Under the pieces are notes generated by a model. That model was not told where the DNA came from. It worked only from the letters and a program-made list of their open reading frames with translations, and searched no databases. Of a DNA stretch of 60,120 nucleotides, positions 1-60,120 are shown one piece after another. Position 1 is the first letter of the stretch. Each line of letters starts with the position of its first letter. A program made the translations under genes and the position numbers. The DNA is from Negativicutes bacterium (GTDB taxonomy: Bacteria; Bacillota; JAAYKD01). The stretch spans positions 1 through 60,120 of the forward strand of contig JAJFTT010000066.1 in assembly GCA_021372785.1 (NCBI GenBank), written 5' to 3'.

Positions 1-945
1 GCATCCTCTATCGTCATGACTCTGCTCGAAGGCTTGATTGAGGCTCTGCCCGCTATCACGGAAGGTGCTCTGCAGCTTGTCCTTACACTGGTTCAAGGTA
101 TCATCGACAATCTGCCCGCCATTATTGAAGCCGCGATTCAGATGATCGTCACGCTGGCATTGGGTATTGCGGAAGCGCTTCCGGAACTGATTCCTTCCAT
201 CGTCGAGGCAATCCTCCTGATTGTTCAGGTGCTGCTCGACAACATGGACAAAATCCTCGAAGCCGCCTTTGCCATTATAAAGGGACTGGCGGAGGGGTTG
301 CTGAACGCACTGCCGCAGTTGATAGACGCATTGCCAGAAATCATAACATCCATAATTGATTTTATTACAGAAAACCTTCCTATGATTATTGAGATGGGAA
401 TTCAGCTAACCGTTCAGCTTGCGGTCGGACTGATTCAAGCCATACCGCAGCTTGTGGCAAAACTGCCGGAGATCATCGCGGCCATCGTGACCGGCCTTGG
501 AAAAGCGGTCGGTTCTGTGTTTGAAATCGGCAAGAATATCGTGACAGGTCTTTGGGAAGGTATTAAGTCCCTTGGTTCTTGGATAGCAGATAAGGTTTCT
601 GGATTTTTCTCCGGTATTGTAGATGGTGCGAAAAGTCTCCTGGGCATCAACTCGCCCTCAACTGTGTTTGCTGGTATCGGTGAAAACATGGGCCTTGGTA
701 TCGGAGAGGGTTTCACCGACGCCATGAAGGGTGTGGAGAAAGACATTACAGGTGCGATTCCCACAGACTTAGATATAGATGCGGATATCCGTAAGACTGT
801 GCGCGATACATCCGCCGGAAGCGTTGTTCGTCAGCTTATGGAGCACACCGGCACTATACGTGTGGAAGGTGTAACCGACAGAGGTGCGCTTTCCGGAGTC
901 GTGGATATCATTATGGGCGAATTGAGACGGGAGGTGCGTGTCTGA
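1..945 (+). CDS. Phage tail tape measure protein, C-terminal part
   Basis: The frame is open from base 1, so this is the 3' end of a longer gene and no true start is visible. Residues 1-200 are a succession of hydrophobic amphipathic repeats rich in Leu, Ile, Pro and Ala, typical of the membrane-inserting part of tape measure proteins of siphoviruses infecting Bacillota. Near the end is the motif GINSPSTVFAGIGENMG, which recurs in this family. The protein sets tail length and is ejected during DNA entry. The stop overlaps the next start (TGATG), which suggests translational coupling with the tail genes downstream. Function is assigned from composition, motif and position. Confidence 0.8.
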   Translation, partial: ASSIVMTLLEGLIEALPAITEGALQLVLTLVQGIIDNLPAIIEAAIQMIVTLALGIAEALPELIPSIVEAILLIVQVLLDNMDKILEAAFAIIKGLAEGLLNALPQLIDALPEIITSIIDFITENLPMIIEMGIQLTVQLAVGLIQAIPQLVAKLPEIIAAIVTGLGKAVGSVFEIGKNIVTGLWEGIKSLGSWIADKVSGFFSGIVDGAKSLLGINSPSTVFAGIGENMGLGIGEGFTDAMKGVEKDITGAIPTDLDIDADIRKTVRDTSAGSVVRQLMEHTGTIRVEGVTDRGALSGVVDIIMGELRREVRV

Positions 946-1283
946 TGGCATATATAACAAATGAAACCACCGGAGTTTGCATCTCTCACTTTGTCAGCCT
1001 TGAGGTGAAGCAGGAGGTTATCCGAACCACTCAGCAGCTTTTGGATGGCGGCGTATATATTCAGAGAATCGGTGAACCGACAGTATCCTATGCTGTTTTA
1101 GCTTATGTGGACAGAGCTGGTAAAGCCCTGCTGCAAAACGCAGAAGACACCGCTGCGCTGCTTGAGGTTTCGGTGAAGCACGGACTCTACTACGGGCGAG
1201 TCATCGAGCTTTCCTTCTCTGAGCGGTTAGCCGGAGACTTTTTTAAAGCCACCGTGCTCTTGGCAAAGGAGGCAGTCGAATGA
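945..1283 (+). CDS. Phage tail protein, unknown function (112 aa)
   Basis: This small soluble protein follows the tape measure gene directly and overlaps the next gene by four bases (ATGA), so it belongs to the tail operon. I recognise no domain. It has no signal peptide or membrane segment. Position after the tape measure would suit a distal-tail or tail-completion role, but this is inference from gene order only. Confidence 0.7.
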   Translation: MAYITNETTGVCISHFVSLEVKQEVIRTTQQLLDGGVYIQRIGEPTVSYAVLAYVDRAGKALLQNAEDTAALLEVSVKHGLYYGRVIELSFSERLAGDFFKATVLLAKEAVE

Positions 1284-2671
1284 AAATACTGCCTGCCGAA
1301 CTGCGTCAGAAGCTGCTGCAAAACACGCAGGTTAAGGACGCTGGTGCTGCACCAAGTCTGCGTGTTGTGGCAACCCAGTCAACAACGAACACGCTCTTGT
1401 CAGAGCTCATGCATAAAGATATCCCGGCAGACTTTGGCGATGTGGCCATCCGTCAGCTTAGCGGCGAAACCTCGCCTTCACTCGCTTACGCGTGCTGTAT
1501 CGATGAAGGTATTGCAGAAATATATGAACGTCGTTTTCCTGCATATATGGAGAATCCTTGGAGCTATGTATGGTCCTTGGGTGCGGCTTCGGAGGTCGCT
1601 ATTGAATTTAACGGAGTCTGGGAACTCGACACTTCGAAGCAATGGTATTTTCTCAGGACTGAACTGACGCCATATATCTTCTTTGTAAGCGAAGGCACAC
1701 TGTATTTGCAAAAATGGAACGATGAAGATACTCGAATCCCGCTGGCAGAAGGAGTCTCACAAATATCCGCTTGCCGGGCATGGCAGTCCACAGATGAGCC
1801 ACTGCTCGACCAAGGTTTAATAATTGGTTATCTCAAGGACGGCGAGGTATATTACCGCGCTCTTTGTTTGCAGGAGAGCGGTGAGCTTGTCTGGGAAACC
1901 GAACGTCAGATCACTGAGCTCGGCAGCGGAAATGATACTTTGAATGTTTTCCGGACGAACGACTTCCGGGTTGGCTTTATTTGCGAAAACGCCGGTGGTT
2001 TCAGTTATGTTCTTTCTTCACGTAATTACGCAGGCCAGAGCGTCCGCCCGGAGAGCATATACGGACAGGTCGTCGAGAACTGCTATGTAAAGGTCACGCC
2101 TATACAATATTTAACCGCTTATGGTGATGGGGCTGGTTTTGCACTCTCAAGTATTCCGCAGCCGGACTGTTACATCGGTTCGTGCAAAGAGTATCCGGTT
2201 TTTGAAATCGTATCGACTGAAAGAACCAGTGATACGGAGTATGTGATTACCTGCAGCCATGAAATGCAGGAGCGCTTGCCGCTAACAAACTTCATTTCTA
2301 TTGTTCCGGATATTTTGATCGGATCGGCTCCGGTCGCGGCATCTGTTGTAATTGACGAAAACATACTTCGCATTACAGCAGATAAGCCGGTGTCCTTTCG
2401 GCAGCGTGTGCAGATTAACTTGCAGAGTTATAGCAGCTTACGCTTTCGTTCTTCGGGAACAAGCTGGCTTCTGGTTCCTGTTTTCACGGCGGTATTTCCG
2501 CCTGAACCTGTCTACGCGGACGATTCCACGGTCACGGTGGTACCAAGGGTTGTAACATTTATAAACAAACGAGTTTACTACTCTGATAATGAATACGAGG
2601 AACAGCCCTCAATCAATATTTCATATTCCTGCACTTTAGCGGCCACACAGGTCGGTCCAGTGCCAATCTAA
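1280..2671 (+). CDS. Phage tail-region protein, unknown function (463 aa)
   Basis: A soluble protein rich in aromatic residues and beta-strand-like stretches, with no transmembrane segment and no motif I can name. It sits between the post-tape-measure gene and the adhesin-like gene, where siphoviruses of Bacillota encode distal tail or baseplate components. The start overlaps the previous gene by four bases and follows a GGAGG-like site. The next gene begins 14 bases downstream. A structural tail role is the likely reading, inferred from context. The ordinary length and intact frame argue that it is functional. Confidence 0.7.
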   Translation: MKILPAELRQKLLQNTQVKDAGAAPSLRVVATQSTTNTLLSELMHKDIPADFGDVAIRQLSGETSPSLAYACCIDEGIAEIYERRFPAYMENPWSYVWSLGAASEVAIEFNGVWELDTSKQWYFLRTELTPYIFFVSEGTLYLQKWNDEDTRIPLAEGVSQISACRAWQSTDEPLLDQGLIIGYLKDGEVYYRALCLQESGELVWETERQITELGSGNDTLNVFRTNDFRVGFICENAGGFSYVLSSRNYAGQSVRPESIYGQVVENCYVKVTPIQYLTAYGDGAGFALSSIPQPDCYIGSCKEYPVFEIVSTERTSDTEYVITCSHEMQERLPLTNFISIVPDILIGSAPVAASVVIDENILRITADKPVSFRQRVQINLQSYSSLRFRSSGTSWLLVPVFTAVFPPEPVYADDSTVTVVPRVVTFINKRVYYSDNEYEEQPSINISYSCTLAATQVGPVPI

Positions 2672-2685
2672 GGAGGTATAGTTTT

Positions 2686-4278
2686 ATGGAGAACATCATA
2701 CGGCCTGTGGTGCATAACCGCTTTGACATCGAGGTGGCGGATGCGAGGACAGGCGAGATCAAGCAGTGCGTCACATCCTACAACATCATTCTGGATCAGT
2801 ATTTCACAAGACTTATCAGTCGTTCGTCAAAAATAGGCTACATCCATCTCGGTACAGGCTCGGGAACTCCGACAGTGACAAGAACCTCCATGTTCACCTT
2901 TCTGGGGGCAATGGCAAATACCGTTGTCGAAACGGTCAAGGCATATCCCACAAGCTACACACGCAGAAAAATCGTTCTTTCACCCTCGGACTATGTGGGA
3001 GCCCGTATCACTGAAGTGGGCTTCGGGTACAGCACCTCCAGCGGTACCGCGGTCACACATTCCATGCTGAAGGACAGCGAGGGCAACCAGATTGCCATTC
3101 AGAAAACCGACACCGACGTCCTCACTGTCTATGCCACCTTTTATCTTACCATCGGTGAAGCTGTGCCTGGCGTTTATGTACTGCCCACACCAAACAACAA
3201 TGCCGTCATTTCTGCGGTCCTACAAGACTCCTATTCCACATTGACTCTGATCATGGGTGCGTATGATACTCTGGAACAGGCTAATGACTTGTCTGGAATT
3301 TCTATTTCAAGTAAAACAGGTATCAGCCCGTCAGCAGATCAGCCAAACCGCAAATGGCAGATACCTGTTACCCGATGGAACTATAATGAGGCGAACTCAC
3401 ATATGGTAAGCGCAATCGGTTCTCCCACAATTGCCGCATGGCTGTTGCCAAACCCGGATATTTTTCCGCAGATTACACTATCCAACTTGCCTGTCGGTGT
3501 CGGCGACGGTGTGGCAACGGAGTTTTCTTGTCCGATTCCGAAAATCGTTCCCAATTCTGAGGTCGTTCATATAGACAATGTCCTCCAGACAAAAGGTACA
3601 GATTATGCTATCGACTATGATAACAATAACATTTTCTATCCGGAGTTAATGCTGAGCGCAGACGCTAAATCGCATGAACCCCTGATCACAAACACCAGCG
3701 GAACGGACTATCGGGGATCATCAGACATTCCGCTTATTTATCCTACGACGTCTTATGTAGACGCTGTTAATTCGTCTCGCCGAGTGGGGGTTGTTACCAG
3801 CAACAAATATGATTTCAGAGAGGCAAAAGCATTTAATACACTTATCCTGAATCCCTATGCCGTTCGATACTATGGAGACAGCTATAGCGGTACTGTCAAA
3901 CTAAAAATGCTGTACTCTCTGGACAATCAGACATGGGAAACTTGTTTGGTGACGGAACTCTTCGATAATGAATATTCAGGCTTTCCCCCTGTGAAGAAGA
4001 CATATAGATTCGAAACGGTCACAGCACGCTACATCGCATTTCAAACATTGGAAGCCAATGATACGCCTACCAGCAAATACTTTGCTATCGGCGACTACGC
4101 AACAAAGAATGGCGTCGGATACAACATTTTAGTAGGGCACACAACTCCAGGGCTTACATTTACCTCACCGCCTGCGGCAGGGGCTTCTATTGAGATGGAC
4201 TGTGCGATTGACAGACCTCTTAAGAACGAAAACTGGGTGCTTGATTTTTCATTTGCCGTTCAGTTTGAAAGGGGCTGA
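2686..4278 (+). CDS. Phage tail adhesin-like protein with discoidin-like C-terminal domain (530 aa)
   Basis: Starts 8-9 bases after an AAGGAGG site. The N-terminal 170 residues (phage-tail type, containing YIHLGTGSGTPTVTR) probably attach it to the tail. Roughly residues 340-470 resemble an F5/8 type C (discoidin) sandwich, with the features FNTLIL, YSLDNQTWE and FETVTARYIAF seen in carbohydrate-binding discoidin domains. A host-surface binding role is therefore likely, but the ligand is unknown. The neighbours are tail genes on both sides. The discoidin assignment rests on pattern recognition and is moderate. Confidence 0.65.
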   Translation: MENIIRPVVHNRFDIEVADARTGEIKQCVTSYNIILDQYFTRLISRSSKIGYIHLGTGSGTPTVTRTSMFTFLGAMANTVVETVKAYPTSYTRRKIVLSPSDYVGARITEVGFGYSTSSGTAVTHSMLKDSEGNQIAIQKTDTDVLTVYATFYLTIGEAVPGVYVLPTPNNNAVISAVLQDSYSTLTLIMGAYDTLEQANDLSGISISSKTGISPSADQPNRKWQIPVTRWNYNEANSHMVSAIGSPTIAAWLLPNPDIFPQITLSNLPVGVGDGVATEFSCPIPKIVPNSEVVHIDNVLQTKGTDYAIDYDNNNIFYPELMLSADAKSHEPLITNTSGTDYRGSSDIPLIYPTTSYVDAVNSSRRVGVVTSNKYDFREAKAFNTLILNPYAVRYYGDSYSGTVKLKMLYSLDNQTWETCLVTELFDNEYSGFPPVKKTYRFETVTARYIAFQTLEANDTPTSKYFAIGDYATKNGVGYNILVGHTTPGLTFTSPPAAGASIEMDCAIDRPLKNENWVLDFSFAVQFERG

Positions 4279-4283
4279 CGCCT

Positions 4284-5618
4284 ATGATTCTCACCTTTGA
4301 GTATACAGAGTCGATAGGCAGCGGCCACTCCCCGCAGGTCGTTCACATGATGGAAAACGGCTTCCGTATCATTTACGTGGATGACGGTGGTCTGGTTGAA
4401 GGCATTGTTTCGTTTCCTGAACTCGGGCTGTATGGCGATTTGAGTTGGGAAACCAAAGGCCGGATGTCTCCGGATGAGAGTATTGCTTATCCCAGTTTGA
4501 AAAAAATCGCACACTACGGAGCCTTCGGTTTTTGGAGTGCCGGTACAGAGCATCGCTTTGTGATGTATATGCTGCCGACTGATATTTCCGAGACGCTCAT
4601 CGACGGAACAATCAATCACACAAAGGACAGCCCTGTATCCAGCGCCTCTTTCAGCTTTCAAAACGTTAATGGTTATTTGCTGCGAAAGTACCGGTCGCTG
4701 GTTTCACCCAACGCAATGCTTGAACTATATTTTTCAATGGGAACAGCAGATGAAATATCCCTTGGGAAATGGTATATCGACAGAGTCGGCACGACCATAC
4801 CGGGGAACAACCTCTCTGTCACAGCGAGAAATACCATAGGTAAACTGCTGAAGGAACAAACATTTGACGAGGCAGCTGCTTATACGGAAACAACACTGAG
4901 TGATAATCTGAGAGCAATTCTCTCATATGCCGGTGTGGAGTCCTTTTTTGTGGGCGATGCGGGCAAGAGCTGGAAGCTGAGCTTTGAAGCGCAGGATACG
5001 CTGCTCGGCGGTATCGAGGATATCATAAGGCTCCTGCCGGGTTGGAAGGTGGAAGAAACAGCAGACGGCGTGGTTGGCATCGGGCATTACACAGATGCTC
5101 GGTTTGATCAGCCTACTACTTACCAATTCGAACGGGATAAGAATTGCTGGAGCTATGCAAGCGAATACTCCGACGAAAATACCTACGCAAGAGTATGTAT
5201 CCTCTGCAAGGAACCGGAAAACAGACTTTACATTGATTTAGACCCGCATAAACTGTGGCCCATTCCGGGACACCGGACACTATATATTACAGTACCGGAC
5301 GGGACAACCACCGCCGAGATGGAAAGCTATGCGGCTGAACTTGCCGAGGGAATTGCGTTATCCGGGCGTGTAGAAACCTTTGCAGGCCGCTTTACTCCTC
5401 AGATGGTAATCAGGGACGCGGTGGTGATGGTTGACGGCGATATCTCAGAAGACATCGGTACCGTCACTAATGTAAAACACACAATGGGAAGCAAGGGTTT
5501 CTATACCGAATTTACGGTGGACAGCGGCGGACGAAAAGGTAAACCGATGCTGAAGGACTATGTAGCCCAGCTCTCCGGAAGCAAGACATCAAAATCTATT
5601 ATTACAAACGAATCGTGA
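4284..5618 (+). CDS. Phage tail/baseplate protein, unknown function (444 aa)
   Basis: Follows the adhesin gene with a 5-base gap and is the last structural gene before the lysis module. The predicted product is soluble and beta-rich, with a central segment (about 100-330) that resembles hub-like tail proteins of clostridial prophages. I see no catalytic motif. A terminator hairpin lies three bases after the stop, which separates the structural operon from holin and endolysin. The role is inferred from order. Confidence 0.65.
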   Translation: MILTFEYTESIGSGHSPQVVHMMENGFRIIYVDDGGLVEGIVSFPELGLYGDLSWETKGRMSPDESIAYPSLKKIAHYGAFGFWSAGTEHRFVMYMLPTDISETLIDGTINHTKDSPVSSASFSFQNVNGYLLRKYRSLVSPNAMLELYFSMGTADEISLGKWYIDRVGTTIPGNNLSVTARNTIGKLLKEQTFDEAAAYTETTLSDNLRAILSYAGVESFFVGDAGKSWKLSFEAQDTLLGGIEDIIRLLPGWKVEETADGVVGIGHYTDARFDQPTTYQFERDKNCWSYASEYSDENTYARVCILCKEPENRLYIDLDPHKLWPIPGHRTLYITVPDGTTTAEMESYAAELAEGIALSGRVETFAGRFTPQMVIRDAVVMVDGDISEDIGTVTNVKHTMGSKGFYTEFTVDSGGRKGKPMLKDYVAQLSGSKTSKSIITNES

Positions 5619-5620
5619 TG

Positions 5621-5645
5621 AGCGCCTCTTCCGGGGCGCTTTTTC
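5621..5645 (+). terminator. Rho-independent terminator after the tail genes
   Basis: AGCGCC and GGCGCT arms close a small loop and are followed by TTTTT. It sits directly behind the 444-aa tail gene and before the holin ribosome binding site. Confidence 0.75.
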
Positions 5646-5672
5646 ATTGTTCAAAAGAAAGAGAGGTTCATT

Positions 5673-6083
5673 ATGAAGGAAATTTGGATCTGGATTCAAG
5701 CGGCAGTTGCTGCTGTCGGCGGATGGCTGGGGTACTTCCTCGGAGGCTGGGACGGTTTTTTGTATGCGCTCCTTGCCTTTGTCGTCATCGACTATATCAC
5801 AGGTATTATGTGCGCGGTGCTGGATAAGAAGTTGTCCAGCGAGGTCGGCTTTCGCGGTATTTTCAAGAAGGTACTTATCTTCTCGCTGGTAGCCATAGGA
5901 CACATCGTCGACAAAAGTGTGATCGGAGACGGCTCGGTAATCAGGACGGCGGTAATCTTTTTCTATCTATCGAACGAAGGTGTTTCCATCCTCGAAAATG
6001 TCGCGCACATCGGTCTGCCGGTGCCGCAGAAACTCAAAGACGTTTTAGAGCAGTTTCACAACCGAAACGACAAGGAGGGCTAA
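5673..6083 (+). CDS. Phage holin, holin-4 / toxin secretion-lysis family (136 aa)
   Basis: The protein opens with membrane segments at about residues 5-22 and 27-50, the latter with the motif VVIDYITGIMCAVLDKKLSSE. In the holin-4 family (TcdE/phi105-like) this D-Y-hydrophobic-TG segment followed by SxxGFRGIxKK is diagnostic. Here GFRGIFKKVLIF is present. A third hydrophobic segment lies near 70-90. It forms membrane pores that let the endolysin reach the wall. The start follows AGAGAGG with good spacing. The endolysin starts four bases after the stop. Confidence 0.9.
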   Translation: MKEIWIWIQAAVAAVGGWLGYFLGGWDGFLYALLAFVVIDYITGIMCAVLDKKLSSEVGFRGIFKKVLIFSLVAIGHIVDKSVIGDGSVIRTAVIFFYLSNEGVSILENVAHIGLPVPQKLKDVLEQFHNRNDKEG

Positions 6084-6087
6084 TTTT

Positions 6088-6813
6088 ATGAATTTAAAGC
6101 AGTATTATCTCACTGAAAACAACTGCTACAAGTCAGGAAAGAAACATACGGTTAAAGGTATCCTGGTGCACTCCACCGGAGCAAACAATCCCAATCTAAA
6201 ACGCTATGTAGGTCCTGATGACGGATTACTCGGAGTAAACCAATACAACAATCACTGGAACGCCGCCAAGCCGGGCGGACGCGAGGTCTGCGTTCACGCA
6301 TTTATTGGTAAACTAAAAGATGGTTCAATTGCCACCTACCAGACGCTGCCTTGGGACATGGTAGGATGGCACAGCGGAAGCGGTTCACTCGGCTACGCAA
6401 AAAATGCCAATAACAATGGTTATATCGGCTTTGAAATCTGCGAGGACGGTTTGACCGATACCTCGTATTTTTCTACTGTTTACAAGGAAGCCGTGGAGAT
6501 TTGCGTGTATCTCTGTAAGCAATACGGACTGACGGAGAAGGACATCATCTGCCACTCGGAGGGTCACAAGCTCGGCATTGCCAGCAATCACGGCGATGTG
6601 ATGCACTGGTTCCCGAAGCACGGCAAGAGCATGGATACCTTCCGTGCTGATGTAAAATCCGGTCTTGCCTCTGCCGCCCCCGCCGAGCCGACTGCGCCGA
6701 AGAAATATTACCGTGTGCAGGTCGGCGCGTATTCCGTTAAGGCAAACGCAGAAGCCATGCTTGCAAAGATTAAGGCGGCCGGCTTTACTGATGCTTTTGT
6801 AAAAAGAAACTGA
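6088..6813 (+). CDS. Phage endolysin, N-acetylmuramoyl-L-alanine amidase with SPOR domain, 3' end replaced
   Basis: The amidase_2/PGRP domain covers about residues 15-190. Likely zinc ligands are the His in VHSTGAN (about 28) and a His in the CHSEGHKLGIASNHGD region, with a matching acid. A SPOR-type domain begins at KKYYRVQVGAYSVKANAEA (about 210) and runs to the end. It cleaves the bond between MurNAc and L-Ala of peptidoglycan during lysis. The frame ends VKRN at 6813, but the last codons come from the inserted block. Joining base 6809 to 17154 gives VKRKYSE and a stop at 17166 (244 residues), so only the last four codons were altered. Activity is probably kept. Confidence 0.9.
   Translation: MNLKQYYLTENNCYKSGKKHTVKGILVHSTGANNPNLKRYVGPDDGLLGVNQYNNHWNAAKPGGREVCVHAFIGKLKDGSIATYQTLPWDMVGWHSGSGSLGYAKNANNNGYIGFEICEDGLTDTSYFSTVYKEAVEICVYLCKQYGLTEKDIICHSEGHKLGIASNHGDVMHWFPKHGKSMDTFRADVKSGLASAAPAEPTAPKKYYRVQVGAYSVKANAEAMLAKIKAAGFTDAFVKRN
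6806..6809. other. Left recombination junction, core GAAA
   Basis: Phage endolysin sequence ends here and the sensor gene fragment begins. The same four bases occur at 17150-17153 at the other end of the block. No longer direct repeat flanks the core: five upstream A's on the left contrast with CTTT on the right. Exchange could have occurred anywhere in the four bases. The GA step matches the dinucleotide used by TnpX/TndX-type serine recombinases. Confidence 0.75.
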
Positions 6814-7691
6814 GAATTATGTTCGGAATTATACTGTTCATACATCTGACGAACAAGTGTATTATCGATTTCGCTGAGGGTATATCGTTTTAAAGTGCCG
6901 TCCTGAAGAACGGTATAATTGGTTTTTCCCAAAGAGTTCGCTATCAGTTCCCCTGTATCTTTTTCAATAATGAATGCATAGCCATTGTTTTCCTGTACAA
7001 TATCTTCTAAATAAGAGCCAATACCTGTCAGAAGCATATGCGTTCCAAGGACCCCCTGCAGATTGCCGGATCCGTCATATATTGGCCAGGCAGCCGATAC
7101 GGTCATGTCTTCCATCACAAAATGCTTATATACAGGCGAGAATACGGGTCCGCCCGCTTCCTTTGCAGCCTTGTACCATACGCGCGTACGAGGATCAAAT
7201 TTTCCTGCCCGGACAGTGATTTCGCCGGCAGTATAATCGCTGTTCACCGAATAATACCAGGAATTCCCGTCCGTATAGGAATTATTTTTCATGATCTCAA
7301 TTACGTTATTTTCATTTCTTCTTGCCCCATAATATTCACCGTTTTCAGTACCGTAACTGAAGCTGTAGATCTCGTTGCCATGGGAGTATAAAACGCCTGT
7401 AAAAAACCTGTCCCGGGCATCTTCGTCCGAAAAATCGAAAATTTTATTTTCTATAAATTTGTGGTTGAACTCATTGATGTGCTCAGGAACCTGCATAAAC
7501 GCATTTATCTTGTAATAAATCTCCTGATTCATATTCCTGGCAGTATTTTCTGTTATTTTTGAAGCGGATGAAGACCAGTTTGAAAAAACAAGATGCCCTA
7601 TAATACTCATGGAAATCAACATTGCAAAAACAAAAGTTATAATGAGAATACCTCTGATCGAGATGCTTTTGTTTCCTGTGTTTCCTTTCAT
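6806..7691 (-). pseudogene. N-terminal half of a Cache-domain sensor (PAS-GGDEF-HD) split by recombination
   Basis: Codons 1-295 encode a membrane segment at about residues 14-34 (IRGILIITFVFAMLISMSII) and most of a large extracellular double-Cache sensor domain, with features such as GKFDPRTRVWYKAA and WPIYDGSGNLQGVLGTHM that are typical of dCache_1. The genuine sequence stops at SEHNSQF. Beyond that the open frame runs antisense through the endolysin and adds 32 meaningless residues. The matching C-terminal half lies at 15357-17153. A GAAAGGATGGCGG site precedes the ATG. The fragment lacks any output domain and is probably non-functional where it now sits. Confidence 0.85.
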
Positions 7692-8032
7692 GTATCCGCC
7701 ATCCTTTCAAGTCATCGGTCGTTGTTTGGCTGGATTTTCGGGAGATTAAGCTGTTTTCCTCATCGAGGAGTTTTATAACAGGGGTTCGATTTAATAATTA
7801 TTCGTGAATACTATAGGTTATGGAAGAAAAAAATCCTATACACAGCTGTTACAGCAATTACGTGTATAAGACAAATCTAACAGTGCGCGGTGCTAATATT
7901 TTTTCAGTTTCGGCTTAAATTCTAAAAAATTCTTAAATTTATTTTAATTATACAATATTATTTATAAAGCTACAAGTTATAACGTATGAGTTTTAAAAAA
8001 AATTACCAAATAAGCTTTATTGATCTGAGCAT

Positions 8033-8070
8033 AAAAAACCCGCCAAACATCATCATTGAAATTTGGCGGG
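8033..8070 (-). terminator. Terminator downstream of the MATE gene
   Basis: CCCGCCAAA (8039-8047) pairs with TTTGGCGGG (8062-8070). On the minus strand the stem is followed by a run of six T's. The rest of the 530-base gap (7692-8222) is AT-rich and must contain the promoter and leader of the sensor gene. I found no recognisable riboswitch there. Confidence 0.75.
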
Positions 8071-8222
8071 AATGTTTTATCCGACGGATTCTGGGGCATG
8101 CAATCCTCGGGCTGCTCCCATATGGATCAGCCTCAGGGTTATTCATCAGGGATTTCTTTTGATTGCAGATAAATATTCTTTTTTATATACATACAGCAGA
8201 TTGAATTCAGTTTTTAAATGCT

Positions 8223-9656
8223 TCAGACCTTTTGAGGCAAGTCGGTTTCTTTTGGGGGCGCTCCGTCCAATTCAAGTTCTTTCATCGCCTTCTTGAACTG
8301 TGCCGCGAATAGGATTGCTGTGAAGACAACAGCGATGATGTCCGCGATTGGCTCTGACGCATATATTGCGACGGCCTGATTTGCCTGGAAAATATGCGGC
8401 AAAATAAAGATGAGCGGGATGAGCAGCACGAATTTCCGGACGATGGCAACGGATATGGCCGCTTTGGCGCTTCCGATCGCGAGGAATGTTATCTGGCAGG
8501 CTATCTGTATGCCTAAGATAAGCATGATTGCGAAATAGATACGCATTGCTGTATAGGTAAATGCCGACAGTGCCGCATCAGACGTGAAGATGCCGACAAA
8601 TATCTGCGGGAACAGCATGATGAGCGCCCACAACACAGCCGAATAGATCAGGCTTGCCTTAAGCAGAAGCCTGAAGGTCTGTCTGACCCGGACAGTGTTT
8701 TTAGCGCCGTAGTTATAGCTTGCTATAGGCTGCGCTCCCTGGCCGAGGCCTTGCAGCGGCAGCATGGCGAACTGCATAATGCTGGTTAGTATTGTCATGG
8801 CGCCAACCGCAATGTCGCCTCCGTATCTGAGCAGCGACGAATTGTAGCAGACCGCGATGACGCTTTCGCTGGCAGTCATAATAAACGGCGCAAGGCCAAG
8901 AGCGACACAGGGCAGGATGATTTTTGCGTCCAGCCTGATATTGGCGCGCCTGAGCTTCAGCAGAGTTTTCTTTCCGAAGAGGAAGTATACGACCCATACG
9001 CAGGACACTCCCTGAGAAATAATGGTCGCCAGTGCCGCGCCGCGTACGCCCATTTTGAGCCCATATATGAATATGGGATCCAGCACGATATTGCACAATG
9101 CCCCGATCAGCACTGTGCGCATACTGATCTTTGTAAAGCCCTGGGCGGTGATGAAAGCGTTCATGCCCAGTGTGAGCTGCACGAATATCGTGCCGAGGGC
9201 ATAAATGTTCATGTAATCTGTCGAGTAATTAATGGTGTTTTCGCTTGCGCCGAATACCAGCAGAAAATCTCTGTTCCATATCAAAAGAACCACAGTCAGT
9301 ATGACTGAAATAATGATCTGAAACAGAAAGCAGCTGCCCAGCGTCCTTTCGGCGAAAGCATTGTCTCCCTTGCCCATGGATATGGAAGCACGGGGTGCGC
9401 CTCCAGATGCAATCAGCGATGCAAATGCGGTTACTATCATGATGACCGGAAGGCACACGCCCACTCCGGTCAGCGCCAGCGCGCCGTTCTCCGGCATATG
9501 GCCGATGTAAATACGGTCGACAATGTTATAAAGCATGTTGATGAGCTGCGCAAGTACCGTTGGTATGGCCATCCGGCGAAGCAGTTTTCCGATAGGTTCT
9601 GTCCCAAGAAAATCGTTGTTTTGTGATAGGGATAGGGATTGAGATTGCGATTTCAT
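8223..9656 (-). CDS. MATE family multidrug efflux pump (477 aa)
   Basis: Length and about twelve membrane segments fit the MATE family. The N-terminal FLGTEPIGKLLRRMAIPTVL and following YNIVDRIYIGH are classic for the MepA/NorM-like branch. The second half repeats the pattern with LGQGAQPIASYNYGAKN. The pump uses a Na+ or H+ gradient to export cationic drugs, dyes or metabolites. GGAAG lies nine bases before the ATG. It starts six bases after the MarR gene and must be cotranscribed with it. A terminator lies 150 bases downstream. The substrate is unknown. Confidence 0.92.
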   Translation of the reverse strand: MKSQSQSLSLSQNNDFLGTEPIGKLLRRMAIPTVLAQLINMLYNIVDRIYIGHMPENGALALTGVGVCLPVIMIVTAFASLIASGGAPRASISMGKGDNAFAERTLGSCFLFQIIISVILTVVLLIWNRDFLLVFGASENTINYSTDYMNIYALGTIFVQLTLGMNAFITAQGFTKISMRTVLIGALCNIVLDPIFIYGLKMGVRGAALATIISQGVSCVWVVYFLFGKKTLLKLRRANIRLDAKIILPCVALGLAPFIMTASESVIAVCYNSSLLRYGGDIAVGAMTILTSIMQFAMLPLQGLGQGAQPIASYNYGAKNTVRVRQTFRLLLKASLIYSAVLWALIMLFPQIFVGIFTSDAALSAFTYTAMRIYFAIMLILGIQIACQITFLAIGSAKAAISVAIVRKFVLLIPLIFILPHIFQANQAVAIYASEPIADIIAVVFTAILFAAQFKKAMKELELDGAPPKETDLPQKV

Positions 9657-9662
9657 GTAAGT

Positions 9663-10103
9663 TTACTTCCTTTCCAATCCTTCCAGTGCGTTTTGCCATA
9701 TGCGCACATTCATGTCTGCGTACTGTTTCTGTTCCACCAGGGTGAAGCCGCTGAAAAGCTGCGCCGAAAACGCGTCCAGCACTGCGGATATATCAGGTAT
9801 CATCTTTTGCGCATCGTCTGTCAGCATAAGATGGATGCGCCGTCTGTCGCCCGTATCCTGCCTGCGCAGCAGCAGCTCCTTTTGTATCAGCGATTCTACT
9901 GCCTTTGATACGTTTGCCTTCGGCAACCTTCTCAGATCGACGATATCGCTTGCTGTGTCCTTACCCGGATTGTTGTTAAGAAACATCAGTATATTCGACT
10001 CGATCTGCGTAAGGCCGTACTTTTCGCATACGTCTTTACCGCTTAGCTCGAACAGCCGCATTACCGCTTGGAAGCGCTGCAATATTTCTCCGCCTTTAAG
10101 CAT
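9663..10103 (-). CDS. MarR family repressor of the MATE pump (146 aa)
   Basis: Standard MarR length. The winged helix spans about residues 30-100: GLTQIESNILMFLNNNPGKDTASDI gives the first helices, RRLPKANVSKAVESLIQKELL the recognition helix, and RRQDTGDRRRIHLMLT the wing with the family-typical DxRRxxxxLT signature. The gene leads a two-gene operon with the MATE pump, and a perfect palindrome overlaps its promoter. Autoregulation with derepression by a pump substrate is the likely scheme, which is inference from many MarR/MATE pairs. Confidence 0.92.
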   Translation of the reverse strand: MLKGGEILQRFQAVMRLFELSGKDVCEKYGLTQIESNILMFLNNNPGKDTASDIVDLRRLPKANVSKAVESLIQKELLLRRQDTGDRRRIHLMLTDDAQKMIPDISAVLDAFSAQLFSGFTLVEQKQYADMNVRIWQNALEGLERK

Positions 10104-10125
10104 ATGGTCACCACCACTCTCATAA

Positions 10126-10184
10126 AGTTTCTATGGAAACTGTTTTATTATAAACTATTATACATTCAATCCGCTGTTTGTCAA
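10126..10184 (-). promoter_or_regulatory. Promoter and operator of the MarR-MATE operon
   Basis: On the minus strand TTGACA (10179-10184) and TATAAT (10157-10162) are spaced by 16 bases, a near-consensus sigma-A promoter. The 16-base palindrome AGTTTCTATGGAAACT (10126-10141) lies just past the expected start point, a usual place for a MarR operator. Confidence 0.8.
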
Positions 10185-10476
10185 TGGTTATCATGAAATC
10201 AGATGAGTTCAAATATGAAGCATGAGCATTTTTTGCGTTGCAAAGCAAACAATTTTCCGGTATCAAGGGATATCAAATATAACAGATTAAGGTGCAATGG
10301 CAGCGAAGATTAAAATCGAATAAAAAAGGACATTTTGCAGCTTTTTGGGTAGAATTTACCCAAAAGAGATATGCAAATATGTCCAAGAAAAAATATTAAG
10401 TATGGGCAGCTGCTTTGCCAATATAACCGCGATGTCTATGATGTCATGCCCTTTGCGATCTAGTAAACAAAGATTG
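10185..10476. other. Non-coding gap with one hairpin
   Basis: AT-rich DNA between the MarR promoter and the end of the DUF6544-like gene. The only structure I see is a hairpin, TTTTGGGTA (10343-10351) with TACCCAAAA (10357-10365), which may end transcription of the DUF6544-like gene although no T-run follows. A 78-aa frame crossing it on the + strand has no support. Confidence 0.5.
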
Positions 10477-11334
10477 TTAGTTATTTTCCGTAATAGTGCC
10501 TTTCCCGTTAAAATAAATCAGGTCCCCATCGTCATAATGCCAAATTGCCTGAAACGAGGTCGGTTTTTTGATACCGTTTAATTCTATATAATCATCACAA
10601 ACAACTGACCATTCCATCGTTTCGCTTGATCCATCGGTTGCTACAGCCGACCTGTCATCGGTTGTGAAAGACAGCATTTCCCCATTTTCGTTAAATGTAA
10701 AAATTCCGCTGACAGATATACCATAACAGGATATTGTTGCTTTTGCGTTCAGATCATCGACTGCCTCCCATTTAATATAATCCTGTAAAGCTGAATTAGG
10801 GACAAAGAGGATTTCCGAGAGGAATGTGACCAGGCTCGATTTATCCATAACTTCTCCTGTTTGGTCAAATAAAGTGAAAAGTTTTGCCAAAACGCCTTTC
10901 ATTGAACCGGAACCATCTGAATATGTGTCCAGTCCTTCAAAGGGGATACCATACATCGAGCTGTCAATATAGGCGATTCTATTCGGCTCTTTCACGAAAT
11001 TATATTGCGTGTAATCGATTTTTATCGCAGATTTATTCTTGCCGAACAAAAAATCGACATCCTGATAATATATTTTTATATAGGACATTTTCGGTGTGCC
11101 AATATAACCGCAATATCTGAAGTATGTCTGAACAGGCGCGGGCAGGCCGGCAATGTCTTCCTCCTGGAATATGCCTTCCTGAGGATCAGCTTCAGTCATA
11201 AGTTGCTTTGCCGTCCTGTCAAAGTCCGTTTTAGACTTTGAATATGGAATATTAAAAAATATCATCAGGATACCTGTTACGCAGAGTACAACCCCGATTA
11301 TAGTGAGCATTATTTTTTTGCTCCTCCTTCTCAT
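10477..11334 (-). CDS. DUF6544/DUF6920-like membrane-anchored protein (285 aa)
   Basis: One N-terminal membrane segment (about residues 9-29) precedes an extracytoplasmic domain. The motif LPAPVQTYFRYCGYIG at about 63-78 is the recurring signature of the DUF6544 family, whose role is unknown. The rest looks like a beta-rich lipid- or lipoprotein-binding fold. It starts six bases after AAGGAGG. It lies between the hydrolase and the MarR gene on the same strand, with gaps large enough for its own promoter. Family assignment is from memory of the motif. Confidence 0.6.
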   Translation of the reverse strand: MRRRSKKIMLTIIGVVLCVTGILMIFFNIPYSKSKTDFDRTAKQLMTEADPQEGIFQEEDIAGLPAPVQTYFRYCGYIGTPKMSYIKIYYQDVDFLFGKNKSAIKIDYTQYNFVKEPNRIAYIDSSMYGIPFEGLDTYSDGSGSMKGVLAKLFTLFDQTGEVMDKSSLVTFLSEILFVPNSALQDYIKWEAVDDLNAKATISCYGISVSGIFTFNENGEMLSFTTDDRSAVATDGSSETMEWSVVCDDYIELNGIKKPTSFQAIWHYDDGDLIYFNGKGTITENN

Positions 11335-11393
11335 AACGTTCCTCCTTCATTGGACCTACGAGTATAACGAAAATTCATACCTTTTTCTGCATG

Positions 11394-12563
11394 TCATGCA
11401 GTATCAGTATCGGCAAGAGCAGTACTTTTGTTTAATACGTCCTCGAGCATGATCTGCGTAAATTTTTCAGGTTCTTCAAACATGGGGCTATGGGCAGACT
11501 GCTCGAATGTATAAAAACCTTTTACCGGAGCCTGCAAGTGTTTCAGGTAAACTTTTGATAAATCATAGTTAACCGTATAATCGTATTTGCCGCTGATAAA
11601 ATAAGCAGGAATCTTTAACTGGGATACTTCGGCAGTCAAATCCGCAGAAAAAAGCTGATCAATTAATTTGGTATCATTTCTCAAAAAAGCTTTTGCACGC
11701 CATACCGTTATTTTTTCTTTCAGTGTATATGCCCTGCATTGAAAGACGGGAATAAATATACCGGTAATGACGGATTTCATATTGTGCATGGTACCAATGC
11801 CAAGCTCATGCATGGTTCTGTCACGTAATAAAGAAACAAAAAATGAACGAACCGCGATATCAGATTCCAAAACCGGATAGTTTTTTAATTTCTTAATCAT
11901 TTCATTGTTTCCGGCCGCTGTATACTGCTCCAGAATGTATGTGTATGCCAGCTTTTCCGATTCAGCCATTTGTGAAATCTGTGCCACGCCGATATAGGCG
12001 ATATATAGCTGAGGCGCCTGGGCCGCGGCTTGAATACCGAGGAATGAACCCCAGGAATGCGCCATTAAATAAATCTTATCCTGCCCAAAACGTTCGCGAA
12101 GATAATTTGTTGCTTCTATCGTATCGGATACAAGCTGTTCCGCGGTTAAGTCCTGTGCCGAAATGTCTGCGTTATACGAAAGCCCTGCGCCGCGCTGCTC
12201 CCAGTAACAAACGGTGAAGTGGTCTTCAAGCCCGGTTGGATACTTCTCGGCAAGAAAATACTCCGGCATACCCGGTCCCCCATGCAAAAAAAGCAGCACC
12301 GGGTTTTTTGTATTTTTACCTTTTATAAACATACCCTGCTCGACACCACCGATGTTTACTATAACTTTTTCAGATATGCTTCCCTCAAGCATACTATTGT
12401 TTTTATCCAAAAAAGGTTCAGGTTTTCCCGGACTGATTACTAATAATATGCCTGTGAGAATAAATACACATCCAAGTAAAAAAGCAAGCGTGATTGGCAT
12501 AATACGCCCCTCCCTAGTTACAAGCGATTTTTTAGAAAGCTTCTCATTCTTAATCATTTTCAT
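11394..12563 (-). CDS. Alpha/beta hydrolase, proline iminopeptidase-like, membrane anchored (389 aa)
   Basis: I chose the ATG at 12563 because GGGGA precedes it by six bases. Upstream in-frame codons would overlap the TetR gene. A membrane segment (about residues 20-42) is followed by a hydrolase domain. LFLHGGPGMPEYF holds the oxyanion loop, MAHSWGSFLG the nucleophile Ser, SGKYDYTVN the Asp, and QSAHSPMFEEPEKF the His. HGGPG is typical of the S33 prolyl aminopeptidase branch, but related esterases and lactonases share it, so the substrate is open. The gene follows the TetR gene by 13 bases and is almost certainly controlled by it. Confidence 0.85.
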   Translation of the reverse strand: MKMIKNEKLSKKSLVTREGRIMPITLAFLLGCVFILTGILLVISPGKPEPFLDKNNSMLEGSISEKVIVNIGGVEQGMFIKGKNTKNPVLLFLHGGPGMPEYFLAEKYPTGLEDHFTVCYWEQRGAGLSYNADISAQDLTAEQLVSDTIEATNYLRERFGQDKIYLMAHSWGSFLGIQAAAQAPQLYIAYIGVAQISQMAESEKLAYTYILEQYTAAGNNEMIKKLKNYPVLESDIAVRSFFVSLLRDRTMHELGIGTMHNMKSVITGIFIPVFQCRAYTLKEKITVWRAKAFLRNDTKLIDQLFSADLTAEVSQLKIPAYFISGKYDYTVNYDLSKVYLKHLQAPVKGFYTFEQSAHSPMFEEPEKFTQIMLEDVLNKSTALADTDTA

Positions 12564-12576
12564 TTTTTTCCCCGAT

Positions 12577-13170
12577 TTACAATGTCTGTTTGTTCCAAAT
12601 AATATCTTCAATCTTTTTTTCCCAATCTTTGTCATAATAAATATTTTTCATTGTAGCGATTGAAGCAAGGCCATGAACGGAAGCCCATAATGCTATAATC
12701 GTATCTTCCATTTTTTCTTTTGGCATTCCGGTTTCTCCGAAGATACGTAAAACATTTTCTTTCAGTAATTCAAAAGGCGGAAAGTTGTTCTTCGCATTTT
12801 CATCCAATGACAGATTAACTTTTATGCAAGGCTGTGAAAACAGGAACTGAAAATAATTTGGATTTTTAACAAAAAACAGCACATAACTCTTCCCCATTTG
12901 GATCAGCACTCTTTGGTCGTTTTGATTTAGACAGGATTCAATTGCGGTGTGAAGAACTTCCATAAACTGATTTGTTACATAATCCTGCATAGCCTCCAGC
13001 AAGTCTTCCTTGCTTTGAAAATGACTGTAAGGCGCCGATTGACTTACACCGCACATGACACATACTTTTCGCAATGAAAGCTGCTCTATACCCTTTTGAT
13101 TAATTAATTCAATCCCAGCCTCAATGAGACAATTTCTTAAATTCCCATGATGATAGGGTTTATCCGGCAT
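12577..13170 (-). CDS. TetR family repressor (197 aa)
   Basis: The N-terminal HTH covers about residues 8-55, with LIEAGIELINQKGIEQLSLRKVC followed by GVSQSAPYSHFQSKEDLLEA, the usual TetR recognition helix and connector. The C-terminal ligand domain matches the WHG-type group (FELLKENVLRIF, IIALWASVHGLASI). It heads an operon with the hydrolase. A long inverted repeat covers its own promoter. It probably represses both genes until a small molecule binds. The ligand is unknown. Confidence 0.92.
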   Translation of the reverse strand: MPDKPYHHGNLRNCLIEAGIELINQKGIEQLSLRKVCVMCGVSQSAPYSHFQSKEDLLEAMQDYVTNQFMEVLHTAIESCLNQNDQRVLIQMGKSYVLFFVKNPNYFQFLFSQPCIKVNLSLDENAKNNFPPFELLKENVLRIFGETGMPKEKMEDTIIALWASVHGLASIATMKNIYYDKDWEKKIEDIIWNKQTL

Positions 13171-13201
13171 TTTATCACCTCTTCATCTTTACGCTGTTTA
13201 G

Positions 13202-13236
13202 ATTATAATATGATATCTTTACAGTGTCAAGATATC
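13202..13236 (-). promoter_or_regulatory. Consensus promoter with TetR operator
   Basis: TTGACA (13225-13230) and TATAAT (13202-13207) are exact consensus hexamers spaced by 17 bases on the minus strand. GATATCTT (13212-13219) and AAGATATC (13229-13236) form an inverted repeat that flanks and overlaps the -35 hexamer and spacer, where bound TetR would block polymerase. Confidence 0.85.
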
Positions 13237-13334
13237 GGGATGAGAAAGTGTCTGACTGAAAGTTATCCGTATGAGATCGGAACTGGCTCCGTTGATTCAT
13301 AGATAAAAGTAAAATTTGTATAAAAAGTTTCGAT

Positions 13335-13452
13335 CGAACCTTTTCAAAGGTTCGCGAGGGAGTTGGGGGCGTCGCCCCCAAGGTTTTTTAATGCTGATAA
13401 AGCGTATTTTGGAAGGGTTTGGGGAACCTTTTTCAAGAAAAAAGGTTCCCCA
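13335..13452. repeat. Hairpin-rich intergenic repeat of the clostridial type
   Basis: Three near-perfect hairpins stand in a row. They are CGAACC/GGTTCG arms at 13335-13354, TTGGGGGC/GCCCCCAA at 13363-13381 followed by a T-run, and a 14-base-arm stem GGGGAACCTTTTTC with its complement at 13421-13451. The composition resembles interspersed hairpin repeats I associate with gut Clostridia, although I cannot check copy number. It fills the gap between the chemotaxis receptor and the TetR gene and could also act as a bidirectional terminator. Confidence 0.65.
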
Positions 13453-13549
13453 ACATATCGGATTTGTGCACTTTTTTACAGGATGCCTTTTTCGACACTC
13501 TGATGCTATGATTCATAGAAAGCCTTTGGGGATTCAGTTTTCCAGTAAG

Positions 13550-14338
13550 TTAATAGTCTGTATTTTTAAGCTTAAAACTCCCTACCTGTTTTTTCATAAG
13601 CTCGGCCTGATTTGCCAATTCCTCATTTATCGCTGAATTTGACTGCATTTCCTGGGATATCAGCATGATTCCCTGATCGATTTTTTTGGACGAAACAGCG
13701 ATATCGTTCATAAGGGCCGCAACAGCGGACACTTCACTGACAATCTTATTGAGAGCATCCGTGGCATTTTTTGCGATCTTTGTGCCGCCGTCAACCTTAC
13801 TGATGGTGTCGTGGATCATTTCAGCCGTTTCCTTGGCTGCGTCTGCGGAACGCGTAGCAAGGTTCCGAACTTCCTCCGCAACTACGGCGAAACCCTTTCC
13901 GTGCTGCCCCGCCCTTGCGGCTTCAACTGCCGCGTTGAGCGCCAGTATGTTTGTCTGAAAGGCGATGTCTTCAATCACTTTGATGACCTTGGATATATTT
14001 GTGGAAGTATCATTTATCTCTTCCATAGCGATAACCATTTCTTTGATCTGGTTATCACCCTGTACAGCTTTCTCTTTGGCGGCGCTTGCCAGCTTATTTG
14101 CCTGGTCCGCGTTGCAGGTATTATTGCTTATGAGTGAAGATATCCCGACTATGGAGGCTGTCGGCGCCCCCTGTTCGGATGTGCCGTGCAAAAGCGCCAT
14201 ATTGGAGTCGTAGGCCCGGCGGGAGTCTGCCAGAACATTATTTGAAGCAGTGTTGATATTAGTCAGCAGCAGGTTGATTTTTTCAACCATTTCCTTAAGC
14301 TTTATGTTAAGAAAATCATCCTCAGACCGGGCTTTCAA
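13550..14338 (-). CDS. Methyl-accepting chemotaxis protein, C-terminal signalling part (frameshifted gene)
   Basis: This frame holds the MCP signalling domain. The hairpin tip is IAFQTNILALNAAVEAARAG followed by GKGFAVVAEEVRNLA, which binds CheA and CheW, and long methylation and coiled-coil helices surround it. The frame opens with a TTG inside the upstream gene and has no ribosome binding site. Its first residues KARSEDDFLN continue naturally from the upstream frame ending GGDLNIY. One missing base in a TATATAT tract near 14338-14345 therefore breaks a gene of about 553 codons. A sequencing slip or slippage-based phase variation are the alternatives to a dead gene. Confidence 0.85.
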   Translation of the reverse strand: MKARSEDDFLNIKLKEMVEKINLLLTNINTASNNVLADSRRAYDSNMALLHGTSEQGAPTASIVGISSLISNNTCNADQANKLASAAKEKAVQGDNQIKEMVIAMEEINDTSTNISKVIKVIEDIAFQTNILALNAAVEAARAGQHGKGFAVVAEEVRNLATRSADAAKETAEMIHDTISKVDGGTKIAKNATDALNKIVSEVSAVAALMNDIAVSSKKIDQGIMLISQEMQSNSAINEELANQAELMKKQVGSFKLKNTDY

Positions 14339-15204
14339 TATATATTCAAATCTCCGCCGGAAATCTTCTCGACAGCCGCCGCCTGCTCGCGAATATTGTT
14401 TATCATCTTGACGAACTCTGACGTCAGGATGCCTATTTCATCGGTCTTGTTCAGGTATCTGTCTGGAAACGTTATATCAACTATACCCTGGGATAACCTG
14501 GAAGAAGCGTTCTCCAGTATTTTTATGGGGTCAACTACTGTTTTCTTAACCACAATGTAAATCAAAACAAATGAAACAGCACACGACAGGATCATTATTC
14601 CTAATAAAGTGGGAAGATAATCATTAATACTCTTATTGATGGTATCAGCTCCGATATCCAGCCCGACAACGCCGACCACTTTGTTTTCGCTGTTAAAAAC
14701 AGGTGCAAAGCCTGAAATAAGATCACCGTATGCTCCGTTGGAATAAACAGAAGAAAAGGTGCCGTTTCCTGTTGAAATGGCTTCGCCGGGCTCGGCTCCG
14801 TATTCATCCTTGGGCTGCGTATCGCCAAGCATACTGGGTGTTTCGCCTTCCGAATATCCGTCCGCTATATATTTGTAATTGCTGCCCGAATCAACCATTA
14901 TGTATAAATAAGTCAGATCCAATTTTTCTTTCAGCTTGCTTATATAATCCAGCATTACCTGATAATAATCATCTTTCACTCCGGTTTTATCATATTCCGA
15001 TATCTTGTTTCCATCAATATTTTCGCTTACTGTCATAGCAATATCAAGAGCTCGCCTGCCCATATAATCTTCTAAATTGCTTTTGTATGTGGCAAAGCTG
15101 AAGTAACCTATTAATAGAGAACAACCCATGGATATAAGAAGTACATAAATTGAAATTTTGATTTTTATCGATATCTTTTTTATGATATAACACTCCTTCA
15201 GCAA
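14335..15204 (-). CDS. Methyl-accepting chemotaxis protein, N-terminal sensor part (frameshifted gene)
   Basis: Residues 13-35 form the first membrane segment and about 190-215 the second (LLGIMILSCAVSFVLIYIVV). Between them is a Cache-type ligand domain with the feature VFNSENKVVGVVGLDIGAD. A HAMP domain follows (VDPIKILENASSRLSQGIVDI). The frame stops at 14335, just after HAMP, and overlaps the signalling part by four bases in another frame. Without a frame correction the product would bind ligand but not signal. It lies directly downstream of the sensor fragment, in the same orientation. Confidence 0.85.
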   Translation of the reverse strand: MLKECYIIKKISIKIKISIYVLLISMGCSLLIGYFSFATYKSNLEDYMGRRALDIAMTVSENIDGNKISEYDKTGVKDDYYQVMLDYISKLKEKLDLTYLYIMVDSGSNYKYIADGYSEGETPSMLGDTQPKDEYGAEPGEAISTGNGTFSSVYSNGAYGDLISGFAPVFNSENKVVGVVGLDIGADTINKSINDYLPTLLGIMILSCAVSFVLIYIVVKKTVVDPIKILENASSRLSQGIVDITFPDRYLNKTDEIGILTSEFVKMINNIREQAAAVEKISGGDLNIY

Positions 15205-15356
15205 ATTAATGTAATCAAATGTTCGCTTATTTCAGCAGAAGTTTTTTCTGCTTGAATAAATATATCGACCCCGACCAGGGTTTATTAATACTGTCTTAAA
15301 AATGCACCGAAAGAGAATCAGCTCTGAAACAGTCAAGCTTAAAGCACCTCTGTGGA

Positions 15357-17153
15357 CTACTGTTTATTCATCATTTGCACAAACAAGTCGACGATTTGAG
15401 GGTCAAACTGTTTCCCGGCGCCGTCAATAATCACCTGTATGGCCTTTTCCCTGCCTGCAGAGTTTGGGTTTTCCTCGCTGCTTAACACTCTTTCATAGGT
15501 TTCCCCTATGGAAATTATCCTTGACAGCAAGGGGATTTCTCTGCCTTTAAGCCCCTTTGGATATCCTTTTCCATCCCATCTTTCATGGTGGCTGTATACG
15601 CCTTCCGACAAATCAAGAGTAGTGTCGAACAGGTTCAATATGCGGTAACCGATAACCGGATGCTGCTGCATTTTTTCAAGCTCTTCCTCTGACAAATCGG
15701 CTTTGGACAAAAGGTGTTCTTCCAATACAATTTTACCGATATCATGCAAAAACCCTGCTTGTTTTAATCTTTTTATTTCCGTATCCGGAAGGTCCATGGC
15801 ACTGCCGATACTGCCGCATATTTCCTCAACAGTAATCGAATGCTGTTTTTCTTTAGGGCTGCGGTTGTGCAGGGTTTCGATTATTGTATTGATAATGTCC
15901 ATATTAAAGGACTTCCGGTTCAGCGCCTTGTCTTTATACATCGCGTTTTCTGCGCTGGACAACACTTCTTCAATGGGTTGTGCCGAATTTGTTTTGGTAT
16001 TGCTGCCCAACGCAATGCTGCACTTTATTGCGGCAATACGCGAGTCGGAGAAAATATCTTTGATATTGGAAAGGACTTTCATTGCGTCCTCGTTTGTGGC
16101 TTTTGGCAGGATCATAACAAATTCGTCTCCGCCTACGCGGGCGACAGAGCCGTCTTTTCTGCAGGCTTCCATAAGGATTTCCGACGACTTCTTGATTAGG
16201 GCATCTCCCGCTGAATGTCCAAAGATATCATTGGTCATCTTTAAACCGTTGATATCTGCAAAAATCACCGATAAGGGCAGGTTGTCCGGATTATCTAATT
16301 TTTTAAGGTTCTCTTCAAAGCATCTTCTGTTGTGAAGACCGGTCAAGGTGTCGTGGCAGCTCAGGTATTTGATTTCCGCTTCTCTTTTCCTGCGCCCTGT
16401 AATATCCGTGAACGTAATAACTGCTCCAACGATTTTTTCGTTTTTTATCTGGGGATAAGCATGGTATTCAACATAGAAGAATGTGCCGTCCTCTTTCCAA
16501 AAAACCTCATCGTCAGAATGTGTACCTTCATTTTGTCTGATCGATTTCATAATTTTGCATTCTTCGGCGGAGAAGGGGGTACCGTCAATCTTGCTGTGAT
16601 GTATCTTCCGGTGCATATTCTCTCCGAGAAGATCTTCCTGGCCGGAATACCCGAGCAATTTGATGCAGCTTGTGTTGCAGAATGTACAGTTTCCTTCCAA
16701 ATCGATACCGTAAATTGCCTCGGCGGCTGAGTCCAGAAGAAGCCGAAGCTGATCTTTGCTGGTTTTCATGTCTTCCGTTCTTGTTTTCACCGTATCTTCC
16801 AGATTGTTTATTAAATCATAAAGGTTTTCGGCCATTTCATTGAAAGCTCCCGACAGTCTGCCGATCTCGTCATTTCTGAAAATTACCGCCCTGTCGGCAA
16901 GGTTGCCGGATGATATGTTATCAGCCACTTTCAACAAATTGCCCATAGGTTTAAGCAATCTTCTTATTATGATGTAAAAAAACAGTATCGACAGAAGAAT
17001 GGCGATTATCATAAGGATTATTGTCATCTGAATGCTTTGGTACACTTCTGTCATTAACAAACTTTCAGGCACCGCGGAAATAATGATCCAATTCAAACCC
17101 TCCCTATCAAACTCTTTTGCGTTTACATACAGGCTTTCGTTCTTTCTTTGAAA
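15357..17153 (-). pseudogene. C-terminal half of the split sensor: HAMP-PAS-GGDEF-HD
   Basis: Reading in from the junction, QRKNESLYVNAKEF completes the Cache domain begun at 6806-7691. A membrane segment follows (about residues 40-60 of the fragment), then HAMP, a PAS domain (SAAEAIYGIDLEGNC onward), a GGDEF domain and an HD-type phosphohydrolase domain (HDIGK, HHERWDGKGYP as in HD-GYP-like proteins). The GGDEF signature reads VGGDEF, so the cyclase loop looks intact. A frame starting at the ATG at 17096 could still make a cytoplasmic-side protein, but it has no good ribosome binding site. Reconstructed full length is 892 residues. The whole protein would be a c-di-GMP-type sensor, and whether it makes or degrades the messenger is open. 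Confidence 0.85.
17150..17153. other. Right recombination junction, core GAAA
   Basis: To the left is sensor gene sequence, to the right the displaced endolysin end: AAG TAC AGC GAG TAA completes the codons for K-Y-S-E and stop. The junction is 147 bases upstream of the first gene of the recombinase operon, as expected for the attP of a large serine recombinase. Confidence 0.75.
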
Positions 17154-17180
17154 GTACAGCGAGTAAACATATACTTAGTG

Positions 17181-17222
17181 ATGCCTACTGGAGAACATCT
17201 CTCTGGTAGGCATTATTTTTTT
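17181..17222 (+). terminator. Terminator of the phage lysis operon, now orphaned
   Basis: GCCTAC and GTAGGC arms with further pairing inside, followed by seven T's. It lies 15 bases after the displaced endolysin stop codon (17164-17166), which supports the view that it originally closed the holin-endolysin operon. Confidence 0.8.
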
Positions 17223-17299
17223 GCTTATTTTTTGTACGATGGTCTTCTTTTTTTCCAGTGGGTAGTGAGGACAAGAGTTCTCGGACTGGAGAAAAGCTC

Positions 17300-17695
17300 A
17301 TGACAACCGATCAGAAAAAAATAATAACCGAAATGCGAAGACTGGGTTGCACCTACGCGAGTATTGCAGAGACGCTCTCAATTTCGGAAAGTACGATAAA
17401 AACTTACTGCCGTCGTACTCGGCTTACTGACAATACTGAAAAAACAGTTCTTGTTTGCAAACAGTGTGGCAAACCAATCAAGGTGAAGAACAAACACAGA
17501 GCGCGTCAGTTCTGCTCAGACCAGTGTCGTGCGGCATGGTGGTATGCCAATCGTGGCAGCAAGCCCAGAACGGAATATCAACTGATATGCTCGAACTGCA
17601 GTCAGCCCTTCGTGAGCATCGGAAACAAGGCTCGGAAGTACTGCTCTCATCAGTGCTATATTGCCGCCCGGTTCGGAGGTAACAGCCATGAATGA
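17300..17695 (+). CDS. Small HTH plus double zinc-ribbon protein of the recombinase operon (131 aa)
   Basis: I chose the ATG at 17300, eight bases after GGAG. A start at 17258 would add 14 residues. Residues 1-50 form a sigma-70-region-4-like or resolvase-like HTH (YASIAETLSISESTIKTYCRRT). Two treble-clef or zinc-ribbon units follow, each with CxxC and CxxxC pairs (VCKQCGK...FCSDQCRAAW and ICSNCSQ...YCSHQC). It probably binds DNA and may be a directionality or regulatory factor for the recombinases, which is inference from position. The stop overlaps the next start region. Confidence 0.7.
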   Translation: MTTDQKKIITEMRRLGCTYASIAETLSISESTIKTYCRRTRLTDNTEKTVLVCKQCGKPIKVKNKHRARQFCSDQCRAAWWYANRGSKPRTEYQLICSNCSQPFVSIGNKARKYCSHQCYIAARFGGNSHE

Positions 17696-17909
17696 CCACA
17701 CTCTTGGCTACAAATCCGCTATGGCGCAAGCACGTCGGATGCTGTCAGAGGGCATCATCAACGAAGCTGAGTACACCATAATTGATACAATGATGGCCGA
17801 AAAATACGGCTTATCCTCGTGTAGTTTATTCCGGGAAAATGGCTTGCTATATAGTAGTATCAGAGGTAATATGTCACACTACAAGGGGGTGACAATATGC
17901 AAAAAATAA
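17688..17909 (+). CDS. SHOCT domain protein (73 aa)
   Basis: The ATG at 17688 lies eight bases after GGAGG. The core RRMLSEGIINEAEYTIIDTM followed by MAEKYG is a SHOCT-type short helical motif, usually a C-terminal oligomerisation module but common as a small free protein next to serine recombinases in elements of Bacillota. It overlaps both neighbours, so it is translated in concert with them. The function is unknown. Confidence 0.75.
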   Translation: MNDHTLGYKSAMAQARRMLSEGIINEAEYTIIDTMMAEKYGLSSCSLFRENGLLYSSIRGNMSHYKGVTICKK

Positions 17910-19201
17910 TCAAAAAGGTGGCGCATCCGCCGAAGTTAGAGCGAAAAAAGCGTGTCGCCGCCTACGCCCGCGTGTCCAGCGGCAAGGACGCGATGCTTCA
18001 TTCGCTCTCATCGCAAGTCGCGTATTACAGCACGCTGATACAGAAGCACGGCGACTGGGAATATGCCGGTGTGTACGCTGACGAGGCGATGACCGGCACC
18101 AAGGAAAGCCGCGACGAGTTTCAAAGGCTGCTTGCCGACTGCCGCGCCGGATGTATTGATCTGATACTTACCAAGTCCATCTCCCGCTTCGCTCGAAACA
18201 CGGTCACTCTGCTGGAAACCGTGCGAGAGCTGAAACTACTGGAGGTGGATGTTTTTTTAGAGGAGCAGAACATTCACACACAGAGCAGCGAGGGTGAGCT
18301 GATGATGACCATTCTCGCGTCCTACGCACAGGAGGAAAGCCTGTCGGCAAGCGAAAATCAGAAATGGCGCATCAAGCGCAATTTCGAAGCCGGAAAGCCG
18401 TGGGATTGCACGATTCTCGGATACCGGGCAAAGGACGGTGTTTTCGAGATTGTGCCGGAGGAAGCGGAAACAGTGCGGCTGGTGTTCAAGTGGTATCTTG
18501 ATGGGTTTGGCAGACAGGCAATCGCCAACCGGCTCAATGAGTTGGGGATTCCTACACGCTTTGAAAAGAGCTGGCATCAGGACACAATCCGAAAAATGCT
18601 CCGAAATGAAAAATACACTGGTGACCTGCTTCTGCAGAAGACGTTCCGCACCGACCACCTGACAAAGCAGACTCGCATAAATCACGGCGAGCTTCCTATG
18701 TACCATGTTCAGGACGCACACGAGCCAATCATCGACAGGGCGACTTTCGATGCGGTTCAACAAGAACTTGTCAGACGAGCAGAGAGCGTCCATGTAAAAC
18801 CCGGTTCGTCTACGGCTTTCACCGGTAAGATACGTTGCGGCCTCTGCGGGAAAAAGTATCGGCGCAAGACGACGCATACCGGCATCGCTTGGGTCTGCGC
18901 CACATACAACACAAAAGGGAAAAAATACTGCTCTTCCAAGCAGATACCGGAAGAAACGCTCAAAGCCGTGACTGCCAAGGTACTCGGTTGTGATTTATTT
19001 GATGAGGATGCATTTGCGGAGCGCATTGCTTTTGTCTCCGCGCTACCGAACAATACTCTGGAGTTTACTTTCACAGACGGACATTCGGAAAACGCCACAT
19101 GGCAAGACCGCTCACGCTCTGAGAGCTGGACTGCGGAAAGGCGTCAGGCAGCGGCAGAGAAAACGAGGAAAAGGAGTGAAAAGAAATGCCAAGAGCAGTA
19201 A
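17897..19201 (+). CDS. Large serine recombinase 1 (434 aa)
   Basis: The resolvase catalytic domain spans about residues 18-160. YARVSSGKD carries the nucleophilic Ser, and TKSISRFARNT and the YAQEESLSASEN segment complete the active site. The recombinase domain (about 175-280, GYRAKDG...NEKYTGD) and a zinc-ribbon domain with CGLCGKKY and a distant CxxxxxxxxxxxC pair follow. The C-terminal coiled coil is short, with a basic tail, so it resembles the accessory partner in paired-recombinase modules. It overlaps the SHOCT gene by 13 bases and recombinase 2 by 16. It likely acts on the phage attachment site. Confidence 0.92.
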   Translation: MQKIIKKVAHPPKLERKKRVAAYARVSSGKDAMLHSLSSQVAYYSTLIQKHGDWEYAGVYADEAMTGTKESRDEFQRLLADCRAGCIDLILTKSISRFARNTVTLLETVRELKLLEVDVFLEEQNIHTQSSEGELMMTILASYAQEESLSASENQKWRIKRNFEAGKPWDCTILGYRAKDGVFEIVPEEAETVRLVFKWYLDGFGRQAIANRLNELGIPTRFEKSWHQDTIRKMLRNEKYTGDLLLQKTFRTDHLTKQTRINHGELPMYHVQDAHEPIIDRATFDAVQQELVRRAESVHVKPGSSTAFTGKIRCGLCGKKYRRKTTHTGIAWVCATYNTKGKKYCSSKQIPEETLKAVTAKVLGCDLFDEDAFAERIAFVSALPNNTLEFTFTDGHSENATWQDRSRSESWTAERRQAAAEKTRKRSEKKCQEQ

Positions 19202-20769
19202 CGATGATACCAGCCACAATAAACCGCTTTACGGCGCTGTCGACGACTTCGGTGACGAGACGCAAGGTTGCTGGCTACGCCCGCGTGTCTACTGACAGCG
19301 AGGAACAGCAAACCAGCTATGAGGCACAGGTGGATTATTACACCCATTACATTCAATCCCGTGAGGATTGGGAGTTCGTTGGGGTTTATACCGATGAAGG
19401 AATTTCGGCGACCAACACCAAGCACCGCGACGGCTTCAAGAAGATGGTCAAGGACGCGCTTGCCGGTAAGATTGACCTTATCGTCACGAAATCGGTCAGC
19501 CGATTTGCCCGTAATACGGTTGACAGCCTTACGACCGTCCGCAAGCTGAAGGAGCACGGCACAGAGATTTATTTTGAAAAGGAAAACATCTTCACCTTCG
19601 ACAGCAAGGGAGAACTTCTTATAACCATCATGTCCTCACTGGCGCAGGAAGAAAGCCGGAGCATTTCGGAGAACGTCACGTGGGGCCAGCGGAAACGCTT
19701 CGCCGACGGAAAGGTCAGTATGCCATATAAGCAGTTTCTCGGCTATGAAAAAGGAGAGGACGGGATGCCTGTTGTCAACGAAGAGGAAGCCGCCATTGTC
19801 CGGCTTATCTACAGGCTTTTCCTTGAGGGTAAAACGCCAGCGGGGATTTGCCGATACTTAGAACAACAGGGTATTCCAACGCCCTCCGGCAAGCAAAAAT
19901 GGAGCCAGACCACGGTGGACAGTATTCTCTCAAACGAGAAGTACAAGGGCGACGCGCTTCTACAGAAGAAATTCACAGTGGATTTTCTGATGAAAAAGAT
20001 GAAGACCAACGAGGGCGAAGTGCCTCAGTATTATGTGGAGCACAGCCATGAAGCCATTATAGTGCCGCTGGAATGGGACATGGTGCAGGCGGAAATAGCG
20101 CGGCGTAGGTCGCTCGGTAGAGCCTACAGCGGCAACAGCGTGTTCTCGTCCAAGCTGGTCTGCGGTGACTGCGGTGGCTTCTTTGGTCAAAAGGTGTGGC
20201 ACTCAAACGACCCGTACCGCAAGGTGATCTGGCGCTGCAACAGCAAGTTCAAGGGCGAGACGAAATGCGCCACGCCTCATCTGGACACGGAAACCATCCA
20301 GCGAAAGTTCCTGATAGCCTACAATCGCCTGATGGCAGACCGCGAGGGTGTTATCTCGGATTGTGCTTTGATGCGGCGAGTGCTTTCTGACACTACGGCG
20401 CTGGACGCAGAGCTCGACAACTTGAACGAGGAAATCACGGTCGTGTCGGAGCTGGTCAAGACCTGTGTCAAGGAGAATGCTTCAACGGCACAGTCGCAGG
20501 AGGAATACGCAAAGAAGTACAACGGCCTGCTTGCCCGCTACGAGAAAGCGACGGCGCGGCTTACGGAGGTAACTGCTGAGAAAGAGCATAAGCACGACCA
20601 AGACCGTGAGCTTCGGCTGTTCATCGAGGAGTTAAAGAAACAGCCCCTCGTCCTCGAAGAATGGGACGAAAGGCTGTGGATTTCAATTCTCGACCGAGCG
20701 ACAGTATTCCGGGACGGCAGGATCGCGTTCAAGTTTAAAAGCAGCAGAGAGATTGAGGTGGAGCGTTGA
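19186..20769 (+). CDS. Large serine recombinase 2 (527 aa)
   Basis: The catalytic domain spans about residues 25-165 with GYARVSTDSEEQQTS (nucleophile Ser) and TKSVSRFARNTVDSL. The recombinase domain with NEKYKGDALLQK, a zinc ribbon CGDCGGFFGQK...CNSKFKGETKC, and a long coiled coil (about 395-480) follow, the last typical of integration control in large serine integrases. AGGAG precedes the ATG. It has the complete architecture of a TndX/TnpX or phage integrase. Together with recombinase 1 it is the only recombination enzyme in the window and the likely agent of the 10.3-kb rearrangement. Confidence 0.93.
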   Translation: MPRAVTMIPATINRFTALSTTSVTRRKVAGYARVSTDSEEQQTSYEAQVDYYTHYIQSREDWEFVGVYTDEGISATNTKHRDGFKKMVKDALAGKIDLIVTKSVSRFARNTVDSLTTVRKLKEHGTEIYFEKENIFTFDSKGELLITIMSSLAQEESRSISENVTWGQRKRFADGKVSMPYKQFLGYEKGEDGMPVVNEEEAAIVRLIYRLFLEGKTPAGICRYLEQQGIPTPSGKQKWSQTTVDSILSNEKYKGDALLQKKFTVDFLMKKMKTNEGEVPQYYVEHSHEAIIVPLEWDMVQAEIARRRSLGRAYSGNSVFSSKLVCGDCGGFFGQKVWHSNDPYRKVIWRCNSKFKGETKCATPHLDTETIQRKFLIAYNRLMADREGVISDCALMRRVLSDTTALDAELDNLNEEITVVSELVKTCVKENASTAQSQEEYAKKYNGLLARYEKATARLTEVTAEKEHKHDQDRELRLFIEELKKQPLVLEEWDERLWISILDRATVFRDGRIAFKFKSSREIEVER

Positions 20770-20786
20770 GTGCTCCACCTTTTTTT
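20757..20786 (+). terminator. Terminator of the recombinase operon
   Basis: GGTGGAGC (20757-20764) pairs with GCTCCACC (20772-20779) followed by seven T's. The left arm lies inside the last codons of recombinase 2. Confidence 0.85.
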
Positions 20787-20844
20787 CGTAAATATTATCC
20801 GCATATCATTTACAAAACACATGGCATATTATTCTACACATCTC

Positions 20845-22086
20845 TTAAATACTGCGGTTAAGTCTTGATGAACCCAAATACAGCGGAATTGCCATAAGCT
20901 GGGTGGCAACGGACACCACAATCATTGCCGGTATGCTTACATCATACAGTACACCCATAAGCCAGCTTCCAAGGAACCAGAACACCCCGAAGGAGCACTC
21001 AAAAATGCCATAGCCTGTAGCTCTGCTGGCCTTGGGGACCATATTCGTCACTGCGGCTTTTAGGATAGACTCCTGTGCGCCCATGCCCACGCCCCAGAGG
21101 GCGATGCCCAGCAGCACCGTAGGAACGGAATGTAAGCCGAATACAAAGATCGCAAAAGGAGCGGAAATAATTGTTGACCATACCAGTGCTTTGACACCTT
21201 TTTTATCGTACATGAGCCCGAAAAACAGAGCAGCCACCGCATCTACCAGCATGGCGCCCGCATAGAGCAGAGGCAGCGTCCCGCTGTTTACAAGCGACGT
21301 CGTTTCGGCAAGGCCGGATGCAAGATTGGTATAGGTATTTGATACATGCATGATAATAATAGAGTAGTCAATAAAGCCGAATGCGAACAGACTGATACCG
21401 GCGATATATAGAATAAACTCCTTCTTCATCTTGAATGGGATATATTCCTTTGGTTCTGGTTCAAAGTGTTCTGGATTCGGGAATTTATGCTTCGTCACGA
21501 GCAGTAGGCTAATGGTAATTGCACCCGGAATCGCAAGTACCGCGAAACAGGTGGAATACACCTCAAAGGTCGAGCCATCCGTCTTGAACAGCATGACGAG
21601 ATAGAGCAGTACCGGTCCAAGGAACGCGCCGATCTGGTCGAGTACCTCCTGAATGCCGAAACTCTTTCCCACACCTTCCTGCGAGGCGGCAAAAGACATG
21701 ATGGTGTCCTTCGCCGGTTTTTTTATGGCCTTGCCCATGCGCTGGATAACCAGCAGAGCACAGGCGGCAATCCATCCGTGCTCACCAACAAGCGCAAGGG
21801 CGGGAACGGCCAGCACATCCAGTATGTACCCAACAACGGTCATAGGCCAGTATTGCTTTGTTTTGTCGGTGAGCTTGCCGAACACATATCGCATGGAGTA
21901 GCCAATGAGTTCCCCCAATCCGGAGATAAAGCCAATTGTTCCTGCAGATGCACCCAGCAGGGAGAGATACGCGCCCCGGATGCTGGATGCTCCTTCATGC
22001 GTCATATCCGAAAAAAGGCTGACAATGCCAAACAATAGTATAAACAGCATTGCCTTCGAAAGCTTTTTCTTTTTATTATTTTCCAT
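20845..22086 (-). CDS. MFS transporter (413 aa)
   Basis: Twelve membrane segments in two bundles, with the MFS A-type loop motif reduced to RYVFGKLTDKTKQYW between segments 2 and 3 and GLMYDKKGVKAL in the second half. The length is normal for drug/H+ antiporters, but the substrate cannot be told. The start overlaps the end of the MarR gene by 11 bases, so both form one operon. The pair follows the recombinase terminator in the opposite orientation, and may be phage cargo or chromosomal. Confidence 0.85.
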   Translation of the reverse strand: MENNKKKKLSKAMLFILLFGIVSLFSDMTHEGASSIRGAYLSLLGASAGTIGFISGLGELIGYSMRYVFGKLTDKTKQYWPMTVVGYILDVLAVPALALVGEHGWIAACALLVIQRMGKAIKKPAKDTIMSFAASQEGVGKSFGIQEVLDQIGAFLGPVLLYLVMLFKTDGSTFEVYSTCFAVLAIPGAITISLLLVTKHKFPNPEHFEPEPKEYIPFKMKKEFILYIAGISLFAFGFIDYSIIIMHVSNTYTNLASGLAETTSLVNSGTLPLLYAGAMLVDAVAALFFGLMYDKKGVKALVWSTIISAPFAIFVFGLHSVPTVLLGIALWGVGMGAQESILKAAVTNMVPKASRATGYGIFECSFGVFWFLGSWLMGVLYDVSIPAMIVVSVATQLMAIPLYLGSSRLNRSI

Positions 22087-22552
22087 TTTGACACTCTCTC
22101 TTCACAATATCCTGCATCTCAGAAAAATCAGCTTTGCTTTCTGTCTTGCAGCGCAGATACAGAATATCAAGTAATCCAGCAAATTCCTCGCGCTCTTGAT
22201 CTGACAGCACCCCCGTCAACCATTCATAAAACAACGACTCGATATGCGCCTTTGAGTTTTTGAGACTCTCCGCTTTTTCGGTTGGGAACAGAAGCTGGCT
22301 GCGGCCATCGGCGGGATTCTCTTTTCGAATTAGATATCCCTTAGCCTCCAGATTCGCCGTCTGGCGTGCAACAGCTCCTTTATCGATCCCCACGATTTTG
22401 CACACGCCTGCCTGTGTGATGCCGGGATTTTTTCGGATGGCATGGATCACATCAAACTCTGCCGTGCCGATACCATCTTCCCGCAAGGTGCGGATAGTGA
22501 ATTTGCTGACTTCCCGCGCGATTTTAGTGATCTGTCTTTTTGTAATGTCCAT
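22076..22552 (-). CDS. MarR family repressor of the MFS gene (158 aa)
   Basis: I chose the ATG at 22552 because GGAGG lies five bases upstream. The frame opens 21 bases further up. The winged helix includes PGITQAGVCKIVGIDKGAVARQ (recognition helix) and a wing with IRKENPADGRSQLLFPTEK, matching the family DxRxxxxxxT region. It precedes the transporter and an inverted repeat brackets its promoter, so autorepression with induction by an exported compound is likely. Confidence 0.9.
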   Translation of the reverse strand: MDITKRQITKIAREVSKFTIRTLREDGIGTAEFDVIHAIRKNPGITQAGVCKIVGIDKGAVARQTANLEAKGYLIRKENPADGRSQLLFPTEKAESLKNSKAHIESLFYEWLTGVLSDQEREEFAGLLDILYLRCKTESKADFSEMQDIVKRECQNGK

Positions 22553-22571
22553 AGAAGCCTCCACACAAAAC

Positions 22572-22628
22572 AAGATGTAGCATCAACCAATTACAATTAG
22601 ATGATACTACATCTTCTTGCTTTGTCAA
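22572..22628 (-). promoter_or_regulatory. Promoter and operator of the MarR-MFS operon
   Basis: TTGACA (22623-22628) and TATCAT (22601-22606) are spaced by 16 bases on the minus strand. AAGATGTAG (22572-22580) and CTACATCTT (22607-22615) form a perfect 9-base inverted repeat whose inner arm lies in the promoter spacer. Confidence 0.75.
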
Positions 22629-22954
22629 GAGGATACAGCAGTTATTGAGCTTTTATGTTGAGCACCTTTCGTCTGTAAAATACGGGGTTTAGGCATACAC
22701 TAATTAGTCCAGAACAGAGTTAGCAGATCACCTATGTTTACGTATGCACCCAATCGCAAGCGCGGGTATGAAACTATTTTTGCGGCAAATGAAACTGTGG
22801 GAAAAAGTGAAACTATTTCGGGTAATCGCAAGCGCGGGTATAGAGGACATCACTGTTTCGGTGGATATCGGCGGTATCTGGTGGTTAGGTGACGAAGTAA
22901 AAAGCACATAAAAGTTCCGAAAATGCCTTGCTTGCAGGCTTTTTCGGCATAAAA
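22629..22954. other. Unassigned debris between the accessory region and tRNA-Leu
   Basis: No recognisable gene. Two exact 18-base copies of AATCGCAAGCGCGGGTAT (22752-22769 and 22824-22841) lie 72 bases apart, with a second shared string GAAACTATTT between them. A 52-codon + frame (22734-22892) reads through both copies and repeats NRKRGY, but has no ribosome binding site. A hairpin at 22917-22947 (CCGAAAA/TTTTCGG with inner GCCT/AGGC) ends in a T-rich arm and looks like a + strand terminator left without a gene. Confidence 0.5.
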
Positions 22955-23001
22955 TAAGAACGCTAATGTTGACACCCATCGTATCAATATTAGCGTTCTT
23001 A
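22955..23001 (-). terminator. Terminator of tRNA-Leu
   Basis: Perfect 13-base arms TAAGAACGCTAAT (22955-22967) and ATTAGCGTTCTTA (22989-23001), three bases after the CCA end of the tRNA. On the minus strand the stem is followed by ATTTTAT. Confidence 0.75.
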
Positions 23002-23003
23002 TA

Positions 23004-23088
23004 TGGTGCGGGCGACAGGAGTTGAACCTGCATGAATTTCTCCGCCAGATCCTAAGTCTGGTGCGTCTGCCAATTCCGCCACGCCCGC
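23004..23088 (-). tRNA. tRNA-Leu (anticodon UAG)
   Basis: The minus strand folds into a class II tRNA. The acceptor is GCGGGCG/CGCCCGC, the D arm region TGGCGGAATTGGCAGACG, and the anticodon loop CTTAGGA with TAG. A long variable arm is present, the T arm contains GGTTCAACTCC, and the CCA is encoded. It reads CUA-type leucine codons. Its 3' end faces the accessory DNA, the usual orientation of a tRNA that served as an integration site. Confidence 0.95.
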
Positions 23089-23292
23089 ATGTGCTACTGC
23101 ATTTTATCACAATTTATCCGCCGGGGCAAGCATATTTTATTTTACCGGCTGAATTTGCATGCGTGTCGGCAGCGCCCTTTTCACGAAAATTCGCAGGATT
23201 GACAATTGCTTTTTTGGTTCGTTTATGATATGTTATTTTCAGTTTTCTTAAACTATTAAGCATCCTACACTGATTATTTGAGGTGAAAGTTC

Positions 23293-24789
23293 GTGTTCCA
23301 CGAAAAATTAGATTTTTTAATGAAATTAACCCATTCATCCAACAGTACGTTGGGCAAAGCCGTCTCACTGGATGCTTCCTATATCAGCCGATTACGCAAT
23401 GGCAGCCGCAAGCTGCCGAAAGACCCTGTTTTTATCCCCGCTATGGTAGACTATTTCGCCCGGAATATCACTACAGAGGAGCAAAAACGGATCCTGGCGA
23501 CGGTTCCCACCTTTCCCTATCACTATGAAGATGACAGCAATCACTTAAATCAACTTTTATCTCACTGGCTGCTGCAGGATACCGATGATATGGAAGAACC
23601 GGTAGAAACCTTCTTGCGTCGTTTCAGCCTGCTTCGTCATCAGGCTGATCCGGCAGCCCCAAAGTTGCGCCCTGCGCTGTCGCGTTCCAAAGCCAATTAT
23701 TACTTTGGCATCAAAGGAAAACAGGAGGCAGTTTTACGCTTTTTGCATCAAGTCACACGGGAAAAATTCACGCAAACGCTGCTGCTCTTCAGCAGCGAAG
23801 ATATGTCATGGCTGACCAATGACCCGCTATTCACCAAACAATGGGCGGACTTAATGACAACTGCGATTTTGAAAGGAAATCACATCAGGATTATTCATAC
23901 CGTCAGCCGTGCGTTAAATGAGATTTTCGAGGCGATCACCCAATGGCTGCCTTTGTATCTGACCGGGTCAATCGAACCTTATTATTATCCCAGGTCACAA
24001 GACGGCGTTCTTCGGCGCACTCTATTTATTGCACCGCGGACCGCAGCAATTGTAGCGTCTTCTGTGCAGAATAATCTGGATGATATGACTAATTTTTATA
24101 TTACCAACCAAACGCTGATTCGAGCCTTTGAAAAAGAGTTTGAACGTTATTTCGCTTTGTGCAAACCATTAATGAAAATCTACACCAACGAACAAACCCC
24201 GGCTTTGCATGAAGCTTTGCTTGACTTTGATGCCAAGCCTTGTAACACGTTACTTTACTCTCCTTATTTATCGTTGCTCACCCTGCCTTCTGCCGCCGCC
24301 AAGAGTATTGCGGAGCGCAGCGGACAACCTGCCATTCTGGCTATCCAGCGGGAAAGAGAAACTTCCCTGTTGGAAAATCTAAAGCACTTCGGCGTGATAG
24401 ATTTTCTTTCCTTGCCCAACCTGAATACTGTGTTACAGGGTAGTTTACCGCTATTGCTGCGAGAGCTTTTCGGTTTGCCTTATTTTTACTACACGAAGGA
24501 AGAATTTCGCCTGCATCTAGCCAATGTGATTGATTTATTGCGCGGTGAACCCAATTATCATGTCGTGATTCATCAGCAAAATATGACGCCTTACTTGTTA
24601 TATGTCAAAGAAGATTATGGTGTCATGCTCAGTAAAGTAACAAATCCAGTTGCTGTTTTCTTGATAGAAGACAACGGTATGACCATTGCATTTTGGAATT
24701 TCCTTTATCGTCAGACCAAAAAGACGATCAAAACCAACCGTCAGCAGATCATTCATCTGCTGGAACAATATCTGCATGCTCTGCATTGA
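23293..24789 (+). CDS. HTH transcriptional regulator-like protein of unknown role (498 aa)
   Basis: GTG start eight bases after GAGGTG. TTGACA at 23199-23204 may mark its promoter. Residues 5-75 look like an XRE-type HTH (SNSTLGKAVSLDASYISRLR then NGSRKLPK), in which the second helix recognises operators. The remaining 420 residues match nothing I know. They contain no membrane segment and may be a ligand or signal-binding region. It stands alone next to tRNA-Leu. It could equally be a regulator that responds to cell stress or an abortive-infection type gene. I do not assign a function. Confidence 0.75.
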   Translation: MFHEKLDFLMKLTHSSNSTLGKAVSLDASYISRLRNGSRKLPKDPVFIPAMVDYFARNITTEEQKRILATVPTFPYHYEDDSNHLNQLLSHWLLQDTDDMEEPVETFLRRFSLLRHQADPAAPKLRPALSRSKANYYFGIKGKQEAVLRFLHQVTREKFTQTLLLFSSEDMSWLTNDPLFTKQWADLMTTAILKGNHIRIIHTVSRALNEIFEAITQWLPLYLTGSIEPYYYPRSQDGVLRRTLFIAPRTAAIVASSVQNNLDDMTNFYITNQTLIRAFEKEFERYFALCKPLMKIYTNEQTPALHEALLDFDAKPCNTLLYSPYLSLLTLPSAAAKSIAERSGQPAILAIQRERETSLLENLKHFGVIDFLSLPNLNTVLQGSLPLLLRELFGLPYFYYTKEEFRLHLANVIDLLRGEPNYHVVIHQQNMTPYLLYVKEDYGVMLSKVTNPVAVFLIEDNGMTIAFWNFLYRQTKKTIKTNRQQIIHLLEQYLHALH

Positions 24790-24821
24790 AAGAAAGAACA
24801 GTCTTTCGCATCATTAAAATA

Positions 24822-24863
24822 CACCACTTGCGAGAGGTGGGCAATCGTCTCTCTGCAGTGGTG
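24822..24863. repeat. Imperfect hairpin downstream of the HTH gene
   Basis: CACCACT (24822-24828) pairs with AGTGGTG (24857-24863), with inner GAGAG/CTCTC pairing. No clear T-run follows in either direction, so it may be a weak terminator shared by the two convergent genes. Confidence 0.4.
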
Positions 24864-24890
24864 CATTTGGCAACGCCAGGCTGTTTTTTC

Positions 24891-25037
24891 TTATTTTTTT
24901 TTGTAAATACACGCTTTCTTGCAACTTGCGCAGCCACAACCGCAGCCGCCGCTGCCCGCTTGACGTTTTGTTTTCCGCGCCGCAAACAGGATAGCCAACA
25001 ATGTCAGCCCAATCAGCAGCCAATCGATTCCTTGCAT
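24891..25037 (-). CDS. FeoB-associated Cys-rich membrane protein (48 aa)
   Basis: Reading from an ATG at 25037, it has one membrane segment (WLLIGLTLLAILFAA, about residues 6-20), a basic stretch, and then a Gly-Cys tail with the pattern C-G-C-G-C-A-S-C-K-K-A-C, ending in three Lys. This matches the small FeoB-associated peptides in length and layout. In this family it is thought to aid iron delivery or assembly of the FeoB channel, as FeoC does elsewhere. It starts 37 bases after the feoB stop on the same strand. Confidence 0.88.
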   Translation of the reverse strand: MQGIDWLLIGLTLLAILFAARKTKRQAGSGGCGCGCASCKKACIYKKK

Positions 25038-25074
25038 AATGATCTCACATTCCTTTCAAAACAAGCCCAAAAAA

Positions 25075-27093
25075 TCAAAGAATCAGAGAGCCAACCTGAA
25101 AAACAAAGTATGCCGCTAACCAGGCGATCCCAGTCTGATACAAAAAGGCGATCACCATGCCCCGCCAGCTGCCCCATTCCCGCCGAACCGCGGATAAAGC
25201 GGCAATGCAGGGTGAATAAAGCAGAGTGAAAACCAAAAACGAGAATGCCGAAAGCGGTGTAAATATTTGCGGTAAGGCAACAGAAACCTGACTCACCTCA
25301 CGCACGCCGGTCAGAATTGCCAATGTACTTACCACGGCTTCTTTTGCCGTCAAACCGGCTAAGAGGGCAGTCGCCGCGCGCCAATCCGCAAAACCCAAGG
25401 GAGCAAAAAGCGGCGCCAAACTTCTGCCGAACCCCGCCAGGATACTGGTATTACTGTCGGTAATCCAATTGAAGCGTAAATCAAAACTTTGCAAAAACCA
25501 GATCACAATGGTCCCCAGAAAAATCACGGTAAAAGCGCGCGTCATGAAATCCTTGGCTTTCTCGTAAAGATTAAAGGCTACGCTTTTGGCATTCGGCAGC
25601 CGATAAGCCGGCAGTTCCAGGACGAAAGGCATTAAATCTCCTTTCATCACCGTGGATTTCAGTAAAAATCCGGACAAAATTGCCATCAGCACGCCACCAA
25701 GATAGAGTGTGATCATGACCAGGGCTTGCTGCGCCGGAAAAAAGGCCGCCGAAAAAATTGCATAAATCGGTACTTTGGCACTGCAGGATAAAAACGGAGT
25801 CAGCAGCATCGTGATCTTGCGGTCTCTATCACCGGGCAAGGTGCGGGTAGCCATAATAGCCGGCACAGAACAGCCAAACCCCATCAGCATAGGGACAATC
25901 GAGCGGCCGGAAAGCCCAACTTTACGCATAAACTGATCCATCATAAAGGCGACGCGCGCCATGTAGCCGGTATCTTCCAGGATCGACAGCAAAAAGAAGA
26001 GAATCAGAATGATCGGCAGGAACCCCAGTACACTGCCCACACCGGCAAATACACCATCGATTAAGAGAGAATGCAGAATCGGATTAACAACAAAACGAGT
26101 CAGCCGGGCATCGAAACTACCCGTGATTCCGTCAATAACCAAAGCAAAAATCTCGACAAAATAGCTGCCGATCGGACCAAAGGTGATCCAGAAAATCAAG
26201 ATCATAAATAAGAAAAAAATTGGGATGCCAAAGTAGCGGTGAGTCAGCAAGCGGTCTATTTTTTCTGAGCGAATTTGCTCTTTGGTTTGACCCGGATGTT
26301 TCAGGGTTCTGGCGCAGAGCTGTTCGATGAATTGATAACGCAGATCAATCACAGCGGCTTCCCGATCCATACCCAGATTGTGTTCCGCTTCTTCCACAAT
26401 GCGCTGCAAGATTTCTAATTCTGAAGGTGTCAAAGCCAGACGTTTTTCCATCAGCTCGTCGCCTTCCACCAATTTGGCTGCCGCAAAACGCACAGCCACG
26501 CCGGCTGCTTCCGCTTTGCTTTCAATCAGATGACAGATCGCATGGATTGCCTTATGTAATTCCCCGCTGCAAAAATCCAAATGCCGCGGTTTAATCTTCT
26601 TTGCCGCCGTTTCCATCATGCGATCGATCAGTTCGGCTACGCCTTGGTTTTTCATTGCGGAAATCGGGATTACTTCGATGCCTAATGCATCTGATAATTG
26701 CATAAAATCGATATAGTGACCACTGGCCCGCACTTCATCCATCATATTCAACGCCAAGACCATCGGTATTTGTAAATCCAGCAACTGCAGCGTCAGATAC
26801 AAATTCCGCTCTAAGTTGGTTGCATCGGCGATATTAATGATACAGTCCGGTTTTTCATCCAGAAGAAAATCTCTGGTCACGATCTCTTCTGTTGTATAAG
26901 GAGAAAGCGAATAAATACCCGGTAAATCCACAACTTTCGTTTTTTTATAACCCTTGATGCCGCCGGATTTTTGTTCCACCGTTACACCAGGGAAATTGCC
27001 GACATGCTGGTTACTGCCGGTCAATTGATTAAAGAGAGTGGTCTTGCCGCAATTCTGGTTGCCAACCAAAGCAAAAGTGAAATGATCGCTCAT
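25075..27093 (-). CDS. feoB: Ferrous iron transport protein B (672 aa)
   Basis: The cytosolic G domain (about 1-165) has G1 GNQNCGKTTLFN (the third position is Q where P is usual), G2 around NFPGVTVEQ, G3 DLPGIYSL and G4 NMMDE. A helical insertion domain follows, then about 8-10 membrane segments with two Gate regions, including IPILMGFGCSVPAIMATRTL-like sequence with the conserved Cys. It takes up Fe2+ across the membrane with GTP hydrolysis. The length is normal. The start overlaps the end of feoA by four bases. Induction by low iron is expected. Confidence 0.96.
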   Translation of the reverse strand: MSDHFTFALVGNQNCGKTTLFNQLTGSNQHVGNFPGVTVEQKSGGIKGYKKTKVVDLPGIYSLSPYTTEEIVTRDFLLDEKPDCIINIADATNLERNLYLTLQLLDLQIPMVLALNMMDEVRASGHYIDFMQLSDALGIEVIPISAMKNQGVAELIDRMMETAAKKIKPRHLDFCSGELHKAIHAICHLIESKAEAAGVAVRFAAAKLVEGDELMEKRLALTPSELEILQRIVEEAEHNLGMDREAAVIDLRYQFIEQLCARTLKHPGQTKEQIRSEKIDRLLTHRYFGIPIFFLFMILIFWITFGPIGSYFVEIFALVIDGITGSFDARLTRFVVNPILHSLLIDGVFAGVGSVLGFLPIILILFFLLSILEDTGYMARVAFMMDQFMRKVGLSGRSIVPMLMGFGCSVPAIMATRTLPGDRDRKITMLLTPFLSCSAKVPIYAIFSAAFFPAQQALVMITLYLGGVLMAILSGFLLKSTVMKGDLMPFVLELPAYRLPNAKSVAFNLYEKAKDFMTRAFTVIFLGTIVIWFLQSFDLRFNWITDSNTSILAGFGRSLAPLFAPLGFADWRAATALLAGLTAKEAVVSTLAILTGVREVSQVSVALPQIFTPLSAFSFLVFTLLYSPCIAALSAVRREWGSWRGMVIAFLYQTGIAWLAAYFVFQVGSLIL

Positions 27094-27320
27094 GCGTTTG
27101 CCGCCTCCACCTCAATCAGAGCGGCGTCTTCTTTTCGCAGGGTTAAGCTATAACCACGCAGACTCAATTCCAGAGGATCTCCCAAAGGAGCAACTTTTCG
27201 TATCGTTACTTTTGTCTTTGGTGTCAGTCCCATTTCCAAAAGCCTGCGCCGCAATGCGCCGCTGCCACCAACCTGCTGAATTCTGGCCCCGTGTCCTACT
27301 GAAATCTGTGCTAAGGTCAT
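27090..27320 (-). CDS. feoA: Ferrous iron transport protein A (76 aa)
   Basis: A small SH3-like cytosolic partner of FeoB. VGGSGALRRRLLEMGLTPKTKV and APLGDPLELSLRGYSLTLRK are the family hallmarks. It is thought to modulate FeoB GTPase or assembly. It is the first gene of the feoA-feoB-Cys-rich peptide operon and overlaps feoB by ATGA. GGGGGG-rich sequence just upstream of the ATG serves as the ribosome binding site. Confidence 0.94.
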   Translation of the reverse strand: MTLAQISVGHGARIQQVGGSGALRRRLLEMGLTPKTKVTIRKVAPLGDPLELSLRGYSLTLRKEDAALIEVEAANA

Positions 27321-27341
27321 GATCGTCCCCCCTTTTTTATG

Positions 27342-27427
27342 TTATCTTTATCTAACAATTATTGCTGAAAAAAATGGTCTCTGTTAGCCACTACTTACAC
27401 TTTACACGAAAAGAGGGTTTATGTCAA
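27342..27427 (-). promoter_or_regulatory. Probable promoter and iron-regulator site of the feo operon
   Basis: TTGACA (27422-27427) and TAAAGT (27399-27404) are spaced by 17 bases. Around the -35 the minus strand reads TTAGTTAGCTATGGTTGAC, which partly resembles the DtxR/IdeR box. A second GTTA...TAAC dyad lies near 27342-27357. Iron-dependent repression is plausible but the match is weak. Confidence 0.45.
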
Positions 27428-27577
27428 CCATAGCTAACTAATTATTTCTGTCGGAATCGTAAGGGATTTTATGAAGGCAATCGGGCAGCTGTACTGCTTC
27501 CTTTCGGCCGGCTCGTTGCAACCATCCGCTGCGTCTGGGGAATTCTCTCGCTGCTCAACAGGCAGAAATAGGTAGAA

Positions 27578-27615
27578 AAAGACTGCTTTGATTTTTTCAA
27601 ATCAAAGCAGTCTTT
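27578..27615 (-). terminator. Terminator of the ferredoxin gene
   Basis: GACTGCTTTGATTT (27581-27594) pairs perfectly with AAATCAAAGCAGTC (27599-27612), and on the minus strand a T-run follows. I see nothing else in the 150 bases between this and the feo promoter. Confidence 0.85.
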
Positions 27616-27630
27616 GGCAATGCTTCCGTT

Positions 27631-27798
27631 TTACTCCGGTTGAGGAGCACCTACCGGGCAAATGTTGTTGCATGCACCGCAGTCAATGCATTTATCCGGA
27701 TCGATTACGTAGGGGTTCCCTTCCGAAATCGCATCGACGGGACATTCCGGTATGCAGCTACCACATGCTATACAGTCTTTATTAATCTTGTAAGCCAT
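27631..27798 (-). CDS. 2[4Fe-4S] ferredoxin (55 aa)
   Basis: The protein is a classic clostridial-type bacterial ferredoxin. It has two CxxCxxCxxxCP motifs (CIACGSCIPECP near residue 9 and CIDCGACNNICP near 37), each binding one 4Fe-4S cluster, with the pseudo-twofold repeat intact. It carries low-potential electrons between oxidoreductases, hydrogenase and similar enzymes in anaerobes. GGAGGTGAAC precedes the ATG. It is monocistronic, with its own terminator. Confidence 0.95.
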   Translation of the reverse strand: MAYKINKDCIACGSCIPECPVDAISEGNPYVIDPDKCIDCGACNNICPVGAPQPE

Positions 27799-27991
27799 TA
27801 TGTTCACCTCCTGTAACCATTTATGCTACACGCATATTTTTTCAATTCGACTTGCACTGAAAATTTCCTCCCCGCCTTGCGAAAATCTCCGAAATAATAC
27901 AAAACAGAAAGTAGCGCTCCCGCTCGGAAGGAAGAATTCTGCCTCTGTCGAATTGAATAAGATAAATTGATTGGGAAGGAAGTTTTTAAGC

Positions 27992-29167
27992 ATGAGTTTA
28001 CGAGATGATGCTTTGGCCTTACATGCCAAATACAGAGGAAAAATATCCATTCAGAGTAAAGTAGCGGTTAACAATATTTTGGATTTGAGTTTAGCTTATA
28101 CACCCGGCGTAGCGGAACCCTGTAAAGAAATATACGCGAATAAGGAATTGGTTTATACTTATACCAACAAAGGCAATACGGTTGCGGTTATTTCGGATGG
28201 TACCGCCGTCTTGGGTTTGGGAGATATCGGTCCGGAAGCCGGCTTACCGGTTATGGAAGGCAAATGTATTCTTTTCAAACGTTTTGCGGATATCGATGCT
28301 GTGCCAATTATGCTGAACAGTAAGAATGTTGATGAGATCGTACAAACCGTTAAAATCATCGCTCCCTCCTTTGGCGGGATTAATTTAGAAGATATTTCCT
28401 CTCCCCGTTGTTTTGAAATCGAACGCCGCTTAAAAGCGGAACTGAACATTCCTGTGTTTCATGATGATCAGCATGGGACCGCAGTAATTGTTCTGTCGGC
28501 TGTGCTGAATGCGACCCGTCTGATCGGCAAAGAGTTAAGCAATTGCACCGTCGTGATCAATGGCGCCGGTGCCGCCGGCACGGCAGTTGGCCGTTTGATT
28601 CTCAAAGCAGGCGTTCGGAATCTGCTGATGGTAGACCGTCATGGTATTCTGAATGTGGGCGATCCAAAAAATAACCCTGCGCAGGATGAATTGGCCTCCA
28701 TCACCAACCGGCTGCATCAAACCGGAGATTTGAAGGAAGCGCTCAAAGGCGCTGATATTTTCATTGGTGTCTCTGCCGGCAATATTGCTGACCGGTCGAT
28801 GATTGCCGGTATGAACAAGGACGCCATTGTCTTTGCCATGGCCAACCCTACACCGGAGATTTTCCCGGAGGAGGCAAAAGCCGGCGGTGCGCGGGTAGTG
28901 GGAACCGGCCGCTCCGATTATCCCAACCAAGTCAATAATTCGCTTTGTTTCCCCGGTATTTTCCGCGGCGCTCTCGATGCCAATGCCACCACCATCAATG
29001 AGGCAATGAAACTGGCGGCAGCTTATGCCATTGCCGGTCTGATCGCTCAGGAAGATCTGCGCGATGATTACATCATTGTTGGTCCTTTTGATCCGCGTGT
29101 CTGTCAAACGATTGCCACTGCGGTAGCCGACGCAGCCAGAGCCACCGGAGTCATCCGAAAATCATAA
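27992..29167 (+). CDS. NAD(P)-dependent malic enzyme (391 aa)
   Basis: I chose the ATG at 27992, nine bases after GGAAGGAAG. Upstream TTG codons lack a site. Residues about 15-150 form the catalytic domain with YTPGVAEPCKEI and DDQHGTAVIVLSAVLNA, and about 165-390 the Rossmann domain with INGAGAAGTAVGRLIL. It decarboxylates malate to pyruvate and CO2, giving NADH or NADPH. The short form without a phosphotransacetylase tail is the usual type in anaerobic Bacillota. The EamA exporter follows in the same direction. Confidence 0.94.
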   Translation: MSLRDDALALHAKYRGKISIQSKVAVNNILDLSLAYTPGVAEPCKEIYANKELVYTYTNKGNTVAVISDGTAVLGLGDIGPEAGLPVMEGKCILFKRFADIDAVPIMLNSKNVDEIVQTVKIIAPSFGGINLEDISSPRCFEIERRLKAELNIPVFHDDQHGTAVIVLSAVLNATRLIGKELSNCTVVINGAGAAGTAVGRLILKAGVRNLLMVDRHGILNVGDPKNNPAQDELASITNRLHQTGDLKEALKGADIFIGVSAGNIADRSMIAGMNKDAIVFAMANPTPEIFPEEAKAGGARVVGTGRSDYPNQVNNSLCFPGIFRGALDANATTINEAMKLAAAYAIAGLIAQEDLRDDYIIVGPFDPRVCQTIATAVADAARATGVIRKS

Positions 29168-29201
29168 TCAAACCGAACCGAACGAAGGAGCCGATGCGAT
29201 T

Positions 29202-30062
29202 TTGAGTCACGCTGCCCCACCCAAAGCGACCGTGCTGCTCGCTGTGTTTTTTACCGCCTTCTCCTCCATTTTCGTTCGGTTAACCACGGCGCCTGCTTTG
29301 ATCATTTCCTTTTACCGTATGCTGTTTGCCGTAATGATGATCACGCCTTATGTTTTCATCCATTATCGCAGAGAGATTTTGCAGATGAAAAGAGGCAGTT
29401 TTCTCTTATGTATCGCCTCCGGCATCTGTCTGGCACTGCATTTTGCCACCTGGATTGCTTCGCTGTCAATGACGACTGTTGCCGCTTCCACCGTCCTCGT
29501 CTCCTGCAGTCCGATGATCGTTGCCGCTGTCGAATGCCTGCTGCAGCAAAAACGTCCCAGCCGGGCTTTATTGCTCGGTTTGACGCTTGCCTTCTGCGGT
29601 ACGTTGCTGATCGCGGCAAATGGCAGCGGCAATCTCAGTTTCAGCGGCAACTTATTGGCTTTGACCGGTGGCTTTTTTGTTGCCTTTTATTTTCTGTTGG
29701 GCGTCCGCGTTCAGGAGACCGCTTCGCTCTGGACTTATATTTTTCTCGTTTACCTCAGTGCGGCAGTCACGCTGGGACTGCTTGTCACCCTCACACAGAC
29801 TGCTTTTCGCGGTTATCCAACAAGCGATTATTTACTTTTCGCCGCGATGGCTTTCTTTTGCTCTGTTCTGGGTCATACCGTTTATAACTGGTTGCTGCCC
29901 TTTCACGGTGCAACGCTGATCTCGCTCTCCACCCTTTGTGAGCCGGTGTTTGCCAGTCTGCTCGCTTATTTCATTCTGCGGGAAATACCGCCCTTGCTTA
30001 CCCTCATGGGCGGATTCCTGATCCTCGCAGGCATCACCTTCTATCTTCTGAAAAAAAACTAA
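29202..30062 (+). CDS. DMT superfamily (EamA) permease (286 aa)
   Basis: Two EamA repeats of five membrane segments each make ten in all, the standard layout of this family of metabolite and drug exporters. Features include LALHFATWIASLSMTTVAAST in the first half and the corresponding WLLPFHGATLISLSTLCEPVFA in the second. The start is a TTG after AAGGAG with an 11-base gap. The nearby ATG at 29194 runs into a stop. It lies 34 bases after the malic enzyme gene and may share its transcript. The substrate is unknown. Confidence 0.88.
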   Translation: MSHAAPPKATVLLAVFFTAFSSIFVRLTTAPALIISFYRMLFAVMMITPYVFIHYRREILQMKRGSFLLCIASGICLALHFATWIASLSMTTVAASTVLVSCSPMIVAAVECLLQQKRPSRALLLGLTLAFCGTLLIAANGSGNLSFSGNLLALTGGFFVAFYFLLGVRVQETASLWTYIFLVYLSAAVTLGLLVTLTQTAFRGYPTSDYLLFAAMAFFCSVLGHTVYNWLLPFHGATLISLSTLCEPVFASLLAYFILREIPPLLTLMGGFLILAGITFYLLKKN

Positions 30063-30069
30063 CTGCCTC

Positions 30070-30127
30070 AAAAAGAGGCTGACTCCGGATGATGCTTGAT
30101 GACATCCGGAGTCAGCCTCTTTTTTTA
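30070..30127. terminator. Strong bidirectional terminator
   Basis: An 18-base stem, AGAGGCTGACTCCGGATG (30074-30091) with its exact complement at 30103-30120, is flanked by A's on the left and T's on the right. It separates the + strand permease from the minus strand rsfS. Confidence 0.92.
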
Positions 30128-30132
30128 TGCTT

Positions 30133-30495
30133 TTATTGTTTTGTTTCCGGTACCAATTCTACACGCGGTGAATCGTGCCAGAGACGTTCCAGGTTATAAA
30201 ATTCCCGCGTCTCTTCATCAAAAATATGCACGATCACATCATTCATATCCAGGAGTACCCAACTGCCTTCGCTCATACCTTCTTTATGATAGACAGGCAG
30301 GGCATAAATCTCTTCCGCCTGGTCTGCAATATGTTCGGCAATTGCTACCACCTGAATTTTGTTGCTGGCGTGACAAATCACGAAATAATCGGCAAACGTA
30401 CTGGTGGTTGTCACATCAAGCACAACCGGGTTTTTGGCTTTTTTTGCTTCAGCCCATTGAACAACCGACAGAGCTAATTCTTTACTGGAATACAT
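30133..30495 (-). CDS. rsfS: Ribosome silencing factor RsfS (120 aa)
   Basis: The ATG at 30495 is five bases after GGAGGG. The frame opens 24 bases earlier. The fold is nucleotidyltransferase-like without catalysis. VVLDVTTTSTFADYFVICHA and GSWVLLDMNDVIVHIFDEETREFYNLERLW are the family hallmarks. It binds ribosomal protein L14 and blocks joining of 30S and 50S subunits in slow growth. It is the last gene of the obgE-yhbY-yqeK-LCP-rsfS row. The usual neighbours yqeK and LCP are present. Confidence 0.94.
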   Translation of the reverse strand: MYSSKELALSVVQWAEAKKAKNPVVLDVTTTSTFADYFVICHASNKIQVVAIAEHIADQAEEIYALPVYHKEGMSEGSWVLLDMNDVIVHIFDEETREFYNLERLWHDSPRVELVPETKQ

Positions 30496-30534
30496 ACTTT
30501 CCCTCCGCATCATTTTCAAATTAACCTGATTTTT

Positions 30535-31506
30535 CTAATCGACAGCCGCCGGTGCCGGACAATAATCCCGCCAGATCCCTGCCAGATCAATATCATCCGC
30601 AATCCAATAACTGGCTTCATTGATCATCTGACCTGCCCCCGGCAGTGTAATGGTATAACGCTGCTTATCCGGAATCCGCAGGTAATACGTCGCCAGTTTC
30701 AAACCGTCAAGCATGCTGAGATTCGTATCCAAATACGGCTGCATTTTGGCCGCAATGGCAGGCATTTTCAACAACATGGCCGGTTGCAGCAGTTGTCCGG
30801 CCAGCGCCAGCATAAAATTGCGCTGACGCTCCACGCGACCGATATCACCCATACCGTCCGCCCGGTAACGCACATATCCTTCGGCAGCTTCCCCGTCCAA
30901 TACTTGCTGTCCCGCCTTGAGATGAACGATCAGCGGAGGAACATCATAAGGATCTTCATAATCCATGTCGAATTCCACATTGTAATCGACACCGCCAACC
31001 GCATCTACCAACGCCTGAAAACTTTCAAAATTTACCTTGGCATAATAATGCACACTGGTTTGCAGCAGTTCTTCCACCATCTGCACAGTCAATGCGGTTC
31101 CTCCGAAAACATGAGCGGCATTGATCCGTTCATAACCGATCTCCGGCAGATCGATCAGTGTGTCTCTGGGAATAGAAATGACCGCCAGTTTATGCTGCAC
31201 TTGATCAAAGCTGAACAACATCAGCACATCACTGCGGGCAGGCATTGTACCGCCGCCGGCCAACAAGCCGGCGTCTGTACCAATCAACAGCAAATTGACC
31301 GGTTCACCCTTAGCGGGTTTTGCCAAAACGAGCTCGTCTTTATTCAACCCCTGCAGATAGTTCGAGGTCGCCAGGGACAAAGCCGTTACGAGCAGTCCCG
31401 CCACGAGCAGCAATACTCCCAGAATTTTCAATACAGTTTGCCAACCGGATTTTTTAATTTTCCCACCGTTTGGCAGATCATGTTTCGCTATGCTTTCGCT
31501 TGTCAC
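30535..31506 (-). CDS. LytR-CpsA-Psr family wall ligase (323 aa)
   Basis: A membrane anchor at about residues 24-48 (ILGVLLLVAGLLVTALSLA) precedes an extracellular LCP domain, with LLIGTDA near residue 73, DVLMLFSFDQVQHKLAVISI and RDTLIDLPEIG, then INAAHVFGG and YVRYRADGMGDIGRVERQR. The Arg and Asp residues bind the pyrophosphate lipid carrier. The family transfers wall teichoic acid or other glycopolymers onto peptidoglycan. The GTG start, five bases after GGAGAAAC, overlaps yqeK by 29 bases. Confidence 0.92.
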   Translation of the reverse strand: MTSESIAKHDLPNGGKIKKSGWQTVLKILGVLLLVAGLLVTALSLATSNYLQGLNKDELVLAKPAKGEPVNLLLIGTDAGLLAGGGTMPARSDVLMLFSFDQVQHKLAVISIPRDTLIDLPEIGYERINAAHVFGGTALTVQMVEELLQTSVHYYAKVNFESFQALVDAVGGVDYNVEFDMDYEDPYDVPPLIVHLKAGQQVLDGEAAEGYVRYRADGMGDIGRVERQRNFMLALAGQLLQPAMLLKMPAIAAKMQPYLDTNLSMLDGLKLATYYLRIPDKQRYTITLPGAGQMINEASYWIADDIDLAGIWRDYCPAPAAVD

Positions 31507-32125
31507 GTTTCTCCGCCGTTCTTTCCATTAATTCTTTTAATTGGGTCAGCCATTGATAGCTGAACGGATGCACTGCCATGCCCTTTTGCTGCAAGTAAGC
31601 AAGATTGGTCTGCAGAAAAGCAAGGCAGGCAGCATCGAGATCCTCTTGTGCCAAATGGCGCAGCTCTTCAACTCCCGGATAATCACGCTGAGGTTCGATC
31701 CCGTCCGCTAAAAAAATGACCTTCGCTAGAGCGCCGAGATTCAATCTGCCGGTGGTGTGATAATGTACCGCTTCTAAAATCTCAGCATCCTCTACCTGCC
31801 AATCCCTCTGCAGCAGCAGAGCTGCCAACGGTCCATGCAGGAGGATTGGCGCCTGCAGTTCCGCCGGCTGACAAGTATAATGCAATTCTTCTGCCAGCTG
31901 CAGTAATTGCTGCGGTGTTTCAGAGCGGCAGTAATCGTGACATAACGCTGCCTGACTTGCTTTCAGGGCATCCAGACTATAACGCTCAGCCAATTGAATC
32001 GCCGTTTGCTGACAACCCAAAGTATGCCGCCAGCGTTTGGCAGATAACTTGCTCTGCAGGTAGAGTGCGATCTCTTTTTCAGGGAAATTACTCAAAAACG
32101 TCGCCCGCCTTTTTGCTGCCGCCAA
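31478..32125 (-). CDS. yqeK: YqeK-type HD phosphohydrolase (215 aa)
   Basis: The HD domain has its ligands in KRWRHTLGCQQ (first His), ALCHDYCR (HD pair), LLHGP and HYHTTGR. YqeK proteins hydrolyse diadenosine tetraphosphate symmetrically to two ADP, clearing stress dinucleotides. The start at 32125 is TTG and weakly supported. In most Bacillota yqeK follows nadD, but here no nadD lies between yhbY and yqeK. The gene leads into LCP and rsfS with overlap. Confidence 0.9.
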   Translation of the reverse strand: MAAAKRRATFLSNFPEKEIALYLQSKLSAKRWRHTLGCQQTAIQLAERYSLDALKASQAALCHDYCRSETPQQLLQLAEELHYTCQPAELQAPILLHGPLAALLLQRDWQVEDAEILEAVHYHTTGRLNLGALAKVIFLADGIEPQRDYPGVEELRHLAQEDLDAACLAFLQTNLAYLQQKGMAVHPFSYQWLTQLKELMERTAEKRDKRKHSET

Positions 32126-32162
32126 GCAATGTCAAATTCTCTTGTCTTCTCACGACAAACAC

Positions 32163-32468
32163 TTATTCATTGGAGGAGGGCAAAACGATTTTCGGCTGCT
32201 CGGGATGCTTTTTATACAAGACAAAGCTGTGACCGATCACTTGGACCAATTCCGCTTCGCAGGCCTCCGCCAAGGCTTTTGCCAGGATTTCAGGATCTTC
32301 ATCATTATTATTTTGTACTTTCACTTTCAGGATCTCACGGTTGAATAAAGTCTCATTGGTTTGTTTTACCAAATTTTCCGTAATGCCAGCCTTGCCGATC
32401 TGTATGACAGCGGCTTCGGTTACCATCATGGCTCGCAGAAAACGTTTCTGTTTACCGGTTAAAATCAT
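32163..32468 (-). CDS. yhbY: Ribosome assembly RNA-binding protein YhbY (101 aa)
   Basis: A single CRM domain with the signature loop VIQIGKAGITENLVKQ (about residues 20-35), the GxxG motif that binds rRNA, and normal length. YhbY helps 50S assembly. It lies 12 bases downstream of obgE, itself a 50S assembly GTPase. The two share a transcript and a role. Confidence 0.93.
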   Translation of the reverse strand: MILTGKQKRFLRAMMVTEAAVIQIGKAGITENLVKQTNETLFNREILKVKVQNNNDEDPEILAKALAEACEAELVQVIGHSFVLYKKHPEQPKIVLPSSNE

Positions 32469-32480
32469 GTTCTGGCTCCT

Positions 32481-33782
32481 TTAATACAAGTATTCTTCTT
32501 CATCATCATAATCGGCAAAAATGAATTCCATCTCACCGATGCGAACGGTATGACCAGCCATAGCGCCTGCCTGGCGCAGCATTTCATCCACACCGATTTT
32601 GCGCATTAAACCCTGGAAACGTTTCACGGAAGCGTTGTGGGTAAAATCGGTCATTAAGACATGCCGTTCCAGGCGTTTGCTCTTCACTACCCACAAGTCC
32701 TCGGATTCACGCTGGATTTCAATCGCTGACTCATCGGCAAAGATCAGTTCGGCTGTTGAAGTAAAAGTCAGCGGCGGTAGGTCCGGAATTAAAGAAAGCT
32801 GCAGCGTGATTTCTTTCAATAATGGAGCAAAACCTTCCCGCGTCAGAGCTGAAATCGGAAAACAAGTGATCTCTCTGGCCTGAAACCAAGCCAAGACTTC
32901 CGGCATGTGTTCCGCCGCCGCCGGTAAATCGATTTTATTCAGAACGATGATCTGTTTACGTTTGCCCAATTCCTCACTGTAGAGCGTCAGTTCACGGCAA
33001 ATTGCCAGATAGTCCGAGATTGGATCACGACCATCCACGGCAGCCAGATCAATTAAGTGAACCAACAGTTTGGTCCGTTCGATGTGCCGCAAAAAATCGT
33101 GACCCAGGCCAATTCCGGTATGCGCTCCTTCAATCAAACCGGGGATATCCGCCATGACATAGCTGTTTTCCTCATCAGCCTGTACCACACCGAGATTTGG
33201 CGTCAGGGTTGTGAAAGGATAATCGGCGATTTTCGGCCGCGCTGCCGTCAGCGCAGTCAACAAGGTTGATTTGCCGGCATTGGGATAACCCACTAATCCT
33301 ACCGATGCCAGCATTTTCAGTTCCAGGATTAAATCCCGGCTTTCTCCCGGCGCGCCGTTTTCGGCAACTTCCGGTGCCTGATTGGTTGATGAGGTAAAAC
33401 GGGCATTCCCCCGTCCGCCCCGGCCGCCTCTGGCTAAAACCGCCTCCTGACCAGGTTCGGTCAGATCGGCAATCGGTAGTTTGGTTGCGGCATCCAAAAA
33501 GAGAGTCCCAGCCGGCACACGCAGCACCAGGTCTTCGCCGCTGCGACCCGACATATTCTTGATATCACCGGAACCACCGTTGGCTGCTTTATAAACTCTT
33601 TGATAACGAAAATCAATCAAAGTATGTAAACCGGTATCCACCCGGGCAATGATACTGCCGCCTTTGCCGCCGTCACCACCATTGGGACCGCCTTCCGGAA
33701 CATACTTTTCTCTGCGGAATGAAACGCGGCCATTGCCGCCGGAACCGGCGATGACTTTAATGGCTGCCCTATCAACAAACAT
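32481..33782 (-). CDS. obgE: GTPase ObgE/CgtA (433 aa)
   Basis: The Obg domain (about 1-157) has glycine-rich repeats GGPNGGDGGKGG and RGGRGGRGNARF. The G domain has G1 GYPNAGKST, G3 DIPGLIEGAHTGIGLGHDF and G4 NKID. The C-terminal OCT domain covers about residues 345-430. ObgE acts in large-subunit assembly and the stress response to (p)ppGpp. AGGAGG lies just before the ATG. It begins after the terminator of the rplU-prp-rpmA operon, so it uses its own promoter in the short gap. Confidence 0.97.
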   Translation of the reverse strand: MFVDRAAIKVIAGSGGNGRVSFRREKYVPEGGPNGGDGGKGGSIIARVDTGLHTLIDFRYQRVYKAANGGSGDIKNMSGRSGEDLVLRVPAGTLFLDAATKLPIADLTEPGQEAVLARGGRGGRGNARFTSSTNQAPEVAENGAPGESRDLILELKMLASVGLVGYPNAGKSTLLTALTAARPKIADYPFTTLTPNLGVVQADEENSYVMADIPGLIEGAHTGIGLGHDFLRHIERTKLLVHLIDLAAVDGRDPISDYLAICRELTLYSEELGKRKQIIVLNKIDLPAAAEHMPEVLAWFQAREITCFPISALTREGFAPLLKEITLQLSLIPDLPPLTFTSTAELIFADESAIEIQRESEDLWVVKSKRLERHVLMTDFTHNASVKRFQGLMRKIGVDEMLRQAGAMAGHTVRIGEMEFIFADYDDEEEYLY

Positions 33783-33870
33783 GCTTCCTCCTGTCGTAGA
33801 CTCGTTGATGCGAAACCAACCGAATCCTTGTTCCCATCCGTTCCCCGGGATCAGAATGATAGCCTGAAAT

Positions 33871-33917
33871 AAAAAAAGCCGTTCCTTACAATGACAGAAT
33901 CATCGTAGCGGAACAGC
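33871..33917 (-). terminator. Terminator of the rplU-prp-rpmA operon
   Basis: On the minus strand GCTGTTCC pairs with GGAACGGC, with an interrupted second stem inside, followed by seven T's. It lies 13 bases after the rpmA stop. Confidence 0.8.
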
Positions 33918-33929
33918 CTCTTTCTTTCA

Positions 33930-34235
33930 TTAGGCGTTAGCGATCTCTGCCGCCGCTTCCAGAGGGCGAACATTGATATATTTCTTGTGCCCGAAGCGGG
34001 TAATATACTCAACGGTTCCTTCTACTGTTGCAAATAATGTATCGTCTTTACCGATACCCACATTTAAACCCGGGAAGAATTTGGTGCCGCGTTGGCGAAC
34101 CAGAATATTACCGGCCTTGACATATTGACCACCAAAAATCTTGACGCCCAGGCGTTGGGAATGGCTGTCACGTCCGTTACGGGACGAACCCATACCCTTT
34201 TTATGAGCGAATAACTGTAAATTCATTAAAAACAT
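33930..34235 (-). CDS. rpmA: Ribosomal protein bL27, precursor with cleavable N-terminus (101 aa)
   Basis: The ATG at 34235 lies eight bases after GGAGG. The mature L27 starts at [15 protein letters not shown]. Before it is the extension ending NLQLF, the site cut by the Prp protease in Bacillota. Uncleaved L27 cannot reach the peptidyl transferase centre, so removal is essential. The Prp gene lies immediately upstream in the same operon. Confidence 0.96.
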
Positions 34236-34248
34236 GGTGTGCACCTCC

Positions 34249-34647
34249 CTATGCTCTTTTTATTAATTGAATCAGGTGACGCAAAGCATCCGGTTTTTTG
34301 GCTGTTTCTTCCCAACCTGCCAAACCTTCTACATGCAGTCGAATATAACGGGGATACTGCTGCGCCAGACTGACACAGCCAAGAAAAGCAGCGTCGAGTA
34401 TTGCTTGTATCTGCAGTTCCACAGTATCTGATGCTTCTCTCGGTATACTGCATTCAAGCAACCCGTCCGCCATTTCGTAAACCGGTGCTGCTTCACTGAT
34501 CGCCAAGACCGCCAGCAGTGCCGTTTGCACGACCGCACTGACACCGGCACAGACGATATCGCTGCCTGCCGCAGCATAACCGCTGTGACCGCTGCTGCGG
34601 AAACCATCCCAATGTTGAAGACCGCGACGAAAAGTGATACAAATCAT
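34249..34647 (-). CDS. prp: Ribosomal-processing cysteine protease Prp (132 aa)
   Basis: Catalytic residues are the His of [22 protein letters not shown] (about residue 21) and the Cys 12 residues further on. The fold has the standard length. It removes the N-terminal peptide of bL27. It sits between rplU and rpmA, as in other Bacillota, with a 7-base gap behind rplU. Confidence 0.93.
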
Positions 34648-34654
34648 GATTGTT

Positions 34655-34972
34655 TTAGGCTTCGATTGCGATAATCGTGAATTTTGTATAGGGTTGACGA
34701 TGTCCGTAACGGCGGCGATAATTGGATTTGGCTTTGTAACGGAAACCGTTTATTTTGGCTTCCTTGCCTTGCTCTTCCACTTTGGCAGTCACTTTCGCTC
34801 CTGCTACATGAGGATTGCCAATCATCATCTGTCCGTCATCCTTGCTGATTGCCAAAACATGAGTGAAACTGTATTCTTCGCCCACTTCGACCAAAAGCTT
34901 TTCCACATAAATAACATCTCCGGCCTGAACCTTGTACTGTTTGCCGCCGGTTTCAATAATGGCATAATTCAT
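34655..34972 (-). CDS. rplU: Ribosomal protein bL21 (105 aa)
   Basis: The start [19 protein letters not shown] is canonical. I prefer the ATG at 34972 over the upstream codon at 34999 because family members begin here, although the AGGAGG is then 11 bases away. The C-terminal [11 protein letters not shown] matches. bL21 binds 23S rRNA in the large subunit. It is the first gene of rplU-prp-rpmA. Confidence 0.95.
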
Positions 34973-35083
34973 TTGCCATTGCACCTCCTTTTTCTTCAAG
35001 ACTCGCCATGCCAGGCACTTCTTTCGTGAGAGAAGTTTAGGCGCCTGCTTCGAGCGGTATGCGCATAGAGACGCAAAGCCTAC
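34973..35083 (-). ncRNA. Probable L21 leader RNA
   Basis: About 110 bases of transcribed leader between the promoter and rplU can form stems, including GCAGGCGCC-like and AAGAAGTGCCTGGCA regions. L21 leaders that bind bL21 for feedback control are known in Bacillota. I identify it by position and stem content, and cannot score it against the covariance model. Confidence 0.5.
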
Positions 35084-35089
35084 TTAAAG

Positions 35090-35118
35090 ATTATACACAT
35101 TTATTGTTGTTTTGTCAA
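35090..35118 (-). promoter_or_regulatory. Promoter of the rplU operon
   Basis: TTGACA (35113-35118) and TATAAT (35090-35095) with a 17-base spacer, both exact consensus, as expected for a ribosomal protein operon. Confidence 0.9.
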
Positions 35119-35171
35119 ATATTTCACGGCCTGATTCGATGTTTTTTTGTCGATACAGCAACTGCCGTCTT

Positions 35172-35843
35172 CTAGATCAGATTATTTTTCATGGTCAGTT
35201 GCAGGCGATGCAAACCAACCTGTTCGGCTGGCCAATCGGGGCGCTGCATTTTTTGCGCCAAGACCGAGAGGAAATGCTGCGGGCGTACAAAAAGGCGTGA
35301 ACTCGTTTCCACTTTCAGCAATAAAACCGCATTTTTTTCATCCCACTCAGCTGTAAACAGCCCGGGCCGCAGATCCTGACAAATCGTTTTCCCTTCTCGG
35401 TTCTGATAGTTGAAAATCAACTGTTTTTCGGCCAGCAGAGCAAGCAGAGCGTGTTCGAGCGCTGCAATTTCCCGGCTGTCGCCCGGCGGCAGCGTGATGC
35501 GATAAAGAGAAGCAAAAACCAGCGACATTAAAGCCGGCGACTTTTCCGGCAAAACGCCGATCCCGCTGATCGGCAGCCCTGACGGCATCTGTGCGCTGAG
35601 GCGCTGCAAAATTTCCTTCAGCGGCAGTTCTTCACTGAATTCCATTTCAATATATTCCGCTTCGCTGCTCACACCGACTGCCAGGGCAGTCGCCAAACTC
35701 AGCTTGGGGCGGGGATTAAACCCCTGGCTAAAAGCAATCGGCAGTTGGGTCCGCCGCACTGCCCGTTCCCACACTTTGATCAAATCAAGATGTGAAATCC
35801 AACGTACTTCCGCATTTTTCTGAAATTTCAAGAAGATTCGCAT
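35172..35843 (-). CDS. TIGR03936/DUF2344 family radical SAM-associated protein (223 aa)
   Basis: The ATG at 35843 is eight bases after GGAGGAG. MRIFLKFQKNAEVRWISHLDL, followed by QLPIAFSQGFNPRPKLSLA, is the DUF2344 signature. This domain is often encoded beside or fused to the TIGR03960 radical SAM protein. The two overlap here by a few bases at most. It may help tRNA or ribosome modification, but its biochemical role is unknown. A consensus promoter for rplU lies just before its 3' end. Confidence 0.9.
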   Translation of the reverse strand: MRIFLKFQKNAEVRWISHLDLIKVWERAVRRTQLPIAFSQGFNPRPKLSLATALAVGVSSEAEYIEMEFSEELPLKEILQRLSAQMPSGLPISGIGVLPEKSPALMSLVFASLYRITLPPGDSREIAALEHALLALLAEKQLIFNYQNREGKTICQDLRPGLFTAEWDEKNAVLLLKVETSSRLFVRPQHFLSVLAQKMQRPDWPAEQVGLHRLQLTMKNNLI

Positions 35844-35845
35844 GT

Positions 35846-37699
35846 TTACCACTCCTCCTTAGCCATCAGGTTCTCTACACCATAAGAGGGGCAGACGCCG
35901 CACAGACTGCAGTTACCGCTGCGGCAATCGGGCGTCTCGTGCGCTTGCTCCGCCAAATGCCATTGATTGATCAACCATTCTTTGCTGATACCACTGTCTA
36001 AATGATCCCAGGGTAAAGCTGCCGCAAAATCAATCGCACCTTCGCTGTAATTCTCCGGCACAATACCGCATTCTGCAAAAGCCTGACGCCAAAGATCCGG
36101 CCGGAAATATTCGGACCAACCGTCAAAGCGCGCCCCCAATTGCCAAGCACGCAGCACTACCTTGGCAAGCTGACGGTCGCCGCGGCTGAAAACTGCTTCC
36201 AAAGCACTGGTTTCCGCATCATGGGTCGATAATTCAATGGCTCTGTCGCGCAACTGCCTGCGCAGAAAATTCTGCCGGTTTTTAATTTCCTCCGGAGCAA
36301 TCTGCCCCACCCACTGGAAACTCGTATGCGGTTTCGGCACAAAAGTAGAAATACTGATGCCGATATGCAGCTTGCTTCTGCGCTTTTTTTGACGATAGAG
36401 AGCGGCAATTTTCTGCGCTAAAACAATTATTTCCGTCAGGTCTTCCTCCGTTTCCGTGGGCAGTCCAAGCATAAAATACAATTTCAAACTGCTCCAACCG
36501 GCATCAAATGCCCCGCCGGCTGCATCGAGTATCTGCTGTTCCGATACCCGCTTATTGATTACGTTGCGTAATCTTTGGCTGCCTGCTTCCGGCGCTAAGG
36601 TTAAACCGCTCTTACGCACCTGCTGGACTTTATCCGCTAATTGAACGGAAAAACTGTCTACGCGCAACGAAGGCAGCGCAATGCCGATGCTTTCCTTGCG
36701 GTAGCGCAGCAATAACTGATCAATCAGCGCTTCAATTTGCGTATAATCCATGCTGGAAAGAGAAATCAGCGAGATTTCATCGTAACCGGTACTGCGCAGC
36801 AGCAATTCCGCCTGTTTTAATAAGGTTGACAGCGAACGTTCCCGCACGGGACGATATAAACAGCCGGCTTGACAAAAACGGCAGCCGGCTGTACAGCCGC
36901 GGAACAATTCAATCATGGCGCGGTCGTGAATGATCTCACCGTAAGGTACTACCAGCGACTCCGGATAGGGTGCTTTATCCAGGTCCTGGATGAGATTGCG
37001 GCGGACCGGCATAGCTGCCTGCGGCACCAAGGGTTTAATCCCGCTAAACCGATTCGCTTCATCATAACTGGCTGCATAAAGCGAAGGGATATATACGCCT
37101 TGCAGAAGAGCAGCCCGCAGCAGATATTCCTGACGTTTGACCGGCCCGTTTTGCTTGAGTTGGCGGTAAAGCTGCAATAGCTGCGGTAAAATTTCTTCTC
37201 CGTCGCCTAAAGTGACCAAATCCAGGAAAGCGGTGATCGGTTCACAATTGAAGGCGCCCGGTCCGCCGGCGATGACGATTGGATCGCTATCCTCGCGATC
37301 CGCTGCCAGCAAGGGGATACCACCCAAATCCAGAATGGTGAGCAGATTGGTATAGGTTAATTCATATTGCAGTGTCACTCCCAAAAAAGGAAATTGATGC
37401 AGAGGAAGCCGGTTTTCCAGCGTCGTCAAAGCGGCGCCTTCCCGGCGCAGCAACGCTTCGTAATCCGGCCAGGGAGCGTAAACCCGTTCCATGCTGGCCC
37501 ATTCCAACCGATTGACGACATGATAGAGAATTTTTGAGCCTAAATGGGACATACCCACATCATAAACATCAGGAAAAGCAAAAGCCATGCTCACTTCCAC
37601 GCTTTGCGGAGGTTTAACAACAGCATTCAGCTCCTGTCCCATATAGCGAACCGGTTTGCTGACGGTCGCCAGCAAAGCATCATCGAGTATTTTTGTCAT
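35846..37699 (-). CDS. TIGR03960 B12-binding radical SAM protein (617 aa)
   Basis: An N-terminal B12-binding-like domain (about 1-215) is followed by a radical SAM barrel with the cluster motif CTAGCRFCQAGC (CxxxCxxC) near residue 280. The usual C-terminal extension has FVPKPHTSFQW and ends with a Cys-rich tail, DCRSGNCSLCGVC. It uses a 4Fe-4S cluster and SAM. Family members modify tRNA or ribosomal targets, but the substrate is not settled. I prefer the ATG at 37699 to the one at 37729 from family alignments remembered. It is the first gene of the pair with DUF2344. Confidence 0.9.
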   Translation of the reverse strand: MTKILDDALLATVSKPVRYMGQELNAVVKPPQSVEVSMAFAFPDVYDVGMSHLGSKILYHVVNRLEWASMERVYAPWPDYEALLRREGAALTTLENRLPLHQFPFLGVTLQYELTYTNLLTILDLGGIPLLAADREDSDPIVIAGGPGAFNCEPITAFLDLVTLGDGEEILPQLLQLYRQLKQNGPVKRQEYLLRAALLQGVYIPSLYAASYDEANRFSGIKPLVPQAAMPVRRNLIQDLDKAPYPESLVVPYGEIIHDRAMIELFRGCTAGCRFCQAGCLYRPVRERSLSTLLKQAELLLRSTGYDEISLISLSSMDYTQIEALIDQLLLRYRKESIGIALPSLRVDSFSVQLADKVQQVRKSGLTLAPEAGSQRLRNVINKRVSEQQILDAAGGAFDAGWSSLKLYFMLGLPTETEEDLTEIIVLAQKIAALYRQKKRRSKLHIGISISTFVPKPHTSFQWVGQIAPEEIKNRQNFLRRQLRDRAIELSTHDAETSALEAVFSRGDRQLAKVVLRAWQLGARFDGWSEYFRPDLWRQAFAECGIVPENYSEGAIDFAAALPWDHLDSGISKEWLINQWHLAEQAHETPDCRSGNCSLCGVCPSYGVENLMAKEEW

Positions 37700-37812
37700 T
37701 TTAAAATCCATTCCTTTCGCAGCGCTCATGGCATAAATCGAGATGAAAAGGATGCAAACAGTTCCTTTTCACGCTATCACCTATTCATTCAGTTCTGCTT
37801 TTTCATATTTTC

Positions 37813-37841
37813 AGTATACAGGAAGCAACTGTGTTTGACAA
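37813..37841 (-). promoter_or_regulatory. Promoter of the radical SAM operon
   Basis: TTGTCA (37836-37841) and TATACT (37813-37818) with a 17-base spacer, 114 bases upstream of the chosen start. Confidence 0.7.
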
Positions 37842-37960
37842 GACAACACACAGTATAGAAAAAGCTGCCGAATCCCCACCTGATCATTGCTTGTGGCAGA
37901 AGCAGCAGCAATTTTCACCCGCAGCGTCCTTGCATGGTTTTCTTGCCGGTAACAGATTTT

Positions 37961-39160
37961 CTACCCCGGCGTGGCAGTACTATTCTCTACCCCTTTTTTG
38001 AAAACCAGGCGGATCCAGATCAGATTGACCACAATAGAAACAGCGGCAAATAAAAATACGAAACGAATGCCGAGCCAGGTACCAATTGCACCGCCAATCA
38101 GCGGTCCCAGGGCACCGCCAAAACCGTTAAAGCTGTTGCTGATGCCAAAAGCACGGCCGCGGAATTCCAATGGCACCGACGCGGCAATGATCGCATTGAC
38201 AGCCGGCACCACACCGGCCAGAAACAGCCCATAGGCAAAGCGCATGGCGGCAAAAACGTAGACATTATGGGCAAAAATTTGCAGCAGATTCATCATAGCC
38301 ACTCCGACCAGGGAGTAGGATAAGGTGTTGCGAAAACCGATCTTCTCTCCGTAGCGCGCCCAAATCGGTGCGGCAATTACAGAAGCAATCCCAGCCAGAC
38401 TGAAAATAATGCCGGAGTAGGTGGCAACATTCTCACCGACACCCAATTGACCGATAAAGAGAGTCAGAACCGGTTGAATGATCATCAGCGATAGGGTGAT
38501 CATCGTCTGCGTGATCAGCATAGCCATCAGGCTGCGATTATAGGACGCTTCTTTTAAATCCTGCAGGATATTGGAACGCGGTTTCTCCGTTTTCAGAATC
38601 TTTTCCTGTACGCCGAATATAACGACCACAGTGGCTAAAAGCAGGGTGCCGCCGCCGATCAGCATGGTCTGACGCATGCCGAAGGCTGCCGCCAACAGTC
38701 CGCCAAAGAGCGGACCAATCACACTGCCGGCATTGCTGGCGGTGGAAATCAAACTTAAGGAACGTCCGACTCGATGCTCCGGCGTATTGGTTGCCACCAA
38801 TGAGATCGCCGAAGGAATAAAGCCGCTGAGCAAACCGTTTAAAAGACGACAGACCAGCAGATGCCACGGCTGTGTCGCAAAAAACATCATAAAATAGGTC
38901 AGAGCAATGCCTAAACCGGAACGAATGATCATCGGCTTTTTACCAAATCGGTCTGCCAAAGAACCCCAGATAGGTGACATGATCGAACTGGTAATAAAAG
39001 AAGCGGAAAAAATCAAACCGGACCAAAATTCTACATTGCTTTCCTGACCGATTTCTTGCAGCAATAAAGGCAAAAAGGGTGAGACCAAAGAAAAACTGGT
39101 ACCTGCAATAAAGGTACCGATCCACAGAATATACAGATTACGCTGCCAGTTTTCCTCCAT
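37961..39160 (-). CDS. MFS multidrug transporter (399 aa)
   Basis: Twelve membrane segments. The loop between segments 2 and 3 reads GSLADRFGKKPMIIRSG, the canonical MFS motif A (GxLaDrxGrkp), and a second copy is ARYGEKIGFRN. The motif C-like segment NAGSVIGPLFGGLLA (about 145-160) marks drug/H+ antiporters. The length is normal. It is monocistronic, between the promoter of the radical SAM pair and the rodA terminator. The substrate is unknown. Confidence 0.88.
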   Translation of the reverse strand: MEENWQRNLYILWIGTFIAGTSFSLVSPFLPLLLQEIGQESNVEFWSGLIFSASFITSSIMSPIWGSLADRFGKKPMIIRSGLGIALTYFMMFFATQPWHLLVCRLLNGLLSGFIPSAISLVATNTPEHRVGRSLSLISTASNAGSVIGPLFGGLLAAAFGMRQTMLIGGGTLLLATVVVIFGVQEKILKTEKPRSNILQDLKEASYNRSLMAMLITQTMITLSLMIIQPVLTLFIGQLGVGENVATYSGIIFSLAGIASVIAAPIWARYGEKIGFRNTLSYSLVGVAMMNLLQIFAHNVYVFAAMRFAYGLFLAGVVPAVNAIIAASVPLEFRGRAFGISNSFNGFGGALGPLIGGAIGTWLGIRFVFLFAAVSIVVNLIWIRLVFKKGVENSTATPG

Positions 39161-39283
39161 GACAAATCATCCTTTCCGGTAACCATGCCGTTAATCTGAA
39201 CGCAGTTATAATTCGCATTATAACCGATTGTCTGCCGATATGCCAGCAAGTTTTCTGTTCGGTTTTTGCTCTTTCCGGCTGGG

Positions 39284-39317
39284 CAAAAAAAGCGTTGTCC
39301 CTAGTTATGGAACAACG
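39284..39317 (-). terminator. Terminator of the elongasome operon
   Basis: On the minus strand CGTTGTTCC pairs with GGGACAACG and a seven-T run follows. The stem spans the rodA stop codon. Confidence 0.8.
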
Positions 39318-40437
39318 TCTTATTGCTGCGCATAGCAACCGAAGTGACAATACCCAAGCCCCATAAAACCGCCATTAGGTTCGAACTGGCATAACTCATC
39401 AAGGGCCAGGGGATGCCGGTAACCGGCATCACACCCAAAGTCATACCGACATTGATCAATAAATGGAACAGCAGCATACTGCCGATACCGGCGCATATCA
39501 ATTTTCCATAGCGGTCCTCGGCATGAAAACTGATGAAAAAAATGCGGTAAATCAGGATCAGATAGAGGACAATCATCAGGCTGGCTCCGACAAAGCCAAA
39601 TTCTTCTGCTAAGGATGAGAAAATCATATCCGAATGTTTTTCCGGTAAAAACTCCAATTGTGTCTGCGTTCCTTGTAAAAACCCTTTGCCCCAAAGCCGT
39701 CCGGAACCGATCGCGATCATGGATTGTATCAACTGCCAGGTATATTTGCCATAAGCCGAATTTGTTTTATAGTATTCCAGGTTGGTAAAAATCAGCAGCC
39801 GCACTTTTTGATACTCTTCCAAATGGCCCCATAGGAGCGGAACTGACGCGCAGCCTGCCGCGATCACAGCTGCGATATAGCGCCAATCAAGTCCAGCCAC
39901 AAACACCATGCCCAGCCAGATCGCCAATAAAACCAGACCGGAACCAAGATCCGGCTGCAATAAAACCAAACCCAAAGGAACCAACACCAGCAAAAGCAAA
40001 GGTCCCAGACAACGAATCGATTTTAAGCGGTTCTCATCAAGCAAAAGTTTTGCCAAGGTCAGGCTCAGCATAATTTTGGCTAATTCGACCGGCTGTAAAC
40101 TCAAAGGACCTAACGGAATCCAAGACTGTCCGCCGTAGTTTCCTTCCCGCCCGAGCAACAAGACCAAAATTAAAAGACCGATCATAATCCCATATACCCA
40201 GCGGCTGAAATGATTCCAGATCGAATAATCAACCATCGCACTCATAAAAAAGAGCACCATTCCCAAAAACATAGCCAGAAGATGACGAATAATATAATAA
40301 TAAGGTTGGTCTTCTACTAAATCACGGCTGGCACTGTAAATCACAAAGCTGCTGACAATCAAAAAGAGGATCATGATCCCAATCAGCTGCCAATCTGCAT
40401 TTTTCAATAACCGTCGATCGAAATGAAAAAAATTCAT
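39301..40437 (-). CDS. rodA: Rod-shape SEDS glycosyltransferase RodA (378 aa)
   Basis: About ten membrane segments, and the SEDS features QPVELAKIMLSLTLAKLL, LQPDLGSGLVLLAIWLGM, GSGRLWGKGFLQGTQ and LPEKHSDMIFS. RodA polymerises lipid II into glycan strands and works with the class B PBP2 encoded two genes upstream. The family-typical length and final GIPWPLMSYASSNLM fit. It is the last gene of the cluster and ends at a terminator. Confidence 0.95.
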   Translation of the reverse strand: MNFFHFDRRLLKNADWQLIGIMILFLIVSSFVIYSASRDLVEDQPYYYIIRHLLAMFLGMVLFFMSAMVDYSIWNHFSRWVYGIMIGLLILVLLLGREGNYGGQSWIPLGPLSLQPVELAKIMLSLTLAKLLLDENRLKSIRCLGPLLLLVLVPLGLVLLQPDLGSGLVLLAIWLGMVFVAGLDWRYIAAVIAAGCASVPLLWGHLEEYQKVRLLIFTNLEYYKTNSAYGKYTWQLIQSMIAIGSGRLWGKGFLQGTQTQLEFLPEKHSDMIFSSLAEEFGFVGASLMIVLYLILIYRIFFISFHAEDRYGKLICAGIGSMLLFHLLINVGMTLGVMPVTGIPWPLMSYASSNLMAVLWGLGIVTSVAMRSNKTLFHN

Positions 40438-40452
40438 CTCTTTATCCTCACC

Positions 40453-41268
40453 TTACTCATGAAATTCGCTTTCTTTGTGGAATAAGCCGATCAGTTGGGT
40501 AAAAAACCCGCGTCTGACCTGAATTTGTTTTTCCTGTCTGGGGAAGCTTATTTTCTCTCCCAGTAAGCGGCGGGCAATTCTGCGGAAACTCTGTGAAGCA
40601 GCCGATTGATCGGACAATACCAATAACTCTCCCTGATTGGCGGCTCGCGTACAACCGGCATCTTCAGGAACAATCCCCAGCAGCATGGCAGGGATGATCT
40701 GGCAAATGCTCTCGATATCCAGCATTTCGCCGCGATGCATGACCTGAAACTGAACCCGGTTGATGATCAGGTAGATTTCAGCGCTGCTGTGGCGCGCCGC
40801 TTCCTGCAAAGTTCGTCTGGCGTTTTGCACAGCAGCAATATCCGGAATCGTGACGCAAATGAAAGCATCCGCTTGACTGGTGGCAAGACGATAAAAATCT
40901 CCCAACCCGGCCGGACAATCAAGCAGGATAAAATCATACTGTTCGCGCAGCTGCCGCAGCAATTCCGTTGTTTCAAAGACTGGAAACTCTGTTGTTTTTT
41001 CTGCTGCCGCTAAGAAAAACAGCGTAGGGAAGTACGGTACAGTTAAAATCGCTTTCTCTGCCGGACAAATATGCTGGATGACATGGGAGAAATCCAGAGA
41101 AACCTCCGTTTCCAGACCAAGCAGCAAATCCAGATTTCGTAAACCGGCATCACCGTCAATCAACAGGACTTTCTTGCCTTGCATAGCCAAAGCCGCGCCT
41201 AAATTAGCAGTCACTGTCGTTTTGCCTGTGCCTCCCTTGCCGGAAACAATCGCATAAATTTTACCCAT
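40453..41268 (-). CDS. minD: Septum site-determining ATPase MinD (271 aa)
   Basis: The deviant Walker A is SGKGGTGKTTVTANLG, followed by DGDAGLRNLD. The C-terminal amphipathic helix RGFFTQLIGLFHKES is the membrane-targeting sequence of MinD. It marks the poles so that division occurs mid-cell, normally acting through MinC. No minC or minE is next to it here. It lies between PBP2 and rodA. Confidence 0.9.
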   Translation of the reverse strand: MGKIYAIVSGKGGTGKTTVTANLGAALAMQGKKVLLIDGDAGLRNLDLLLGLETEVSLDFSHVIQHICPAEKAILTVPYFPTLFFLAAAEKTTEFPVFETTELLRQLREQYDFILLDCPAGLGDFYRLATSQADAFICVTIPDIAAVQNARRTLQEAARHSSAEIYLIINRVQFQVMHRGEMLDIESICQIIPAMLLGIVPEDAGCTRAANQGELLVLSDQSAASQSFRRIARRLLGEKISFPRQEKQIQVRRGFFTQLIGLFHKESEFHE

Positions 41269-41310
41269 TTTGTCACCCCCCCCGATCGTGGCGAATAACC
41301 GCTTCTGCCG

Positions 41311-43257
41311 CTAATTGATGAACTGTAAATTCAATTTGGTATTGCCAAAGTACTGACGGATCAATTGGGATACCGTCGGCGCACAGGCGGAGCTGCCGCT
41401 GCGTCCGGCTTCAACCGACATAGTGATGGCAATCTTTGGATTATCTGCCGGTGCATAAGCCGAAAACCAGGCATCTGACTTTAAATCATAGGGATCATTG
41501 GCGACCTGTGCCGTACCTGTTTTTGCCGCTACATCATAAGGTAAATCTTGCCACAGATTAAGTGCCGCCTGCGTTCCGAAGCTGGCGGTCTCGGAAGTGC
41601 CTCCCGCTTTGGTTACCCCAACCAGGCCCTCCTGAATGGCATTCCAAGTAGAGTCTTTCAGTTCAATGCTCTCCATCAAAGTCTTTTGATAAACCTGTTC
41701 AATGCTGTCGTCGGCATTTTGAATATAATCGACCAAAGCAGGAGCATAGCGCTCCCCTTTGTTGGCGAGTTGAGCCATCACATCCACCATCTGCAGGGGT
41801 GTAAATGCGCTGAATTCCTGACCGATAGCGGAGAAAATGGTTTCCCCCTCATACCAGGGTTCATCGGCAATCAGGCCATTTTCCGAAGCCCAGAGTTTAT
41901 ATTCCGGGTTGGAACGATGGGTAAAACTATAGTCACCTTCCGCTTCATATAATAAATCCTTGAAACCGGTATCCTCTCCCAAGCCGAAAAGCGAAGCATA
42001 ATAATCCAGCCGATCAATACCGACCCGGCGCCCCATTTCATAGAAAAAGCTGTTGCAGGAATGGGAGATGGCCTGTGTCCCGGTCAGCCAGCCATGGCTG
42101 TTGGGATAAACCCAGCACTTGGGTGGATTGACCGAGTCCAAAGTATCGTAATACCCTTTGCATTCGACTGTTTCGTCCAGCTGTAAGACGCCGGACTCCA
42201 GAGCCGCTGCCAACGTAATCGGTTTAAAAATGGAACCCGGAGCCAAAGCTGCCAAGACCGTGCGATTCATCATCGCATTGGGATAGGTTTTTGAACCAAT
42301 CAAGTATTGCAGACGTTTCCCTTCCTCTGTCAAAACACCAAATTCCCAATCGTTGGGGTCGTAATCAGGATAACTGGCCATCGCTAAAATCCGACCCGTC
42401 TCATTTTCCAACATGACCAGAGAGCCGCTGTAGGCAGACAAAGCCTGATAGGAAGGCCATACCTGCTGGCGGATCGTCGTCAGCGATTTTTCCAAACATT
42501 CTTCCGCTGTCAGCTGCAAGTCGATGTCCACGGTCAGATGAAGATCCCGGCCGGCCACCGGCTCGATTCGCTCCAGAACACGGATGAGGTTATCCTGTGA
42601 ATCAACTTCCACAACCAAACCGCCGTCCTTACCGCGCAAAACCGACTCATAGGAGCGTTCCAATCCGGCACGGCCGACTAAATCACCGGCTTTATAGCCT
42701 TGATTGGCAGCCCAACCATCCAAATCTTCCTGAGAAATCTCCGCGATATAACCCAAAACATGAGCAAGTGTCGCGCCGTAGATGTATTCCCGAATCGGCA
42801 GACTATCGATATAGACGCCGGGTAGACTTTCACTTTGTTCCTTCACCCGCGTCACCGTAGTAAAATCCACATTTACGGCAACATTGACAGGTTCCGCCTT
42901 TGTTTCCCGGTTATTCACTTTATCCAGAATAGTTTCTACCGGCAGATTCAGTAAAACTGCCAGGAGTTCGGCCGATTGCCGCACTTTTTCTTCGCCTAAA
43001 TCGATCATCCTGACGGAATAGGCGGCTCGGCTGGTCACCAGCAATTTGCCATTGCAGTCGTAGATATCGCCGCGCTGCGCCAGCACGGTCAGGATTCGGA
43101 TCCGATTTCCTTGAGATGAGGAATCATATTCCTCCCCCTTCACGATTTGCAGATAAAAAAGTCTGCCGATCAACAGAACCCCAACCGCGACAAGGCAGAT
43201 CACGATAAAGCGAAACCGTCTGCGGCTGTCCATTTCGGCAAGATACTCCGGATTCAT
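41311..43257 (-). CDS. mrdA: Penicillin-binding protein 2, class B transpeptidase (648 aa)
   Basis: One membrane segment (about 17-36), an N-terminal dimerisation domain, and a transpeptidase domain. The active-site Ser lies in APGSIFKPIT (near residue 340). SHSCNSF is the SxN motif and AAKTGTAQVA the KTG motif. It crosslinks the glycan made by RodA during elongation. The length fits PBP2 of Bacillota. mreD precedes it and minD follows. Confidence 0.95.
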   Translation of the reverse strand: MNPEYLAEMDSRRRFRFIVICLVAVGVLLIGRLFYLQIVKGEEYDSSSQGNRIRILTVLAQRGDIYDCNGKLLVTSRAAYSVRMIDLGEEKVRQSAELLAVLLNLPVETILDKVNNRETKAEPVNVAVNVDFTTVTRVKEQSESLPGVYIDSLPIREYIYGATLAHVLGYIAEISQEDLDGWAANQGYKAGDLVGRAGLERSYESVLRGKDGGLVVEVDSQDNLIRVLERIEPVAGRDLHLTVDIDLQLTAEECLEKSLTTIRQQVWPSYQALSAYSGSLVMLENETGRILAMASYPDYDPNDWEFGVLTEEGKRLQYLIGSKTYPNAMMNRTVLAALAPGSIFKPITLAAALESGVLQLDETVECKGYYDTLDSVNPPKCWVYPNSHGWLTGTQAISHSCNSFFYEMGRRVGIDRLDYYASLFGLGEDTGFKDLLYEAEGDYSFTHRSNPEYKLWASENGLIADEPWYEGETIFSAIGQEFSAFTPLQMVDVMAQLANKGERYAPALVDYIQNADDSIEQVYQKTLMESIELKDSTWNAIQEGLVGVTKAGGTSETASFGTQAALNLWQDLPYDVAAKTGTAQVANDPYDLKSDAWFSAYAPADNPKIAITMSVEAGRSGSSACAPTVSQLIRQYFGNTKLNLQFIN

Positions 43258-43272
43258 GATTTCATCACCAGC

Positions 43273-43785
43273 TTATTTCTTTAATAGCGCTTCCCTGCGC
43301 GACTGCCAGCGCAATAAATAACGCACCAGGTAATAAATCAAACTAAAAACCACCGATTGCTGCAGAAATAAAATACCGATTCCCGTCCAATAAGAACCTT
43401 TTGGCCAAAAAACGCCACCGTAAAACAGCCAATAGCAAATACGCTGGAAAAGTTCAGCCAGTAAAAACAAAGCGGAAGCAGCCAGCAACGGAACTCCCAG
43501 CTGATTTTCAATATACATGTCATGCAATTTCCCCGCTGCAAAACCACAGAGTGCCTTCATGATGATTTGCAGACCGAAGGGCTGTCCAATCAAACAATCG
43601 CACAGCAATCCGGCTGTCAAACCGAAAATCATACCTTCGTTTGATCCTTTTAGTAAAGCAAAAGCAATCACCAATAAAAGCATCAAATCGACTTTCAGTC
43701 TTCCCAAGAAAAAATTGGGCAAGACAAGGATTTGCAGCAATAAGAACACGACGATAATCAGCAGCCAAAATAGCTTTTGTTTCAC
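43273..43785 (-). CDS. mreD: Rod-shape protein MreD (170 aa)
   Basis: Five to six membrane segments, with NFFLGRLKVDLMLLLVIAFAL and GMIFGLTAGLLCDCLIGQPFG typical of MreD. It is a membrane partner of MreC in the elongation complex. The start overlaps the mreC stop by four bases. Confidence 0.9.
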   Translation of the reverse strand: MKQKLFWLLIIVVFLLLQILVLPNFFLGRLKVDLMLLLVIAFALLKGSNEGMIFGLTAGLLCDCLIGQPFGLQIIMKALCGFAAGKLHDMYIENQLGVPLLAASALFLLAELFQRICYWLFYGGVFWPKGSYWTGIGILFLQQSVVFSLIYYLVRYLLRWQSRREALLKK

Positions 43786-44663
43786 TGCGGCACCCCGCTT
43801 GCAAGGTTATTGTTGGCGGTTACCGTCGGTACCGATTGCACATTGCGCAAAATCATCACTTCATAGAGACTATAGAAATCAGAAATCATTTCGACCTCTG
43901 CCGTCTGATGCATACCGGATGCTTCCTCTGCACAACGGACGACTTTGCCAATCACCAGACCTTCCGGATATATATCGCTTAAGCCGGAAGTGACTACCAA
44001 ATCTCCTTCTTTCACCACCGCATCGGATGAAATAAAAGACATGGTTAAGGTCGGTGTCTGGGCTCCGTTTCCGCTGACAATACCGAGGCAGCCGCTGGAT
44101 TGAATGCGGACTCCAACCGAGGAAAGCTCATCAGTCAGCAGCATCAATTCGGCGGTGGCTTCCGTCACCTGAACAATTTTACCAATCAGACCCGAAGTAG
44201 AAACAGCCACCATATTCTTTGATATTCCATCCTTGCTGCCCAGCCCCAGGATATAGCGGCTGGACCAATTCGAAGCAGGCCAGCCAATGATTTTGGCGAT
44301 TTCGATTTCATATTGTAAATTGGTTTGTTTAAAATCCAACATTTGCTGCAGCCGCTGATTTTCCGCTTCCACTGTCAGCATTCGGGAATAAGCCTGCAGC
44401 AGGAGATCATTTTGTTCTTTCAATTCCGCGTTTTCTTCTTTTAATGTTTGCAGGGAACGCAGCGTATCAACGGATTCTCTCCACCAGTCAAGGATTTCAG
44501 CCGACCATTTTTGCATAGGAGCCAAAACATCACGGGTAACACCCTGAACCGTACTGCTGATACTGCTGGTCCGCACATCAAAAGCTATCATTAAGCAAAG
44601 CAAAATAACGCCTGCAATGATCCATAAAGTGAAACGATCCTTTTTTGGCGTTTGATTTTGCAT
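43782..44663 (-). CDS. mreC: Rod-shape protein MreC (293 aa)
   Basis: The ATG at 44663 is six bases after GGGAGG. A membrane segment at about residues 12-31 is followed by a coiled coil (about 60-100, LQTLKEENAELKEQNDLL) and a beta domain with SSRYILGLGSKDGISKNM and GLIGKIVQVTEATAELMLLTD. MreC forms filaments in the periplasm or wall space and activates PBP2. The row radC-mreC skips the mreB gene that usually lies in between. Confidence 0.94.
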   Translation of the reverse strand: MQNQTPKKDRFTLWIIAGVILLCLMIAFDVRTSSISSTVQGVTRDVLAPMQKWSAEILDWWRESVDTLRSLQTLKEENAELKEQNDLLLQAYSRMLTVEAENQRLQQMLDFKQTNLQYEIEIAKIIGWPASNWSSRYILGLGSKDGISKNMVAVSTSGLIGKIVQVTEATAELMLLTDELSSVGVRIQSSGCLGIVSGNGAQTPTLTMSFISSDAVVKEGDLVVTSGLSDIYPEGLVIGKVVRCAEEASGMHQTAEVEMISDFYSLYEVMILRNVQSVPTVTANNNLASGVPQ

Positions 44664-44723
44664 ACTGAAGCCTCCCTCAGAAAAACCTGTCTCTTCCAAC
44701 GGAACGAATTGACCGCAAGAAAA

Positions 44724-45416
44724 TTAAAAATTCTTGCAATCGCGCAGACTAAGCCATTTTCCATGTCCGATCACCAAGTGATCCAGCAAGGGAATCCCCA
44801 TCACTTTACCCGCTTCTACCAGGTTTTGCGTCACTTTCATGTCTTCCGCACTGGGAGTCGGGTCGCCGCTGGGATGGTTATGGGCAACGATAATTCCGGC
44901 TGCGGCATGCTGCAGCGCCGATTTAAAAACTTCACGCGGATGCACTACCGTGGAATTGAGCGTACCGATAAAGACGACATCCTGATGAATCAGCTGATTC
45001 TTGCTGTTCAAGGAAAGCACCAGGAATTTCTCCTGATTCTCCTGCCGCAGCAAAGGCATTAAAAAAGCAGCAACCTCGTCAGGACATGTCAGGATGAGCT
45101 GGTCTTGCGGTGCTGCTATCCGCAAGGCAATCTCCAGCAAAGCGGCCAATTCGGCTGCTTTTGCCTTACCCAGTCCCTTTTCCTGATATAATTGTTGATA
45201 CTCCAAGCCAACCAACCCACGCAGGCCGCCATATGTCTGCAAGAGCCTTGCTGCTAAGGTCATGACATCAGTTCCTTTATAGCCGGTACGCAGCAAAATA
45301 GCCAGGAGTTCTTCATCGCGAAGTCTCTTCACTCCCTCTGCCTGCAGCCGCTCGCGCGGCTTGCTTTCCTGCGGTAAAAGATGAAAATAATTCTTGTTTT
45401 CACCGTTCTCATCCAT
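44724..45416 (-). CDS. radC: RadC family JAB/MPN domain protein (230 aa)
   Basis: An N-terminal helix-hairpin-helix region (RDEELLAILLRTGYKG and LGKAKAAELAALLEI) is followed by a JAMM metalloprotease-like domain with HNHPSGDPTPSAED. The original claim that RadC repairs DNA is doubtful. It is expressed in competence in some species. Position between maf and mreC is standard in Bacillota. Confidence 0.93.
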   Translation of the reverse strand: MDENGENKNYFHLLPQESKPRERLQAEGVKRLRDEELLAILLRTGYKGTDVMTLAARLLQTYGGLRGLVGLEYQQLYQEKGLGKAKAAELAALLEIALRIAAPQDQLILTCPDEVAAFLMPLLRQENQEKFLVLSLNSKNQLIHQDVVFIGTLNSTVVHPREVFKSALQHAAAGIIVAHNHPSGDPTPSAEDMKVTQNLVEAGKVMGIPLLDHLVIGHGKWLSLRDCKNF

Positions 45417-45441
45417 TGGGTATCACCTATGTCTGCTTTCT

Positions 45442-46008
45442 TTAAGATTGCACCAATTCAATCAAGCGGCACAAACGATAAAGAGGCAGTCCCACTACAT
45501 TATTGTAACAGCCGTCAATTTTCTCGATGAACATGGCTGCTGTTCCCTGAATTGCGTAAGCGCCGGCTTTCCCCATCGGTTCGTCGCTGGCTGCATACTG
45601 CCGGAGCAGCGCCTCCGAAGGATCTCCCATCGTAACATTTGTGATTTCTACTGCCTCCGCCTGTTTACCGGTCAAGGTATCCCGTACAACGATGCCGGTC
45701 ATGACCTGATGCGTTTTGCCTGCCAATTGGTGCAGCATGCGCAAAGCATCATCATGATCGATCGGTTTGCCTAGACATTGGCCATTCAAAACAACAAGCG
45801 TATCCGCTCCAATCACAACAGCATCCGGATGCCGCTGCGCTGTATCGGCAACTTTTTGCCGTGCCAGACACAGTACCGTCTGTTCCGGCGATAACCCAGC
45901 CGGAACCAGCTCCTCAAGATTGCTGGGATCGGCTTGAAAAGGCAGCTGAATTTGTTGCAGCAACTCTTTTCGGCGCGGAGAGTTGCTGGCTAAGATGAAA
46001 GCTTTCAT
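45442..46008 (-). CDS. maf: Maf nucleotide pyrophosphatase (188 aa)
   Basis: The N-terminal ASNSPRRKELL and the acidic VIGADTLVVLNGQCLGKP region are the family motifs. TGIVVRDTLTG, DEPMGKAGAYAIQG and GCYNNVVGLPL are intact. It hydrolyses dTTP, UTP or modified nucleotides, keeping them from nucleic acids. The DUF4321 gene precedes it and radC follows. Confidence 0.95.
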   Translation of the reverse strand: MKAFILASNSPRRKELLQQIQLPFQADPSNLEELVPAGLSPEQTVLCLARQKVADTAQRHPDAVVIGADTLVVLNGQCLGKPIDHDDALRMLHQLAGKTHQVMTGIVVRDTLTGKQAEAVEITNVTMGDPSEALLRQYAASDEPMGKAGAYAIQGTAAMFIEKIDGCYNNVVGLPLYRLCRLIELVQS

Positions 46009-46019
46009 CAGCCTACTCC

Positions 46020-46283
46020 CTATTTATCCAATAATCTGAAAATGAGTATAGAAATCAAGAGTCCGATCAAAGAACCCAGATTGAAGCGAATCATAAATTG
46101 CAAACTCAGATCAAGCAAAGCACTCGTTAAAATAAATGGCTCCACATTGCCGATTTCCAGGCCGAGGCGTGCCAGCGGCAGCCAATTTCCGATGAAGTCG
46201 CCCAGTAAACCACCAATCAGCAAACCAAGGAAAATCGCTAAAACCAACCACCAGCGTGAGATCCTGCGTTTTGATCTGAACAT
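46020..46283 (-). CDS. DUF4321 membrane protein (87 aa)
   Basis: The ATG at 46283 lies after AGGGGGAGC. Two membrane segments (about 11-33 with LVLAIFLGLLIGGLLGD, and about 63-83) frame the GNVEPFILTSALLDLSLQFMI stretch that defines DUF4321. It is known only as a small protein near maf/radC/mreB in clostridia. Its role is unknown. Confidence 0.85.
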   Translation of the reverse strand: MFRSKRRISRWWLVLAIFLGLLIGGLLGDFIGNWLPLARLGLEIGNVEPFILTSALLDLSLQFMIRFNLGSLIGLLISILIFRLLDK

Positions 46284-46541
46284 AAAGCTCCCCCTAATCA
46301 CTTCGTTCTGCTGTTTCAGTGGATTCTGATAAAAAACCACATACTAACGAATACACTGATGCAAAGGATGTATTTCATTTTATCATTAAACCGTCCCTTT
46401 TACAACCGCTTTCCTCTTGGAGATATGAACTTTTTTCGTCTTTCTTTTGACAGCTATGCAGGATTTCACTGCATTTTGAGCGAATGTAGTGTGAATCGTA
46501 TACAAATGAAGTATACAAAAGTGAAGGAGGGTTCGCTTCTG

Positions 46542-48590
46542 ATGGATCAAATGACAATTCAAGATGTCTTATCCGTGAAATATCTGAGCGGGTTACCCAA
46601 ATGGTCCGATGACGGAAAATGGCTGCTCTACAAATGGAATGATGGCGGAGTCCATGATCTTTGGCTGATCAATCCGCAAGCAAAACAGCCGGCTGTACAG
46701 CTGACCCATGCCAAATCCGGTGTTGCCGATTTTTCATGGCGTCCCCACCGCCATGAACTTGCTTATGTCATGGACGGCTCGCTCTATCGGATGCAGATCG
46801 ATCAGCCGTCTGCAGCACAGCAGCTGACCTGGCAAGGCGGTATCATGGGGTGTCTTGCCTTCAGCCCCGACGGCGAATGGCTGGCTTTTACCGATGCAAA
46901 GACGCTGATGTTCTTGCAGGTAGATACCGGTTTACGCAAAGACATCAAACCACTGGGCGATGTCTTTGCTGGCCGTTTCAGCCAAACAGTGCATCATGAT
47001 TCTTTCTGTTGGAACCCCGACGGCAGTATGTTTCTCTATACCTGGGTAGATTCCGTTAAAAAGCCGTGGCTGGCGATCTGTACTCTGGAAGACGGCAATG
47101 TCTGGCGTTCTGCCGGACACAGTAAAATGATCAGTTCCGGTGAATGGCTGACCAATGACAGCTTTATTTTCCTGCTGAGCGGTGCTTTCGGCGCTGAATA
47201 TTGCTCTTATCATGTGACGATACCGGCCCGGGAAACCTGGAAAAACTATACTCCGCTTGGCATCGTTTCACGTTTTACGCCTCAAATCGAAGTAATTACC
47301 AGTCATCAGGATCTGGAGCGCAGCTGTAATTTTCAATATATGACAGCAGTTCGACCCGGCGGTCAGGATTTGCTGCTGGGTTTGGAACTGGACGGTTATC
47401 TGCATCATTATCTCTACTCCCTCACCGGCAAAACTTTGACTCAGCTGACGTTCGGGCATTGTGAAGATTTCGGCCAAGCGGGGGATCGGGCCGATTGGTC
47501 ACCTGACGGCAGGTACTTCCTGTATGCCAGCAACCGCAGCCAGCGGATCGAACGACAAATCTGGTGCTACGATACCCTCACCGGCAGCGAACAGCAATTG
47601 ACGCATCTGGCGGTCAGCAATCTTGCACCGGTTTTTGCCCCCGATGGTCAATCCTTTGTCTATACGCACTGTGATAAGCGCCGCAATGGCGATTTGTGGC
47701 TTTATGATTTTGCGAGCGGTCAAAGCCGGCAATTGACCCATTCGATGCCGGCAGGTTTGGCCGAGAAAATGGTGGAAAGCGAAACGATTCAATATACCGG
47801 TGCGGAGGGATGGCTGCTCGATGCCTTCCTCTTTAAACCGATCGATTTTGATGCGCGGAAGAAATACCCCGCCATCGTCTGGGTGCATGGCGGTCCCATG
47901 CGTCAGATGCGGGGAAGTTGGCATCCGTCGGCGACCTATGCCCATTTTTACGCTTTCAATCAGTATTTAGCCAATCAGGGTTACGTTGTTCTCTCTCCCA
48001 ATTTCAGAGGCGGCATCGGTTACGGACGTGATTTCCGACACGGGCTCTGGCAAAAGAAAGGCATCGATGATACGATCGATATCGTCAACGGCGGACGCTA
48101 CCTGCAGCAGCTTGATTTCGTCGATGCCGCCAAGGTTGCTGTTTATGGTTTGAGTTACGGCGGCTATATGACTCTGCATGCGCTGACTCAATATCCCGAT
48201 GTTTTTGCCTGCGGAATCAATCTGGCCGGTTTATGGGACATTGCTCAATGGGGTCGCTGGATGCGGGCGGAATACGGCAATTATGACGGCGATTCCTATT
48301 TTTTGGGTGATATGGAATTGCATCCGGAACTATGGGCACTCGGCTCGCCCTGCACCTACAAAAACAACCTCAGCAAACCCCTGCTCAGTCTGCAAGGTAC
48401 GGCTGATTTAAATGTTGATATCACCCAACAGGATAAATTGGTCCGCGACTGTGTTGCCCTGGGACGCGGTGAGGCTTTCCAGGCCATTTATTATCCCGGT
48501 GAAAGCCATACCTTCCGTTACCGCAAGACTTGGCTGGATGCCTTGCCGCGGATGATGAAGTTTTTCGAACAAAACTTAAAGAATAAATAA
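46542..48590 (+). CDS. S9 family peptidase (dipeptidyl aminopeptidase/acylaminoacyl peptidase type, 682 aa)
   Basis: The ATG at 46542 follows AAGGAGG by 11 bases. The longer frame upstream from 46359 has no site. Residues 1-420 are a beta-propeller with TolB-like WSPDGRYFLYASNR and FAPDGQSFVYTH blades. The C-terminal hydrolase has WVHGGP, the nucleophile in GLSYGGYMTLH, an Asp in GTADLNVD and a His in GESHTF. It removes small peptides or acyl-aminoacids from N-termini. The nearest upstream gene is on the other strand. Confidence 0.9.
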   Translation: MDQMTIQDVLSVKYLSGLPKWSDDGKWLLYKWNDGGVHDLWLINPQAKQPAVQLTHAKSGVADFSWRPHRHELAYVMDGSLYRMQIDQPSAAQQLTWQGGIMGCLAFSPDGEWLAFTDAKTLMFLQVDTGLRKDIKPLGDVFAGRFSQTVHHDSFCWNPDGSMFLYTWVDSVKKPWLAICTLEDGNVWRSAGHSKMISSGEWLTNDSFIFLLSGAFGAEYCSYHVTIPARETWKNYTPLGIVSRFTPQIEVITSHQDLERSCNFQYMTAVRPGGQDLLLGLELDGYLHHYLYSLTGKTLTQLTFGHCEDFGQAGDRADWSPDGRYFLYASNRSQRIERQIWCYDTLTGSEQQLTHLAVSNLAPVFAPDGQSFVYTHCDKRRNGDLWLYDFASGQSRQLTHSMPAGLAEKMVESETIQYTGAEGWLLDAFLFKPIDFDARKKYPAIVWVHGGPMRQMRGSWHPSATYAHFYAFNQYLANQGYVVLSPNFRGGIGYGRDFRHGLWQKKGIDDTIDIVNGGRYLQQLDFVDAAKVAVYGLSYGGYMTLHALTQYPDVFACGINLAGLWDIAQWGRWMRAEYGNYDGDSYFLGDMELHPELWALGSPCTYKNNLSKPLLSLQGTADLNVDITQQDKLVRDCVALGRGEAFQAIYYPGESHTFRYRKTWLDALPRMMKFFEQNLKNK

Positions 48591-49207
48591 AAAGGATGTC
48601 ACACAGCCGATCAGCATTGCGGATATCTGAGCGGTGACCTCCGGGCGGAGCGCCTCTGTAAATCAGATCATTGTCTTGATCTGATTTACAGAGGCGATGA
48701 CTTTGCTTCTGCGACCAACCGCCAAAACGTCGCGGCAACAGATTACGCAAACTAAAAAGCGTCTCAACCCGCTGCCGGTTTTTGGCTGCGCAGCGGCGCA
48801 GCCGGCAAGCCATGGTTAAGGACGTTTCGCTTCATTCCCAGAGATTGGTTCACCGCAGAGGATCCGGCAGCTGAGCTCGGAAGAAGTCATCCTGCCAAGC
48901 AAAAGCCTTGTCTGCCAGGTTTCCACTCAGGAAGCAAGCAATATCGGGCGTCTGCCGGTCATACGGAACAGATCAGCAATACCCGATGGCTGACTTTCGA
49001 TCCATTGTTCCAGCTGCTCGGCACCCGGCGGTACCTATACCTATTATCCTATCACGATTCGCCAACGTGCTGACTGGCAGAATTATACCGATCCTGGACT
49101 TGGTTGCCGCTTTTCACCGAAACCGGCAGGCATCCTGCGGCAGCTAAACAAAGAAAAAAGCTGCAATTTTCCGCGCATGGCCGCTTTTTCACGCGACAGC
49201 TGCCAGA
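48591..49207. other. Non-coding or degenerate stretch with a 20-base inverted repeat
   Basis: A perfect hairpin with 20-base arms at 48651-48670 and 48677-48696 and a 6-base loop lies 60 bases after the S9 stop. It has no T-run. The remainder (48700-49200) shows only short frames on both strands that make no recognisable protein. It may be a decayed gene or insertion sequence remnant. Confidence 0.5.
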
Positions 49208-49759
49208 CTAGACCAGGGTTGTTCCCAACAGCCGCAAAGACGCCAGCAAAGCCTGATTCTCAGCCACTTCGCCTGCATCATAGGCTGAAATATTCTTGGT
49301 AAAGAGATGGCACCAATGCAGATACTCGCAGATGCAGGTGATTTGGCCGCTGATCAGCCGATACTCCGGATCATCCAGGGCGGCGCCGCCGACTGTCACC
49401 AGACCGACCTTTTTGGGGCCGCCGATTCTGAAAGCGCTGTTGCGGCAGTAAAATTTATCGATCACTGTCTTCAATTGGGCCGTCAACCCCCAATAATAGA
49501 CCGGGCTGCCCAAAAGCAGCAGATCAGCTTCCGTAACTTTTTGCATGATTTGATTGGTTTCATCGGGCATTACGCAAATGCCGCCGTTCGTTTTACAGAT
49601 ATTGCAGGCAATACAACCTTTGATATTCCATTGGGTTACATTGCAGAATTCGATTTCAGTTTGAGCTGATTTCTCAAGGATCCCCTGCTGAACTGCCTTT
49701 AAAGCTGCAGCCGTATTGCCGTTGTGCCGTGGACTGCCATTTAGAATCAGGACTTTCAT
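49208..49759 (-). CDS. Flavodoxin-like NAD(P)H-dependent FMN reductase (183 aa)
   Basis: The ATG at 49759 is eight bases after GGAGG. VLILNGSPRHNGNTAAALK binds the FMN phosphate. LLLLGSPVYYWGLTAQLKT and the C-x-x-C pair in KGCIACNICKT are typical of iron-sulfur or flavin reductases of this family. It reduces flavin or quinone-like substrates with NAD(P)H. The true substrate is unknown. Confidence 0.88.
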   Translation of the reverse strand: MKVLILNGSPRHNGNTAAALKAVQQGILEKSAQTEIEFCNVTQWNIKGCIACNICKTNGGICVMPDETNQIMQKVTEADLLLLGSPVYYWGLTAQLKTVIDKFYCRNSAFRIGGPKKVGLVTVGGAALDDPEYRLISGQITCICEYLHWCHLFTKNISAYDAGEVAENQALLASLRLLGTTLV

Positions 49760-49810
49760 CAACATTACCTCCTCAATCCGGCCTCAAATCACAAGCATCC
49801 CTTGAATCTC

Positions 49811-49839
49811 TCACACTCTTTGCCGGAGTGTGATTTTTT
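49811..49839. terminator. Hairpin with T-run between flavodoxin-like and DUF6935-like genes
   Basis: TCACACTC (49811-49818) pairs with GAGTGTGA (49826-49833), followed by six T's on the + strand. The flanking genes are both on the minus strand, so the T-run faces the wrong way for the DUF6935-like gene. Confidence 0.45.
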
Positions 49840-49883
49840 ACAGCAAACTGCCGGTGGGATCAAGGCAAAGCCAGGTACCTGCC

Positions 49884-50369
49884 TTAATCCCATCCTTCAA
49901 AATCGTTTGGATCTTTTACGTCCAACAGTAAGTTCGAATAATCCCAAATGAAGTATTTCCCGCCTTTTCTGCGAACGATCACCACTCTGTCACTGCCCGA
50001 ACTTTCATTTCTGACATAGAGCTTCTGCATCCCTTCGCTTGTCGGCGGAGATCGGTCGATTTGAATGTCTAAGGTCAGCGGTTTGATCAGTTGATAATGG
50101 TTGTTTGCCGTGGCTCCGATGAAGTAGGACTTGGCTATATACGCTCTGGTTTTATTGGCATTCTTTAAGTAGATGATTTCCCGTTTTTTTAAGGGGTTAT
50201 CTCCTTTGAGCAAATTCATCATTTTAACCGATTCCTCAGGGTTCCCTTCAAAGCTGAGATAAGCAAGCAGGAATAATGCGACCGTATGTAAAGGTGATTC
50301 CATCATCTCCGATGCCAGAGTCTCAAACTCCCGATAGTCTTTCGGTAAATCCTGAAAAACAATATTCAT
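49884..50369 (-). CDS. DUF6935-like protein (161 aa)
   Basis: A small soluble protein with the conserved block PLHTVALFLLAYLSFEGNPEE and GGKYFIWDYSNLLLDVKD. I associate this type with clostridial DUF6935 and with SPFH/zinc-ribbon partner genes. The ATG follows AGGAAAGAGAAGG. It lies 200 bases downstream of the SPFH gene on the same strand. Function is unknown. Confidence 0.6.
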   Translation of the reverse strand: MNIVFQDLPKDYREFETLASEMMESPLHTVALFLLAYLSFEGNPEESVKMMNLLKGDNPLKKREIIYLKNANKTRAYIAKSYFIGATANNHYQLIKPLTLDIQIDRSPPTSEGMQKLYVRNESSGSDRVVIVRRKGGKYFIWDYSNLLLDVKDPNDFEGWD

Positions 50370-50572
50370 AAAGCTTACCTTCTCTTTCCTCTTTGTAACC
50401 CTCTTTTCCCGCAGCGTACAATCAAAGCAAAAACTGCAGCGGCGGCGGCTGTTTTTGCTGAATCTGTCCGCTTATCGTATCAATTTTGCATTCCGGCTGG
50501 CAAAGGTGCTGCCAATTTCAGATCAGAGCTGTGACGCAGCCTGCCATCCTGTTCCCTGCGCTTTTGGTTCGA

Positions 50573-51757
50573 TTATCGTTTCTTGCCGCATTGCGGACAG
50601 AATTTTGCGTTCTTTTCACTCAGCTGAAATTGATAGCCGCACTGGCTGCAATGAGAGGGAACGCCGGGTCTTGCCGCGCCGCAGACAGAACAAAAGTTCC
50701 CGCCGGCAGTAGCTCCGCAGCTGCATTTCCAAGATTCTGTTGGCTCTACGGCAGCGGTACCGTTCTGTTGCATATTCTGATTGGCCGCCGCCGCCATAAA
50801 GCCGCCGGCTGTCTGATTCCCCATGTGAATCCCCATAAAACCAGACATACTGCCGGCAGGGTTGGCTCCGGCAGCCTCCAATCCTCTGGCAATGGAGCCT
50901 TGTATATAACCTTCCCGCACATTGGCATCGCTCAGCATGGCGCCTTGGTTACGCATATTGATCAGTTTGGCTGATTCTTCATCATAAGAAATACTGGCGA
51001 TGCCAACCGATTGAATATCAAACCCGCGTTTGGTTCTCCAATCGATATCCAGAATATTTGCCATATAATTACTCAGTTCGACACTCTTGGAAGGAGCATA
51101 GGAGATGCGGATACCATCCACCGACATTTGATTGATTGCGGCTTGCAGCGCCGACATGAATTCGGAGAAGTACTGTTCGTTGATCTCTTCGATTTCCACC
51201 GTGCTTTTATTATGCGGCAGCGCTTCTGTATAAAACAAGATGGGATCGGTTATTTTAATCGAATAGGTCCCGTGAGCCCGTAAAAACAGTTCCGCGTTGT
51301 AGAAATTATCGAAATAGCCGATGGGGTTGCGTGTACCGAATTTAATGCCTTTGATTTCTTGTGTATTGATATAAACCACTTTTTGTTTTCCGGAAGGCAT
51401 GCCGCCGAATTTCACACGTTTCCAGGTATCCTGGAGAACATCGGCAAAATCGCCGGCGAATAAAGAAGGATTGCCGACATTGCTGACGGTATAGTACCCT
51501 TCTTCCGCAGTAAAATCTACGATACCGCCGCCATCCAGCAAAATCATAAATTGATTGGGATAAACATGGATAACCGAACCGTCATTAATGGTTCCTTCTG
51601 TCGCATTTCGGTTTAAATTTCTTTTATCACCGCGACGTGCCGTCACGCCGCTGGTCATCACGGTAGTATCACTCATGGCATCCGGCTCGATCACTTCAAG
51701 CCACTGATCGGAAATTGCACTGCCCGCAACCGAAATTGCTGCTCGAATCAAACCCAT
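50573..51757 (-). CDS. SPFH domain protein with C-terminal zinc ribbons (394 aa)
   Basis: The N-terminal band-7/SPFH-like region (about 30-280) resembles the virion-core/YdjI type of SPFH protein (NDGSVIHVYPNQFMILLDGGGIVDF). A Gly/Ala/Gln-rich linker follows. Two zinc ribbons end the protein: CSCGATAGGNFCSVCG and CSQCGYQFQ...CPQCG. YdjI-like proteins form membrane-associated assemblies with toxin-like partners. It may act in membrane organisation or stress, which is inference. A downstream DUF6935-like gene fits known pairs. Confidence 0.8.
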   Translation of the reverse strand: MGLIRAAISVAGSAISDQWLEVIEPDAMSDTTVMTSGVTARRGDKRNLNRNATEGTINDGSVIHVYPNQFMILLDGGGIVDFTAEEGYYTVSNVGNPSLFAGDFADVLQDTWKRVKFGGMPSGKQKVVYINTQEIKGIKFGTRNPIGYFDNFYNAELFLRAHGTYSIKITDPILFYTEALPHNKSTVEIEEINEQYFSEFMSALQAAINQMSVDGIRISYAPSKSVELSNYMANILDIDWRTKRGFDIQSVGIASISYDEESAKLINMRNQGAMLSDANVREGYIQGSIARGLEAAGANPAGSMSGFMGIHMGNQTAGGFMAAAANQNMQQNGTAAVEPTESWKCSCGATAGGNFCSVCGAARPGVPSHCSQCGYQFQLSEKNAKFCPQCGKKR

Positions 51758-51908
51758 TTTAATTCCTCCTATTTCAATTGATTCTTCGGAATAAACGATC
51801 CATGCAGCTCATTTCAACTCAGCCGCATTGGATAGGTCTTTTTTGATTCTCTTATTACTTGCTTAATTCCTTTCTCTTATTTCTGACAGTCTCGTAATTT
51901 TACCTTTT

Positions 51909-51951
51909 TTTACAAAAAGAAGCCGCATCCGCTGCAGCTTCTTTTTGTAAA
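51909..51951. terminator. Bidirectional terminator
   Basis: TTTACAAAAAGAAGC and GCTTCTTTTTGTAAA are perfect 15-base arms around a 13-base loop. It lies 13 bases after the cupin stop (minus strand) and separates cupin from the SPFH gene. Confidence 0.75.
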
Positions 51952-51964
51952 GTCAGTCAAAAAA

Positions 51965-52321
51965 TTATTTCTTTACCGAATAAATCACGATTGCCAGGAG
52001 AACCAGGTCTTCGTTGCTATCGTTTAAAACATAATGGCTGTCGCCGTCACGGCAAAGCGCGAAGTCGCCCGCCTCCACCCGACACTCTTTCCCGTTGTCA
52101 AGATAATAACCTTGGCCGGCCAGAATATAATAGGCCTCCCAATCCCCTTCATGGGTATGATGGCCAACAGAATCCCCCGGCTTTAACGTCATCACATTGA
52201 ACAAGCGACCGGTTCCGGCAAAATCCTGTTCCTCCATTAGTTGACGCATGGCGATGGCTCCCTTGCCGCCTTTCACGCTTTGTTTTACCACGAGAGTGGC
52301 TTCCTTTGGCTTAACGATCAT
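51965..52321 (-). CDS. Cupin domain protein (118 aa)
   Basis: One cupin_2 barrel. The first motif is GDSVGHHTHEGDWEAYYILAG, with His, His and Glu as metal ligands, and the second GDFALCRDGDSHYVLN with a His. The family stores or senses small molecules or acts as isomerase or dioxygenase. The substrate is unknown. The GGGGAAGAT before the ATG is a usable site. Confidence 0.85.
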   Translation of the reverse strand: MIVKPKEATLVVKQSVKGGKGAIAMRQLMEEQDFAGTGRLFNVMTLKPGDSVGHHTHEGDWEAYYILAGQGYYLDNGKECRVEAGDFALCRDGDSHYVLNDSNEDLVLLAIVIYSVKK

Positions 52322-52543
52322 TCTAAATCTTCCCCTTCCGTTCTCTTAAAAAAATAAAACGCAGGAAATCCCTTACTATTACCCAAAAGAAAAATTCGCT
52401 GCGCGAGGGGTGAGTTCCTGCAAACAGCCGGCGGCATAACAATTTGAGCACACCCCGCGGAATGTTCAGAAAACCAGTAAGCAACCGTATGTCGCGGCTC
52501 GTTTTTTGAACCGCCGCATCCCGTTGTCAGCGGTTTGCCGGGA

Positions 52544-53623
52544 CTAGACATTAAAACGGATATTCAAAATATCGCCGTCTTTGACAATGTAGTCTTTGCC
52601 TTCCAGGCGCAGCAAACCCTTTTCCTTACACTTGCCAACCGTCCCATAGGTGTGCAAATCTTCATAAGCCACGACTTCGGCCCGGATAAAGCCGCGCTCC
52701 AAGTCGCTGTGAATCTTACCGGCTGCCTTTTTGGCTTCCGATCCTTTTGTAATGGTCCAAGCCCGCACCTCATCTTCACCTGAGGTAAAGAAAGAAATCA
52801 GGTGGACCAATTCATACATACTGCGTGCCAAACGATAAGTACCGGCTTCAACGATGCCCAGATCTTCCATAAAGAGCGTACGATCCTCTTGCGGCAGTTG
52901 AGCGATTTCGTTCTCCATCTCGGCACAGATCATCAAATAACCGTAGCCTTTCTCCCGTAAGGTTTGTTCCACCTTCGCTTTGGAAGGGAAATCATTGGCT
53001 TTGAACTGCTCTTCATCGACGTTTACAACGACCAGCTGCGGCAGCATAGTGAAAAAAGCATAATTCCGAATGGAAACAGCTTCTGCTTCGCTTAAAACAA
53101 CTTCTCTCAGCGGTTTTTCCGCTTCCAGAGCAGTTTGATATTTTGCTAAAGCAGTCCGTTCCAGGTTCTGCTCCGGAGTTATTTTTTTACCGTCATGAAT
53201 ACGCTGTAAGCGCTTTTCGATAAAATCAAGGTCCGCCAGAACTAATTCCGCATCGACATTATTCAAATCCCGAATTGGATCGACACTGCCGTCCACATGC
53301 TCAATTTCATCTGTCTTGAAGGCACGGACAACATGCACCAGGGCATCAACCTGCCGAATCCGATCCAAAAACGAGTTAGCGCCGGTGGAACCTTCATGGT
53401 TAAGCCCCGGCAAGTCGGTAATTTCAATCTGAGCATAAGTGGTTTTTCGCGGCTTATAGAGTTTGCTGAGCCAGTCGATCCGGATATCCGGCACCTTTGC
53501 CATACCCAAATTTGGTTCGGTCCGGCCGCTTAAGTGTTTGGAGATTTCGGCTTCACCGTCTGTTAACAGATTAAAAAGAGTGGTCTTTCCCACCAGCGGC
53601 AGGCCGATTAATCCTATTTTCAT
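52544..53623 (-). CDS. ychF: Redox-regulated ATPase YchF (359 aa)
   Basis: An Obg-like NTPase with G1 GLPLVGKTTLFN, the family-typical G4 variant NVDE instead of NKxD (a sign of ATP rather than GTP use), and a C-terminal TGS domain (about 275-359). A coiled-coil insertion lies at about 130-200. It associates with ribosomes and regulates oxidative stress responses. No operon partner is adjacent. Confidence 0.95.
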   Translation of the reverse strand: MKIGLIGLPLVGKTTLFNLLTDGEAEISKHLSGRTEPNLGMAKVPDIRIDWLSKLYKPRKTTYAQIEITDLPGLNHEGSTGANSFLDRIRQVDALVHVVRAFKTDEIEHVDGSVDPIRDLNNVDAELVLADLDFIEKRLQRIHDGKKITPEQNLERTALAKYQTALEAEKPLREVVLSEAEAVSIRNYAFFTMLPQLVVVNVDEEQFKANDFPSKAKVEQTLREKGYGYLMICAEMENEIAQLPQEDRTLFMEDLGIVEAGTYRLARSMYELVHLISFFTSGEDEVRAWTITKGSEAKKAAGKIHSDLERGFIRAEVVAYEDLHTYGTVGKCKEKGLLRLEGKDYIVKDGDILNIRFNV

Positions 53624-53690
53624 TTCATGTCACCCTTTCTAAATCGTCGTGATAGCTAATTTTTTCTAGACAGACGGTTCAAACTCCTTT

Positions 53691-53731
53691 AAAAAACCGG
53701 CGGCAACCAGATTCTTGTTGCTGCCGGTTTT
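53691..53731. terminator. Terminator between ychF and nitroreductase
   Basis: AAAACCGGCGGCAAC pairs with GTTGCTGCCGGTTTT around an 8-base loop. It ends the nitroreductase gene on the minus strand (A's become T's there) and is T-tailed both ways. Confidence 0.85.
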
Positions 53732-53752
53732 GTGGTTCTGAAATTCAAAAGC

Positions 53753-54313
53753 TTAGCGCAAATAAGTGATACAGTTTTCTTTGCGCGGTTTTGCGGCAGG
53801 CTGCGGACCATCCGGATAACCCACGGCCAGAGCAAAGACCGGAAAATATCCGTCCGGAATTTGCAGTTTTTTGACCAGATCCGAACCTTTCTCTGCGGCA
53901 AACGCCCGCATAAAAGAAGCAACATAACAGGAACCCAGGCCGATACTGTGAGCTGCCAAAGCGGTTTGCATCGCCAGATTGGCACAGTCACTTTTACCGT
54001 GGGTTCTGCTCTGTTCGGCGGAAAAGACAATGACAGTTGGTGCATGATGAAAATTATGGGTTTTAGGGTCATCTGCCCGCTGGACCATTTCCGGATTGCC
54101 GGAGGCGCGCATTACTTTTTTATTCTCTTCAACAATCCAATCGATGATTTCCTTGTTCTGGATGACTGTGACATACCAGGGCTGAGAATTATTGGCACTG
54201 GGAGCTGTTAAACCGGCGGTTAAGATCGTTTGCAGTTCTTCCTCTTTAATCTGCTCTGCTTTGAACGCGCGAATACTGCGGCGATCCAGCATACTTTGAA
54301 TCGTTTCATTCAT
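53753..54313 (-). CDS. Nitroreductase family protein (186 aa)
   Basis: The ATG at 54313 is at MNETIQSMLDRRSIRAFK, the usual nitroreductase N-terminus with the FMN-binding RRSIRxF. SANNSQPWYVTVI and SFMRAFAAEKG follow. The C-terminal GYPDGPQPAAKPRKENCITYLR is normal. It reduces nitro compounds, quinones or flavins using NAD(P)H. The length is typical of the short group. It is monocistronic. Confidence 0.9.
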   Translation of the reverse strand: MNETIQSMLDRRSIRAFKAEQIKEEELQTILTAGLTAPSANNSQPWYVTVIQNKEIIDWIVEENKKVMRASGNPEMVQRADDPKTHNFHHAPTVIVFSAEQSRTHGKSDCANLAMQTALAAHSIGLGSCYVASFMRAFAAEKGSDLVKKLQIPDGYFPVFALAVGYPDGPQPAAKPRKENCITYLR

Positions 54314-54445
54314 CCTAAATTCTTCCCTTCCCTCATTTTGATCACATTTTAACACTTCTTTTCGGCAAGCACAAGTGCGAAAAAAAGGGGAACCTTTACT
54401 GTTTGACTAGCCCAGAAAAGCTCATACCGGCAGCCGGGAATTTTT

Positions 54446-55798
54446 TTATCCGCCGCCAAGCGGTGGATTTTCCGCTTCGGATTCTGCACTCACTGCCAAT
54501 TCCGGCTCCGGACCGGACGCTGCCTCCGGCAGCGCCTCTATTTCCCGCAGTTTACTGCGAATCGCTCGCGTGCGCACCCCCACCAATTTATCCAATTCAT
54601 CCCTGGCCTGATCCAATTTCTTCTGTGTTGACCCCAAGACACCGGCGAATTTCTCGAATTCCGCTTTAACACCGCCTAAGGTCCGCCAGACTTCACCGGA
54701 TTGCTTTTGGATCGCCAGCGTCCGGAATCCCATTTGCAAACTGTTGAGTAAGGCGGCCATGGTAGTCGGTCCGGCAATATTGATTTGGTACTCCCGCTGC
54801 AAGGTTTCAATCATACCGTGCCGCACCACTTCGGCGTAAAGCCCCTCTACCGGCAGAAACATAATGGCAAAATTCGTAGTAAAGGGAAGCCGGATATACT
54901 TATCGTGAATGGTTTTGGCAAAGGTTTTGATGATGCGTTCGAATTCTTTACCGCTTTGAGCCACCAGTTCCGCCTGACCGCTGTCATAAGCAGCCAGGAG
55001 AGCTTGATACGTCTCGACCGGGAACTTGGAATCAATCGGCAGCCAGACGGTCCCGCTGCCGTCACCCGGCAATTTAATGGCAAATTCAACCCGTTCGGCC
55101 GTATTGGGAACGACCGCAACGTTGGTTGCGTATTGCTCCGGGGACAGCAGTTGCTCTAAAATAGCGCCCAACTGCAGTTCACCCAACATACCGCGTGTTT
55201 TGACGTTGGTCAGAACTTTTTTTAAATCGCCCACACCGACAGCCAGGGTCTGCATTTCTCCCAAGCCTTTGTAGACTTCTTCCAGACGTTGACTGACCAG
55301 CTGAAAGGACTGACCGATGCGCTCCTCCAGGGTTTTCTGCAGTTTTTCATCCACAGTCTGCCGCATTAAGTCCAGTTGCCGGCCGTTCTCGGTCTTCATT
55401 GCCGTCAGATTTTCATTGACATTGCGATTCATTTCAGCCAGTTGATTCTGTGTCTGCAGCGTTAATTGACTGATCTGACGCTGCATTTCTTCATTACGTT
55501 GGCTGTATTGCTTGTTTAATTCGGAAAGACGGGTATCCAGCATCTGTGTATTTTGGCTTTGACCGTCGCGGACCCATTGACTGAAAGTGCTGAAAACATT
55601 CTGCATGGTTTGTTGTATTTCCTGACGGGTCTGACGTTCTTCCTGCAGCAATTCATTTTGCAGCACATCGCGAAATTGCTTTTCTAACTCGCGTTCTCTC
55701 GTCAGATTTCGCTTCAGCATCGAATAGACTGCCACCAGCACGATCAGATTGATCAGGGTAAAACCGGCCAATGCGGTAAACAGCAGTGAATCGTTCAT
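54446..55798 (-). CDS. rmuC: DNA recombination protein RmuC (450 aa)
   Basis: The ATG at 55798 is five bases after GAGGGGAGGAAACG. A membrane segment (about 4-25) is followed by a very long coiled coil (about 30-165, Gln- and Arg-rich) and a nuclease-like domain (about 190-400) with TRGMLGELQLGAILEQLLSPEQY, WLPIDSKFPVETYQALL and FLPVEGLYAEVVR. RmuC limits inverted-repeat recombination. The end, with a Glu/Pro-rich tail, is variable. Confidence 0.93.
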   Translation of the reverse strand: MNDSLLFTALAGFTLINLIVLVAVYSMLKRNLTRERELEKQFRDVLQNELLQEERQTRQEIQQTMQNVFSTFSQWVRDGQSQNTQMLDTRLSELNKQYSQRNEEMQRQISQLTLQTQNQLAEMNRNVNENLTAMKTENGRQLDLMRQTVDEKLQKTLEERIGQSFQLVSQRLEEVYKGLGEMQTLAVGVGDLKKVLTNVKTRGMLGELQLGAILEQLLSPEQYATNVAVVPNTAERVEFAIKLPGDGSGTVWLPIDSKFPVETYQALLAAYDSGQAELVAQSGKEFERIIKTFAKTIHDKYIRLPFTTNFAIMFLPVEGLYAEVVRHGMIETLQREYQINIAGPTTMAALLNSLQMGFRTLAIQKQSGEVWRTLGGVKAEFEKFAGVLGSTQKKLDQARDELDKLVGVRTRAIRSKLREIEALPEAASGPEPELAVSAESEAENPPLGGG

Positions 55799-55915
55799 CG
55801 TTTCCTCCCCTCTCTTATTTATTCTATTATAACGAGAAACCGTGAAATTGCAAGGAAGCCGGCGCTTTTTGACCGGAAACAAAGTCCCTGTCCGCACTTA
55901 CTTTTTTAGCCCGAT

Positions 55916-55944
55916 TTGACTTTCCTGTCTTAGCGTTCTATAAT
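55916..55944 (+). promoter_or_regulatory. Promoter of the Mrp/ApbC gene
   Basis: TTGACT (55916-55921) and TATAAT (55939-55944) are spaced by 17 bases on the + strand, 30 bases upstream of the start. Confidence 0.8.
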
Positions 55945-55973
55945 CAATGGGAAGAAAAGAGGAGACGCATCAC

Positions 55974-56819
55974 ATGAATGATACCACCTGCGATCACAAC
56001 TGTGAACAATGCTCAAGCAATTGTGAATCGCGTCAGCCACAGGATTTAAAAGCGCCGCTCCATCCGATGAGTCAGGTTGGCAAGGTGATCGGTGTCGTCA
56101 GCGGCAAAGGCGGAGTCGGAAAATCATTGGTCACTTCATTATTAGCCATCGCCATGCAGCGCCGGGGATTCCATACTGCAATTCTGGATGCCGATCTGAC
56201 CGGCCCTTCGATTCCCCGTATTTTTGGGTTAACCGCAAAAGCCACTTCCGATGAAACTGGACTCTATCCTGTCTACAGCAAAACCGGCATCGCTGTGATG
56301 TCCATCAATCTCTTGCTGGAGAATGCGGAAGATCCTGTCGTCTGGCGCGGTCCGGTTATTGCCGGCACTGTCAAACAATTTTGGACGGAAGTCATTTGGG
56401 ATCGCATCGATACTATGTTTGTTGATTTACCGCCCGGTACCGGTGACGTACCGCTGACTGTTTTTCAATCTCTGCCGATTGACGGCATTGTGATCGTCAC
56501 TTCTCCGCAGGAATTGGTGTCTGTTATCGTTGGCAAAGCAATCAAGATGGCAAAATTGATGAATATCCCAATTTACGGTTTGATCGAAAACATGAGCTAT
56601 CTGCTCTGCCCGGATTGCGGCAAAAAAATCTCCGTCTTCGGTCCCTATCATCTGCAGGAAGTGGCCGCGAAACACAAAATCCCCGTTTTGGGAGAAATCC
56701 CCATCGACCCCGCTTTGGCGGCAGCCTGCGATCGGGGCGAACTGGAATTGCTCGAACAGAATTATCTGCAGCCGGCTGTCGACCTGATCGACGCCAGCGC
56801 CGGCCGCCACCAAGAATAA
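55974..56819 (+). CDS. Mrp/NBP35 family iron-sulfur cluster carrier ATPase (281 aa)
   Basis: The ATG at 55974 lies eight bases after GAGGAGA. An N-terminal Cys-rich segment (CDHNCEQCSSNCES) is followed by the P-loop VVSGKGGVGKSLVTS (about residue 45), DADLTGPSIPRIFG and a central CPDCG motif that binds a 4Fe-4S cluster. It delivers clusters to target enzymes. This short form with the N-terminal Cys cluster is common in anaerobic Bacillota. Confidence 0.92.
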   Translation: MNDTTCDHNCEQCSSNCESRQPQDLKAPLHPMSQVGKVIGVVSGKGGVGKSLVTSLLAIAMQRRGFHTAILDADLTGPSIPRIFGLTAKATSDETGLYPVYSKTGIAVMSINLLLENAEDPVVWRGPVIAGTVKQFWTEVIWDRIDTMFVDLPPGTGDVPLTVFQSLPIDGIVIVTSPQELVSVIVGKAIKMAKLMNIPIYGLIENMSYLLCPDCGKKISVFGPYHLQEVAAKHKIPVLGEIPIDPALAAACDRGELELLEQNYLQPAVDLIDASAGRHQE

Positions 56820-56854
56820 ACGGCGATTCAAGCAACGAATCACTGAAAAAAGGA

Positions 56855-56934
56855 TAAAAACCCCGTCCGGTCTCCCGCGGCAGCTCTTTTGAAAAATGAG
56901 CTTGTCGTTATTCGGAAATCAGACGGGATTTTGT
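56855..56934 (+). terminator. Terminator of the Mrp/ApbC gene
   Basis: AAAACCCCGTC pairs with GACGGGATTTT around a longer structured loop (AGCTC/GAGCT stem inside), followed by T-rich sequence. Confidence 0.6.
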
Positions 56935-56945
56935 TCCCCCTTAAC

Positions 56946-57257
56946 TCAACGAAGAGGGAGAGTCTCTGCTTTGCCGGGATACATGGCAAACCATTTTTCT
57001 TCTAGGATGGTATAAACATAGGTGTCCTGCCAGAACGGCTGCCCGAACTGGAGTTGCCGATCAGCTTGCCGCTTTCTTTCAAGCAGACCGCATAAGGATC
57101 AGCATTATTGCAGTGAAAAGCCAATTCTGCTTGGCAGCCAGCCAAATCCATCACTGCATAGGGCTCATAGCACAGCACGGCTGCATCAAAGAGATATCAG
57201 ATCATCCGGATGAAAGCGGCGGATGATCACGCGCTCTGTCTGCAAATCGGTTGTCAT
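56946..57257 (-). pseudogene. Decayed GNAT acetyltransferase gene
   Basis: From an ATG at 57257 the minus strand reads MTTDLQTERVIIRRFHPDDL, the usual GNAT opening, then meets a stop after about 23 codons. Further frames continue in the same order with a match to the family: AAVLCYEPYAVMDLA, LKESGKLIGN, then FGQPFWQDTYVYTIL in another frame, ending at a stop at 56946. At least two frameshifts are needed. It overlaps the threonine aldolase stop by ATGA, so it was translationally coupled to it. GNAT enzymes acetylate amines with acetyl-CoA. Confidence 0.75.
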
Positions 57258-58282
57258 GCCCGCACCTTAGCCAAAGCCTGTAGAAATCCCTCTACGCTTT
57301 CTTCTTTGGTAGCCCAGGAAGTTACAAAGCGAACGACCGTATCAGCAGCGTCCGCTTTACCCCAAACCTCATAACGGCAAACAGCCTGCAGCTGCGGTAA
57401 GATCGCATCGGGGAAAATCGGGAAGATCTGATTGGTAGCAGAGTGCGTCAAGAAGCCATACCCTTGCGCGGCGATGCCTGTCTGTAGACGCTGCGCCATT
57501 TGATTGGCATGAGCAGCAATCTGAAAATAGAGATCATCCTGCAGTAAAGCCAGAAACTGCAAACCCAACAAACGGCCTTTGGCCAAGAGGCCGCCCCGCT
57601 GTTTGATCGAATAACGGAAGTCCTCCTGCAAAGCGGGATGATTGATCACCAAGGCTTCCCCAAAAAGCGCGCCGTTTTTCGTGCCGCCGATATAGAAAGC
57701 ATCGGTGAGACGGGCGAGATCCGGCAAACTGATATCATTGCCTTCTCCGGTCAGCGCGGTTGCCAAACGAGCGCCGTCCAAATAGAGATAGAGCCGATGC
57801 GTTTGACAAAACTGCGACAGCGCAGTCAATTCAGCCAGCGTGTAAAGAGTACCGATTTCGGTAGCGTCGGAAATAAAGACGACCTTCGGCTGCACCATAT
57901 GCTCATCCGGATGTCCCAGCAACACCGGCAGGATTAATTCCGGCGTCAGTTTGCCATCCGGCGTCTCCACCGCCAGGACTTTATGTCCGGTTGCTTCGAT
58001 CGCACCCGTTTCATGCACAAAGATATGACCGGTTTTGGCGGCAATTACCGCCTGATAGGGCTGCATGATGGCCGATAAAACGGTCAGGTTGACTTGGGTG
58101 CCTCCAACCAAGAAATGCACCGCCGCCTGAGGAGAAGCTATCTTACAGCGAATTAAATCGGCAGCCTGGCTGCAGTATTCATCCATACCGTAACCTACGG
58201 TTTGTTCAAAATTGGTTTCGGTCAGTGCCTGCAGCACTTTGGCATGAGCACCTTCACCATAATCATTGATAAAAAAATACAT
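57254..58282 (-). CDS. Low-specificity L-threonine aldolase (342 aa)
   Basis: A fold type I PLP enzyme. The lysine that binds PLP is in FYIGGTKNGALFGEAL (about 205-215). HFLVGGTQVNLTVLSA and KVVFISDATEIGTLY follow the family pattern, and the Asp of YLDGARLATAL pairs with the PLP ring nitrogen. It cleaves threonine to glycine and acetaldehyde and acts on allo-threonine too. The GNAT pseudogene follows in the same operon. Confidence 0.93.
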   Translation of the reverse strand: MYFFINDYGEGAHAKVLQALTETNFEQTVGYGMDEYCSQAADLIRCKIASPQAAVHFLVGGTQVNLTVLSAIMQPYQAVIAAKTGHIFVHETGAIEATGHKVLAVETPDGKLTPELILPVLLGHPDEHMVQPKVVFISDATEIGTLYTLAELTALSQFCQTHRLYLYLDGARLATALTGEGNDISLPDLARLTDAFYIGGTKNGALFGEALVINHPALQEDFRYSIKQRGGLLAKGRLLGLQFLALLQDDLYFQIAAHANQMAQRLQTGIAAQGYGFLTHSATNQIFPIFPDAILPQLQAVCRYEVWGKADAADTVVRFVTSWATKEESVEGFLQALAKVRA

Positions 58283-58653
58283 TTCTGTTCCTGCCTTTCT
58301 CGATTTGATAGGATTTTACCAACGCAAAAGATTGTTTGCAGCACACCGGATGCGATGACGTTTGGCTGAGGCGGAAATTCACTCCGGCTCCCTCTGCGGC
58401 CGGCGGCGATGCTGCGTCGCCCGTTCCCGGTCGGCAGCCTGCGCCTCAAACAACGCTTCCGGATTCAATTTCAGGACTGCGTTGATTCTTTTTCCACTGT
58501 GGTTGTGCTTCGCTATGGTCCGCAGACAATCTTTCGCCAAGGCAACCGAGCGGGCTTCTCCCTTTGCCAAGGCGTACGGCAAAGGCTGCACGGTATTCTG
58601 CGCCAAACCTGCCATTGAGTCACCGTCCTTCGCGGTAACAAATGATCACTTGC
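58283..58653. other. Unassigned stretch between threonine aldolase and the acetamidase-like gene
   Basis: Both strands carry only short frames. The best is a 78-codon minus strand frame (58379-58615) with a weak AAGGA site 10 bases before its ATG. It is rich in Ala, Lys and Arg and resembles nothing I recognise. Repeated CTTTCGCCAAGGC and CTTTGCCAAGGC units near 58530-58585 suggest local duplication. Confidence 0.45.
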
Positions 58654-59550
58654 TTATGGTAAGCGAAAGCCATATTTCTCTAAGACAGCCAGCGGAAATC
58701 CCATACGCACTGTTTTAAGCGGATCCACCACCTGACAGATGGTCATATGGCTCAAGAGAGACATCAGCATAGCCGCTTGATTGATGGAAACGCCGCAGGC
58801 TTTCATCAGGAAGGCATGCATTTTTTCGCTGGCTAACCTGGCGGCGGCATCCAGCGTCAGTGCCGATTGAATTGTCATCACAACACCCTCATCCAGTAAA
58901 AAAGGAGTTGGCAATTGCACTGCTTTGATGACCTGCACGCGCAGCGTTACTTTACCGCGGCATTCCATCCCGCAGATCATCACTTCGCCATCCGCCATCA
59001 AAGCATGCAGATCACCCATGGCCAGCAGCGCTCCATCGCAATTCACCGGTAAATAAAGTGTGCTGCCCTGGCGGATCAAGCGACAATCCATATTGCCGCC
59101 GTGCTCACCCGGGGTTTCCGTGCCGACTGCTCCGCCAGACTGCGGGGTTGTGCCGATCACGCCGATCATCGGGTCGATTGGCAGGGATAACTTTTCGTCA
59201 AAAACGATCCGCCCCTTCTCAATTGAAAAGATCCGAACCTCTTTCTCTTGAATGATACCCACCAAACCGCCATCCGTTACGGAGGTCCGCATTACTCCGG
59301 TAGGAGCTACTTCAATCTCGAGAATTTCAACTTTGAGAATATCACCCTTGGCAGCCCCATGGACATAAAGCGGGCCGGTAGCCGGATTGGCATACGCTCT
59401 GGCCAATGGATCGGAGGTTTCTGATACAACACTGTCGTCATAACAATCTCTGGTATGGAAAACGACTGTATCACCATTCTGACAGTAGGCTACAGCAGGA
59501 TTTAACTCTGATAATTCACCAACCACATGCTCTCTGCCGATTTCGATCAA
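58654..59550 (-). CDS. Acetamidase/formamidase family protein (298 aa)
   Basis: The TTG start, six bases after GAGGGG, gives MIEIGREHVVGELSELNPAV. The domain has VNPATGP-like ANPATGPLYVHGAAKGDILKVEI, TPGEHGGNMDCRLI and LAMGDLHALMADGEVMICG, the zinc-binding core of the FmdA_AmdA family. It hydrolyses short amides such as formamide or acetamide to ammonia and acid. The length fits the short clade. There is no obvious operon partner, and the region upstream to the hairpin repeats is unassigned. Confidence 0.9.
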   Translation of the reverse strand: MIEIGREHVVGELSELNPAVAYCQNGDTVVFHTRDCYDDSVVSETSDPLARAYANPATGPLYVHGAAKGDILKVEILEIEVAPTGVMRTSVTDGGLVGIIQEKEVRIFSIEKGRIVFDEKLSLPIDPMIGVIGTTPQSGGAVGTETPGEHGGNMDCRLIRQGSTLYLPVNCDGALLAMGDLHALMADGEVMICGMECRGKVTLRVQVIKAVQLPTPFLLDEGVVMTIQSALTLDAAARLASEKMHAFLMKACGVSINQAAMLMSLLSHMTICQVVDPLKTVRMGFPLAVLEKYGFRLP

Positions 59551-59780
59551 ATTAATCCCCTCTTTGTTTTCAATTTCTTCCAGTATAGCAAGTACAAATC
59601 ATTCTGTAAAGCGGATATCCGCAAAAATTAACCCCAAAATCAAAATACATTGTTCCCCCTCCTCCTAACTCCACCCTCGTTTCCATTCTCTTCCGAAGCA
59701 GTTATCTGAAATGAACCCAGAGGAGTAAATTTTTGCTCCTTCATGTGCCATTTTTTGTGAACTATTATAACCTACTGCCC

Positions 59781-60120
59781 AGAACGCCGGCGGTGTCCTG
59801 CAGGCGGCATTGAGCGCCAGCTAGCCGCCATAAGGATGCCGCCGGCGTTCGTAAACCACCTCTCCTACACTCATTCACCCCTGTCTCCACGTCCCTTCCC
59901 GCGTACAAAACAAAAGAATGAACCCCTGCCTCCCTGCTCAGAACACCGGCGGTGTCCTGCAGGCGGCATTTAGCGCCAGCTAGCCGCCATAAGGATGCCG
60001 CCGGCGTTCGTATAATGAAGTTAATCCTCGTCTCCCCGTCCCTTCCCGCGTACAAAACAAAAGAATACACCTATGCCTGTCGCTCAGAACGCCGGTGGTG
60101 TCCTGTAGGCGGCATTGTGC
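59781..60120. repeat. Tandem GC-rich hairpin repeats
   Basis: Three copies of a unit beginning AGAACGCCGG or AGAACACCGG start at 59781, 59940 and 60086 (third cut by the window end), 159 and 146 bases apart. Each 70-base unit folds into a long hairpin: GAACGCCGGCGG pairs with CCGCCGGCGTTC and inside it GGCGGC pairs with GCCGCC. A linker with GTCCCTTCCCGCGTACAAAA is shared too. It may be a REP-like or miniature element, or a structured RNA. A 101-aa frame across it is not a gene. Confidence 0.85.

Follow-up and report, generated by a model that had tools for sequence, protein, structure and literature searches.

Structure of the prophage and of the inserted block

A block of 10,350 bp with foreign composition interrupts the endolysin gene of a prophage close to its 3' end, and its two ends are complementary parts of a single sensor gene. 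When these ends are joined, the sensor becomes one open frame, and when the outer flanks are joined, the end of the endolysin and its terminator are restored. Among the readings of this structure we put first the microhomology-type capture of a foreign DNA circle into a cargo site of the prophage, which we give about an even chance of being correct. The event seems to have been a single capture, and not the work of a new mobile system.

The window, i.e., the whole stretch of 60,120 nucleotides that was analysed, is the start of a contig of a draft genome of 2.1 Mb in 74 contigs. Its features are listed in Table 1. Phage genes are found on both sides of the block, the second phage stretch (the HTH gene and two large serine recombinases) running from 17,154 to about 20,785. 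Downstream of recombinase 2, the host genes start at 20,845 with an MFS transporter. The first base of the contig is already inside the prophage, and most of the prophage is absent from the draft genome; a terminase large subunit has no match in the assembly, and the rest of the prophage was thus not found there. Two GenBank records labelled Ca. Heliusvirales (PV036425 and PV036431) have a like order of the module that was compared, namely holin, endolysin, HTH gene and recombinase pair, with recombinase identities of 62-67%.

Table 1. Coordinates of the prophage, block and host features in the window.
Feature	Position	Strand	Evidence
Prophage right arm: tail genes, holin, endolysin	1-6803	+	Pfam and viral relatives
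Holin (prophage right arm)	5673-6083	+	Pfam Phage_holin_4_1
Endolysin, amidase_2 and SPOR	6088 to left junction	+	Pfam Amidase_2, SPOR
AAA joint, left copy (endolysin/sensor)	6801-6803		Phage relatives GTAAAG or ATCAAG; window GTAAAAAGAAACTG
Inserted block, 10,350 bp, circularly permuted, every recognised gene on the minus strand	6804-17153		GC shift, tetranucleotides, absence elsewhere
Sensor codons 1-296: membrane segment and most of Cache domain	6804-7691	-	dCache_1; homologues 39-68%
MATE efflux transporter	8223-9656	-	Pfam MatE, 1.1e-41
MarR-type regulator	9663-10103	-	Pfam MarR_2
DUF6544 protein	10477-11334	-	Pfam, 2e-76; closest DNA relatives 74-76%, one Bacillota family
Alpha/beta hydrolase	11394-12635	-	Pfam Abhydrolase_1; adjoins TetR gene in genome G063 as well
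TetR-type regulator	12577-13170	-	Pfam TetR_N
Methyl-accepting chemotaxis protein, two frames	13550-15204	-	14335-15204 HAMP; 13550-14338 MCPsignal
Sensor codons 297-894 and stop, HAMP-PAS-GGDEF-HD	15357-17153	-	Pfam; homologues contiguous across joint
AAA joint, right copy (sensor/endolysin end)	17151-17153		Match to L266 resumes at 17151, 91% identity
Endolysin last codons, displaced	17154-17165	+	Near-identical to L135; stop and hairpin terminator next
HTH/sigma-region-4-like gene, first of recombinase operon	17297-17695	+	Sigma70_r4_2, phrog_2308
Large serine recombinase 1	17897-19201	+	Resolvase, Recombinase, Zn ribbon
Large serine recombinase 2	19186-20769	+	Pfam and relatives; border of the prophage and probable native att immediately past it
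Host chromosome: MFS, tRNA-Leu, FeoB, ObgE, PBP2, others	20845-60120		Gene content

The genes of the block have a GC content of 40-43%, against 49-51% for those of the phage and of the host, and the shift occurs at both junctions. The tetranucleotide profile of the block is about as distant from the host as that of the phage is. Domain searches of the block proteins recognised no recombinase, replication or mobilisation gene, which agrees with the initial annotation on a circle lacking replication and recombinase genes, and no transposase domain; Rfam and tandem-repeat searches of the block returned nothing. No second copy of the block is present elsewhere in the genome, and the block is also missing from three relatives of the same class. 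Given that the TetR and hydrolase genes are neighbours in G063 too, part of the block likely has an ordinary chromosomal gene order. The frame change in the chemotaxis receptor falls near position 14335, at an AT dinucleotide repeat; it may be a genuine frameshift, variation of the slippage type or an error of sequencing.

Exact position of the junctions

The end of the N-part of the sensor lies at the left junction and the end of the C-part at the right junction. Homologues of the sensor in bacterial genomes, with identities up to 64%, run unbroken across the position of the joint. When compared with one and the same set of homologues, the N- and C-parts give much the same identities, which fits their being parts of a single gene. 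On the phage side, the closest viral relative has the empty site (AAGTACAGCGAGTAA), with an endolysin ending in KYSE. This end stands in the phage relatives straight after FV or FI (GTAAAGTACAGCGAATAA in L143 and L145; ATCAAGTACAGCGAGTAA in L135, the closest). The closest relatives, L135 and L266, match the window at 91% from 17151 onward, with the uninterrupted site AAGTACAGCGAGTAAACATATACTTAG.

With the end of the endolysin in the relatives taken as the empty site (GTAAAGTACAGCG), the sequence shared at the joint is AAA, the block measures 10,350 bp and the sensor counts 894 codons. If GT-AAA-G is the share of the phage, base conservation closes the block as TTTG-AAAAA-GAAACTG, and the sequence of the closed-circle joint would be TTTGAAAAAGAAACTG. 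In this closure the sensor reads QFLF/QRKNE at the joint (marked by the slash), versus HFVY/KGENE in its nearest relative, without a gap, and the same is true of the alignment with nearly all intact homologues. The joint had initially been placed at GAAA, giving a circle of 10,344 bp, a sensor of 892 codons and an endolysin ending in VKRKYSE. That the sensor is split by a permuted block at the end of the endolysin stands, as do the KYSE end and the terminator, but the coordinates become 6804-17153. The GAAA joint makes the endolysin two residues longer and the sensor two residues shorter than in the relatives: the sensor of 892 codons has a 2-residue gap exactly at the joint against nearly all homologues, and the two additional residues of the endolysin are absent from its closest relatives. 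Since the corrections to the endolysin and to the sensor agree, the exchange took place at AAA and neither removed nor added any bases.

A shared stretch of at least 3 bp is found for 5.3% of random pairs of phage and block positions, and a 3-bp joint is by itself unremarkable, being ordinary for random joining. It is not plausible, however, that an insertion would by chance carry complementary parts of one gene at its two ends, and that these would join in frame and match the register of the homologues. The comparison establishes what the empty phage site and the uninterrupted sensor look like, and that the exchange at AAA was clean, without loss or gain. The claim that a whole circle was inserted, or a permuted piece of unit length equivalent to it, is supported by the restored sensor and by the empty site in the relatives.

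Phage relatives and the likely native attachment site

The relative loci come from viral contigs fetched by their endolysin and recombinase 2. The endolysin is separated from the HTH gene and its operon by 60-189 bp in 56 of the 62 loci having both genes (some contigs being present twice), which are prophages with the endolysin directly before the recombinase operon, as the initial annotation had suggested looking for. Many IMG/VR contigs end 3-9 bases from recombinase 2. Such ends are expected if the border of the prophage is there, and the trimming of IMG/VR contigs at gene edges probably contributes to them. In the phage record NatCom_21982, a direct repeat of 13 bp (GGAATAATTAAAA) occurs twice, near the left end and 73 bp past recombinase 2; the sequence at this left end is also where NatCom_11393 begins. 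The direct repeat beyond recombinase 2 is the likely native att. The block is inserted elsewhere than in this region. For this reason, we abandoned the end of the endolysin as the att site of the neighbouring recombinases, as first proposed: the gap between endolysin and operon is intact in nearly all relatives, the probable att lies past recombinase 2, and in the window, too, recombinase 2 is followed by host DNA.

In other phages the gap between the endolysin and the HTH gene holds extra genes, over 7.3 kb in L017, 4.5 kb in L193 and 1.7 kb in L055. The insert of L017 (739-8068) encodes a DUF6551 protein, HTH regulators and, at 5538-7388, a large serine recombinase of its own. That of L193 (6711-11162) has genes for a DUF2800 protein, for a family A DNA polymerase and for a small protein that looks conserved; in such phages, these genes usually belong to the early region. 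Past recombinase 2, L006 (11000-20507) has ParA/ParB-like and other genes like those of integrative conjugative elements, as if this prophage sat in such an element. The pattern of the left junction is absent from the viral contigs that were searched.

Origin of the block

No donor was found among three relatives of the class, 398 genomes of the phylum, 54 genomes of one family and a plasmid collection, nor among viral contigs through the DUF6544 gene. The best single-gene DNA matches to the block are 74-76% identical. Since no donor genome was found, we infer the circle itself from the insert. A lossless insertion that has one half of a gene at each end points to one crossover by which a circle joined the prophage. 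This circle may have been a piece excised from a chromosome, or else a small plasmid with a replication determinant that was not recognised, and would come from another Bacillota of lower GC. Given that both parts of the sensor are still open frames, the sequence suggests that the event was recent.

Proposed mechanisms of insertion

Capture of a circle would have begun in a prophage with the order holin, endolysin, HTH gene and serine recombinase pair, and with its border beyond the second recombinase. One circle of 10,350 bp would then have entered by one rare exchange at the 3 shared bp, through microhomology or illegitimate recombination, and would have cut off the last codons of the endolysin. 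Phage recombination functions may have assisted this exchange, and the normal att reaction of the prophage would not be the route of entry. In such phages the gap after the endolysin tolerates extra genes, which would allow the insert to persist there. Lossless joining at both breaks is expected of enzymes more than of end joining. The assembly, which is 97.5% complete, gave no match for a Ku gene; Ku-type end joining was set aside on this ground, and the clean exchange together with the lack of a Ku match counts against plain end joining. A transposon with target duplication was also discarded, given that the block has no transposase and that its ends are two parts of one gene.

Serine recombinases are characterised by conservative exchange at a short identical core, and an operon encoding two of them adjoins the insertion site. 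It may be that such an enzyme, from the prophage pair or from another element, exchanged the sensor site with the end of the endolysin, both serving as secondary sites, and that the crossover of 2 bp fell within AAA. The sensor site is T-rich and then A-rich (TTTCTTTGAAAAAGAAA), which resembles the relaxed target sites, T-rich then A-rich, of one multi-targeting large serine recombinase (PMC10083194). Nonetheless, we consider this unlikely, given that the likely native att is located beyond recombinase 2 and that the endolysin site, compared over 60 bp to either side, has in common at most 6 consecutive bases with the sensor site and at most 8 with the att region, none of these stretches being at the crossover. 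Moreover, no inverted repeats stand out at either break, and no further insert was seen at this AAA. A pattern of CTTT-3 bases-AAAG, noticed by eye at both sites, is out of line with the crossover and was not retained. A unit of a tandem amplification or of a plasmid multimer, brought by a phage or by transformation and inserted as a linear piece, would look identical to the insertion of a circle, since any such piece of a head-to-tail repeat has the permuted structure. Both of its ends would have to be cut at the same base, however, and a single crossover of a circle is simpler, which makes this origin very unlikely.

That a chimaeric assembly or library joint placed a foreign circular contig within the prophage contig would be in line with the fragmentation of the draft, the start of the contig within the prophage, the unmatched terminase and the composition of the block, foreign to the host. 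This is quite improbable when it is considered that both junctions are exact and fall at the same 3 bp, an overlap far below those used by assemblers, that there are no N bases in the window, and that chimaeras do not normally restore both parents precisely. The order of endolysin, sensor N-part, sensor C-part and recombinases would also be obtained from two prophages or a tandem array, with the block as host DNA lying between prophages in two copies of the sensor and later moved or recombined, if the att lay between the endolysin and the operon. In the relatives the att is elsewhere, recombinase 2 is followed by host DNA and not by a second prophage, and two sensor copies would have to be split at the same base, so that we regard this arrangement as highly improbable. 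It is also very doubtful that prophages, by the recombinase pair or by another phage function, recurrently capture foreign circles devoid of mobility genes after the endolysin; if they did, ordinary chromosomal or plasmid segments would gain phage-borne mobility. The general route for moving chromosomal segments that had been proposed is not upheld by a single case in which no second permuted insert was seen.

Relation to known systems

Capture of a foreign circle finds its nearest described case, by analogy, in region B of wine yeasts, a segment from Zygosaccharomyces bailii that entered by way of an extrachromosomal circle, this circle being supported by several permuted copies at different sites and by a replication origin that was tested and works (PMC3053389). 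Both are foreign multi-gene segments, circularly permuted and with genes of their own split at the insertion points, and in both the junctions are clean (mostly so in region B) and share little sequence, 2-3 bp at some breakpoints of region B and 3 bp here (PMC3053389). They differ in that region B belongs to a eukaryote, with end joining invoked (PMC3053389), while the present host is a bacterium without a Ku match, and in that the several permuted copies and the origin of region B are set against a single copy with no recognised replication gene. Indeed, of the features that define region B, the permutation that restores a split gene and the scarce sequence shared at the breakpoints are found here, but several permuted insertions are not.

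Campbell-type integration by large serine recombinases is likewise one conservative crossover, by which a circle joins a linear molecule at a short identical core. In the present case, the circle lacks a recombinase and the insertion is at a site other than the att of the prophage. Indeed, the block proteins lack Resolvase and Recombinase domains, which separates the block from the integrative elements of serine recombinases, and it has no transposase or element ends of its own, as a transposon would. The block resembles prophage cargo (morons) in its position between the endolysin and the border of the prophage, in its foreign composition and in the relatives that carry extra genes there, but here ordinary bacterial genes make up the cargo, as an entire circle that was opened inside one of them.

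The insert offers a base-precise example of foreign, integrase-free circular DNA entering a bacterial genome within a prophage. If the insertion is confirmed, it would mean that circle capture like that of yeasts occurs in bacteria, and it makes available two exact sites at which the action of an enzyme can be weighed against chance joining.

In the host portion, two direct repeats (79 and 58 nt; 84-96% alike) alternate between 59775 and 60078 with a spacing of 147-159 bp, reaching near the end of the window.

Follow-up and report, generated by a model that had tools for sequence, protein, structure and literature searches.

Nested intergenic hairpins of a Negativicutes bacterium: a probably genome-specific repeat family with tandem arrays behind rRNA operons

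The window analysed here, 60,120 nt of DNA from a Negativicutes bacterium, is an entire contig (C66) of a 2.1 Mb genome assembled in 74 contigs. Its GC-rich terminal hairpins belong to a family of nested hairpins of about 70–80 nt. The family itself, the covariation of its stems, the position of three sister arrays behind 5S rRNA genes, the order of the linkers and the differing numbers of units were observed directly. As the explanation of these data we favour, with reasonable confidence, a genome-specific intergenic stem-loop repeat family, of which one branch was amplified behind the rRNA terminator and spread by recombination between operons. We are probably dealing with a real hairpin family that is mostly a passive repeat rather than a new kind of machine.

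RESULTS

The hairpin array of the window

A first-pass annotation of this DNA had described three hairpin copies in 340 bases, each with a perfect outer stem of 12 bases. The units are indeed GC-rich, but the final 340 bases of the window hold only two complete hairpins and the start of a third, and the outer stem has 12 perfect base pairs in unit 1 only. In unit 2 the fifth outer pair is an A-C mismatch on the + strand and a G-U pair on the other strand. The stems of unit 3 cannot be checked because this copy is incomplete. The start-to-start spacings of 159 and 146 bases and the sharing of linkers between units agree with the earlier description, as does the statement that the array runs out of the window: it stops because the contig ends, inside unit 3. 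The features of this region are the following.

58654–59550, − strand: acetamidase/formamidase-family gene (PF03069, 1.8e-27), the neighbour of the array and outside it
59782–59850, + strand: hairpin unit 1, 69 nt, with an 18-bp outer stem, a 3×3 internal loop, a 6-bp inner stem and a small apical stem
59851–59940, no strand: linker of type A, 90 nt, starting with GTAAACCACC
59901–59924, − strand: copy of the rRNA terminator 3′ arm in linker A, 2 mismatches to the pattern
59941–60009, + strand: hairpin unit 2, 69 nt, built like unit 1 but with one A-C mismatch in the outer stem
60010–60086, no strand: linker of type B, 77 nt, starting with GTATAATGAAG
60048–60071, − strand: copy of the terminator 3′ arm in linker B, 2 mismatches
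60087–60120, + strand: incomplete hairpin unit 3, its first 34 nt up to the contig end

On the + strand the predicted folding energies of units 1 and 2 were −54.0 and −50.7 kcal/mol, respectively. Compared with dinucleotide shuffles these folds had z values of −7.4 and −7.8, and none of the 200 shuffles was equally good. Against covariance model R3 (see below), in which both units are included, they scored 88.6 and 87.2 bits, and unit 3, which is outside R3, matched model positions 1–40 with 29.2 bits and was cut at its 3′ end.

The acetamidase/formamidase-family gene is transcribed away from the array. A promoter-like site lies near it at 59610–59582 on the − strand (0.7 such sites expected by chance). 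The sole Rfam match in the window at the gathering score was a tRNA. The nearest named sequences of one protein were from Bacillota metagenome-assembled genomes, at 53% identity.

Sister arrays behind rRNA operons

The genome contains nine complete units of the type seen in the window (rrn-type units) and a truncated one, on four contigs. Besides the window, arrays were found at the ends of contigs C38, C57 and C4, with four, two and one unit, respectively. All three are located directly 3′ of a 5S rRNA gene and its putative terminator, so that the putative terminator and the 3′ end of the 5S gene lie between the array and the contig end. The putative terminator, a stem-loop with a T-rich end (−24.9 kcal/mol), was recognised by reading. 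The array of C4 adjoins a partial 5S gene, which passes the Rfam 5S threshold as a cut-off match (45.3 bits), and at the ends of C38 and C57 direct reading identified the final few dozen bases of this 5S. Whole-genome 5S searches listed no match for this genome, consistent with truncated genes. The arrays of C38, C57 and C4 are immediately 3′ of rRNA operons. Since the window's contig ends inside its array, the corresponding position of that array is judged from its likeness to the matching arrays, and it would also adjoin an rRNA operon.

All nine complete rrn-type units are 69–72 nt long, and all nine hairpins fold better on the + strand, i.e. antisense to the rRNA; a role in the rRNA transcript is therefore not favoured. 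In the stretches with the arrays of C38, C57 and C4, Rfam matched the 5S part and, at a great distance from the array, a T-box. When the array of C38 was searched with Rfam to E 10, five matches appeared, all far below the cut-offs. The best of them was mir-2041 (E 0.0046), a hairpin-only microRNA model, and RF00001 did not appear. In local alignments of the units to three 5S sequences, one of them partial, the best alignments were equalled by 18 to 181 of 200 shuffles. By the Rfam scan and the shuffle-tested alignment the units were rejected as 5S remnants.

Linkers and terminator arms

Linkers were assigned to types A, B and C from the bases following each hairpin. Type A follows the first unit of C66, C38 and C57, and is 89–92% identical between loci. 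Type B follows the second unit of C66 and of C38 (94% identical) and the unit of C4. Type C follows unit 3 of C38 and unit 2 of C57, and a variant, C′, follows unit 4 of C38. The linker orders are A-B-C-C′ in C38, A-B in C66 (where the array is cut), A-C in C57 and B in C4. Linkers inside one array are 73–90% identical. Type and identity disagree in places: the type B linker of C66, which in this comparison extends into the start of the cut-off unit 3, is 92% identical to the type C linker of C38 unit 3, and the two C linkers, C38 unit 3 and C57 unit 2, are 84% identical. The linkers that run into the terminator (C38 unit 4, C57 unit 2 and the unit of C4) are 93–95% alike regardless of type. 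The constant linker order suggests one ancestral array, in which units were gained or lost at different rRNA operons. Recombination between the operons would be the obvious route for such gain and loss.

The genome was also searched with the pattern of the terminator 3′ arm, allowing up to 3 mismatches. There were nine matches, as against one for a control pattern: three in the terminators, one in each of five of the six inter-unit linkers, and one in the distal flank of the C4 unit. By reading, the C57 linker contains a more changed form of the arm, which is too diverged to match the pattern.

The anatomy of the arrays points to a likely course of events. A hairpin would have arrived next to the rRNA terminator, and a duplication with one end inside the terminator could then have created a unit composed of the hairpin and the terminator 3′ arm. 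Unequal recombination may subsequently have altered the number of units, and exchange between rRNA operons would have spread, homogenised and shortened the arrays.

Dispersed relatives in the same genome

A covariance model of the nine rrn hairpins (R1) found just two further places in the genome, both weak (E about 0.01). The first is a tandem pair on contig C11, with a carboxypeptidase-like gene on one side and a class-II (D/K/N-type) tRNA-synthetase gene on the other. The second is a single copy on C65, closely similar to unit 4 of C38. A T-box leader was suspected at the C11 place by reading; Rfam gave no match there at its cut-off. A second model (R2), to which the C11 and C65 copies had been added, matched on C49 a hairpin pair (30.1 and 27.0 bits) that follows a DUF5131 gene, and on C36 a single, weakly scoring copy that follows a MATE gene (20.3 bits, E 0.06); these three hairpins are not in R2. 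Altogether six diverged hairpins occupy four intergenic places (two on C11, one on C65, two on C49 and one on C36). None of the dispersed copies had an Rfam match. By reading, the C49 and C36 copies are flanked by an A-tract and a T-tract, like two-way terminators.

With the third model (R3), at least 15 complete copies (nine rrn-type and six dispersed) and the truncated one were counted, a lower bound as 150 of 2532 first-look candidate places were scored. R2 and R3 contain most of the copies that they score.

Two other structures were seen on C49 (L194:1314–1376 and 1592–1631). Between the two hairpins there is a short tandem repeat of three 24-nt copies spaced 19–20 bases, and behind the second hairpin there is a degenerate third copy of one hairpin arm. 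A 37-nt match on contig C55 (6975–7011, − strand, L284; R3 E 0.12) has both core motifs by letters, TCCTGCAG and CAGGAT. It could be a short or degenerate member of the family and was not accepted as a copy.

The family has a common internal core, TCC-YGCAG opposite AGGA. In an alignment of 12 rows, comprising six of the nine rrn hairpins and the six dispersed copies, TCC, GCAG and AGGA are invariant; unit 3 of C38, which is outside this alignment, has GGAG. The pattern GTCYYGCAG..AGGA occurred at 19 places in the genome, compared with three for a control pattern. Eight of these places are rrn units and one is the C65 copy. None of the remaining ten was judged a convincing family hairpin.

Covariation and relatedness of the copies

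Among the 12 aligned copies, changes on both sides that keep the pairing were found at 8 of the 18 outer pairs and 2 of the 6 inner pairs. Cells with such a change numbered 25, as against 9.1 in shuffles, and none of 500 shuffles reached this value. All shuffles also stayed below the observed covariation score and the observed share of paired cells. When the partner columns were slid by 1 to 3 positions, the share of paired cells fell from 84.9% to 35–52%. Two of the five measures were weak: pairs with a both-sided change (10 versus 6.5 in shuffles, 19 of 500 as high) and further pair types (18 versus 16.2, 103 of 500 as high). Covariation scores can be inflated by relatedness alone. The first-pass annotation had named a lack of further copies and of compensatory changes in the stems as evidence against its proposal; copies were found, and the stems do change on both sides with pairing kept.

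The relatedness of the places was assessed by pairwise alignment of seven representatives. Eleven of the 21 pairs beat all 500 dinucleotide shuffles and all 500 hairpin-keeping shuffles. These eleven connect all seven representatives and include C66–C11, C66–C36, C66–C65, C11–C49 and C49–C36. The other ten pairs did not beat every shuffle, C66–C49 among them: unit 1 of C66 aligned to the two C49 hairpins no better than 146 and 24 of 500 dinucleotide shuffles. The link from C66 to C49 runs via C11 and C36.

A structured transcript had been proposed as one possible nature of the array. In the 12 aligned copies 242 of 285 cells were paired on one strand and 237 on the other. The strands pair equally, and the comparison therefore points to neither strand and to no transcript. 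An RNA made from one strand throughout the family is unsupported, despite the better folding of the nine rrn hairpins on the + strand.

Search in other genomes

The family was sought outside its own genome with several methods. A two-unit query matched, by blastn in 61 genomes, this genome only; no match was obtained in the 60 others, of which one belongs to the same family, two to the same order and the rest to the same phylum. Exact linker and hairpin patterns had no match in viral contigs, an exact-pattern scan of genome contigs, which may leave out the own genome, was likewise without a match, and none appeared among the plasmids and phages searched. With R1, ten of the 61 genomes had a match at E ≤ 10; the best one outside the own genome had E 0.03, and none was accepted. 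With R2 the best match in three relatives had E 0.12.

Of 39 other genomes, 24 had an R3 match at E ≤ 1 (25 of 40 with the own genome). The two best matches elsewhere, 47 and 45 nt long (E 6.7e-6 and 3.6e-5), are short hairpins lacking the core. Ten matches of other genomes were inspected together with two weak ones of the own genome, and the ten were mostly short or generic hairpins. On 39 fetched 5S-flank stretches (468 kb) R3 had three matches, the best of 12.6 bits.

One of the ten inspected matches, in genome G018, is a hairpin that has both core motifs by letters, TCCTGCAG and CAGGAT (C1:2374126–2374180, − strand, L204), and the opposite strand of which was matched by R1. It is a chance likeness or a distant relative and was not accepted as a homologue.

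5S flanks of related genomes

One hand-picked 5S locus per genome was surveyed in 39 genomes, mostly on long contigs, among the 5S matches listed plus G001, G002 and G018. One stretch (L254) was on the wrong side of the 5S gene and was dropped, leaving 38 genomes. Direct repeats of at least 30 nt (E ≤ 1e-3, offset at least 40) within 1 kb 3′ of the 5S gene were found in 4 of the 38 genomes, compared with 3 of 341 control kilobases further downstream. Five of the 38 flanks (G001, G002, G011, G016 and G018) had already been inspected before the survey, and two of them, G018 and G001, are among the four positives. The other two positives are a tRNA cluster (L256) and a single 31-nt pair (L244), so that 2 of the 33 previously unseen genomes were positive, neither resembling a hairpin array. 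Tandem arrays behind 5S genes as a phylum-wide feature are unsupported by this survey.

Repeats of other kinds were seen in three of the previously inspected genomes. In G001, of the same family, a tandem repeat of about 95 bases follows both 5S loci found there (L016:320–900 and L020). The two 5S stretches are near-identical (474 of 490 bases, 5S included), and relatives of the repeat are numerous in G001, with 113 matches (E ≤ 1) to a query of 581 bases. In G002 a second copy of the 3′ end of the 5S gene and the terminator follows the intact 5S at a distance of about 215 bases (L015, about 1279–1536). In G018, a single-contig genome, 5S-like copies stand behind each of the three full 5S genes found (C1, at 49574, 422988 and 1058611; L018, L021 and L022). 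There are ten such copies in all, with scores of 38.5–45.1 bits and a spacing of about 221–228 bases.

DISCUSSION

The closest parallel in position are the distal 5S pseudogenes of Peptococcaceae and Pseudoalteromonadaceae, which the passage concerned in PMC7812874 places at the distal end of the rRNA operon, after the normal 5S gene. They contain large insertions and may be present in several copies, each after a putative terminator. The 5S-like copies of G018 resemble the Peptococcaceae pseudogenes as described there. Our arrays share with them the place behind 5S at the operon end (C38, C57 and C4, the last with a single unit, and by likeness the window's array). In contrast to what that passage describes, the hairpin arrays repeat the 3′ arm of the terminator only, and the hairpins have relatives away from rRNA operons. 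Apart from it, the literature we searched contained no description of hairpin arrays behind rRNA operons.

As a kind, the stem-loop repeat family is known. PMC2267715 describes, for bacterial genomes in general, intergenic repeats that form families with a common stem-loop. Unlike the families described there, the one found here has its main branch confined to rRNA operon ends in tandem, and the letters of its outer stem are replaced while the core is kept. ERIC and BOX elements are repeated intergenic stem-loop families too, and differ in the same two respects. These two traits, amplification in tandem behind rRNA operons and exchange of the outer stem around an unchanged core, mark the present family as a variant of this kind.

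Beside a passive repeat we considered a functional boundary at the rRNA 3′ end, in which the repeated hairpins and terminator arms would form a tandem terminator or processing array (sites of double-strand RNases, end protection) that stops read-through out of very active rRNA operons. The location of three arrays directly behind a 5S gene and its putative terminator speaks for it, as do the terminator 3′ arm repeated in the linkers, the fold maintained across the copies and the A-tract/T-tract flanks on C49 and C36. In the fold predicted for C4 the hairpin is enclosed by pairing between the 5′ arm of the terminator and the second 3′ arm, but in those of C57 and C38 the 5′ arm has its own neighbour as its sole or main partner. 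E. coli rrnB has tandem terminators, T1 and T2, behind the operon. The arrays share with these the presence of more than one hairpin behind an rRNA operon; unlike T1 and T2, the additional hairpins are copies of a single repeat, and in none of the nine rrn-type units, read on both strands, is the stem followed by a T-run within 8 bases. A consensus terminator scan found no terminator in the C38 and C66 stretches, a weak negative as it also misses the putative 5S terminator in C38. The variation of unit number from 1 to 4, the poorer folding of the rRNA-sense strand and the rarity of tandem repeats behind 5S in the survey are further points against a functional boundary, and we regard it as unlikely. 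In the reading that we favour, the hairpins would serve at most as a passive back-up 3′ boundary, by pausing, trimming or protecting read-through RNA, and not as a dedicated element. The strength of the hairpins and the predicted fold of C4 make a back-up role in stopping or trimming such RNA possible.

Mobilisation in trans, as a true REP or MITE, by a Y1 (RAYT-type) transposase of the same genome is quite improbable. In the sections of PMC3733652 and PMC8266576 that we used, REPs are intergenic palindromes, mostly downstream of coding regions and often near each other, some with mismatched stems. The intergenic palindromes of the present family, with some mismatches inside the stem, have this much in common with them, and the genome matches PF01797 at four places; in three of these the match lies in an open frame of 197–262 aa (on C18, L038/L121; C48, L034/L119; C36, L037/L120). 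As characterised in the relevant section of PMC3733652, the GTAG/CGTC super-families have a palindrome that bears an unpaired tag, GTAG or CGTC, at one of its ends, measure 20–40 bp, reach high copy numbers and, in the case of GTAG repeats, are associated with RAYT (Y1 tyrosine transposase) genes. Neither tag occurs in the 8 bases next to the stem, read on both strands, in any of the nine complete rrn-type units. By that account the family also differs in the size of its units, in its few copies and in its head-to-tail order. The transposase linkage that the first-pass annotation had raised was not seen: R2 found no copy in the fetched 4.5–6.5-kb stretches around the four PF01797 places (L119–L122). 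The outer stems differ between places, unlike those of a recently moved element. Strict GTAG/CGTC membership fails on tag, size, copy number and RAYT linkage, and the REP-like family of the annotation holds in the loose sense of dispersed intergenic imperfect palindromes with an internal loop.

A site acting at the DNA level, with cruciform or protein-bound hairpins as a replication or transcription roadblock beside the rRNA operons, would agree with the shared internal core and with the absence of strand preference, which is expected if the DNA rather than one RNA matters, but the same core is present at the non-rRNA places on C11, C49, C36 and C65, and we consider such a site very doubtful. 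There is likewise a slim chance that a host factor binds the core and that the arrays are adjustable boundary elements behind rRNA operons, which limit read-through or replication conflict and are renewed by recombination between operons. Eukaryotic rRNA genes are accompanied by repeated terminator and fork-barrier elements, and the arrays would then be their bacterial counterpart.

The passive stem-loop repeat family that we favour implies that the 3′ flanks of rRNA operons can gather tandem structured repeats that apparently evolve together with the operons. Flanking repeats of this kind are known from the 5S pseudogenes of Peptococcaceae, and here they come from an unrelated hairpin family that has members elsewhere in the genome. 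If the hairpins act at rRNA 3′ ends, the number of units, 1 to 4, would be a natural test variable.
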